The notes under the pieces: generated by a model
The model's database searches: none
Told to the model about the DNA's origin: nothing
Seen by the model: only the letters and a program-made list of their open reading frames with translations
Shown here: positions 1-40,859 of the stretch, in pieces
Layout of the letters: the number at the start of each line of letters is the position of its first letter
Numbering within the stretch: the first letter of the stretch is position 1
Program-made: the position numbers and the translations under genes
NCBI GenBank assembly: GCA_013152715.1
Contig: JAADFU010000206.1
Location: forward strand, 1-40,859
Source: Calditrichota bacterium
GTDB lineage: Bacteria > Zhuqueibacterota > Zhuqueibacteria > Thermofontimicrobiales > Thermofontimicrobiaceae
Reading direction: 5' to 3'
DNA: 40,859 nucleotides

Positions 1-113
1 TCAAAATACAATAAAAAGTTACGGATTGAAGCAAAGAAATATTTTGAAAAAATATGAAAAATTGGCTTTGATTGGGGTGCAATTTAACACTTAAATACCC
101 GGGATATTTTTTC

Positions 114-1235
114 TTATTTCAATTTCTTCTGAAATTTAAAAATACTCATCACAAATAACGACGTGCCGAGCAGAGCGAGCGGAATGACCTGATCGAGCAG
201 GTAGCGCAGCGGCGTGCCTTTCAGAAATAGCTCGCGCATACTGGTCATCATGTAGCGCATGGGATTGAGATAGGTGACAATTTGTAGCCACTGCGGCATG
301 TTGGGAATGGGAATAAAAAAGCCGCTGAGCATGGAAGAGAAAACCATGAAAAACCAGCTCAAAAAAAGCGCCTGCTGCTGTGTCTGGGAGAGGGTGGACA
401 CAATGAGCCCAATGCCGATTGTCGTGAACAAAAACAGGGCAGCGATGAAGTAAAGTGTCCAGTAGGATCCGGCGAAACCGATGGAGAAAATTATCTGCGC
501 CAATTTAATGATGACCGCCAATTGAATGAAGGCATAAACGAGATAGGGTAGCAGTTTCCCGGCGATGAGGTGGAATTTTTTGATGGGCGTGACCATGATA
601 TGTTCCAGTGTGCCGATTTCTTTTTCTTTCACCAGAGTGAGCGCACCCATGAAAGAGGTGACAATGGTCAGCAGCATCACCACGACGCCGGGGACCATGT
701 AAGCGTCATTTTTCAGATCCGGGTTGAACAGAAAATGCGTGTTCAGCGAGACGATTCTGTCCTTTTTGATGTGCTGCAGCAAAACCGATTTGGGAATGAG
801 TTGCACTGATTGTTCCAGCGCGATTTTTTGTAAGTAGCCGAAAGCGGTCATCGCCTGATTGCCGTCGATGGCGTCGAGGTACGCCAGCACCGATGCCTGT
901 CCGTTGCGAATCAATTTTTCGGAGAAATCCGGCGGAAAGTAGAGGCCGATTTTTGTTTTCCATTGTTTAATGTCGCGATCCAATTGATTCACATCGTCGG
1001 TGTAACCGACAAAGTCAAATCGGTCATTGGTCATTATTTTTTGGATGAAATGCCGGGAATAACTGGATTTGTCCATATCGCACATTTCAATCGCCACATG
1101 CTTGGTCTCAAAAGTTACCGCGTAACCCAAGATGAGCAATTGCAAAATCGGAGAGATGAGCAACATGCGCAACATGAATGGATCTCGCCGCAGGTGGCGA
1201 ATTTCTTTTTTCATCACTGCCAGTAATTGTTTCAT
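114..1235 (-). CDS. ABC-2 type permease, YbhR/YbhS family (second permease)
   Basis: Integral membrane subunit of an ABC exporter in the inner membrane. The 373-residue protein has the ABC-2 layout: one N-terminal membrane segment after KKEIRHLRRDP, a large extracytoplasmic domain of about 140 residues, then five or so hydrophobic segments from about residue 180 to the end, including the conserved LVKEKEIGTLEHIMVTP stretch. It is the last gene of the efflux operon. The stop of the preceding permease gene and this start abut (TAAATG), and a GGAG site lies 7 bases upstream of the ATG, so translational coupling is likely. The pair probably forms a heterodimer powered by the two ATPases upstream. 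The substrate cannot be read from sequence; the E. coli relatives act on drugs and other small cations. Confidence 0.9.
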   Translation of the reverse strand: MKQLLAVMKKEIRHLRRDPFMLRMLLISPILQLLILGYAVTFETKHVAIEMCDMDKSSYSRHFIQKIMTNDRFDFVGYTDDVNQLDRDIKQWKTKIGLYFPPDFSEKLIRNGQASVLAYLDAIDGNQAMTAFGYLQKIALEQSVQLIPKSVLLQHIKKDRIVSLNTHFLFNPDLKNDAYMVPGVVVMLLTIVTSFMGALTLVKEKEIGTLEHIMVTPIKKFHLIAGKLLPYLVYAFIQLAVIIKLAQIIFSIGFAGSYWTLYFIAALFLFTTIGIGLIVSTLSQTQQQALFLSWFFMVFSSMLSGFFIPIPNMPQWLQIVTYLNPMRYMMTSMRELFLKGTPLRYLLDQVIPLALLGTSLFVMSIFKFQKKLK

Positions 1236-2330
1236 TTATTGCTCCAGATAAGTTTTGAATTTCTTGGTGGAAACGATGATGAAAATTGAACTGAAACCAA
1301 TGAGAGCCAGCGAAGGCTTCAAAAGTTCGATGAACGTATTGTCTTTCAACATAATCCCCCGCACGATGACGAGAAAATATCGCGCCGGGATGATGTAGCT
1401 GATGTACTGCAAAAGTTTTGGCATCGACGCCAACGGAAAGATGAAGCCCGCCAGAATCAACGTCGGTAAGATCGTACTCATCAAGGCGAACAGCATGGCA
1501 ACCTGCTGCGTTTTTGCCAGCGAGGAAATCATCATGCCGAAGCTTAATCCGGTGAGGCAGTACAGAAATAGAAAAAAGTAGAGCAGCAAAATGCTCCCGC
1601 GCACCGGTACTTGAAATAAAAGCACGCCAACCAGAATGATGATGGTCCCCACCAACACCGAGAGTAGCAGGTAAGGGACAACTTTGCCGATGATGATTTC
1701 AAAAGAGTGCAAAGGCGAAATTTTCAGCAGTGTCATGGTTCCCATTTCTTTTTCCCGTACCAGCGTGATGCTGGTCAACATTGTCGTGATCATTATCATC
1801 AGCAACGCCAGCAAACCCGGCACCATGAAATAGGTACTTTTGAGCTCCGGATTGAAGCGAAAGACCTGATTGATTTCCACGGGTACGTACTGTTTCACGC
1901 CAATGAGTTCTTTGAAATGAAGCAATGTTTGCATGGCGTACTGCTCGATTAAAATTGCATCATTACTGTTGGACGCGTCAATCATGAAATCGACCTGCGT
2001 GGGCTGGTTTTCGTTCATGCTTTTTGCGAAACCATCGGGTATGGTCAGATGACCGCGAATTGCCCGTTTGAAAAATTGCACTTCCAGATCCTGGTCATCA
2101 TCGTTGATAATTTTAAAAAAATTCGATCCCTGAAATGCACGAATCAACTGTCGCGAATACTCGGAATGGTCATGATCGTCAATTGTGATCCTCACTTGTT
2201 GAATTTCAAGATTCAACGCATAACCAAACATGATCATCTGCAGCAGCGGCATGAGAAATAAAATGATCAGCGTGCGGAAATCCCGCATGATGTGATAAAA
2301 TTCTTTGGTGATAATTCCTAACAGAGCCAT
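1236..2330 (-). CDS. ABC-2 type permease, YbhS/YbhR family (first permease)
   Basis: A 364-residue inner-membrane permease, homologous in layout to the one that follows it. It has an N-terminal segment after ITKEFYHIMRDFRT, a periplasmic domain of about 150 residues, the LVREKEMGTMTLLKISP cytoplasmic segment near residue 190, and five C-terminal membrane helices. An AGAGGA site lies just upstream of the ATG. The gap to the ATPase gene is 9 bases. In E. coli the equivalent ybhS and ybhR are also adjacent and in this order relative to the adaptor and ATPase. It is expected to pair with the 114-1235 product in the membrane. Confidence 0.9.
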   Translation of the reverse strand: MALLGIITKEFYHIMRDFRTLIILFLMPLLQMIMFGYALNLEIQQVRITIDDHDHSEYSRQLIRAFQGSNFFKIINDDDQDLEVQFFKRAIRGHLTIPDGFAKSMNENQPTQVDFMIDASNSNDAILIEQYAMQTLLHFKELIGVKQYVPVEINQVFRFNPELKSTYFMVPGLLALLMIMITTMLTSITLVREKEMGTMTLLKISPLHSFEIIIGKVVPYLLLSVLVGTIIILVGVLLFQVPVRGSILLLYFFLFLYCLTGLSFGMMISSLAKTQQVAMLFALMSTILPTLILAGFIFPLASMPKLLQYISYIIPARYFLVIVRGIMLKDNTFIELLKPSLALIGFSSIFIIVSTKKFKTYLEQ

Positions 2331-2339
2331 TGTTTTCCT

Positions 2340-3068
2340 CTAATATTGAATTGCCTGAAGAAATACGTCCTGCATACTGGAAACGTTAAATTTATCTTTC
2401 AATTCCGCCGGGGTGCCGGTCTGGACAATTTTTCCTTTATCCATAATGGAAAGTCGGTGGCAATATTCGGCTTCGTCCATGTAATGGGTGGTGACGAAGA
2501 CCGTTTTCCCGGCGGCGCTCAGTTCGTATATTTGATCCCAAAATTGTCTGCGCCCCACCGGATCAACGCCGGAAGTGGCTTCATCCAAAAATAAGATGGG
2601 CGGATCGTGAATCAGTGTCGTGCGCAGCGCCAACCGTTGTTTGTATCCCAGCGGCAATTCTTTGGTCAAAATGTTATCCAGATTATTTAATTTCAGTTCC
2701 GCTGATAAATTCTCTTTTTCTTCGGCTAATTTTTCCGGTGCAACATTGTAAATTTCACTGAAAAACTCCATGTTTTCAAAAGGAGTCAAATCCTGATACA
2801 GAGAAAATTTTTGTGACATGTAGCCGATGCGCATTTTCACCTCTTCAGGCTGGCGCAGTACAGAAAGCCCGTCAAGTTCGATTTCACCGGATGTGGGTTC
2901 CAGCAGAGCGCAAACCATGCGGATCGTTGTTGTTTTCCCGGCACCATTGGCGCCTAAAAAACCGAAAACTTCTCCCTTTTTTACAGTCAGGGAAATATTA
3001 TCTACAGCCGTGAAATTGCCGAATTTTTTTGTCAGATTTTGAATCGTCAGTGCATTATTTGACATCAT
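2340..3068 (-). CDS. ABC transporter ATPase, equivalent to the C-terminal half of YbhF
   Basis: Cytoplasmic nucleotide-binding subunit of 242 residues. Walker A is GANGAGKTTT (about residues 39-48), the Q-loop is GYMSQKFSLYQDL, Walker B is ILFLDEATSGVDP, and the H-switch lies in VFVTTHYMDEAE. The signature loop reads LPLGYKQ instead of LSGGQ, a degeneration I recall from the second domain of the fused YbhF ATPases. The start overlaps the upstream ATPase gene by 14 bases, with GGAG six bases before the ATG, so the two are probably made in equal amounts. I infer an asymmetric heterodimer in which one composite ATP site uses the canonical signature of the partner and the other uses this degenerate one. 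Confidence 0.92.
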   Translation of the reverse strand: MMSNNALTIQNLTKKFGNFTAVDNISLTVKKGEVFGFLGANGAGKTTTIRMVCALLEPTSGEIELDGLSVLRQPEEVKMRIGYMSQKFSLYQDLTPFENMEFFSEIYNVAPEKLAEEKENLSAELKLNNLDNILTKELPLGYKQRLALRTTLIHDPPILFLDEATSGVDPVGRRQFWDQIYELSAAGKTVFVTTHYMDEAEYCHRLSIMDKGKIVQTGTPAELKDKFNVSSMQDVFLQAIQY

Positions 3069-3990
3069 TTATTTCTCCGGATCGTTCTAATAAATCGAGG
3101 AAAATGTCTTCCAGCGTGGGGGGGATTTTTTTAATCGAAATTTCATCACCGGCGATTTTTTTGATTCCTTGCAAAGATGGTTCCGCTTTTGTGCGCATGG
3201 CGCAGTGAATCGTGTCGCCAATCAGGTAAAATCGTGCCGTGATTTGAGAACGCTGTAATTTTTTCATCGCCGGAATCGGATCGCGCGTCTCAATTTGATA
3301 GAACGGGATTTCATAGTCGGAAATGATTTGTGCCGGCAGTCCCTGCTTTAAAATTTTGCCCTGATGAAAAAGATAAATATAATCGCATTGCATGGCTTCG
3401 TCCAGATAGGGCGTGGAAATGAGAATGGTTTTGCCCTCGGATTTCAATTGATTCAACATTTTCCAGAATTCTGCGCGCGACACCGGATCCACACCGGTGG
3501 TTGGTTCGTCCAAAACGAGAATTTTTGGATCGTGCATCAGCGCGCACGACAGAGCTAATTTTTGTTTCATCCCGCCGGAAAGATGACCTGCCAGTGTGCT
3601 TTTGAAATTCTCCAGGCGATTAAATCCGTAAAGCATTTCCATTTTTTCATTATACTGGGATTTGGGAATTTTGTAAATTTGGAAGAAAAATTTCAAATTT
3701 TCTTCGACGCTTAAATCTGTGTACAGGGAAAAAATTTCCGGCATATAACCAATGTGGCGTCGAATGGCGCGTTTTTCGGTTTCAATTGAACTACCCAAAA
3801 CTGTTCCGCTGCCGTTATCTGCTGTCTCGAGCGTGAGAATGATTTTCATCAGCGTGGATTTTCCGGCGCCGTCCGCTCCAATGAAGCCGATGATTGCAGC
3901 CGCCGGAATGGAAACAGAAACATGATCGAGAGCCACGACATTGTCATATTTTTTGGAAATATTTTCCAGATTAACTATTTTTTCAGACAT
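3055..3990 (-). CDS. ABC transporter ATPase, equivalent to the N-terminal half of YbhF
   Basis: Cytoplasmic ATPase of 311 residues. Walker A is GADGAGKST (about residues 38-46), the signature is LSGGMKQKLAL, and Walker B is ILVLDEPTTGVDP. The Q-loop position appears to hold Glu (GYMPEIFSLY) where most relatives have Gln, which is unusual and might slow the ATP cycle. The last 80 or so residues form a C-terminal extension ending in LEDIFLDLLERSGE, common to drug-type ABC ATPases. The start has AAAGGA upstream and lies 11 bases after the adaptor gene. The GADGAGKS and LSGGMKQKL wording matches the first half of E. coli YbhF, so this and the next gene look like a split version of that fused protein. 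Confidence 0.92.
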   Translation of the reverse strand: MSEKIVNLENISKKYDNVVALDHVSVSIPAAAIIGFIGADGAGKSTLMKIILTLETADNGSGTVLGSSIETEKRAIRRHIGYMPEIFSLYTDLSVEENLKFFFQIYKIPKSQYNEKMEMLYGFNRLENFKSTLAGHLSGGMKQKLALSCALMHDPKILVLDEPTTGVDPVSRAEFWKMLNQLKSEGKTILISTPYLDEAMQCDYIYLFHQGKILKQGLPAQIISDYEIPFYQIETRDPIPAMKKLQRSQITARFYLIGDTIHCAMRTKAEPSLQGIKKIAGDEISIKKIPPTLEDIFLDLLERSGEINDVK

Positions 3991-4001
3991 TGAATGTTCC
4001 T

Positions 4002-4883
4002 TTATAACTCCACTTCAACAGCCATGCCCGGCTTCAAAACGTGATTTTTGTTTTCGATGGACACTTTGACACCAAAAACCAGTGCCTTGCGGTTGTCCGG
4101 CGTGAGAATTGTTTTGGGCGTGAATTCTGCCTGTTGATTGATGTAATTGATTGTCCCTGAGAGTGGCTCCTTCAACCCGTCAACGCGAACAGTGACTTGT
4201 TTGCCGATTTGAATGTTCGCCAGATCGACTTCGGAAACGTAAAGGTAACACCAGACGTCATTCAGATTGATGATGTCGGAGATGGTGGAAAATGGTGGCG
4301 GCGTCTCGCCCTCATTGTAATAAATTTTATCGATGACTCCCTGAACCGGCGTCCGCAGGTGCGCTTTTTTTAGCTTTTCCTGCAACAATTGTAACTGGTA
4401 GCTTGTCGCATCAAATTTTTCTGTGAGAATTTTTTTATTCAATCCCGCCATTTCCAATTTACTTTTATTCACCGTCAATTGCAATTTGATGTCTGCCAGC
4501 GTCTGCGTCGGAATTGCTTTTGACTTTGATAATTCAATGTTTTTTTTGTATTTATCGAGAAAGTAGTTGTAGGAAGTTCTCGCTTGTTCAAGCTGCAAGT
4601 CGCCGTTTTGCTGTTGCAATTTTATCTCCGCAAGCATGGCTGCCGCTTGTTTGAGCTGCAGCGCGATGCTAGTCGTATCGATTAAAGCGACCAGTTCGCC
4701 GGCTTTTACTTCATTTCCTTCATTAAAGGGAAGATAGATAATCTCGTCGCTGATGGGTGAACTGAGTGAGTAAATTTTTCCTTCCACAATGCCGGTGTAA
4801 GCCGATTTTGATTTGTCGCCGCTACAGTTGGCGAGCAGCGCTATCATCACTACTAAAGTCAACAAAAAAATAATCCGTTTCAT
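4002..4883 (-). CDS. HlyD-type periplasmic adaptor, probable lipoprotein
   Basis: Membrane-fusion protein of 293 residues that would link the permease pair to the TolC-like channel. The N-terminus is a signal peptide ending in ALLANC, consistent with a lipobox at Cys20 although Asn at -1 is not typical. It is followed by a lipoyl-like segment (NEGNEVKAGELVALID), a long heptad-rich coiled-coil hairpin at about residues 70-170, the returning lipoyl half (LRTPVQGVIDKIYYNEGE), and a beta-barrel ending in KPGMAVEVEL. I chose the ATG at 4883 because GGAGGT lies five bases upstream. A longer in-frame reading from 4961 runs through low-complexity repeat sequence and has no such site. E. coli YbhG is the closest functional analogue by gene order. 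Confidence 0.88.
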   Translation of the reverse strand: MKRIIFLLTLVVMIALLANCSGDKSKSAYTGIVEGKIYSLSSPISDEIIYLPFNEGNEVKAGELVALIDTTSIALQLKQAAAMLAEIKLQQQNGDLQLEQARTSYNYFLDKYKKNIELSKSKAIPTQTLADIKLQLTVNKSKLEMAGLNKKILTEKFDATSYQLQLLQEKLKKAHLRTPVQGVIDKIYYNEGETPPPFSTISDIINLNDVWCYLYVSEVDLANIQIGKQVTVRVDGLKEPLSGTINYINQQAEFTPKTILTPDNRKALVFGVKVSIENKNHVLKPGMAVEVEL

Positions 4884-4900
4884 CCCGGACCTCCAGTGTT

Positions 4901-4950
4901 TTTGGTTTCGGGTTGTTAGTGTTTCGGGCTTTGTGTTTCGAGTTTTGAGT
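4901..4950. repeat. Degenerate GTTTCG tandem repeat in the adaptor leader
   Basis: Three GTTTCG cores start at 4905, 4921 and 4935, in units of 16 and 14 bases (GTTTCGGG, GTTTCGGG, GTTTCGAG). They lie in the gap between the TolC-like gene and the adaptor ribosome-binding site. Read on the minus strand in one frame they give TRNTKPET-like peptide, a pattern I associate with simple repeats scattered in some bacterial genomes rather than with real protein. Related words occur at 30621-30645 and 32763-32776. Confidence 0.5.
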
Positions 4951-5059
4951 TTTTTATCCAAAAATTATTTTTGAACTTACCTTCCAGTTCTCTGTAAAAC
5001 TTTTCAAAATTTGCACGCGTATCATTTTGTCATTGGCCACATTTATAAAAATTCTGAAA

Positions 5060-6376
5060 CTACAAACTTCGAAAAAAACTAAACCCAACTTCTTTATTTA
5101 ATAACAAATAAATCATCTTTCCCTGAATTTGCACCAGGCTTTTTTTCATTTCTGTGTCTGTCAATTCTCTTTCCGCCTGCAGAACATCCAGCGTGGTTTG
5201 CTGTCCCTGTTCCCAGCGCTGCTTGATCAAGTCGTATTTTTCTTGCTTTTCAAGGATCATTGTTTCCAATAATTTTTGTTGTTCGGAAAATTCTCTGAGC
5301 TGTTGCAAGTATTTTTTTGCTTTTGTTTCAGTAGCGCGATGAAGCAACTGTTTTTGCAGCGAGACCTGTCGCAGCGAATAATCTTGCTGCTGCACCGACG
5401 CGCGATCTCGTCCCCAACGCCAGATGTTCCAGCTAAATTGTACGCCGACAGTCCAGTAATCCATCCATTTGTCGTCGAAGAAATTGACGCCGGGTTTGCC
5501 ATAATGGTAGGCAAACGCCAGATACATTTTGGGGAGATAATTTGAGTATTGCTGCTTTTTGAGATAATCGAGCTTTTGCGACTGGAAATTCAGTGTCTGC
5601 AGGTCAAAATTGTTTCCCAGTTTGGAAAAAATATCATTAGCGTGGGGCAGACTGAATTCTGTTGCTTGCGGACTGATAATTACCGAATCGATTTCGGAAA
5701 CGCCGCTCAAAAGCTCCAAATCGTGCAGGGTTTGTCTGATTGAACTTTGCAGTGAAATTTTTTGCAGCCTGATATCATTCATCCGGCTGGAGATGTCCAG
5801 CGTGTCGATAGACGAGGCAAATCCCTGCTCAAAAAGAGCGTGTACGCGCTGTTGCTGCAAAGCGAGTCGCGCCATGCTGTTATTCAGCGCCTGCAATGTC
5901 TGCGCGCGATAGAGGTACTGGTACGCCTGCGAATAGACTTGAAATTGAATTTCTTTTTTGCGATATTGCCGTCGATAGTTCTGTTCCTCCAGCGAAGTGT
6001 TCAGCAGATGCCGCCGGTGGACACGCGAAAATCCGTCGAACAAAAGCGCTTTCATCTGCACGGAAAAATCGTACTGATCGTAAACGCCGGCTTGGATGCT
6101 CCCCCCCGGCACCGGCAGAAAGGGTAGCGAGAGCTGGGCGACTTCGGACTGGTGATTGTAAACGCCGTTAAGATTGAGTTCCGGCAAATAAGTCGAATTG
6201 AGTTTGCGCTTGTCCAGAGAAATTTTTTCTTTTTCAAACGCCAGAATTTGCTGCTGCTCATCAATTGCCAGCGCCGCTTGCACCAGTGAATCTACGGAAA
6301 TAGCGACAGGGCGCTGCGCAAGAGCGGCATGACCGAATAGCAAAGTCAACCCGAGCAAAAACAGTGATTTTTTCAT
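5060..6376 (-). CDS. TolC-family outer-membrane efflux channel
   Basis: Outer-membrane factor of 438 residues with a signal peptide (cleavage expected after GHAALAQ). The mature part is two similar halves rich in long amphipathic helices with Gln, Leu and Lys heptads, typical of OEP repeats. The first covers about residues 25-225 and the second about 245-430, with strand-like stretches such as MYLAFAYHYG and WTVGVQFSWNIW. It would form the trimeric exit duct for the ABC pump. The start has AAAGGAA eight bases upstream and lies 18 bases after the repressor stop. E. coli supplies TolC from a distant locus, whereas here the channel is part of the operon. Confidence 0.9.
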   Translation of the reverse strand: MKKSLFLLGLTLLFGHAALAQRPVAISVDSLVQAALAIDEQQQILAFEKEKISLDKRKLNSTYLPELNLNGVYNHQSEVAQLSLPFLPVPGGSIQAGVYDQYDFSVQMKALLFDGFSRVHRRHLLNTSLEEQNYRRQYRKKEIQFQVYSQAYQYLYRAQTLQALNNSMARLALQQQRVHALFEQGFASSIDTLDISSRMNDIRLQKISLQSSIRQTLHDLELLSGVSEIDSVIISPQATEFSLPHANDIFSKLGNNFDLQTLNFQSQKLDYLKKQQYSNYLPKMYLAFAYHYGKPGVNFFDDKWMDYWTVGVQFSWNIWRWGRDRASVQQQDYSLRQVSLQKQLLHRATETKAKKYLQQLREFSEQQKLLETMILEKQEKYDLIKQRWEQGQQTTLDVLQAERELTDTEMKKSLVQIQGKMIYLLLNKEVGFSFFRSL

Positions 6377-6394
6377 TGCTGAAATTCCTTTTCA

Positions 6395-7015
6395 TTATTC
6401 GTTGTTAATATCATTCCACACTAATCGAAAAATTTCTTGTTTGCGTTCATTTAAAATGGTAGCCAATTCATCTTCGGACAGTTCAAAAATCGAAGTAATG
6501 ATCGGCGATGCCACGAAAGGGAAAATATCCAGACTCACCAGATTAAGCATAAAATGAAGCGGATTAATCGGCTTGATTTCCTTATTTTGAATTGCATTGT
6601 GGATTCGCTTTAAAAAGACTTCGCGCGGTACGGATTCAAAATTTCCGACCACATCCTCCACGAAATCCTGCATTGCGTCTTTCTTCTCGCGCAATTCCCA
6701 GAGGATGAAATTCAACAATTTTTTGTGCTGGTTGAGAAAGTCGATATGACTTGAAATAAATTGCTCCAGAAATTCTCGAAATGGAATATCTTCGGGGATA
6801 TTCACCAGTCTGGCGATGACTTCTTTCAGAATATCCTTGAGCACTGCGAGATAGAGTTTCTCTTTGGAACGGAAATAGTAATGCACCAACGCTTTGTTCA
6901 CGCCGGCCCTTTCAGCGATGGCCCGCATGCGCGCGCCGTCTTTTCCCTTTTCAAGAAAAATTTCCCGCGCCGCGGCCTTGATTTTATTTTCAGTTTCATC
7001 GCTTGATTTAATCAT
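6395..7015 (-). CDS. TetR/AcrR-family repressor of the efflux operon
   Basis: A 206-residue regulator. Residues 8-55 form the TetR DNA-binding domain, with the typical AREIFLEKGKDGARMRAIA start and the recognition helix in GVNKALVHYYFRSKEKLY. The remainder is a helical ligand-binding and dimer domain with no recognisable ligand signature. It is the first gene of the operon, the same position as the TetR-type regulator CecR (YbiH) before ybhGFSR in E. coli. Two palindromes lie immediately before the start (7018-7050), one over the promoter -10 end and one over the probable ribosome-binding region, so autorepression is likely. The inducer is unknown. Confidence 0.92.
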   Translation of the reverse strand: MIKSSDETENKIKAAAREIFLEKGKDGARMRAIAERAGVNKALVHYYFRSKEKLYLAVLKDILKEVIARLVNIPEDIPFREFLEQFISSHIDFLNQHKKLLNFILWELREKKDAMQDFVEDVVGNFESVPREVFLKRIHNAIQNKEIKPINPLHFMLNLVSLDIFPFVASPIITSIFELSEDELATILNERKQEIFRLVWNDINNE

Positions 7016-7017
7016 CT

Positions 7018-7050
7018 GGGTTAACCCTTTAGTTTAACTGATTGGTTAAA
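7018..7050 (-). promoter_or_regulatory. Two palindromic operator candidates before the TetR gene
   Basis: GGGTTAACCC at 7018-7027 is a perfect 10-base palindrome and overlaps the AAAGGG that would serve as ribosome-binding site. At 7033-7050 the minus strand reads TTTAACCAATCAGTTAAA, with perfect six-base arms around a six-base centre. The second site overlaps the last two bases of the -10 hexamer and covers the expected transcription start. Both share the half-site GTTAA. This is the usual arrangement for a self-repressing TetR protein. Confidence 0.6.
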
Positions 7051-7077
7051 TATAAGAAATTTTTTTTTGAAATGCAA
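7049..7077 (-). promoter_or_regulatory. Promoter of the efflux operon
   Basis: On the minus strand, TTGCAT (7077-7072) and TATATT (7054-7049) are separated by exactly 17 bases. The expected start point is around 7042, inside the operator candidate. The same hexamers occur before the 29347 gene and before the 35349 gene. Confidence 0.6.
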
Positions 7078-7135
7078 GAGATTTTTTGAATTTTTTTCAA
7101 AGATAACCTGGAGGTAATATCTTTCAAACCTTGAA

Positions 7136-7548
7136 ATGACATTTTTCTATGACTTGTAATTTTCAAAGCCGCTTTTAATTATCGCTATTGTGCTAAGATA
7201 AAATGAAAAAATCCGCCGCAGGCGGATTAACATTTGTAGCAGACAACGATTGTAGTACAAATGACGAACTCCGAAGGAGTTCAACAAAAAAATTATCACG
7301 GCTATCGAGCAACATATTTTATAGGACAATGATGTTCAACCACTGCGGGGTTGGATTTTCATATTTTTCTACAAAACTTGAGCGCCTACGGCGTTCTTGT
7401 GCACAATAAAAATTTGAGCTAATATCACTTTGGTTTCTATATGACATTTTTTATCATTTGTGGTTTCCAATACTGCCTTTAATTATTACAATTATGCCAG
7501 AACAAAGTTAAGATGGTATAATTATTCGGCCTCGAAGTCTCCGAGACT
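7136..7548. repeat. Triloop hairpin array bracketed by direct repeats
   Basis: Two direct repeats, 7136-7193 and 7441-7498, match at 44 of 58 positions without gaps and lie 305 bases apart. Between them are five stem-loops. Four have a three-base loop: 7210-7228 (8-base arms, loop GCA), 7266-7282 (7-base arms, loop GAA), 7337-7353 (7-base arms with one mismatch, loop TGC) and 7380-7396 (7-base arms with one G-T pair, loop TAC). The fifth, 7231-7263, has CATTTGTA arms around 17 bases. A sixth, weaker hairpin (7536-7548, loop CCG) follows the second direct repeat. The arms differ in sequence but keep a CC-loop-GG design in most copies. No coding potential is apparent in the gap from 7016 to 7751; 7549-7700 is AT-rich and I see nothing else in it. 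Confidence 0.6.
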
Positions 7549-7700
7549 CAAAGGGCAAAAAAAAACCGATATTCCATCAGTAAAGAAAATTTTTCAGCAA
7601 AAAAATTGTTGTTACTTCGACACGCATAAAAATCTCGGTCCTGAATCGCTTAAAAAAAAAGGAAACAAAAGAGGCATTTTGGTTCTGCGGATGAAATGAA

Positions 7701-7750
7701 AATGGGAACTTGTCGACGCTTATTGGCCGCACAATAAAGAAGCTCCCATT
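7701..7750 (-). terminator. Two-tier hairpin after the alpha-galactosidase-like gene
   Basis: Outer arms 7701-7711 and 7740-7750 pair over 11 bases; in minus-strand RNA the only non-Watson-Crick pair is one G-U. Inside lies TTATTG (7720-7725) pairing with CAATAA (7732-7737). The structure begins directly after the stop codon at 7752-7754 and is followed on the minus strand by TTCATTTCATC, only a weak U tract. It is probably the 3' end structure of the polysaccharide operon. Confidence 0.5.
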
Positions 7751-7751
7751 C

Positions 7752-10301
7752 TCACTCAAAGTAAACAACGACTTTGGTGCCAGCTTCAGGAGTGGCAACA
7801 ACCAGCTTTTTGCTCTTGCCTTGCGCGACGATCTTAAATTCTATCGTTTTCCCGTTGGCTGTTTTTACAAGAGGATTTATTTTTTTGTCTCGCCAGACAA
7901 TCTCTTGCCTGCCAGGTGCGCCATTGACGTAGATTAATTTTTTGTCGCCAGGAATATTCACATCTTTGAGCCAGCAGGTGGAACTTTCAATGCAAAATCC
8001 CGAGTGTTTTTGAGAAAGAATAAAAGCGCTGCAAACCGCATCTGCCTGGGGAAATAAAAGCGGCAATTGCAAACTTCCGTTTTCATTTAATGAATAAGCC
8101 TGCCGCAGAACCGCCAAAAAATTTTCTCGATTGACCGGTCGAGTTCGATAGGTGATTTTCATGGCGCTGCCGCTGAAGCCGATTACCATGCCTTCAGCTT
8201 TTTCTGTGTCGATGATTTCGTAAATTTCCGGCGAGGAGCCGATTTCGCCGGTGACTCGTGGTTGCACGGAAACTGTTGTGTTGGCGACTTTTTTGTAGGT
8301 GTTAACTAATTCTCCCACTTCTTTTCTTTGTTGGGGACGCATTTCGGAAAGATCGCCCCAAAAGCCGTTGCCGCCCAGGAAAGTTGTGTGCACATTGTAC
8401 ATTTGGGCGCCGTAAAGCGGCGATTGGTGCGGATAATTAGCCGAAGTTTGCAGCACTGTAGGAATGATTTGATTGAAAATATTTGCCACCGATCGAATTG
8501 ATTTAGCACGATAATAACTTAAATCATCATACCAGGTTGCGCCGTTATTTATCCAGAAAAATTTAGCTTCGCTCAAAAATGCCAGTCCTACCGGGCGATT
8601 TTTTTCCGTGACGTCGAGAACAATAATGACCTGCGGGTTGTATTCTGTGATTTGGCGCGCGATATCCGTAACTTCAAGAATAAGTCGAAAAGCTGAATTG
8701 TCAGCGCGATCCTGATCTGGCACATTTTCATCTCCGTGCCAATGAGCGGGACTGTAGCAGGAGAGGGCATCTAATCCGTCCCATTTGAAGTAAGTCACTC
8801 CCTGATCGATCCAGTGTTTGAACATCTCAATTAAATAATTTTTAAATTCGCTGGCAAAACACCCCACAGGTTTTCTCCAGCGGCCAATCACTTCGGAGCC
8901 GTCCGCATTGCGCCCCAGCCATTCCGGATGTTCGGCATAAACCTGACTATGGCTATCGACACCCGCTATCGCAAACCAAAGCCCCAGCCGCATGCCCAGA
9001 CTGTCCAACCGCGCTTTTATTTTTTGAAAACCGTCGGGAAAACGGTCTTTCACCGGCTGCCAATCGCCGAAATAATTTTGCCAGCCATCATCAATGACAA
9101 ACACATCTGCGCCCAATTCGTGAGCATAATCAATTTCCTTTAGAACCCGTTTCTCAGTGAGGACAAGTTGCGGCTTGATCTTTTTTTCTTTTTGTTCATC
9201 GCGCTGCATGCCCCAGGTGTTGTAGTAAATGGTCGCTTTGCGCGAGGCAAGATGTTCGCTTAAATCGTGGTAAATAAAATTAAAGATTTCTTTTTCCCCG
9301 CGTTGAAAATCATTCCCCTGAAAAAAGCCAACTTCACACCAGACGGATTTAAAAGGAGAGCTTTTTGTGATTGATTGGTGAGAATAATAGACACCTTTCA
9401 GTGCTTCTAATTTTATGGAAACAGTGCTGTCTTTGCCAAATTCAGTAGAAATGCCCAGGTATTGTTGTGCCGGGTCATTATCCATCGAGCCGTGTTCGTA
9501 GGAAAAAATGATTTGTCTATTGTTTTTTGCATCCCAAAGCAGAGCAATAGGCCCCTTGAGTATTTTGAGTTCGGAAAAAGAATTCGGCGCAAAATCAATT
9601 CTTCTGGGATGATACATGTGGTTTTGCGACAGATTGCGGCCGCTGCTGCCACCGCCCAGTCGCAGTCGATAGTTGGGCCGCAGTTTCCAGTTCAAACTAT
9701 CCAGCACTTCGCCTTCCCAGTTAGCCAGTTGAATTTCTCTGACCTGCAATGAATCCCGGTCAAAATTTTTCCACTGATATTCCGGAAAAATAAATCGACA
9801 GCGCCCGTCTTTTTTGGACAAGAAAATAGTTTTATTTTTTTGGCTGATAATTTCAAGCTGCTCGCGAAAAATCGGTGAATCAGAAAATACCTGACAGCGG
9901 TAAATCAATTTCATCATGCCGTGAATCGCGGAACGTTTTTGTTGACCTTGGAGCGTGATAGTTACTTCTTTGCCGCCGTTTTGCAACTGGCGCACATGAT
10001 AGTTTTCAAATTTCCAACCGCCATCCTGGCTTCTGATTTCCCGATCATTTACGATGAATGTAAACCACATTTTTTGTGCGGCAGCGAGATAATTTCGCTG
10101 CCCATTTTTCAGACGCCATGCTTGAGGATAAAAATAGTAAATACCGGATTTGCTTTCGTATTTGAATTGACGACAGGCGAATTTGTTTTCAATGGTGAAA
10201 ATGCCCTGGGAAAAATCAATTTTAATGTCCTTCGCGAAAGCAGACAATGGCAGAAAAATCAGCAGCAGAAGGATGATTCGAAAATTCAATTTTTGTTTCA
10301 T
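7752..10301 (-). CDS. Secreted GH36-like alpha-galactosidase (melibiase-type)
   Basis: An 849-residue protein with a signal peptide (LLLIFLPLSAFAK). The N-terminal 340 residues form a beta-rich domain; the (beta/alpha)8 barrel begins around YYNTWG. It carries VIDDGWQ with the Asp pair at about residues 404-405, LGLWFA, and FKWDG with Asp508, which matches the nucleophile of clan GH-D enzymes (families GH27/GH36). A beta-rich C-terminal domain follows. The acid/base residue is less sure; the Asp of FWGDLSEM is a candidate. The ATG at 10301 has GAGAGG upstream; the longer frame would begin with TTG. Substrate is likely an alpha-galactoside or related alpha-linked sugar, by family. It lies last in the degradative gene set, 165 bases after the sulfatase start-proximal neighbour ends upstream of it in transcription. 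Confidence 0.8.
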   Translation of the reverse strand: MKQKLNFRIILLLLIFLPLSAFAKDIKIDFSQGIFTIENKFACRQFKYESKSGIYYFYPQAWRLKNGQRNYLAAAQKMWFTFIVNDREIRSQDGGWKFENYHVRQLQNGGKEVTITLQGQQKRSAIHGMMKLIYRCQVFSDSPIFREQLEIISQKNKTIFLSKKDGRCRFIFPEYQWKNFDRDSLQVREIQLANWEGEVLDSLNWKLRPNYRLRLGGGSSGRNLSQNHMYHPRRIDFAPNSFSELKILKGPIALLWDAKNNRQIIFSYEHGSMDNDPAQQYLGISTEFGKDSTVSIKLEALKGVYYSHQSITKSSPFKSVWCEVGFFQGNDFQRGEKEIFNFIYHDLSEHLASRKATIYYNTWGMQRDEQKEKKIKPQLVLTEKRVLKEIDYAHELGADVFVIDDGWQNYFGDWQPVKDRFPDGFQKIKARLDSLGMRLGLWFAIAGVDSHSQVYAEHPEWLGRNADGSEVIGRWRKPVGCFASEFKNYLIEMFKHWIDQGVTYFKWDGLDALSCYSPAHWHGDENVPDQDRADNSAFRLILEVTDIARQITEYNPQVIIVLDVTEKNRPVGLAFLSEAKFFWINNGATWYDDLSYYRAKSIRSVANIFNQIIPTVLQTSANYPHQSPLYGAQMYNVHTTFLGGNGFWGDLSEMRPQQRKEVGELVNTYKKVANTTVSVQPRVTGEIGSSPEIYEIIDTEKAEGMVIGFSGSAMKITYRTRPVNRENFLAVLRQAYSLNENGSLQLPLLFPQADAVCSAFILSQKHSGFCIESSTCWLKDVNIPGDKKLIYVNGAPGRQEIVWRDKKINPLVKTANGKTIEFKIVAQGKSKKLVVATPEAGTKVVVYFE

Positions 10302-10466
10302 GGCAGAGCCTCTCTGATAGGGAAAAATTTTCAATTGATTTTTGCCGCGAAATCTCCGGAATTCGAAGACCGAAAATTGGGACGGAAAAACAAACTGCCT
10401 TGAGTCCCGAATAAAAACCCTTGCGTATTAGCGGTTAATTCATTGCGCTTTTCAGCCTCAAATCAT

Positions 10467-11990
10467 TTAATCAAGGTCTTTAATTTTTTCATAAAGCAAT
10501 TTATTCGCCCGATAATTGTCATTTATTAGCCAGTGATCGTCGGTTTGTTCCCGCATTTTTTGCACTTTGGTTCGCATTTTTTCTAAAATTCCGGCATAAG
10601 CCGGATTTTGCGCCAGATTTATTGATTCCGCCGGATCATTTTCCAGATCGTAAAGTTCTTCCGCAGGCCTGTGCAGATAGTTGCTCACTTTTCTTTTCCC
10701 CATCATTGCTGAACTTCGTTTTAAGATCCCCTGCCAGGTCTTGCTAATGAACAAATCCGTGGCAAAGGGAAATTCCAGTTCCGGAAAGAGATTTTTGATA
10801 TATTTGAAGCGTCTGGTTCTGACGCCCCGCATCGGGTAGTACATGGTAATTTCATGGAAAATATGCGAAAAATAGACTTCATCCCATCCTTTTGGCTGCT
10901 TTTCATTTAGAATCGATAAAAATGACTTGCCGGGCAAGGAGTACTTGGGCACTGGCGATTGTGTCCATTCGAGAATGGTTGGCACGAGGTCGACGTAGCT
11001 GACAAGAGCTTGGTTGATAAAATTTCTTTTGGATAAGGTCGGAGACATGACAATCATGGGGAGGCGAACGCCGGAATCGTAAAGAGTTGTTTTGGCGCCG
11101 GGAAAGGGAATGCCGTTGTCGCTGAGATAAATGACGAGCGTGTCCTCAAACCTGCCCGATTTTTTGAGTTCATTCAAAATCATTCCTATTCCCAGATCCA
11201 GCCGTTGGATTGCTTGATACTGATCCGCAAGCTCTCCTCTGGTTTCAGGAATGTCCGGGAGAAAATCAGGAACATGAACACGATCCGGGCTAAATTTTTG
11301 CGTGGCAATTCCAGGATATTTTTTCTCATTTCCAAACCCGGAAAAATTTTCCACGTTTTTCATTTTGCTCCAGCCGCTGGCAGAGCGATGCGGGTCAGAA
11401 TAGCCGACGAGGAGGAAAAACGGCTGTTCGCGATTCCCATTAAAAAATTCTCCGGCTTTATCGGCCATGGTTTTCACATCCCTGTTGCCCATGATTTGCT
11501 TGCCGGTAACGCGAAAATCGAAGGGAAGTTGCTTGTCCGGCGCGACATGAAGCTTGCCGATGAGACCCGTGCGATAACCGTTTTGTTTCAACAAATAGGG
11601 CAGAGACTTGACATAGGGCAAATAACTGAAATGATGCCAGTTGTGCTGATGTCCATACTGGCCATTTTGATGAGGGAACAGTCCCGAAAGAATGGATCCT
11701 CTGCTGGCGCTGCAAGTAGCGGCTACGCAAAAAGCATTCGTGAAAGTTACTCCTTGCTCCGCCATGCTGTCCAAATTTGGCGTGCGCACACTTTTGTTGC
11801 CCAAATAGCCCAATTGATCCAGTCCGTGGTCATCGGAAATGAGCAGTAAAACATTTCGCTGTTTTGTATTATTAATTTTTGCCGGAACGGGAAAATTGAT
11901 TTGAGAGAATTTCGGAAAAAGTGGCAAAGAAGCCATGAGGGAAGCTTTTTCAAGGAAATTGCGACGTGAAATTTTTTCTTTGAAGCTCAT
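10467..11990 (-). CDS. Tat-exported type I sulfatase
   Basis: Formylglycine-dependent sulfatase of 507 residues. Metal ligands are seen in LLISDDHG near the N-terminus. The modification motif is CSASR, with Cys93 as the residue converted to formylglycine, followed by GSILSGLFPHQNG; later LIGKLHV and the metal site YLSDNG fit the family. The wording around PHQNGQYGHQHNWH resembles heparan N-sulfatase (sulfamidase)-like members, but that alone does not fix the substrate. The N-terminus has SRRNFLEKAS, a twin-arginine signal, so export would be in folded form. I chose ATG 11990 because AAAGGA lies upstream; another ATG at 12032 is possible and lies four bases after the lyase stop. No formylglycine-generating enzyme is encoded in this window. 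Confidence 0.9.
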   Translation of the reverse strand: MSFKEKISRRNFLEKASLMASLPLFPKFSQINFPVPAKINNTKQRNVLLLISDDHGLDQLGYLGNKSVRTPNLDSMAEQGVTFTNAFCVAATCSASRGSILSGLFPHQNGQYGHQHNWHHFSYLPYVKSLPYLLKQNGYRTGLIGKLHVAPDKQLPFDFRVTGKQIMGNRDVKTMADKAGEFFNGNREQPFFLLVGYSDPHRSASGWSKMKNVENFSGFGNEKKYPGIATQKFSPDRVHVPDFLPDIPETRGELADQYQAIQRLDLGIGMILNELKKSGRFEDTLVIYLSDNGIPFPGAKTTLYDSGVRLPMIVMSPTLSKRNFINQALVSYVDLVPTILEWTQSPVPKYSLPGKSFLSILNEKQPKGWDEVYFSHIFHEITMYYPMRGVRTRRFKYIKNLFPELEFPFATDLFISKTWQGILKRSSAMMGKRKVSNYLHRPAEELYDLENDPAESINLAQNPAYAGILEKMRTKVQKMREQTDDHWLINDNYRANKLLYEKIKDLD

Positions 11991-12036
11991 ATTTTTTGTC
12001 CTTTCCGGAAAAATAAATTGAATTTTTTTCATCAGT

Positions 12037-14622
12037 TTATTTCAGCAAAACAGCCCTTTTGACAAATATTTTGTCGCCAATCTTCAAACGAATCAGATAA
12101 ATCGCTGAACTCGCTAACTTCCCGGATGATCGGCTGCCATCCCAGATTATTTTGTGCGCGCCCGACGCTAATCCGCAATTAAGCAAAGTTTTTATTTTTT
12201 GACCATTCAAATTGTAAATGTCCAGTTGAACAGTTTCGGGAGTCGACAAAAAAAGGGGAATGACTAATTTTTGATTAAAAGGGTTGGGGTAAGATTGTCC
12301 CAATTGAAAATTGGCGGGATCAGAAGATCGGGCATTATTTTTACGAACGATAGCTGTCGAAGAAAAGGTAATGTAATTGCCTTGTTGACTAAAATTTACT
12401 GTGTCGCCATTCACGATCACGAAAGAAACGGCGGGCGCCCAGATTTTAAAATAATCTATTTCCTGGCCTTCAGCCCAGACACAATTATCAAACCAGTTCA
12501 GGCTTTGTAGCGAAGGATTGCAGTCCACCAAAATTGTGTCTCCGCAAACGAGCTGTTTGCCGCGATAAAATTGAATTCTGGAGATAGCGCGGTCGGCATC
12601 TCGTCTGACAAATGCGATGTTGGCTTTGAACGCAAAATTGTCCGCATGAAGCGCAGTTGAATTATCTTGCGAATAAAATATCCAGTCGGTTTTTTCAGAA
12701 AAATTAACTTTTAGCGCAAAACTGTTGGCAACAGAGATGCCGGCGTTGTCCGTCACCTGCTTTTTGCTGACTTGGACAATGTGATTGTTTCGCTCGATTG
12801 GCGATATCACTGTTTCAAAAGAAATTGGCGTAGGTCCTTGTTTTTGATATTTAATTACTGGCGCCGGATACTTCAAGTTGTACACATTGGACACCCAACC
12901 AGCATCGATTTCCGCTGTGAGATCAGTCTCCGCAGGAACAACAGCGAAATTGGGCGTTATTGCCGCTTTTGACACCGGATCAAGAGTTACGTAATTTAAA
13001 TAGGGGGAATCCAGATGAAAGAATAATTCGTAAAAATGTTCGCCACTGCCATGCACAAAATCGGAAATCAGCCAATAATCCGGTTTGATAAAAATTATGC
13101 GCCGCTCATGAGTTAAATTATCGTAGCCGTCATGTGACGCTGCCAGAAAATCCATGCCCGGCATTGTTGCCGCATCTAATAGCGTTCCCACTGCTTGCGA
13201 TGATTGATTTTCGTGATCGATGACAACGGTATTGTGCGCTGCGGTGCCTTTAAAATAATCCCGCCATGCGCCGGAAACGTAAGTGTAACGTCCCGCGTCT
13301 CGAATCATCGAAACGTTATTTGCAAAAATGACGATATTTAAAATGTCATAATGTGCATGCCAAGGGGAGTTAGAACCAAAATCGAACGCCAGATATTTTG
13401 TGTTTTCATATTTGGTCTGATTTTCTCCCCAATCACTGCGCAAAACAGCGTATCCACCGTTTGGGAAAAGAGCAAAGGTTTTTTTCGGAGCCGTTCCCTG
13501 CGTACCTTTTGTGGCAGCGTACAACATATCTTGCCGCTGAAAAATATCAGCGCCTTCCTGAAGCATTTCCAGATAGCTTTTACGGTCAGTGTCAGAAAGC
13601 TGCGGTAGAAAACCATCGGGTTTGTGGATGTGCATGATGAATTCCAATGGCTTCACGAAGAGCTCGGTTAAGGAGGCGTCAGCAGAAATATTATTCAAGT
13701 TCATTAATTTGTAAGTGAGAAACAGGCTCGAATATTCAATGCAATGATAGGTCGGACTGGTTTCAAATTGGACGCCGTCATCGTAAAAATCATTTGACAA
13801 ATGATGCTGCAATCTTTGCAGAACCAGATCGCGCCAGCTTTCCCAGCTGTCATCGGGGTAAAATTTGAACTCAGGAAACATGACAACTACGGCGCCGAGG
13901 CCACGGGTTTCGCTGGCGCCCCAGTTCCCTTCGCTCCGCCAGTTGAATTTCAAAAATCGCGCCTGTTCAATCAGCGATTTCAATACCAAAAGATGATCTT
14001 CTGCGGAAATTGAAGGAGAGGCGTACCGGGCGACAAAATATTGATATGATTCCACCCACTCCCGGAGTCGAATCCCCGTATCCAGAGTGCGCGGATAGCC
14101 GGGTGAATTATCGCGCACCCAGTCCGTCAGCTCGGCAATCCATTCGCGCGCATATTTTTCATCGTGACCGGAGGCATACACTTTACCAAAATTAACGATC
14201 CAGTACATGCGGTGCAAATCAAAGTGCCATTCCCGATCTTTTTCATCTTTTGTTGTCCAGTCAATGGTGCCGTCCGCTGCGCCGGCGTATTTTCTGATGC
14301 CGAGAAAAGTGAAATAGTGGTTCAGATTATCATCGGCTTCGGATTTGTTGCCTTTTCCTGTCAGTTTAAAATAGCGGACATCTCTGGGCTGCTGATAATA
14401 TTTCAGCAGCTCGATTTTTGCCGTTGCCGTGTCACTCGCGCCCAGGGCTTCTTTTACTTTCTCTAATCCCGGAAAATTCTGATCGATGCATTGAAAAAAT
14501 TCGTGGTCGCTCATTTCTGCAAATATTTTGTCAGGCATTTCCAGGGTCAGAGCAAAGAGTGAGACGAACAACAGGATCAGATTGAGTTGACTTTCAAAAT
14601 TTTTCTTGGGATTAAAAAACAT
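12037..14622 (-). CDS. Secreted heparinase II/III-family polysaccharide lyase with C-terminal sorting domain
   Basis: An 861-residue protein. After a signal peptide come an all-alpha toroid (about residues 60-380, with NWRSEGNWGASETRGLG and SPTYHCIEYSS) and a beta-sandwich heparinase II/III domain (about 385-690). SPWHAHYDI with His422 and His424 and AHNTVVID are typical of this fold. Such lyases cleave uronate-containing polysaccharides (heparan sulfate, alginate and others) by beta-elimination; the exact family cannot be decided by eye. The last 85 or so residues start with QSYPNPFN and end in a short strand plus KRAVLLK, the secretion or anchoring domain shared by several proteins here. 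The gene runs directly into the sulfatase gene, linking lyase and desulfation. Confidence 0.85.
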   Translation of the reverse strand: MFFNPKKNFESQLNLILLFVSLFALTLEMPDKIFAEMSDHEFFQCIDQNFPGLEKVKEALGASDTATAKIELLKYYQQPRDVRYFKLTGKGNKSEADDNLNHYFTFLGIRKYAGAADGTIDWTTKDEKDREWHFDLHRMYWIVNFGKVYASGHDEKYAREWIAELTDWVRDNSPGYPRTLDTGIRLREWVESYQYFVARYASPSISAEDHLLVLKSLIEQARFLKFNWRSEGNWGASETRGLGAVVVMFPEFKFYPDDSWESWRDLVLQRLQHHLSNDFYDDGVQFETSPTYHCIEYSSLFLTYKLMNLNNISADASLTELFVKPLEFIMHIHKPDGFLPQLSDTDRKSYLEMLQEGADIFQRQDMLYAATKGTQGTAPKKTFALFPNGGYAVLRSDWGENQTKYENTKYLAFDFGSNSPWHAHYDILNIVIFANNVSMIRDAGRYTYVSGAWRDYFKGTAAHNTVVIDHENQSSQAVGTLLDAATMPGMDFLAASHDGYDNLTHERRIIFIKPDYWLISDFVHGSGEHFYELFFHLDSPYLNYVTLDPVSKAAITPNFAVVPAETDLTAEIDAGWVSNVYNLKYPAPVIKYQKQGPTPISFETVISPIERNNHIVQVSKKQVTDNAGISVANSFALKVNFSEKTDWIFYSQDNSTALHADNFAFKANIAFVRRDADRAISRIQFYRGKQLVCGDTILVDCNPSLQSLNWFDNCVWAEGQEIDYFKIWAPAVSFVIVNGDTVNFSQQGNYITFSSTAIVRKNNARSSDPANFQLGQSYPNPFNQKLVIPLFLSTPETVQLDIYNLNGQKIKTLLNCGLASGAHKIIWDGSRSSGKLASSAIYLIRLKIGDKIFVKRAVLLK

Positions 14623-14671
14623 TTTATTCTTTTGTTTTGTGATAAAAAATGTATCGCTTGCCTGAGAAAGA

Positions 14672-14699
14672 CTTCCAAATTTTCTCTTTTATTTGGAAG
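14672..14699 (-). other. Intercistronic hairpin between GH3 and lyase genes
   Basis: CTTCCAAAT at 14672-14680 pairs perfectly with ATTTGGAAG at 14691-14699 around a 10-base loop. It lies about 75 bases after the GH3 stop and 50 before the lyase start. No strong U tract follows on the minus strand, so a processing, stability or attenuation role is as likely as termination. Confidence 0.4.
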
Positions 14700-14773
14700 C
14701 CCTGACAGTTTTGTATTTACAAAATTTTTCATAATTCTCTGAATAGCTTTTTCTATGAGAAAAAATCAGAAAA

Positions 14774-17194
14774 TTATTCGCTTACAATCTCGAATTCCCC
14801 GGACAATCTGATGTCTTCGGAAGAGGCTCCTATCATAACCCTGAAGGTTCCTGGCTCCACGACCCATTTGTAATCTCGATCGAGTAATTGCAAATCTTCG
14901 GGTTTTAAAACGAATTCGACTTTCTTTTTTTTGCCGGGTTGCAGATGAATTCTTTCAAATCCGCGCAGCGCTTTGACAAATGTGGTGACGCTGCTAACTT
15001 CGTCTCTGATGTACAATTGAACGACCTCAGTGCCTTCTCTTTCACCGGCATTTTTTATTTCGAGGCAAACCCGAATTTCGCCGGCAGGTCTTTGTTTTTG
15101 GGGCTCTATTTTTAAATTTGAATATTCAAATTGTGTGTAACTCAAACCATGCCCAAATGGGTAGAGGACGCCAGTAACGCGGCTTGTTTTATGACCGTCT
15201 TTCACGCCGGCTTGTGATCCGGGTTTAAAAGGAAAATTTAAAGGAATTTGTCCGATGGTTCTGGGGAAAGTAATGGGCAGTTTCCCCCCGGGATTGTAGT
15301 CGCCAAATAACACGTCAGCGACAGCTTTGCCCGTCATCTCGCCAGGGAACCAGGCCTCAACGATGGCGGGAATATTTTTGTCGATCCAATTTATCGTGAG
15401 GGGTCTGCCGTTTAAAAGCACCACAACCGTTGGAGTCCCTGTTGCGTGAATTGCTTTTACCAGATCAAATTGTCTGCCCGGCAAATTTAGACTTGTCCGC
15501 GACCGCGACTCGCCGACGATGAGTCTTGTCTCGCCTAAAACCACAATCGCGATGTCGCACTCGGCCGCCAGTTGAGCAGCGGAAGCAATTTTTGCCTTCT
15601 CTTCTTCGTTCAGTTCAGTGGGCAAAATTTCGCTTTCGGGCCAGTCCTTATCGATCAATGCACAGCCTTGAGCATACTTCAGTTCGCATTTTTTTCCTAA
15701 TTTATCTTTAATTCCATCGAACACAGAGATGACTTTTGCTTTGGCAGGACCGTAGCGGCTCATAAGTTCATCCGTAGCTTTGGCATTTGGTCCTACGACT
15801 AAAATTTTTTTCAAATTTTTGGATAATGGCAATAGATTTTTTTCATTTTTGAGCAAGACAATAGATTCTCTCGCTGCCCGTAAAGATACTTTAACGTGTT
15901 CGGCACAATGTACGATCTCGTCGGTTTTTTTCGGGTCCTCAAGGTACGGCTTGTCAAATAACCCCAGCCAAAATTTCACTCTCAGTACATTGCGCACGCG
16001 GCTATCGATTGTCTTCAGCGAAATTTTCCCTTCGCGCACCAATTCGCGCAAAGGATTGATGAACACATCCGGCGGCGTAAAAGTGGTTCTCACATTTAGT
16101 CCCGCTTCCACAGCCTGGCGCACAGCTTCTTTGTACGTCTCTGCTACATGGTGTTTGCTGAAAAGGTACAACACGGCGTCGCTGTCAGAGACAATGTAGC
16201 CTTTAAATCCCCAGCGTTGGCGCAAAATTTGGGTGAGAAAAAATTTGCTGCCGGTGATGGGAATTCCATTGTAGTCGTTGTACGAGCTCATCACGCCCAG
16301 GGCGTTGGCATCCTGGATCGCCGCGCGAAAGGGAGCGAGATAAATTGTCTCCACATCGCGCCAGGGGGCTTTGGGGTCTGTTCTCGCGGCGCCGTCTCTT
16401 CCGCCCTTGGGAATGCTGTAAACCGCGAAATGCTTGGGAGTAGAAACCACGCCCTCGGATTGCAATGCCGCAACCTGGATTTTACCTAATTGTGACGCCA
16501 AATAGGGATTTTCGCCGTAAGTTTCCACAGTACGTCCCCAGCGCGGATCTCGTGCGAGGTCAAGTATCGGGGAATAAATATTCGTGTAACCCAACGCTCT
16601 GGCTTCTTTTCCGGTAATGTGGCCGATGAGATTAACAAGTTCTTTATCCCAACTACTGGCAACGCCAATTTGCGCCGGAAATGAAGTCGCTTTTTCATGA
16701 CAGAGACCGCGAATGCCCTCGTTGGTGAAATCCACAGGTATGCCCAGACGGGTTTTTTCGATGAAAAATCGCTGTACTTCATTCAATGCGCGCGTATGCA
16801 TTGAATAGGGAAAAGAATAAGGCGTGCGGCACGGTTTTCGGTCCAGACCGTTCAAATGCTCGTCAATATTTGCAATTCCGTCTTTCCAGATTTCATTTAG
16901 CCACTGCTTTGTGGGGAGTTCGTCTTTGGCAACGCGGCAAAAACCGTACAAAGTCGCCATCTGGCAGGTTTTTTCTTCAAGCGTCATTCTTCCCAGCAAA
17001 TCATTGATGCGGGATTCGATATCCAGACCTGGATTTTCGTAAGGGTCCATCTTGTCATTTTTGTTGTGATCGATCCAGCCGTCGTGATAAATGGGCATTA
17101 ATTTTTCAGTTGTGATAAAAACCTGACCCATCAATCCTGACGAAAAAATTACACCTATCAGGAGAACCATTGACATCAGCGATTTTCTACTCAT
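14774..17194 (-). CDS. Secreted GH3 beta-glycosidase (BglX-type)
   Basis: An 806-residue enzyme with a signal peptide (ending near GLMGQ). Directly after it, residues 42-53 form an EF-hand-like calcium loop (D-x-N-x-N-x-K-x-D-x-x-E), as seen in many related GH3 proteins. The TIM-barrel domain contains RDPRWGRTVETYGENPYL, KHFAVYS and GYIVSDSDAV, with Asp337 as the expected nucleophile. The second domain holds LGETRLIVGESRSR, supplying the acid/base Glu, and the C-terminal Fn3-like domain ends in GASSEDIRLSGEFEI. It would release terminal beta-linked glucose, xylose or similar sugars. AAAGGA precedes the ATG; the gap to the phosphoesterase gene is 34 bases, so the two are probably cotranscribed. 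Confidence 0.92.
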   Translation of the reverse strand: MSRKSLMSMVLLIGVIFSSGLMGQVFITTEKLMPIYHDGWIDHNKNDKMDPYENPGLDIESRINDLLGRMTLEEKTCQMATLYGFCRVAKDELPTKQWLNEIWKDGIANIDEHLNGLDRKPCRTPYSFPYSMHTRALNEVQRFFIEKTRLGIPVDFTNEGIRGLCHEKATSFPAQIGVASSWDKELVNLIGHITGKEARALGYTNIYSPILDLARDPRWGRTVETYGENPYLASQLGKIQVAALQSEGVVSTPKHFAVYSIPKGGRDGAARTDPKAPWRDVETIYLAPFRAAIQDANALGVMSSYNDYNGIPITGSKFFLTQILRQRWGFKGYIVSDSDAVLYLFSKHHVAETYKEAVRQAVEAGLNVRTTFTPPDVFINPLRELVREGKISLKTIDSRVRNVLRVKFWLGLFDKPYLEDPKKTDEIVHCAEHVKVSLRAARESIVLLKNEKNLLPLSKNLKKILVVGPNAKATDELMSRYGPAKAKVISVFDGIKDKLGKKCELKYAQGCALIDKDWPESEILPTELNEEEKAKIASAAQLAAECDIAIVVLGETRLIVGESRSRTSLNLPGRQFDLVKAIHATGTPTVVVLLNGRPLTINWIDKNIPAIVEAWFPGEMTGKAVADVLFGDYNPGGKLPITFPRTIGQIPLNFPFKPGSQAGVKDGHKTSRVTGVLYPFGHGLSYTQFEYSNLKIEPQKQRPAGEIRVCLEIKNAGEREGTEVVQLYIRDEVSSVTTFVKALRGFERIHLQPGKKKKVEFVLKPEDLQLLDRDYKWVVEPGTFRVMIGASSEDIRLSGEFEIVSE

Positions 17195-17228
17195 CGGAGC
17201 AATCCTTTTCTGTTTGGCTAGTAAAAGA

Positions 17229-18479
17229 TTATCGTAACAAATTCATTTTTCGATTTCTAATTTCGGTTCCGGCTTTTAATTGGTAAAAGTAAATTCCCGA
17301 AGCAACTGGGGCGCCGTGAACATTTTCAGCGTTGAAAATAATCTGGTAGTTCCCCGGTGAATAATTTCCGTCAATCAACGTTTGCACGATTTCGCCATTC
17401 AAATTGAAAATATTTAATGTCACGGGACAAGATTGTCGGAGATGAAACCTGATGCTCGTTGACGCATTGAACGGATTGGGATAATTTTGAAATAGTTGAA
17501 AATGTGCCGGCTGAGTCCCTTCCGGAAAGCGTACCGCTGATTGCGAAGGTTTCGGATTGGGCGTGTAATATGTCTGGTCGAAAACGGTTCCGTCTTTCAA
17601 TATGTGTCTGAGTCGCAGGGTATCGCCGGAAAAAGTGAGCTCTGTATAGCCATATTGGGCAATGTATTTTGCCACCATATAGCCGTTTCCGTCTTCGTTG
17701 GGATTGACTGAATATAAGGGAGCACCGCCATTGCCGGTGACGATTTGCGGTATTCCTTTCAGCGAATCCAACGGCGGATTTTTTTGACCATTTAATAGCA
17801 ATTTTTTCGTTCGCACATAATAGTGAGCGTGACCGTTGAAAATAAGATCGCATCCGTTCTGATAAAGCGGCACGCCCCAAGTCTGGTGGATTTCTTGCTC
17901 GTAATGTTTGGGTCCAAAATCAAAAATGGGGTGATGCCAGACAAGGATGAGCCATTTTTGTGGGTTATTTTCAATCGCATTCTTCATCATGGTAAATTGA
18001 GGACCATCAATCGGAGATTTGTCAGAGTCCAAAAGAATAAACCGTGCATCTTCATAATCAAAATAAAAATATTTACCGTCATTACCGTACAAATTTTTCT
18101 GTCCCGGCAGGTAAGTATTCCAATTTGCCAATCCGGAAGATGTCTCAGTATTGTCGTGATTGCCCGGTACAGCCATATATTTTGGCGGCGTTTGATCCTG
18201 TCCGGTTCCGCCTAAAACATCATCACATGCGCGCTGCCATGTGTCCCATAGACTTTTGACTGTCCCGTCTGACACAACATCGCCGACATTGATGATGAAT
18301 TTGTAATTTGGAGTATTATTCATTATTGCTTGCAATACTTGACGATGATCATTGTCATGACTCCTGGTATCTCCGTAGATGATGCATTGCCAGGGTTGCG
18401 CAAAAATACGGGTCACACTAAATAGAAATAAAACAAAAGTCAACTTGAAAATTCCTTTTGAACTTTTTTGCTTGTTCAT
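17229..18479 (-). CDS. Secreted calcineurin-like metallophosphoesterase with sorting domain
   Basis: A 416-residue protein with a signal peptide ending near RIFAQ. Metal-binding motifs occur in order: GDTR (36-39), GDVVSDG (66-72), GNHD (106-109), WHHP and NGHAHYY. GDxR in place of the common GDxH at the first motif is also seen in purple-acid-phosphatase-like proteins. The C-terminus carries QNYPNPFNA at about residue 333 and the same kind of sorting domain as its neighbours. The start at 18479 has AAGGGAAC upstream and begins a clean signal peptide; the open frame continues to 18683 but that part lacks a start signal. It is first in the degradative gene set. It may remove phosphate from a decorated glycan or scavenge phosphate; neither can be shown here. 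Confidence 0.85.
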   Translation of the reverse strand: MNKQKSSKGIFKLTFVLFLFSVTRIFAQPWQCIIYGDTRSHDNDHRQVLQAIMNNTPNYKFIINVGDVVSDGTVKSLWDTWQRACDDVLGGTGQDQTPPKYMAVPGNHDNTETSSGLANWNTYLPGQKNLYGNDGKYFYFDYEDARFILLDSDKSPIDGPQFTMMKNAIENNPQKWLILVWHHPIFDFGPKHYEQEIHQTWGVPLYQNGCDLIFNGHAHYYVRTKKLLLNGQKNPPLDSLKGIPQIVTGNGGAPLYSVNPNEDGNGYMVAKYIAQYGYTELTFSGDTLRLRHILKDGTVFDQTYYTPNPKPSQSAVRFPEGTQPAHFQLFQNYPNPFNASTSIRFHLRQSCPVTLNIFNLNGEIVQTLIDGNYSPGNYQIIFNAENVHGAPVASGIYFYQLKAGTEIRNRKMNLLR

Positions 18480-18847
18480 GATGTTCCCTTCAATGTGAAA
18501 GAAATGAATAATATCATTAAAAATAAATTTCCGGTGAAAGCAGGGGCGCTTTGATTTGGAATATGAAAAAAACGATATTGTAAAAAAAAAAGCGCTAACC
18601 AGCAATATTAATAAATCTTGCTCCGTTTTTCGTATTATCGAAAATATCAGGACTTCACTGAATGAGTTAAATTTGTGCCGCAAAATTACCCGTTGTAGAG
18701 ATTTATTTGTTTTTTTTTATTGTGCTAATATTATTATCTGATTTAATCGTTGAATGAGACGTTGAAAAAAATGTCGCTGATTATAAAGTCAGGGAGAGAG
18801 GAATATTTTTCCTTCTCTCCCTGGTACGCTGCTGTAAGAGGACAAAA
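18480..18847. other. Intergenic region between the two halves of the locus
   Basis: This 368-base gap is AT-rich. Its left end serves as leader of the phosphoesterase gene and its right end holds the hairpin at 18790-18823. I see no convincing gene and no promoter matching the TTGCAT/TATATT pattern, although a separate promoter for the downstream genes is expected here. Confidence 0.5.
18790..18823 (-). terminator. Strong hairpin after the beta-helix gene
   Basis: Left arm 18790-18803 and right arm 18809-18823 pair over 14 bases with one bulged base (18813) and a five-base loop. It begins 25 bases after the stop of the 18848-21127 gene. The minus-strand tail is ACTTTATAATC, so the U tract is poor. 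It probably ends or weakens transcription of the receptor half of the locus. Confidence 0.6.
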
Positions 18848-21127
18848 TTACTGCAGTAAAATCATTTTCTTAACGCTTAAAAAGTTGTCAGTTTTTAAAC
18901 GATAGAAATATATTCCGCCGGGCACAGGTTTGTTATTTTTGTCCTTTCCATCCCAGTGGACAATATAGCGATTCGGCATCTGAAATTGATTAACCAGAGC
19001 AATGACTTTCTGTCCCAGAATATTGTAAATCGTTAAATTTACCAGCGCTGGCTTGGAAATTCCGTAAGAGATTGATGTCCCCGGATTAAATGGATTGGGA
19101 TAATTTTGGGACAGATAGAATGAGTTGGGTGTGGTTTGATTCACCGACACACCGGTTTGTTCCCAGGTTCCCCAGCGCGGATCGCCTAAGTTGCTTTCGT
19201 CAGATGCCATTCCGACAGCAGGTCCATTGACTTCAACGGCCAAATTCAGCGTCGAATCCTCTATACTCTTAAACAACGGATCATCTTCCAGGTTGAAAAT
19301 CGGAAAGGTGAGTTCCGGATGATCTTCTGATTTTATCAGCGTGTCGCATTCCCAGAAAAGATTGTACTCGACAGTGGGAGAGGGTCCAAAAACGCGAACG
19401 CCGAATGCATCCTGTTGGTAGAAGATATTATCTCGAATCGTGACTACCGTATCGTCTCGGGCGTAAACTCCCACATTTCCTGTGCGTTCGGAAATTGTGC
19501 TGTCATTCCAGCAGAAAGTACAATGGGAAACTTCTAATTCACCCACATTTCGCAGGTAAATTCCTTTTTGTCCCACGCGATAGAATGTGCAATTGGCGAT
19601 TTTGGCAAATTCAATATTTCGGGCGGCGTCTTTGCCGTAGATGCCGGTTTCTCCGACATTTCGGAAAATGCAATTATTCACAATCAGCGTATCTGTGTGG
19701 TTCTTCTTGTCCATGTGCAAAGCGCGCAGCCGGAAACCTTCAAACTCACAATCTTCAATAATGCAGGTGCCAAATTCCTCGCTTCCCGCATCCCAGCGAA
19801 GTCCGTAGGGAGTTCCGCCGTCAACGATACCATCGCCTCTAAACCGAAGACCTTTGATGGTTATCGGCGCATAGATTTTCATGATTCGAGAGCTGCCAAA
19901 CGCTGCGGTCAACGTGGGTTTTTCTCCCAACCCCGGTTTTGCCATCAAAACCAGCGGAAATTTTTTCATCGAGACATCTTTGGGATTGTAATATTCGCCG
20001 CCATCAGAGACGAATACGAGCGTGTCATTTTCAGTGAGAGCATCCTCGATGAGTCGTTCCCAGTCTTTATTTTTCACCAGTTCCCATTTTGTAATTTCGC
20101 TGGCATCCCAGGTGCCATTATTGGCATCGCCCAGCGCTGTGGAGTCATCAGCAAAAAGTGCCGCCGGAGAATTGGCAGCAACGGCAAAATTGCCGGCTTC
20201 GGCATCCGCAAAGTAGGGATTTTGATCTCTTAAAAGCAGGTCATAGTCATAACTGGCTCCCTCTTTTTTGCTGATATGCTTCGGACACTGAAATGACAGA
20301 AAATGTTCTACTTTGGAATTGGTACCGTAAATTCGGCAAGCGTATTCATCTGTGGCGCTGAAAGCCACGATTGAATTTTTGATCATCGCGCCGTCGATCT
20401 CTTTGGGATAGATGCTTTTGCTTCCCGCTTTTACTATTGTGATATGATTTGCAATAAAAACCGGATCCGGCGTGCCATCGGAAACGTGGTCATGAGCCTG
20501 CACATAAATTGCTTCATCTCCAATGTCCCAGAGAGTAGTATTTTCAATCCGAAAATACTTCACCGAACCCGGCGCTACCGACGGAGATTTAAAACGCACT
20601 GCTTCTTGCAGAATATGTGCAAAATAACAATTGCTAATAATAACGGTGTCAGCTTGAGTATTTGCATCACCGTAAATTGCATGGCCATCGTCGCCAACAT
20701 TGAAATTGACGAATTCGCAATTATTGATTTTCAGTTTGTAACCCCATTTCACCAGCGAACTGTCTGGCGTGTCAATGCCTTTTGCGGTAAGTGAATCTCC
20801 CAGAGAACCATCGAAAATGATACCGTCCAGGGTAAGATCGTCGCGAATGTCGATTATTTTGCTGCTGTTATCGGTGTACCAGACGGGCTTATTCGTTAAT
20901 CCTTTTGCGGCGCGGATTGTGATTGGCATGTCGATTATTGTGACAAAAGTCTCATGATACATGCCGCCGTCCGTAATTAATTCCAGCGTATCTCCTGGCG
21001 AGGCAGTATAAAGCGCGTTATCGATCTGGTCGTCTCCCGCAGGCACCTGAATTACTGATTGCCCGAAAAGAGCGGACACTGAGAAAATCATGAGAAAAAA
21101 AATTGTAACAAAGAGCTTGCTTTTCAT
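18848..21127 (-). CDS. Secreted right-handed parallel beta-helix protein, internally duplicated, with sorting domain
   Basis: A 759-residue protein with a signal peptide (ending FGQ, residue 23). Residues 26-343 and 349-656 are two copies of one module. Each starts with a DTLxxxxDGGxY segment, continues with ITI-LxFxG and several NCxF or NCIF rungs, and ends with a closing unit (ALGDANNGTWD and NLGDPRWGTWE). Such helices are found in polysaccharide lyases of the pectate-lyase and chondroitinase B type and in glycan-binding surface proteins. I cannot identify catalytic residues, so binding or lyase activity remains open. The sorting domain starts at QNYPNPFNP (about 674-682). AAGGAG precedes the ATG. 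It closes the receptor half of the locus. Confidence 0.85.
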   Translation of the reverse strand: MKSKLFVTIFFLMIFSVSALFGQSVIQVPAGDDQIDNALYTASPGDTLELITDGGMYHETFVTIIDMPITIRAAKGLTNKPVWYTDNSSKIIDIRDDLTLDGIIFDGSLGDSLTAKGIDTPDSSLVKWGYKLKINNCEFVNFNVGDDGHAIYGDANTQADTVIISNCYFAHILQEAVRFKSPSVAPGSVKYFRIENTTLWDIGDEAIYVQAHDHVSDGTPDPVFIANHITIVKAGSKSIYPKEIDGAMIKNSIVAFSATDEYACRIYGTNSKVEHFLSFQCPKHISKKEGASYDYDLLLRDQNPYFADAEAGNFAVAANSPAALFADDSTALGDANNGTWDASEITKWELVKNKDWERLIEDALTENDTLVFVSDGGEYYNPKDVSMKKFPLVLMAKPGLGEKPTLTAAFGSSRIMKIYAPITIKGLRFRGDGIVDGGTPYGLRWDAGSEEFGTCIIEDCEFEGFRLRALHMDKKNHTDTLIVNNCIFRNVGETGIYGKDAARNIEFAKIANCTFYRVGQKGIYLRNVGELEVSHCTFCWNDSTISERTGNVGVYARDDTVVTIRDNIFYQQDAFGVRVFGPSPTVEYNLFWECDTLIKSEDHPELTFPIFNLEDDPLFKSIEDSTLNLAVEVNGPAVGMASDESNLGDPRWGTWEQTGVSVNQTTPNSFYLSQNYPNPFNPGTSISYGISKPALVNLTIYNILGQKVIALVNQFQMPNRYIVHWDGKDKNNKPVPGGIYFYRLKTDNFLSVKKMILLQ

Positions 21128-21285
21128 CTTTCTCTCCTTTTCTAAATTTTAATGATTAAAAATGATTTTTGGTACCGATGGATGCAGATTCCCCGCTACG
21201 AATCAAGCGATGGGAAAACCTTGTAACTTGAGAAAGAATATCATTCTTTTTTAAAAGCCAACATCACCTCCTCACTAATATTTTG

Positions 21286-22824
21286 CTATTGCTTCCCAGT
21301 TTTAAAGATAAAATTATAATCGGTTTCAAAGGAATTCCCATGAATATCCGCCGCGCCGAAAGAAGGCCGTAATGTTTCTTTGTCTTTTTCAAATGTGCCA
21401 ATTATTTTTACCTGAAATCCTGTTGATGGCAGCAATAGTTTTTCGGGAGAAAATGTCATTTTGGTGGCTTTGGGATTCGGATCTACCGGCGGGTCGCCCT
21501 TTTTTCCATTTGCGTACCAGGCAGCTAATGCACGCTCATAAATGTACGGAAAAATAATCGTCGTGTCCAATGTCGTTGCGTCCAACATGCCGCTGACAAG
21601 AGTGGAATCCTGCCAATCGTCGAACTGAAAAGTTCCATTCACATAAAGCGCATCTAAAGGTAAATTATTTTTTTCCTCCCAGACACCGGCAAATTGCTGA
21701 CTTCTGAAGACGCCGCTGTTCGTTGCAGCAAAAAGTTGTTCCGGATTCTGTGGATTTATCGCCAATGCCACCACATTTACACCTGCCGGGATTTGTTCGG
21801 ATTGCGTCCAGGAAGTACCGCCATCATTACTGTGGTAAAATCCTTGACCAGTGTTTACGATAATTCTCCCGGTGTCCTGAGGATCAAAAGCAAAAGCATT
21901 AATGTCAAGGTTGGGAAGACCTTCCACGATTAATTCCCAATTGTCTCCGGAATCATGGCTCCGATAAATTCCTCCGCCGTCTGAAACTGCAAATACGCGG
22001 GAAGTATCCGCAGGATGAACGGCGATTTTATTGAAATAATAGGTAAAAAATCCCTTGCGGATGCGCGTCCATTTCTCTCCGCCATTATACGATTTCAGAA
22101 TAAAATCTCCTTTGGTAGCCAGATAGATTATTTGGGGATTCAGCGGATTAATGGCAATATCTTGCGGCGGCCTGCTGACGCGAACGCCATCATTTTTCGC
22201 TTCCCAATTTTGGCCGCTGTCGGTAGATTTATAAATGCCGTCTTTTTCGGTCGCAACAAATAGCACATTTCCATTTGTCGGATCAATCGCCAACGCAAGC
22301 GGATTTTCAGCGGGCAGCGCTATTTTTTCCCAATTCAAACCACTATCGTTGCTGCGATACAAACCACTGTCATGGCTTACCGCGTACAGTAAATTGGAAT
22401 TGCCCGGAGAAATGATAATTTGACTCAGATTCATTTTCATGCTGAGTGGCGTCAACCAGGTCCATGATTCTCCGCCATCTTCGCTTTTAAAAATTCCCTG
22501 AGTTTTTCGTGAGACATAGATTATTTGCGGATTATTTTTGTCGATAGTAATTGTTTGAAGCGAATCGAAACTCACTTTGGGCCAAAGCCTGAAATTTTTT
22601 TCCACAGACGCGGTGTTCATAAGTTCGTCAAACCAGATAGTAATTTTGGCATCTCGGGGAATATTTTTGGCATTTGAAAGCGGATCATGGTATGCCACCG
22701 CAGGTCTTCTGACATCAGGAGCTTCAAAATCCGGTTTTGTTGGTTCTCTTTCCGGGAAGCAACTCCAGATAATTATCACTAAAAGCGAGAGTACAAATGT
22801 ATTAGCTAAAATTTTTAACTTCAT
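21286..22824 (-). CDS. Surface lipoprotein: BNR beta-propeller inserted in a Big_5-like domain
   Basis: A 512-residue protein with a lipoprotein signal ending at Cys22. Residues 45-85 look like the first half of a bacterial Ig-like Big_5 domain (DPLSNAKNIPRDAKITIWFD, then MNTASVEKNFRL). Residues 88-385 hold seven units of about 43 residues with the BNR/sortilin motif: DGGESW, DSGLNW, DSGQNW, NGGEKW, DSGDNW, DGGTSW and one decayed copy near 380. Residues 395-510 resume the Ig-like pattern (NGTFQF, then MTFSPEKLLLPSTGFQVKIIG and DYNFIFKTG). It would sit in the outer membrane, probably facing out, and could bind glycan or partner proteins. No enzyme signature is seen. GGGAGAGG precedes the ATG. 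It is tightly linked to the PorV-like gene (10-base gap). Confidence 0.8.
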   Translation of the reverse strand: MKLKILANTFVLSLLVIIIWSCFPEREPTKPDFEAPDVRRPAVAYHDPLSNAKNIPRDAKITIWFDELMNTASVEKNFRLWPKVSFDSLQTITIDKNNPQIIYVSRKTQGIFKSEDGGESWTWLTPLSMKMNLSQIIISPGNSNLLYAVSHDSGLYRSNDSGLNWEKIALPAENPLALAIDPTNGNVLFVATEKDGIYKSTDSGQNWEAKNDGVRVSRPPQDIAINPLNPQIIYLATKGDFILKSYNGGEKWTRIRKGFFTYYFNKIAVHPADTSRVFAVSDGGGIYRSHDSGDNWELIVEGLPNLDINAFAFDPQDTGRIIVNTGQGFYHSNDGGTSWTQSEQIPAGVNVVALAINPQNPEQLFAATNSGVFRSQQFAGVWEEKNNLPLDALYVNGTFQFDDWQDSTLVSGMLDATTLDTTIIFPYIYERALAAWYANGKKGDPPVDPNPKATKMTFSPEKLLLPSTGFQVKIIGTFEKDKETLRPSFGAADIHGNSFETDYNFIFKTGKQ

Positions 22825-22834
22825 GGCCTCTCCC

Positions 22835-23845
22835 TCAGAATGTTAGGATGATCGAAAAGGTCTGTACATTATTTAAAATTTGATAATCATTATAAGCATA
22901 ATCCAATTTCATGGCAAATTTTCGTAGTAATTGAAAATCAAAACCAGCGCCCACCGACAAACCGGCCTGACTGTCATTAAAGCGATAGCCGGAGCGAAGC
23001 GTTAACATTTTTTTAATGCAAATTTCTCCGCCGGTAGCGATGCGATGGATGAAATCGCGGGAGTCCATTAATTCGGAAGAAAATGTCAGGCGAAAATTAT
23101 CAGCGTTGACGATGTCAGTTGCCACCCCAAAACGGAATAACAATGGAATGTCCCAGGGGTCGGTCAAAAGTTCAGCACGGGAATATTTAATGCTGGGATC
23201 TTCCAGGTGTTGAACGATGAGATCGGTTCCGTGCAATTGCATCCGTCCGCCCAGATTGGAAAGCGCAAATCCAAGCCGCATATTATTGAAAAAATCAGTG
23301 ATAAAAATACTCCCAATGTCGATAGCGACAGTACGCGCGGTTTCCCGATCCAGCCGCTCAGAAATATATTTTATTGTCAAACCAGCAGAAAAACGATTGG
23401 TAAGTTGTCTTGAAAAAGTGAGTCCCGCGGCAAAATTAGAAGCGTCAAATTGTCTGCCGGTTCCTTCTGGCTCCCAGATTGTTGTTTCTGCCATTTGCCC
23501 GGATGAAAAAGTGTAAATGTGAAAGCCAAAATTGCCAATTTGGGGCAGACGATATGAAGTGGCAAGATAGAATAGTTTGGTATCCAAAAGCCAATTGGTT
23601 GTCTGAAAATAAAGTTGGTTGTTCGTTAAAAATCCCAGTCCGCCGGGGTTCCAGTAGGTCGCTGTGACGTCATTCGCTAATGCGACGTAGGCGCTTCCCA
23701 TGCCCAGAGCTCTGCCGCCCACGCCGATTTTCAAAAAATTCGCCATCGAAGTGCCCGTTTGATTGAGCGAAGAAGTCTGAGCAATTGACAAATTAACTGA
23801 AGCGACCGTAATTAGTAAAACAGTGATTATAATTTTGGGCTTCAT
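22835..23845 (-). CDS. PorV/PorQ-family outer-membrane protein
   Basis: A 336-residue beta-barrel protein with a signal peptide (ending SIAQ). The N-terminal MANFLKIGVGGRALGMGSAYVALANDVTATYWNPGGLG region is the PorV/PorQ hallmark (positions about 33-66), followed by alternating strands and an aromatic C-terminal strand (FSIILTF). In FCB bacteria PorV acts at the outer membrane in type IX secretion, and related members are scattered next to surface-protein genes. Its place among proteins with C-terminal sorting domains suggests a role in their export or surface attachment. AAGGGGA precedes the ATG. Confidence 0.85.
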   Translation of the reverse strand: MKPKIIITVLLITVASVNLSIAQTSSLNQTGTSMANFLKIGVGGRALGMGSAYVALANDVTATYWNPGGLGFLTNNQLYFQTTNWLLDTKLFYLATSYRLPQIGNFGFHIYTFSSGQMAETTIWEPEGTGRQFDASNFAAGLTFSRQLTNRFSAGLTIKYISERLDRETARTVAIDIGSIFITDFFNNMRLGFALSNLGGRMQLHGTDLIVQHLEDPSIKYSRAELLTDPWDIPLLFRFGVATDIVNADNFRLTFSSELMDSRDFIHRIATGGEICIKKMLTLRSGYRFNDSQAGLSVGAGFDFQLLRKFAMKLDYAYNDYQILNNVQTFSIILTF

Positions 23846-23950
23846 CTTTATCCCCTTTTATTTTAAACGCTCAAATTTTTATCGAGAAACGCTACCATTG
23901 CAAATTTGATTACTCAATTTTTTGAACCAGTTGATCATATTGTTTTTAAT

Positions 23951-26302
23951 TTACTTAATGACAACGAATTTACCTGTTTTGTCGCCAAGTTCAGATTCAA
24001 TGTGGAAAAAGTACAAACCAGGAGCCACTTCACGGTTTTCGTCGCTGCGAAGGTTCCATTGTTCCTCGGAGGCGATCGGCGAAGTTGAGCCATGGTAAAG
24101 TGTCACGATGAGTTCTCCTGCCATATTAAAGATTCGAATGGTGCAAGTTTCCGGCAGATGAGTAAACTTCAGCATTCTCTCTCTGACCGCGGTTTCCTGA
24201 GGATTAATCACGCGATAGGGATTGGGCACAACTTTAATTAACTCGAGATCATTTTTCGTTGAAGCTTCGGGAGCGTGAGGCGTCACATTTACGACGTTGA
24301 CTCCCGAAGTTCGGGCATTTTGCAACGGCTGAAGTCCGTCCGGCGTGTCGTCACCCGCGCCGTAGGCGACAACGGCATAAGTGTAAGAAAAACCGTTAAG
24401 AACAGATTCGTCCACAAAAACATATTTTAGAGTGTCAGTAATATTTTTCCCCAATTCTTTGACGAAAATTTCGCGCACAGAGTCTTGTTCCGCCAGAATC
24501 AGATCAAAACCATTGTCATTTCCGCGATTGAAAGTTGGCAGCACCGGAGAAGCGCCGGTAATCCCGTTGGGAACATCGTACTGCGCTAATGGTACGTAAT
24601 CAATGGTGGTGCCATTTTCATCAGTAATGGGAACAGCGCCCCAGCTTTTACCGCCATCGTCGCTGCGGAAAATTTTGTACCCTTCAAATTTTTGTCTGCC
24701 AAATATCTGGTTCAGCGAATCGTTCTCGCTGATCGTCCCCCAGCGCAAAGTAATTTTACCGCTCTCCACTTTTACCAAAACATTTGGCGGAAAGGGTGGT
24801 TTCGGGACAACCCAGCCATTCTTGAAGATTTTTCTTGCTGTCTTTGCATTTTTGAATAAATCAGCTCGACTTTCGCCCATGACCGTGGCGCAGATGAGCG
24901 TGTCCGTTTCTCCCGGCTCCAGACGAAAAGGTCCGGTATTGATTGTCATGGCACAGCGATGACCATTGTCGTATAAAGTTTCGGATCCCACGGGAAAAGG
25001 ATGTTCCCATGTCCAATTATCAATATGGTCGCCATCCGCGTCGTCGGGATCTGTGCCCTGACCATACTGTCCGGTATTTACGACATTCAACCAATAAAAT
25101 CTTGCGAGGCTATTCCCGATTCCTTGAACCTCTCCTTTGATTGTCGCTCCAAATGCATCCCAACTCGTTATACCCAATTCTTTTCCTGTCAACGTATCTT
25201 TTGGCGTCTGCAAAAAGATGACCCCGGCAAGAGCAACTTTATCTACCGGCGTTTCGTCCGTCAATTTGGCTTTTTCATAAGGCCAATTTCCAAATGTTGC
25301 GCCGGTAATATCGCCGTCTCCGTCCCAACCATAACCAATTTTTAGCTCTTCGCCGGTTTCTTCATCAATATCGTACGTATCAAATGCAAACGCGTCGACT
25401 TTATCGTAGGTGTGATATTCTTGAAAACTTGCCCACGGAAAATCGAAATCGGCAAACATGCCCAGGTACGTGCTGTCAATGGGTTCAGTGCCAATATTGG
25501 TGACCGTGAAAGTCCAATAAAGAAAATCTTCAGCTAAATCTCCCTTCCAACTCAAGCTGCGTAGAATTGTATAGACCATCAAATGGCCAGTAGCCTGATC
25601 ATCATCCCTGTTTTTGGCAAACGAGGCTGTGAATGCTTCCTGGTCTGCGACAACCTGCCCTGGGTAATACAGACCAGGCGCAGAATATTTATTCGGACCA
25701 GCGCCAGGAAAACCGGTTAGTGTGTCTAATAAAAGAGGGATTGGCGTGGCGATTCCCTGATTGTAAACAGTCGGATAATTGGGATTCACTCGCTGAAGCA
25801 CAGGATCAGTAGTCGGATAGGTAGCGGGCCAACCGTCGGAAGGCCAACTCGTGCTATCGTCGCTTACAGCGATGGGATCTGTGCTCGAAGGCGCGCTGTA
25901 ATCCGGAAGTCCGTCAAAATGGAATCCCTTGTAAAAACGATAACTTGCCTGGTCTCCGCTTTCCACTAAAGGGTTTAATAATCTATTGGGATCATGGTCC
26001 CAAACGGGGCCCCGATCCGAACAAAATCCCCCGACATGAAACGAAATTCCGACAGCGTAGTAAATATGCCTGCCATTTGGGTCCGGATTGTAAGGATATT
26101 CAAAAGCAGGAAATTTTGCTAATTCCGGATATTTCAATCGCCCTGAACCAATATTGTTGGTATTGGACATTTTGGTGACTAATTTACCTGCTCCAAAATT
26201 GCCCCATCTTTCCCATTCCAATCTTTGCTGTCCTTGCAAAAATTGGATCGAGCTAAAAGTGAAAATCAGAATTAAAAAGAAGATTACAATTTTTTTTGAC
26301 AT
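23951..26302 (-). CDS. Large secreted protein of unknown function next to the TonB receptor
   Basis: A 783-residue protein with a signal peptide (ending near FLQGQ). I do not recognise a catalytic domain. The first 500 residues are beta-rich, with a calcium-loop-like DPDDADGDHIDNW near 420. A fibronectin III-like module follows (PPFPPNVLVKVESGKITLRW to EGYKIFRSDDGGKSW). The end has VPNPYR and a strand-rich tail closing in KTGKFVVIK, a variant of the sorting domain. The gene lies 92 bases after the TonB receptor, with GAGGAG before the ATG. In Bacteroidetes this place would hold SusD; this protein has no SusD features, but its constant position suggests it may be the receptor's surface partner. 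That is inference only. Confidence 0.7.
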   Translation of the reverse strand: MSKKIVIFFLILIFTFSSIQFLQGQQRLEWERWGNFGAGKLVTKMSNTNNIGSGRLKYPELAKFPAFEYPYNPDPNGRHIYYAVGISFHVGGFCSDRGPVWDHDPNRLLNPLVESGDQASYRFYKGFHFDGLPDYSAPSSTDPIAVSDDSTSWPSDGWPATYPTTDPVLQRVNPNYPTVYNQGIATPIPLLLDTLTGFPGAGPNKYSAPGLYYPGQVVADQEAFTASFAKNRDDDQATGHLMVYTILRSLSWKGDLAEDFLYWTFTVTNIGTEPIDSTYLGMFADFDFPWASFQEYHTYDKVDAFAFDTYDIDEETGEELKIGYGWDGDGDITGATFGNWPYEKAKLTDETPVDKVALAGVIFLQTPKDTLTGKELGITSWDAFGATIKGEVQGIGNSLARFYWLNVVNTGQYGQGTDPDDADGDHIDNWTWEHPFPVGSETLYDNGHRCAMTINTGPFRLEPGETDTLICATVMGESRADLFKNAKTARKIFKNGWVVPKPPFPPNVLVKVESGKITLRWGTISENDSLNQIFGRQKFEGYKIFRSDDGGKSWGAVPITDENGTTIDYVPLAQYDVPNGITGASPVLPTFNRGNDNGFDLILAEQDSVREIFVKELGKNITDTLKYVFVDESVLNGFSYTYAVVAYGAGDDTPDGLQPLQNARTSGVNVVNVTPHAPEASTKNDLELIKVVPNPYRVINPQETAVRERMLKFTHLPETCTIRIFNMAGELIVTLYHGSTSPIASEEQWNLRSDENREVAPGLYFFHIESELGDKTGKFVVIK

Positions 26303-26394
26303 GGTAAACTCCTCAAGAGCTTGTATTCAAATTTGAATTTTCTGAATTACAGCAATTAAAAATGAAAAATTACGAAATTCTTATGGTCTTAATT

Positions 26395-29016
26395 TTAGAA
26401 TTCAATTCTAAATCCGATTTGAACTCTCCTTCTATCTGATATGTAACGGGGATTAGCGTCATGCGCGTATGGCGTACCCGGATCGCCGTCATCATTCCAC
26501 TTCCCGGTCACTGAATAGACATAATTGATATTTCGGCGGTTAAGTAAATTGTAAATTTTTAAAAAGATTGTCTCTTTGAGATCAAAAAATCTAAAATATT
26601 TGTTCATTCTCAAATCAAAGTTCATGTACCAGGGCATACGCTCGGTATTCTTTTGTTCAGCCATAACTGTGTAGGGTCTGCCAGATTTAATAGCGCTTTT
26701 CAAACTGATTGCCCAATTTCGAGGCTTACTCACTAACACCAATGCGGAAAGATCGTGCGTTCTGTCCCAATTCGCCAGAAAGCTCCGGTACGCAATGGGA
26801 GCCGTCGATACTGTTTGAGCTGCCGTCAGGGGACTCGATGTACTTATGAGAGTTTGAGACAACGTGTAATTTATTCGCGCAGAGAAAGAATTGCTAAATC
26901 TTTTGTCTAAAGTGAGCTCAAGCCCTTTCGAATTACCAAAGTCAACATTGTCAAAATAGACATAACCGGCAGTTTGAATCCAGGTAACCCCAACAAGATC
27001 GGCTAATTCGCGATAGTAGGCGGTTACGTTTAATGAAACATTTTCCATGAGTTGTGTCTGCACACCTGCTTCGTAAGTTACTGATTTCTCTGGCCTAATG
27101 TTGGGATTAAAAATGGCAAGGCCGACATCCTGAAGATTGGGCCGATCGGGATATTGACCTTTTTCATTGATCCCGGAGAGCAAATCCACATAGCTGGGAA
27201 ATTGGTAGAAATGACCATAGGCAAAATGGAAAGCCGCTTTTTCGGAGATAGGAAAGGAAATGCCCAATCTCGGGCTGAATCTATTTTTCGGATTTGTCGG
27301 CCGCAGCGGTGTTTCCATGGGGCGCTCCGGATCTTCCATGTAGCGTTCGCCGATGCTCCATCTTTCCCAGCGAAAACCCAGGTTCAAAATCATTCCCAGA
27401 CTTTCAAATTCCATTTTATCCTGTAAAAAAGCAGCCCATTCAATGGGACGACTGTCCGAATATGCTTTGTGGGATTCAAACGTCTCCTTGATCAGTTCGC
27501 CTTGCTCATTAGCACCTTTTACAATTTGATCGACCGGCGTGTCCCATGCTAAATCCAACCGGTGAAACAGATCCATATATCTCAAATTGATTCCGCCTTT
27601 TAACAAATGAAGAGGGGTGACCTGGCTGGTGATGTTGAAATTCAACTGATAGGTATTCGTCGTATCTGCCCAGAAATCATTTCTGGCGCCAGAATAATAG
27701 AAACCATAAGTCGGTTCGCTTAATCTGGAGCCCATCACTATTCGTTGTTCGCGCGTCTTGTCTACACCCATCCAATAATCAATTCGTTGGTACGAAGCTG
27801 TTAAATCATAAAAAGTTTTGGGGTTTAATTGATGAGTAATTTTCAGCGTTAGGTCTAGTTCTTTCGTGTCGCTCCAGGGCATGCCATAGGGAAGATATTT
27901 GTAAGCATGATAGTATTTCACTTTTCTCACGCTGGACATGACAAAATCAGTCATTATTTTTAAAGCGGGCGTGACTTTCCAGGTCAATTTTTGTAGAGTA
28001 TGCCATTCATCTTTCCAATCAGCGGACACTTTTTTGCCCAGGGGGTTTCCGTTTTCATCTTCAAGCGGCAATTTCCCTTTGCTATCGGTCCAGCCTGGAA
28101 TGATATAAGCGTAAAAACGACCGTCGGTGGAGCGAATCTGAGCATTGCTATAAAATGTCAGGTTTTTGTAAAAGGGCATAGGGCCGCTGAAGGAGTATTC
28201 TCCCTGAAAAGTATTTCTATCGTACGCTTTAATGCCAAAATTATCTGTGTATCCGCTGACTCTCCCGCTGTAATTTTCTTTTCCTTCTTTAGTCACAAGA
28301 TTAATCACACCGGACATTTTTCCGCCATATTCAGCATTGAACGTACCTAAAATAGTCGAAATTTCATTTATTGTTGTACCGGATGAATTTTGTGCATAAC
28401 CGGCGCCGCCCCAGATCGGATTGTCTACTCTGACACCATCTACTAAAAAGACGGTCTCATTTTCTCTGCCGCCGCGGATGTGCAAGCCATCTCCCGGAGC
28501 ATCGCGAATGACGCCGGCGCGTTCGGTGAGCTCGATGGGCGAGACGCCAGCTTGAATTTCCAATAGTTGGGGCAGATTATCAATGGGCGCACTTTGAATA
28601 TCGTGATCCCCGAAAGTTTGCAGGCTGGATGTGAGGTCTTTCTGAATCGGGGGCCGCTCCGCGACGATCGTGACTTCCTGTCCTTCAAGGATAGTTTGTT
28701 TTAAACGGAAACTGACTCTCGTCGTAATATCTGAACTCACTTGAACGTTCGTTTGCGTCATTGTTTCATAGCCAATCATTGAAGCTTTGACTGAGTATAT
28801 TCCGGGTGGCACGTTGATGACGTAGTAATTACCCTGAATGTCTGTCGCTGCGCCCAGAGTTGTCCCTTCAATCATAATATTGACGCCTGGTAATGGATTG
28901 CCACTTTCCGCATCAACTACTTGACCAGAAATTTTTCCGGTGATTCCGGCTTGCGAAACTGCATTCCAGATGAAAAAAATTAGAATAGCCAATTTCACAA
29001 AAAGCTTGGATTGCAT
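26395..29016 (-). CDS. TonB-dependent receptor with carboxypeptidase-regulatory-like N-terminus
   Basis: An 873-residue outer-membrane transporter. After the signal peptide, residues 27-112 form a CarboxypepD_reg-like domain (GKISGQVVDAESGNPLPGVNI through MIGYETMT), then a plug domain with LHIRGGRENETVFLVDGVRVD around residues 175-200, then a beta-barrel of about 620 residues ending in an aromatic strand (VQIGFRIEF). It would import oligosaccharides or another bulky ligand using TonB energy. It lacks the size of classic SusC proteins (about 1000 residues) and no SusD gene follows. GAGGAG precedes the ATG. It is the first gene of the receptor half of the locus, divergent from a membrane-bound regulator. 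Confidence 0.92.
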   Translation of the reverse strand: MQSKLFVKLAILIFFIWNAVSQAGITGKISGQVVDAESGNPLPGVNIMIEGTTLGAATDIQGNYYVINVPPGIYSVKASMIGYETMTQTNVQVSSDITTRVSFRLKQTILEGQEVTIVAERPPIQKDLTSSLQTFGDHDIQSAPIDNLPQLLEIQAGVSPIELTERAGVIRDAPGDGLHIRGGRENETVFLVDGVRVDNPIWGGAGYAQNSSGTTINEISTILGTFNAEYGGKMSGVINLVTKEGKENYSGRVSGYTDNFGIKAYDRNTFQGEYSFSGPMPFYKNLTFYSNAQIRSTDGRFYAYIIPGWTDSKGKLPLEDENGNPLGKKVSADWKDEWHTLQKLTWKVTPALKIMTDFVMSSVRKVKYYHAYKYLPYGMPWSDTKELDLTLKITHQLNPKTFYDLTASYQRIDYWMGVDKTREQRIVMGSRLSEPTYGFYYSGARNDFWADTTNTYQLNFNITSQVTPLHLLKGGINLRYMDLFHRLDLAWDTPVDQIVKGANEQGELIKETFESHKAYSDSRPIEWAAFLQDKMEFESLGMILNLGFRWERWSIGERYMEDPERPMETPLRPTNPKNRFSPRLGISFPISEKAAFHFAYGHFYQFPSYVDLLSGINEKGQYPDRPNLQDVGLAIFNPNIRPEKSVTYEAGVQTQLMENVSLNVTAYYRELADLVGVTWIQTAGYVYFDNVDFGNSKGLELTLDKRFSNSFSARINYTLSQTLISTSSPLTAAQTVSTAPIAYRSFLANWDRTHDLSALVLVSKPRNWAISLKSAIKSGRPYTVMAEQKNTERMPWYMNFDLRMNKYFRFFDLKETIFLKIYNLLNRRNINYVYSVTGKWNDDGDPGTPYAHDANPRYISDRRRVQIGFRIEF

Positions 29017-29232
29017 TTTAGTCTCCTCTAAAAATTGAATGTATTTGCAAAAAAACAGGCAATTAGAAATTTTTTGCTTTATCAGAACTAAAGAGAAAGA
29101 TTTTGCAAGTCAGGGTATTCATAATTTACATCTGTGAATGGTTCTGGCGTAAATGTTTTTTGGGGAAGAACAGAAAAATAAATATTTCTTTGATCATTTG
29201 GTTTAATATAACACATATAATTTTTATTGCAA

Positions 29233-29262
29233 GGTAATTACCGTTAACAACGCGTTATTAAC
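29233..29262. promoter_or_regulatory. Two abutting palindromes in the divergent promoter region
   Basis: GGTAATTACC (29233-29242) is a perfect palindrome. It is directly followed by GTTAACAACGCGTTATTAAC (29243-29262), a 20-base palindrome with one mismatched pair. They end eight bases before the -35 hexamer at 29270. The rest of the 330-base gap (29017-29346) is AT-rich and I see nothing else certain in it; no promoter for the receptor gene stands out. Confidence 0.5.
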
Positions 29263-29269
29263 ATTCTCC

Positions 29270-29298
29270 TTGCATTTTAAATCAATTTGACTTATATT
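29270..29298 (+). promoter_or_regulatory. Promoter of the membrane-anchored regulator gene
   Basis: TTGCAT at 29270-29275 and TATATT at 29293-29298 are separated by 17 bases, which leaves about 40 bases to the start codon at 29347. The same hexamers and spacing occur before the TetR gene. Confidence 0.55.
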
Positions 29299-29346
29299 AT
29301 ATCAAATCTGTAACTTTTATTTGATAACCCCTACCAGAAAAAGTCG

Positions 29347-30558
29347 ATGATAAGCAAAATGAAAAAAAAAGCATCTATCGACAGGATCCTTCAAAGTGAA
29401 GAGTTCAAAGATTCCCCTACTTATAAAGAACTTCTTCAGTACCTGTACGAGTATTCTCTTACTGGCGCGCCTCCCAAGGAGTCAACGATTGCCGCTGAAT
29501 TTTTCAAAAGCAAAGATTTGAATACAGAAAGAGACGCTAAAGTCCGCGTCTATATGCACAATTTGCGAAAGAAATTAGATTCGTATTATCTTAATGAGGG
29601 AAAAGATGACAAAATAAAAATTACCATACCAAAGGGACATTATCTTCTGGAATTTGCGACCAGAGAACCGGCAAAACGCAAACGTCGGCTATTACAATTT
29701 ATCATTGCTAATGTTCTCATTGTGGGACTGTTGATAATTATAAATCTCATTTATTTGTCTCATCAAAAAAAGCAAGCGGCTGTTACCAATGGGGAATTGA
29801 TAAAAAATGATTTAATTTGGGGCGATTTTTTCAACAGCGATAAACAAACTTTGCTCGTCTTCGGGGATTATTTTTTGTATAAAGACACTGTGAGCGTTTC
29901 ACATTTTTTTATCAGAAACCCGCGTATCAATTCCCGTGAGGATTTTCAGAAATTTATCTTTGAAAATCCTGAATACAACAAGCGTTTCAATGAAGCTGAG
30001 CTGACATTCCTTGGGAAACATGCGGTTTGGTGTTTGGAGAAAATTCTTCGTTTGTACATTTTAACGAATCAAAAATTCAAACTGAAGCTGGCATCTCATC
30101 TTCAGTGGGAAGATTTTCAAAATAACAACATCATTTTTGTCGGCAGTTTTAAGACGTTGCGAATTATGAGAAATTACATGAAACAGGTAAATTTTCACTA
30201 TCGCGTCTTCCCCAATACGCTGTATTATTATGACAATCATCTGGATTCCACATTTGCTTACCATGCGCCGAGAGAATCACAGACTGGCCATGTGACAGAT
30301 TATGCGCTGGTAACTAAACTGCCCGGTCCGAAGGGGAATGTGATTATGACTTTTTCCTCGACTCACGATATTGGTCACATTTCCGTGGTACAGTCTTTTA
30401 CAAATAATTCATTTTTGCAAAAGATTGAACAAGAACACAAATTTGTGAAGAACAACGTGAAATTTTTTGAGGCCGTTTTTGAAGTCACAGGTTTTGAAAG
30501 AACAGGATTTCGATCAAGTTTGCTGCATTTTAATCGTATCTCGGCTGGGAATGAATAG
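29347..30558 (+). CDS. Membrane-anchored winged-helix regulator (ToxR-like layout)
   Basis: A 403-residue protein. Residues 15-105 resemble the winged-helix domain found at the N-terminus of many adenylate-cyclase-like and TPR regulators: a DSPTYKELLQYLYEYSL helix, ESTIAAEFFKSKDLN, VRVYMHNLRKKLDSYY, then the wing KIKITIPKGHYLLEF. A basic stretch (KRKRR) and one hydrophobic segment (about 115-138) follow, so the 265-residue C-terminal domain would be periplasmic; I do not recognise its family. This is the design of one-component membrane regulators such as ToxR and CadC. It is divergent from the TonB receptor gene, with palindromes between, so it probably senses a periplasmic signal and controls the locus. 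An internal ATG at residue 5 is an alternative start; neither has a strong ribosome-binding site. Confidence 0.75.
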   Translation: MISKMKKKASIDRILQSEEFKDSPTYKELLQYLYEYSLTGAPPKESTIAAEFFKSKDLNTERDAKVRVYMHNLRKKLDSYYLNEGKDDKIKITIPKGHYLLEFATREPAKRKRRLLQFIIANVLIVGLLIIINLIYLSHQKKQAAVTNGELIKNDLIWGDFFNSDKQTLLVFGDYFLYKDTVSVSHFFIRNPRINSREDFQKFIFENPEYNKRFNEAELTFLGKHAVWCLEKILRLYILTNQKFKLKLASHLQWEDFQNNNIIFVGSFKTLRIMRNYMKQVNFHYRVFPNTLYYYDNHLDSTFAYHAPRESQTGHVTDYALVTKLPGPKGNVIMTFSSTHDIGHISVVQSFTNNSFLQKIEQEHKFVKNNVKFFEAVFEVTGFERTGFRSSLLHFNRISAGNE

Positions 30559-30583
30559 ATTCAATTATAATTTTTTGGGGGAT

Positions 30584-30644
30584 TTTCGAGTTTTAAATGA
30601 GGAATTTGATAACAAATTGCCAACTCCGAACTTCGGACTCGAAA
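30584..30644. terminator. Nested inverted repeats between convergent genes
   Basis: TTTCGAGT (30584-30591) pairs with ACTCGAAA (30637-30644). The enclosed bases hold two smaller hairpins, 30603-30618 (AATTTG/CAAATT, loop ATAA) and 30625-30637 (TCCGA/TCGGA, loop ACT). The structure fills the gap between the stop of the regulator gene and the stop of the CLC gene and could end transcription from both sides. No long T runs flank it closely, so this is tentative. Confidence 0.35.
30621..30634. repeat. 14-base inverted repeat flanking the CLC gene (copy 1)
   Basis: CAACTCCGAACTTC here recurs exactly in reverse complement at 32763-32776, just upstream of the CLC start. Its core AACTCCGAA also forms part of the hairpin at 7266-7282. 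Confidence 0.45.
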
Positions 30645-30652
30645 CTTCATGG

Positions 30653-32749
30653 CTAAATTTTCTCAATATGTGAAATATCCTGAAACATGCTCACCTTGTT
30701 TTTGTGCCCCATGATCAAAATAGTATCTCCAAATTGAAAGCGATAATCAGGATTGGGGGTAATAATTTTTCTGTTCTCATGCAGGTCTGCGTCGTAATTT
30801 TGTTTGATGAGTATCACCTCGACGCCGAAGCGAGTCCGCAGATTCAATTCTTTCAAAGTTTTATTAACAAAATCGCCCGGCACCTCAATTTCACGCATGA
30901 CGTGCCCATCCGCGAGTTCGATCTGCTTGAATTTTTGCACGGAAGAAATATACCCGGCCACCGAAGTGACCATGTCCCGCTTGAGAATTTCTTTATTGTA
31001 AGCATCAATCACATCTTTTTTGTGCACGGTTCCGATGAGCCGTTTTTCATTTTCATTATTCACAATCGGCAGCTCGTCGGCGTTCAGCTCGCCAAAGGCT
31101 TTCATGATGACATCAAGCTTGTCGTCAGGGCTGAAATATTGAGTAATTGGATTCAATAAATCGTAAGCCACCAGAATCGAGTCCAGCACGTCGCCCTCGT
31201 TCATTATTTTGCGAATGTCGTGGATGGAGATGACGCCCAACAGGCGGGAGTCATTGTCCACAACGAAAAAATTAGCATGAGGGCTGTTGACGGTCAAATC
31301 GATCAATTTACGGCAAGGCGCATTGGGCAGCACTGTGTCAAAATCAGGCTTTGTCACCTTGGAAACCGGCAACGAATGGAGCACGTTAATTTCCTGCCCC
31401 TGAAAAAGATTGATTCCGCGCCGCGATAATTTCAGCGTGTAAATGGAATCTTTTTTTAGCCTTGTGGTGATTAAGACGCTGATGATGCAGGCGATCATAA
31501 GCGGGAGAATGATGTGGTAGTCGTTCGTCAGCTCGAAAATGATGAGAATGGAAGTGATCGGCGCGTGCATGGCGCCGGCGGCGACAGCTCCCATACCGAC
31601 GAGGGAGTAGGCGCCGGAACTGGCGGTCATCGTCGGAAACAGAGAATGGACTACCGACCCGACAAATCCGCCGAGGGTGGCGCCCAAAAAAAGTGACGGG
31701 GCAAAAATTCCGCCGGAGCCTCCGGAGCCGATGGTGATCGAAGTGGCGACAATTTTCAAAATCACCAACAATAGCAGCGACGTCCAGAGCAGTTTGCCGT
31801 TCAGCGCGAGACTGATGGTATCGTATCCCACGCCAAAAATATGGGGAAATCGAAGCGCGATGACGCCGATGATGAGGCCGCCGATGGCCGGCTTGAGGAA
31901 CGGCGGAATGCGCAGTTTTTCAAAAACATCTTCGCTTTTGTAAAGAATGTTGATGAACGCCAGCGCCACCAGAGCGGCGAGACCGCCTAAAATAACGTAG
32001 GGGATCATTTCGAAAACACTGACCAATTGATAGTGCGGAATATCAAAGGCGGAAAAATCTCCCAAAAAATGACGCGAAACAACGGTGGCGGCTACCGATG
32101 AGACAACAATGGGGCTGAATTGCGAAATCCCGAAATCGCTGAGGATGATTTCCATGGCGAACAGCGCGCCGGCGATGGGCGCATTGAAAGTACCGGCGAT
32201 GCCGGCGGCAGTGCCGCAAGCGACAAATGTTCGCAGTCGCGAGCCAGTGACTTTGAGAATCTGACCGAGGGAGGAGCCGATGGAAGAGCCAATTTGTACG
32301 ATGGGTCCCTCGCGTCCCGCGGAGCCGCCGGAGCCGATGCAGATTGCTGAAGCGATCACTTTTGCAATCATGACCCGCGGCCGAATTGCTCCGCCGCGCA
32401 GCACGATCGATTCCATGACTTCAGGCACGCCGTGGCCTTTGGCTTCGCGCGCAAAATAGAAAACAATAGGACCGACGATCAAACCGCCGAGCGCCGGAGC
32501 GATTAATTTGATGTACCAGGGGAGTTGTAAAACATAATCCAGAGAATACTGCCATGAGCCAAAAAAGATGCTTTGAAAAAAACGAATGGCAAAACGAAAA
32601 AAAATCGCGCCAAATCCGCCTAAAATGCCGATGAAAACCGCCACAATGACCATGAATGTATGTTCGTTCAGGCGGAGTCCGGTAATTTTAGCGAGCAAGC
32701 GCTGCCGCAGATCGAAAAAACTTGGTAGAACAGATGTTGTTTTTGGCAT
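30653..32749 (-). CDS. CLC-type chloride channel with CBS pair and TrkA-C domain
   Basis: A 698-residue inner-membrane protein. The CLC core (about residues 30-440) has GHGVPEV (105-111), GSGGSAGREGPIVQIGS (139-155, gating Glu147) and GSGGSGGIFAPSLFLGA. Two CBS domains follow (about 470-600), then a TrkA-C-like domain (FVNKTLKELNLRTRFGV to GDTILIMG) that may bind a nucleotide or ion as a regulator. The residue after Glu in LFAMEIILSDF, which aligns with the internal proton glutamate of the E. coli exchanger, is Ile, so a channel or uncoupled mode is possible. The ATG at 32749 has GAGGA seven bases upstream; an earlier ATG at 32782 falls in repeat sequence. Confidence 0.92.
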   Translation of the reverse strand: MPKTTSVLPSFFDLRQRLLAKITGLRLNEHTFMVIVAVFIGILGGFGAIFFRFAIRFFQSIFFGSWQYSLDYVLQLPWYIKLIAPALGGLIVGPIVFYFAREAKGHGVPEVMESIVLRGGAIRPRVMIAKVIASAICIGSGGSAGREGPIVQIGSSIGSSLGQILKVTGSRLRTFVACGTAAGIAGTFNAPIAGALFAMEIILSDFGISQFSPIVVSSVAATVVSRHFLGDFSAFDIPHYQLVSVFEMIPYVILGGLAALVALAFINILYKSEDVFEKLRIPPFLKPAIGGLIIGVIALRFPHIFGVGYDTISLALNGKLLWTSLLLLVILKIVATSITIGSGGSGGIFAPSLFLGATLGGFVGSVVHSLFPTMTASSGAYSLVGMGAVAAGAMHAPITSILIIFELTNDYHIILPLMIACIISVLITTRLKKDSIYTLKLSRRGINLFQGQEINVLHSLPVSKVTKPDFDTVLPNAPCRKLIDLTVNSPHANFFVVDNDSRLLGVISIHDIRKIMNEGDVLDSILVAYDLLNPITQYFSPDDKLDVIMKAFGELNADELPIVNNENEKRLIGTVHKKDVIDAYNKEILKRDMVTSVAGYISSVQKFKQIELADGHVMREIEVPGDFVNKTLKELNLRTRFGVEVILIKQNYDADLHENRKIITPNPDYRFQFGDTILIMGHKNKVSMFQDISHIEKI

Positions 32750-32762
32750 AGAAATTCCTCTG

Positions 32763-32776
32763 GAAGTTCGGAGTTG
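32763..32776. repeat. 14-base inverted repeat flanking the CLC gene (copy 2)
   Basis: GAAGTTCGGAGTTG, the exact reverse complement of 30621-30634, sits 14 bases upstream of the chosen CLC start. Confidence 0.45.
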
Positions 32777-32927
32777 TTTCATTTGTTGGCATCTCTAATG
32801 TATAAAAAAAAATCAAATAATCAAGGGGAAAATTGGATTTAATTCAATTTAATTTGCGGAACGATATGTCTCTCAGGATTAGCCGGAGGCCATTCCCAAT
32901 TGGATCAAAAGATTCATAATTTTCCAC

Positions 32928-32956
32928 TTGTATTTTTTAAGTCAATTTCATATTTT
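32928..32956 (+). promoter_or_regulatory. Promoter of the arsR-like operon
   Basis: TTGTAT at 32928-32933 and TATTTT at 32951-32956 with a 17-base spacer, 27 bases before the start codon. It is a variant of the TTGCAT/TATATT pattern seen elsewhere in the window. No clear ArsR dyad was found between it and the gene. Confidence 0.4.
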
Positions 32957-32983
32957 CCTAAATAACAAAATGGAAGGGAAGTA

Positions 32984-33355
32984 ATGCGCTCGGTAGTAAA
33001 AAAATTCAAAGCTCTTTCTGACCCGAACAGAATTCGCATACTAAAAATGCTTGAGCAAAAGCAATTAGCTGTCAGTGAGATTACTTTTGTTCTTGGCCTT
33101 TTAACATCGACGGTCTCCCAACACCTGTCGCTTTTACGGGATTGGGGATTCATTCAGGATGTCAAAGAGGGCAAGTGGGTGATTTATCATTTAGATAAAA
33201 AAGAGATGAATGAAAGTTGTCGAGAGCTCTTCTTTCTGGTCAGCCGCGGGACAGAGAATTTGAATGTCATTCATCAGGATGCTGAAAAATTGAAAAAGAC
33301 AAATCTGTTTGATTTATGCAAAGGACACGCAAAAGAGCAGAAAGGGATTTTATGA
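32984..33355 (+). CDS. ArsR-family winged-helix repressor
   Basis: A 123-residue regulator. The ArsR domain covers residues 3-75: LSDPNRIRILKML, then the recognition helix in TSTVSQHLSLLRDWGFI and the wing GKWVIYHLD. The metal-binding ELCVCDL of classic arsenic sensors reads QLAVSEI here, so the alpha-3 site is absent. Two cysteines remain outside it, Cys79 and Cys112, and might form another site. AAGGGAAG precedes the ATG. Its stop overlaps the start of the arsenate reductase gene (ATGA), so the pair is an operon. Confidence 0.9.
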   Translation: MRSVVKKFKALSDPNRIRILKMLEQKQLAVSEITFVLGLLTSTVSQHLSLLRDWGFIQDVKEGKWVIYHLDKKEMNESCRELFFLVSRGTENLNVIHQDAEKLKKTNLFDLCKGHAKEQKGIL

Positions 33356-33771
33356 TCAGTGTACTTATTCTCTGCACCGGAAATTCCTGCCGCAGCCAGA
33401 TGGCAGAAGGATTTTTGAAAGCAATGGCTCCGAAACTTGAAGTTTTTTCCGCCGGTACAGAGCCTGCGAGCCGGGTACATCCTTTTGCAATCAAGGTGAT
33501 GGAGGAAGAAGGCGTGGATATTTCGCAAAATGAGCCGAAGAATGTCAGTCACTATCTCAATCGTTCATTTGATTATGTGATTACTGTCTGCGACCATGCC
33601 AAAGAAACCTGCCCCGTCTTTTTAGGAGAAGTGAAAAATCGGCTCCACGTCGGATTTGAGGATCCGGCAGAAGCGACCGGCGCGGAAGAAGAAGTTTTAC
33701 AAGTATTTCGCCGCGTCCGGGATGAAATAAAAGCGGCGTTTGCAAAATTTTATCAAGAGAATCTAAAGTAG
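33352..33771 (+). CDS. arsC: Arsenate reductase, LMW-phosphatase fold, thioredoxin type
   Basis: A 139-residue cytoplasmic enzyme reducing arsenate to arsenite. The phosphate-binding loop is CTGNSCRS (residues 8-15, nucleophile Cys8, with Arg14). Cys80 and Cys87 in VCDHAKETCPVF match the second and third redox cysteines of Staphylococcus aureus ArsC, and GFEDPA supplies the catalytic Asp103. ATG 33352 overlaps the repressor stop and has AAAGGGA upstream, so I prefer it to an earlier in-frame ATG at 33316. No arsenite efflux pump (ArsB or Acr3) gene is nearby, so the product would need export by a pump encoded elsewhere. Confidence 0.9.
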   Translation: MISVLILCTGNSCRSQMAEGFLKAMAPKLEVFSAGTEPASRVHPFAIKVMEEEGVDISQNEPKNVSHYLNRSFDYVITVCDHAKETCPVFLGEVKNRLHVGFEDPAEATGAEEEVLQVFRRVRDEIKAAFAKFYQENLK

Positions 33772-33849
33772 GATTCAGATTAACATTTCATTGGTCAGGC
33801 GCGTTTTGTTGTTGAAAATTAATCGGAAATTTATGCGAAAAATAGCGCT

Positions 33850-35349
33850 TTACCAGCCAATTTTTGCCTGCGCAAAATAAGAATAGGTGTCCACTATCCG
33901 ATCATAAGCGTAAGCGCCGTCAATTTGAAAATATTTGCCGAAATTCAATCCCAGACCAAAGCAAAAATTTTCATCCGCATAGCCGCCGCGCAGGGCAAAT
34001 TGAAAATCGTGTTTCCAGAAATTAATGCGATACTCGCTGCCCAGTCGGATGCGCTCGGTGGTATGATCGTAGCGAGAGTCATTTTCAAACAAATCGACCC
34101 AATCCAGCGCCACGTCCCAGTTTTTTGTGATGGGATGGCTGACGCCGATGCTGGCGATAAATGGCGATTTTAATTTAAAAGGCCTGTCAACAGAGATGTA
34201 GCGATAAGCGCTGACCAGCGCCGTGTCGCCGTCGGCATTCGTGATGATTTGTCCCTGTGCGTCTCTGTCGTAATAAATTTTTGGCGTACGAAAATCAGTG
34301 TGGATTGTTTGTTCGATAGATTTGATCGGAAAAATATTTTGCAACGAAAGTCCGAAATTAGTGCCAAACGGCGTTTGATAAGCGCAGCCCACATCGGCAG
34401 TCACGCCGTAGATTTCGGTTTCCAGAACAGACAGCGCTTCGTCTAAAATCTGATCGTAATTCATCACTGGCACGCGGTCTGTGGAAAAGCGGCGGTTGAC
34501 GACTTTGAGATTCGCACCGAAAAGCCAGTTATCTTTCCACTGGAATCCGTATCCCAGCGCGCTAACGATGTCGATGTAGGACATGTAAAACGCCATGGGG
34601 TGAACTTCTTTTGCAAAGCCTTCTCCTGGTCCGAGCGTCACCGTTGTCAGTGCGCCCAAAATTTGCGCTAACGATTTAGCGGCGAGGATCGGGTTCTTCG
34701 GATTGGTGGGAATAGTCACGTTGGAAAGAAATTCCAATGTGGGACTTAGCTGTACGACAAAGCCAGAGTACCCGAAACCGTAAAGAGAAAAGCCAAAATT
34801 GCCGTATTGTGCTTGAATGGACGGAATGACGCTTACGCCATGAACCAGTGGGTCGTCGGGCGGGCCGGTTACTTTTTCCACTAAATCAACAGTAAATTTC
34901 ATTCCGTCCTGAATTTGATGGATTGCATCAAGCCGTTGCTGCACTGTGGCGCCTTCGGCAAAAAATGCATCAATGCCGTCGTACACTTGCGTCAGCGACG
35001 TCGCTTCGATAAATTCGTCCATGTTGTCAGCGAGATATTTTGCCGCTTCGTATGTGGCAGGCGGCATACTGCCGCCCAAGCCAAGTATTTCGAACGACTT
35101 TTTGCTGCGCCCCAGAAACGCCGGATTGTACAGCATGGCATTGAAATTTTTGCCGAGAGCAATTTGCGTATTTCCCATGCCGACGGCTTTGACATTGTAC
35201 ATGTTGACCGGATATTGCAAATCTACAGTGTTTGCCGTGAGATTAATTGGTGGCAGTGTATCTTGGCGTGAATAGTAATAAGAATGTTGAGCAAAAAGAG
35301 AAGTAACCGCCAAGAAGATAACAAACACGAGTAGAAGATATTTTTTCAT
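33850..35349 (-). CDS. PorV-like outer-membrane beta-barrel protein of unknown role
   Basis: A 499-residue protein with a signal peptide (ending SLFAQ). The motif NVKAVGMGNTQIALGKNFNAMLYNPAFLG resembles the PorV and TraF-like GMGxxxxA...NPA pattern near residues 52-80. The rest alternates hydrophobic strands and ends in an aromatic strand (YSYFAQAKIGW), typical of an outer-membrane barrel. A helical stretch at about 105-165 looks like a periplasmic or surface insertion. AAGGAG precedes the ATG, and a promoter candidate lies at 35413-35440. It has no functional partner nearby. Confidence 0.75.
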   Translation of the reverse strand: MKKYLLLVFVIFLAVTSLFAQHSYYYSRQDTLPPINLTANTVDLQYPVNMYNVKAVGMGNTQIALGKNFNAMLYNPAFLGRSKKSFEILGLGGSMPPATYEAAKYLADNMDEFIEATSLTQVYDGIDAFFAEGATVQQRLDAIHQIQDGMKFTVDLVEKVTGPPDDPLVHGVSVIPSIQAQYGNFGFSLYGFGYSGFVVQLSPTLEFLSNVTIPTNPKNPILAAKSLAQILGALTTVTLGPGEGFAKEVHPMAFYMSYIDIVSALGYGFQWKDNWLFGANLKVVNRRFSTDRVPVMNYDQILDEALSVLETEIYGVTADVGCAYQTPFGTNFGLSLQNIFPIKSIEQTIHTDFRTPKIYYDRDAQGQIITNADGDTALVSAYRYISVDRPFKLKSPFIASIGVSHPITKNWDVALDWVDLFENDSRYDHTTERIRLGSEYRINFWKHDFQFALRGGYADENFCFGLGLNFGKYFQIDGAYAYDRIVDTYSYFAQAKIGW

Positions 35350-35722
35350 AGTCAGTCTCCTTTTTGGGGTGGTTTGCTTGAGTGCAGAGTTGAGTGATCT
35401 GAATTTTTAGATAATATAATCAAAAAATAAAATAATGCAACAAAAAAATACAAAATATTGCAAAGAATATGGGAACGAATTAAAAAAAATTTTTAGGCCA
35501 AAATGCAATTAAAGCAAAATTTGATTTGCGAAGACGATAAAGACATCTATCCTCAATTTAATTGATGGCTTGGCCATTAGTTAAAACACAACATTTGAAT
35601 CCCACAATCGGAAAAGATTCTCAGAAATATGGAAACAATATTCGTTGCAAAATAGTAACATAACTATCTTTTCAGGGCGCTAAATTTCGCATTGACATCC
35701 ACAAGCAGAAAGGAATTCCGAC
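35350..35722. other. Divergent intergenic region before the barrel gene and lgt
   Basis: A 373-base AT-rich gap between two divergent starts. It holds the minus-strand promoter at 35413-35440 and the lgt ribosome-binding site (AAAGGAA). I see no gene, strong palindrome or terminator in it. Confidence 0.5.
35413..35440 (-). promoter_or_regulatory. Promoter of the 33850-35349 gene
   Basis: On the minus strand, TTGCAT (35440-35435) and TATATT (35418-35413) are 16 bases apart, about 64 bases upstream of the start codon. These are the same hexamers as before the TetR and membrane-regulator genes. Confidence 0.5.
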
Positions 35723-36550
35723 ATGTTTCCGGTGCTATTCCGAATTGGAAGTTTTGAATTGAGAAGTTACGGTCTTGCCATGGCGCTCAGCGTCGCCCTT
35801 GGCGTCTGGATTTCCATGAAACGCGCAAAAAAGTTTGACCTAAAAAACGACGCCATTCTTGATCTGGCGGTGGTCATCATGCTCGCCGCAATCATCGGCA
35901 GCCGGCTTTGGTATGTCGTTTACCATTTGGATGAATTCCGCGGCCACTGGTGGGATACAATTAACCCGGTGCAAAACGGCACTATCGGCATCGCCGGACT
36001 GTCCATGGTCGGAGGCGTTGTACTGGCGGTGATATCAGCTTTTGTCTATGCGCGGACAAAAAAACTAAATTTTATCTCCGTCGGAGACACAATGGCGCCG
36101 GTTTTCCTTCTCGGCGCGGGCATTGTTCGCATCGGCGGCTGTTTTTTGAACGGCTGCTGCTACGGCAAACCCACGGACAGTTCCATCGGCATTGTCTTTC
36201 CGCCGGAAGGAGTCGCCGGTTCCTACTTTCCGCATACGCATCTCTGGCCCACGCAGCTTTTTGCTTCAGCGCTGGGATTCCTCGGTTTTTTTCTCGTTCT
36301 CTGGCTGGAAAAGAAAAAGAAATTTAACGGCTTCACGCTGTGGATGGTTTTCTGGTACTACTCCATCGACCGCTTCATCGTGGATCAGTTTCGCTTCTAC
36401 GAAGCGCCGCAAGTTTTGGCAAAGTTAGGCCCCATCACTTTTAACGCTAACCATCTTTTGCTGCTGGGATTGTTTGTAGTGAGCAGCTATTTTTTGATTC
36501 GGGGGTGGAAGAATGCGGGGAAAGGGGAGATTAAAAGTTTGAATAACTAA
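35723..36550 (+). CDS. lgt: Prolipoprotein diacylglyceryl transferase homologue, divergent
   Basis: A 275-residue inner-membrane protein with seven or so hydrophobic segments. Lgt transfers diacylglycerol from phosphatidylglycerol to the lipobox cysteine of lipoproteins. The start MFPVLFRIGSFELRSYGLAMALS and FIVDQFR near the end fit the family. The signature is altered: RIGGCFLNGCCYG (136-148) where E. coli has RIGNFINGE, and the His of the SFHGG segment is Val96. Arg136 and Asn143 remain. This cysteine-rich version also occurs in other bacteria, so it may be a natural subtype or a paralogue with another substrate. AAAGGAA precedes the ATG. It stands alone between two unrelated genes. Confidence 0.8.
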   Translation: MFPVLFRIGSFELRSYGLAMALSVALGVWISMKRAKKFDLKNDAILDLAVVIMLAAIIGSRLWYVVYHLDEFRGHWWDTINPVQNGTIGIAGLSMVGGVVLAVISAFVYARTKKLNFISVGDTMAPVFLLGAGIVRIGGCFLNGCCYGKPTDSSIGIVFPPEGVAGSYFPHTHLWPTQLFASALGFLGFFLVLWLEKKKKFNGFTLWMVFWYYSIDRFIVDQFRFYEAPQVLAKLGPITFNANHLLLLGLFVVSSYFLIRGWKNAGKGEIKSLNN

Positions 36551-36628
36551 TTTTATTAGTAAGCATGTGGGAAAAGGCACAAAGGAATAATGTGAGTTTT
36601 AGCTATTTCGTGTCGCACGGAACGGCTG

Positions 36629-36731
36629 GTAATCACTTGAAAAAAACGGATAGAGGATTAAAAATACCAGCACTCATCTACGAATAAAGAAATTTTCAAA
36701 GAACCAGTACGTGTTTTTTCAAGTGCATTAC
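36629..36731. repeat. Long imperfect inverted repeat, MITE-like
   Basis: Left arm 36629-36645 (GTAATCACTTGAAAAAA) pairs with 36714-36731, giving 17 base pairs with a single bulged C at 36726; three more pairs follow with a second bulge. The arms enclose 68 bases with no open frame of note. It lies in the 411-base gap 36551-36961 between convergent genes. I found no clear target-site duplication. Size and shape suit a tiny non-autonomous element or a long stem-loop. Elsewhere this gap holds only the palindrome at 36909-36932. Confidence 0.45.
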
Positions 36732-36908
36732 ATTGTTATACGCTTTTTTCTAGTTCAGACATATACTAAGACAATTATTTTCTCAAATTCAAGCTCAAAG
36801 CTATAAATTTTCATTTTTTACTATATCTTCCCAAACATTCATCGGCTTATTAATACCCTTAATTTTACACATTATGGTGCATTGTTGTTTTCAAAAATGT
36901 CCGTATGC

Positions 36909-36932
36909 AGGGAATGCAAATTTGCATTCCCT
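36909..36932. repeat. Perfect 24-base palindrome
   Basis: Arms AGGGAATGCAAA and TTTGCATTCCCT meet without a spacer, 29 bases after the stop of the protease gene. On the plus strand it is followed by ACTTTTTGG. It could be a terminator for lgt on the plus strand or a binding site; chance would give such a palindrome well under once per genome window of this size. Confidence 0.6.
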
Positions 36933-36961
36933 ACTTTTTGGATGATCTACCTGCAATGGAA

Positions 36962-39874
36962 CTATCGCAGCACCAACATCTTCATCGTTTTGTGAAATTC
37001 ACCGGCTTCAACGCGGTAAAAATAGATGCCGCCTGCTACTTGCTTGCCGGAGTCGTCTTTTCCGTCCCAGGAAATTTTGTACGCTCCGGGCGTCTGGTTT
37101 TTGTTCATCAATGTGGCAATTTCCTGCCCCAGCATGTTGTACACTTTCACGCTGACGCGGCTTAATTCGGGCACAGAGAATCGGATTGTCGTTGAGGGAT
37201 TGAATGGATTGGGGTAATTTTGCCAGACAACGAAATCCGTCGGCTGTTGTTTTTCTGCATTTTTATTCCCTACTCCTGTGAGGACGTCAGTCCAGCCAAC
37301 CAACAAGGCTTTGTCTCGCGCTGCCCGAGCGTTGGATTTGATTTGTGAAAGATTATCGCCGGCCAAAATGGCAAAAGTGACCCATGCCGTATCTCCCGGA
37401 GCGATGTCGCCGACTTTGCTGCCAGTCCAACTGCGGATATCGCCCTGACCCGAGTATGGATTCTGGTCCAGCGTGGAAATCCACTGAAATGAAGAGCCGC
37501 GAATCTCCTCATTTATTCCTCGTTCGGGAGTGACTTTCATGCCCGACAATCCGCTGAGCGCTGCGACGCCGAAATGGTTGGGATCAGAGGCGCCAAATTC
37601 GTAAACTAAATTTTCCCCGATGGCGTAGCCGCCTCTGTTGTCAGCATAGTCACCAATGTCCCAATCGATGAAAATGCCAGCGTAGAAGTCGTGCAATGTT
37701 TCGGAATTGTTGTTAATGAAACCGTAGCGAACGAAAACAAAATTATCTCCGGCGTTGGAAAAAGTTTGCTGAATGATGTTGACATTGTACGGCTGCGGCG
37801 CACCGGCATCGCTCAGCAACGCGTGCGTCTTTTGGTTAAAATTAGCGTCGGAGGAAAAGCCATCGGCAAAATTGCTGGCGATGTTTTTGATGTCGTGCAC
37901 CAGGTTGGCGTTAATATCCCGGAAACTTCCCCAGAGGCCGTTTGCTTTGCCTCTGTCTGCCGAGCCAAAAATCACGCCGCCGCAGTAGGCGCCATTATTT
38001 TCTTTCCACAAAATTCCCGGGCCGTCCGGATTTTCGCTGAGCGCGCCGACGGAGCCTTCGTTGAAGATCGCCATTTTCAGATCTCCTGTTTCGTGCAGCA
38101 GATCGGCAACGGGTTCGCTGAAATCGATATCCACAACGCCGTCGACGTATTTTGCCCGCACCGCCGCGCCAAGAACGTTTTGCACGTGACATTCGGATTC
38201 AATAAATCTGAGCGAGCAGGGACTGGCGTGAAAAACGAAATTCAAATCCAGCAGCTTATCGTCGTTGATGTTCAGCACCGTCGCGCCCGACCAATTGAGC
38301 GTGATTACTCCGTCGCTGCTTTCATCGGAAAAAATGATTTCCGGCAGGGCATTTGTAGCGCCGCTGTAACTTATTTTGCTTTCATCGTAACCAATTTTCA
38401 GAGTAATCGAGGTGGCATCGACTAAATTTTTCACGAGCAGCGGAACGACGACCATGGAATCATCTGTCAGTTCGGTGGCGTTCGCCAAACTGAAAACAGT
38501 GGTTGTGTCCAACGCCAATCCTTTGATACAAAAATTTGCGCTGCCTTGGGCATTGAGCGAAGCATCCCAGTTCGGATCCGTATAATTGTACAAATCGAGC
38601 CAGAAGCTTCCGCTGCGATAGTAACTTTCGCCGGGATTCGCGCTGGATTCGACGACGGTGCCGGTGTAAGAGGCGCCGAGTAAAACAGGAATTTCCGAAG
38701 TTCTGTCATAAGCCATGCCGCCGGCAGAGAGATTGAGGTAAATGTAAAAATCATTGCCGTCGTTGATTTTAACCACTGCCGGGAGTTCCACTGTGTGCAA
38801 TCCAATGTGCGCGATAGTGCCGGAAATTTCGGCTAATTCATCGAGCAATTGACTGCCGTCAAAGCGATTGAAAATTTTCACTGTGTAGTTAACGCCGTCC
38901 TTGGCGGTGTAAAAACTCACGGCTTGCAGAAACTCGTCTGTTGTGGCAATGAAACCGTTGAACGCTTCGCTGCAGCCAACCATAGTGTCGCGCCAGCCGT
39001 GGTAGTCGTGATAGTAAATGTGATCGTAGGGCAGCGGCTCCACATTGATGAAAGAAACGGCGCCCATTTCAGCGTGTTTTCCGCAATATTTGTCATAATA
39101 GGAAATCCAGAAATAGCCGGAATCGCCCCAGTTTTCGCCCCAGCTATTTTTGCAAAGCCAGGCGCCGGGCGTGGGCGCTTGCGTCTGCCTGTTGTCATCC
39201 CAGCCGACGATGGCGATGGAATGATTGGGTTCTGCCGTGGAAGATACAGGTTGATAGTGCGCGTTGTAAAATGAAGAGTAAAATTCACTCTTGTAGCACA
39301 TGCAGGTTGCCATCACGCCATACTTCATTATTTTTGATTTCAGTGTGTCGATGTAGGTCAAATTTTCGCCGGCGTTGTACCATTCAATTTCAGGCGCATA
39401 ATAGATGTGGTAGAGCGGACTGTAGCGCGCCGGCGGTTCATCATAAGATTGGCCGTCAATGTCGCGAACGGCACCTTCGCCGCGACTGAGATAGGCAGCA
39501 GCCACGAGATAATCGCCGCCGTAATGGACTTCCAGTCCCGAGCCCATCGGCGGAAAAATGTCGTCGTTGTTGTGTTGATTAAAACCATTCCACCAATCGA
39601 GATGATATTCCGCGAGATTGGGTTCGCCGGATTCGCCATTTGCTGCCCAGTTCCCTGTCATGAGTAAGTTGCCTTCCATCGCAGCCATGGTGCCGTGTGT
39701 CCAGCAGGTGCCGCCGGTCTGACTCTTCACCGAAGAGACGTAATTGACGCCATTAACATTACGCAAATCGAATGCTGTTGGCAGTTGAGCCGGATGTGAT
39801 TTTGTTTGCGCCTGGATTTGAAAAAAGAAAGAGAAGAGTGACAAAAGCATGATGATAGAAATGGACTTTTTCAT
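36962..39874 (-). CDS. Secreted papain-like (C1) protease with cohesin-like and sorting domains
   Basis: A 970-residue protein with a signal peptide (ending QIQAQ). The C1 peptidase domain covers about residues 30-280. Gln52 and Cys57 lie in [12 protein letters not shown], His218 in [13 protein letters not shown] and Asn243 in [17 protein letters not shown] beta-sandwich follows (about 285-450), as in C1 proteases with a lectin-like domain. Residues 455-600 resemble a cohesin fold ([23 protein letters not shown] to FHASPCSL). A further domain to 870 is unassigned. [15 protein letters not shown] near 887 opens the sorting domain. Gln and Cys are one residue closer than in papain. GGAG precedes the ATG. 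It probably acts at the cell surface on proteins; the target is unknown. Confidence 0.85.
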
Positions 39875-39963
39875 TTGTATAGCTCCATTAAATCAGTTTT
39901 GGAGATTGCCATAGTCAGATACGGGTTTTCTCAGATAGTTTTTTAGCTTTGAACTAAAATTAG

Positions 39964-40779
39964 TTACTTTTTTTCACTTAACCGAAAATGGCCAAGCACT
40001 TCCCAGTGACCTTTTTTTATGAGTTTTTTTATTAACGGAACCCGATAATATAGTTTTTTGATAAGTCTGAATTTAAGTAATTTGCTGCCGATGTTTCTTA
40101 ATCCAAACAATGCGTCCTGCTCGCAGACCCTGCCAGGAAAGAGTCCCAGGACAAAGGGCATGTTGTGAATTACCAGTGGTCTGCCATATTTCCCTATGCG
40201 CTTGTCAGACAAAATACCGATGTGGCTTGGCTTGCCTACTCCGGTGTCCCAAATGACGATGTCCCCAGGCAACCAATTTGAATAGTCCGTAGTCTCTTTC
40301 GTGGGGAGTTGACGAAAATGTTTTTTGAAATATTTGAGCAAAACCCAGGTACGACGATGGTCAATACTTTTGTCCGGATGATTTATGCCATAATAATTTT
40401 TATTCTTGATCACATCCTCATGAATCTCTTTCTGCAAATCAAATCCTCCATTTCGCAGAGCACGAATTACCAGATCTGTGCACACGCCTTCGTTGGGATT
40501 CACATCGCCGTTGGGATAAACGCTATGATTCATTTTTCTTCCGTTTGAATAGAGCAGCGGAAAAACTTCCGTGTTCATTTCGCGATTATAGCGGGTTTTG
40601 TTTTTTATTTCCTCTTTAGCGCCTTTGAGTATTTTTTGGTTGATTCCAGGAATTTTTGATAAATCATATTTTGTAACATGCAGGTCGCTGTAAATCAAAA
40701 TGACTAAAAATAGTACCAGAAACAAAAAAACAGATAGCAGCACGATTAAAACGCAGGAAATAGGTTTGCTCAGTTTCAT
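39964..40779 (-). CDS. DUF1287-family membrane-anchored protein, NlpC/P60-like
   Basis: A 271-residue protein with one strong N-terminal hydrophobic segment (about 8-30), probably an uncleaved anchor. Cys100 in NEGVCTDLVIRAL, followed by DHRRTWVLLKYF, GDIVIWDTG and His186 in PSHIGILSD, fits the DUF1287 family, whose Cys/His arrangement is like that of NlpC/P60 peptidases. The domain would face the periplasm and might act on cell-wall peptides or amide bonds, but no function is established from this sequence. GAGGGAAG lies upstream of the ATG. It is 89 bases from the protease gene downstream, so a shared transcript is possible. Confidence 0.8.
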   Translation of the reverse strand: MKLSKPISCVLIVLLSVFLFLVLFLVILIYSDLHVTKYDLSKIPGINQKILKGAKEEIKNKTRYNREMNTEVFPLLYSNGRKMNHSVYPNGDVNPNEGVCTDLVIRALRNGGFDLQKEIHEDVIKNKNYYGINHPDKSIDHRRTWVLLKYFKKHFRQLPTKETTDYSNWLPGDIVIWDTGVGKPSHIGILSDKRIGKYGRPLVIHNMPFVLGLFPGRVCEQDALFGLRNIGSKLLKFRLIKKLYYRVPLIKKLIKKGHWEVLGHFRLSEKK

Positions 40780-40796
40780 AATCCCAAATCTTCCCT

Positions 40797-40859
40797 CTAA
40801 CCACCGATAACAACAGGTTCGCGATTTTCATCCACGGCGACGTAAATGATTTCCGCAGA
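40797..40859 (-). CDS. Partial gene, last 20 codons, possibly an acyl-CoA thioesterase
   Basis: The minus strand reads 20 sense codons then TAG, ending in EIIYVAVDENREPVVIGG. The gene continues beyond the window edge. The ending resembles the YVAxDENGRP tail of hotdog-fold acyl-CoA thioesterases. The gap to the DUF1287 start is only 17 bases, which supports a real gene in the same operon. Confidence 0.45.
   Translation of the reverse strand, partial: SAEIIYVAVDENREPVVIGG

Follow-up and report, generated by a model that had tools for sequence, protein, structure and literature searches.

The gene at positions 29347-30558 of the window (the whole stretch of 40,859 nucleotides of Calditrichota DNA analysed here) probably encodes a ToxR/CadC-like one-component activator, which would act PhoB-style at the -35 region and switch a divergent TonB/glycan operon in response to a signal sensed outside the cytoplasm. 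It belongs to a family of membrane-anchored winged-helix proteins that share one architecture; most are encoded divergently to TonB receptors and other, mostly glycan-linked, genes, and most have in their promoters a tandem-repeat motif at a fixed placement relative to the -10 box. A ToxR-like one-component control of this glycan locus had been proposed in an earlier note on the same DNA, and it is supported here by the architecture, the divergent linkage and the operator motif (the DNA binding itself being predicted).

Architecture of the probable regulator

The open reading frame begins with ATG and encodes 403 amino acids, divided as follows:

29347..30558, + strand: membrane-anchored winged-helix regulator, 403 residues (open reading frame; homologues in 36 of 82 genomes of the source phylum)
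29347..29661, + strand: cytoplasmic winged-helix domain, residues 1-105, with a recognition-type helix at 60-84 and a wing at 90-103 (Trans_reg_C matches, AF2 model, conservation)
29680..29775, + strand: one transmembrane helix that spans about residues 112-143, with its hydrophobic core at 119-137 (hydropathy; helix 112-143 in the model)
29788..30555, + strand: periplasmic alpha/beta sensor domain, residues 148-403, of no known family (no Pfam, NCBIfam or PDB sequence match; conservation; AF2 model of moderate confidence)

In the window protein, the N-terminal domain matches Trans_reg_C (PF00486) weakly, with 14.9-15.9 bits (E 0.014 at 15.9 bits) against a gathering cut-off of 26.2 bits, and therefore lies below the score required for curated membership of that family. 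The same profile is matched by 63 of 72 homologues at E<=1 (best E 7.6e-6), and no other family recurred among the 72. Profile matches of the winged helix to the PDB were weak (ArlR/RpaA, E 0.14-0.66). Two AF2 predictions were made, with two sequences each, and gave mean pLDDT values of 61.8 and 54.3. The model with pLDDT 61.8 consists of a winged-helix N-terminal domain, a low-confidence linker (residues 105-117), a long membrane helix (112-143) and an alpha/beta periplasmic domain. The helices predicted in its N-terminal domain (24-37, 45-52 and 60-84) are followed by a hairpin (90-93/100-103), mostly at pLDDT 60-85, and we regard this modelled helix-helix-helix-wing arrangement as credible.

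The segment at residues 119-137 (hydropathy 2.74) is the sole strong membrane segment of the window protein, and all 73 full-length family proteins have one such segment between their two domains. Lysine and arginine are commoner before it in 48 of these 73 proteins and after it in eight (with 17 ties), a bias that fits an N-terminus placed inside. The family thus has the layout by which ToxR/CadC-like regulators are recognised, namely a single transmembrane helix between the DNA-binding and sensor domains, with the N-terminus inside. Additionally, no kinase, receiver, sigma or anti-sigma domain was matched in the window protein by Pfam or NCBIfam.

The earlier note had read the gene as a winged helix joined through one membrane segment to a periplasmic domain of no recognised family, and had named the lack of a DNA-binding surface in a predicted structure as evidence against it. 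The architecture is borne out, both in the window and throughout the family. A DNA-binding surface is kept in the predicted helices and wing hairpin, where R67, R74, G85 and G97 (as well as G266 in the periplasmic domain) are invariant among the 72 aligned members and K76 and K96 nearly so. The absence of a known family also holds for the periplasmic part (about 255 residues, alpha/beta in the AF2 model at moderate confidence), which matched nothing in Pfam, NCBIfam and PDB sequence searches, nor in a PDB profile search with the sensor domain. Within it, W158, G173, D318, G327 and F374 are conserved in at least 90% of the 72 members. Foldseek searches with the first model gave BcsB (E 0.03) and alpha-glucuronidase (E 0.4), neither significant and both to be taken as leads only, and with the second model nothing coherent; owing to the low pLDDT and the insignificant Foldseek matches, we dropped the assignment of a fold to this domain, which is a candidate for a new ligand-binding fold.

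Family and genomic setting

In the 36 genomes of the source phylum that have homologues, these are mostly full-length, and one genome has as many as 13. Outside the phylum, about 306 further genomes were searched; a full-length member was present in one of them (G135), and the winged helix alone in two. Two members also occur in an Acidobacterial genome, each of them divergent to a TonB receptor. The source genome (4.15 Mb) has two genes with the family type of winged helix at E<=0.001, which are the window gene and a paralogue 30% identical to it, both divergent to a TonB receptor. One of the two genes outside the phylum that have the winged helix alone (L112:5858-7543, - strand) comes from another phylum and has a TPR-like C-terminal part fused to that helix, so that this type of winged helix is common to other architectures. 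Some homologues (in L090, L105, L098 and L067) are split, truncated or interrupted by an internal stop, and some loci have two members, which is consistent with a birth and decay of paralogues.

Upstream of the window gene, and across an intergenic gap of 330 bp, lie the following features:

26395..29016, - strand: TonB-dependent receptor, predicted first target gene (CarbopepD_reg_2, Plug and TonB beta-barrel domains, Pfam)
7752..26302, - strand: co-directional glycan block behind the receptor, nine genes (Pfam)

The block encodes a 783-aa protein of no family, a PorV-like protein, a Vps10/BNR protein, a beta-helix protein (DUF4957/DUF5123), a phosphoesterase, a GH3 enzyme, a heparinase II/III, a sulfatase and a Melibiase-type enzyme, several of them with secretion-type C-terminal tails. 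We infer that all nine genes are under the promoter of the receptor and, because of the enzymes encoded, the locus looks like one that serves a sulfated or uronic-acid-rich glycan.

The neighbourhood survey covers the 70 members whose contig includes, upstream of them, a gene of at least 150 aa. The family gene is divergent to that upstream gene in 62 of the 70 (related members and not independent events, but drawn from more than 30 genomes and as little as 22-25% identical to the window protein); the immediate upstream gene is a TonB receptor in 31, and a receptor is found among the first four divergent genes in 45. The TonB Plug domain occurs 33 times in the whole source genome, in about 1% of its genes, so that chance would be expected to give about one or fewer immediate receptor neighbours. 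The divergence from the receptor stated in the earlier note is upheld, and the survey shows the gene to be conserved beside such loci, the lack of which the note had named as evidence against its reading. The Bacteroidetes setting assumed there has to be given up. The source phylum is a different one (with 82 genomes in the set searched), and a profile search for SusD_RagB, positive in a Bacteroides control genome, found no match in the source genome. The locus has a TonB receptor and glycan enzymes, without the SusC/SusD pair that marks a polysaccharide utilization locus of Bacteroidota.

Most of the remaining immediate divergent genes that were tested encode glycan enzymes or are otherwise linked to glycans, namely several GH2 genes, alginate lyase, GH88, GH66-like, GH28, GH30, GH62, sulfatase, DUF4861, CBM9 and a LacI-type sugar-binding protein. 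Neighbours of other kinds are a PPIase (PPIase and TonB in L075/L079) and proteins without a family. The second and third divergent genes are rich in secretion sorting tails, and include some GH28 and beta-helix proteins.

Three further features of these loci were observed. The beta-helix protein of the window (18848-21127, - strand; DUF4957/DUF5123 with a secretion tail) has counterparts beside the TonB receptor in many of the loci (L071, L074, L077, L091, L098 and L086), and may be a usual surface partner where SusD is missing; the window copy has 55 phmmer matches, some probably through the tail alone. A protein of 690-783 aa without a family, followed by a PorV-like barrel, recurs behind the receptor in the window (22835-26302, - strand) and in L038, L039, L062 and L096. 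Elsewhere in the window (32984-33771, + strand), and as read by eye, an ArsR-like winged-helix gene, unrelated to the regulator, overlaps a gene resembling low-molecular-weight phosphatases/arsenate reductases.

A predicted operator at the -35 of the divergent operon

A de novo EM search of 73 family promoters yielded a motif of three tandem 10-11 bp repeats of the GTTATTAAC type, with the consensus ttttAAC.tgTaaTTaAC.GTTATTaACTTg. At width 20 its log-likelihood was 293.6, compared with at most 95.4 in shuffled promoters, and the self-identity of the repeats was 0.47 and 0.41 at shifts of 10 and 11 versus 0.21-0.32 at other shifts. The corresponding elements of the window are:

29230..29260, - strand: predicted operator TAATAACGCGTTGTTAACGGTAATTACCTTG, in which three tandem 10-11 bp repeats point toward the TonB operon (EM motif, 28.3 bits; hold-out)
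29205..29232, - strand: predicted promoter for the TonB operon, TTGCAA-16 nt-TATATT, where the -10 is preceded by TG (promoter scan; family-wide -10 offset)
29270..29298, + strand: possible promoter of the regulator, TTGCAT-17-TATATT (by eye; absent from the list of the promoter scan)

For the hold-out by genome, the motif was trained on half of the genomes and scored on the other half with a threshold of at least 14 bits. It was found in 48% and 60% of the held-out promoters, whereas control intergenic regions taken from these loci had it in 1.6% and 1.1% of cases (P values of 8e-11 and 4e-14); the test promoters are somewhat longer than the controls, and their dinucleotide-matched shuffles give 0.3-0.5%. 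Of the 45 sites with at least 18 bits in 927 kb of loci, 43 are found in the 1 kb that precedes a family gene, a count obtained with a matrix trained on the same promoters, the hold-out being the clean test. Sites of at least 15 bits are present in 51 of the 73 promoters, 45 of them pointing toward the divergent operon, and are absent from 22 (about 30%); near the genes of the Acidobacterial and G135 relatives, no site was found at the thresholds used. Within the source genome, the operator pattern of the window occurs at 29243-29262 only, and that of the paralogue, searched without mismatch, at the paralogue only. Taken together, the sequence comparisons make a strong case that the regulator would bind the repeats.

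Two other lines were abandoned. A LacI-type palindrome had been considered as the operator, but the alignment of the 73 promoters shows tandem 10-11 bp repeats, and the palindromic look is mostly incidental. A covariation between operator and protein (Mantel r 0.45) was discarded, since it is confounded by ancestry and the periplasmic domain is equally correlated (r 0.53). Separately, two strong operator sites lie off the usual place, L086:8908 (+) and L089:2484 (-), with 19.5 and 22.7 bits; the first is directly downstream of the regulator and ahead of the next genes, which suggests that it marks a second target.

The -35 of the TonB operon promoter begins within the last three bases (TTG) of the predicted operator. 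In a separate promoter scan of 28980-29380 this promoter is the one promoter-like site, where 2.2 are expected by chance, and for this reason we give weight to its position relative to the operator alone. Throughout the family, a -10-like box that lies outside the motif peaks 20 bases past it (mean score 0.1 versus a maximum of -1.4 in 500 shuffles), which places the last three bases of the motif (TTG) at the start of the -35. Because the motif includes part of the -35, this fixed distance says less about activation than if the site stood apart from the promoter. The family promoters have in this respect the layout of a PhoB-like class II promoter, with tandem repeats of about 11 bp overlapping the -35 at a fixed distance from the -10. 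The possible promoter of the regulator sits about 10 bp past the operator.

Proposed mechanism and alternatives

We propose that the regulator is a one-component transcription activator anchored in the inner membrane, whose periplasmic alpha/beta domain would sense a signal from its own locus, the likeliest being a glycan breakdown product imported via the divergent TonB receptor. This signal would alter the dimerisation or conformation of the protein across its one membrane helix. In the cytoplasm, the winged helices, sitting in tandem on the three repeats that reach the -35, would bring RNA polymerase to the TonB/glycan operon in the way known for PhoB at class II sites. The promoters without a site, the sub-cut-off Trans_reg_C score and the members beside non-glycan genes count against this proposal.

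Concerning the signal, only the linkage and the number of paralogues point to a glycan fragment, which we put forward as the ligand with moderate to weak confidence. The regulator might instead sense the status of the envelope or of the transporter (receptor abundance, redox or pH), which would leave the DNA side of the mechanism as it stands and would suit both the members paired with non-glycan operons and a periplasmic domain that has no fold or sequence link to sugar binding (BcsB at E 0.03, alpha-glucuronidase at E 0.4). We consider this rather unlikely, since the paralogues of a single genome (up to 13) lie in many cases by different enzyme sets, suggesting many specific ligands and not one general stress.

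Concerning the DNA, a 10-11 bp period, a tandem orientation and a position at the -35 are typical of OmpR/PhoB winged helices activating class II promoters, and these properties of the repeats, together with the invariant basic helix, lead us to read the family as tandem winged-helix activators. We hold with moderate confidence that the regulator activates rather than represses, because of the fixed phase to the -10 and the poor -35 boxes. A repressor, whose bound repeats would cover the -35 and block the polymerase until a periplasmic signal released the protein, is unlikely: the operator does overlap the -35, and the -35 hexamers exceed the random expectation (a mean of 3.0 matches in six versus 1.6, with four or five matches in 11 of 43), but most of them are poor (three matches or fewer in 32 of 43), the -10 keeps a fixed phase and the repeats run in one orientation. 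Poor -35 boxes, a fixed-phase -10 and one-way tandem repeats form the pattern of activator-dependent promoters of the PhoB type.

By analogy with ToxR, CadC and TfoS, the proposed activator would act while bound to the membrane. Its winged helix could also be freed by proteolysis and act as a soluble factor, again compatible with the DNA side of the mechanism, given that regulated proteolysis is known for this regulator class (PMC7593790) and that the linker ahead of the membrane helix (105-117) is predicted with low confidence; CadC and TfoS, however, are reported to act as membrane-bound proteins (PMC6320335, PMC11856585), and we judge release to be highly unlikely. Finally, it is very improbable indeed that the repeats are bound by some other factor (LacI-type or ECF sigma) and that the membrane protein senses only or is incidental, for although a LacI-like periplasmic-binding-fold gene adjoins the family gene in three loci (L056, L072 and L096) and the repeat pair of the window is nearly palindromic, the family gene is the only gene common to all sites, the control intergenic regions of the same loci are without the motif, tandem 10-11 bp repeats are a site type of OmpR/PhoB winged helices and not of LacI, and the family has an invariant basic recognition helix.

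Significance

The proposed activator follows a known, ToxR-like control logic. What appears to be undescribed is its sensor domain, its dedicated linkage to TonB/glycan loci, its lineage and its operator of three phased repeats; a search of the open-access literature (most subscription journals being outside its scope) found no family of membrane winged-helix regulators at TonB/glycan loci. We tentatively suggest, as a possibility that we would not yet call probable, that these proteins form a dedicated class of glycan-locus regulators that has not been described before. This class would be ToxR-like and one-component, would sense oligosaccharides through a new periplasmic fold, and would have expanded to as many as 13 paralogues per genome, each insulated by its own variant of the triple repeat, in a phylum that may lack SusD (as judged from one genome).

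Little has been published on how bacteria outside Bacteroidota control their glycan uptake. For about 50 loci, the operator, its orientation and the promoter are here predicted base by base, so that a single small domain and a DNA of 31 bp would suffice to test the control logic. If the predictions are true, the presence of the regulator marks a TonB/glycan operon and the operator marks where that operon starts, making substrate-specific loci in uncultured phyla easier to find.

Comparison with known systems

The family resembles ToxR/CadC-like regulators in its single membrane helix, which lies between a predicted N-terminal winged helix and a putative periplasmic sensor. It differs from them in a far diverged winged helix, in a periplasmic domain that matches nothing known, in its ties to TonB/glycan operons of a small phylum and in three phased repeats that end at the -35. 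For ToxR, binding to a direct repeat element has been reported (Goss 2013, as cited in PMC8517210); CadC uses AT-rich sites, for which a head-to-head arrangement has been proposed (PMC5430869).

TfoS and ChiS of Vibrio cholerae are membrane-anchored regulators of the chitin response that bind promoters directly (PMC11856585). Membrane anchoring is common to them and to the family, for which promoter binding and an answer to a polysaccharide are predicted; in contrast, no placement divergent to TonB receptors is described for TfoS/ChiS. The DNA-binding and sensor domains of TfoS and ChiS also differ from those of the family.

Like SusR, the hybrid two-component systems and the ECF sigma/anti-sigma pairs of Bacteroidota, the family would control a TonB-receptor glycan locus locally, in answer to what happens outside the cytoplasm, but none of the domains of those systems is present in the 403-aa one-component protein. 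Compared with the pho box of PhoB/OmpR regulators, the family protein is without a receiver, and its repeats are of the GTTATTAAC type with a mixed spacing of 10 and 11 bp; the common trait is that, in both, a promoter that is (or, in the family, is predicted to be) activated has tandem repeats of about 11 bp in place of its -35.
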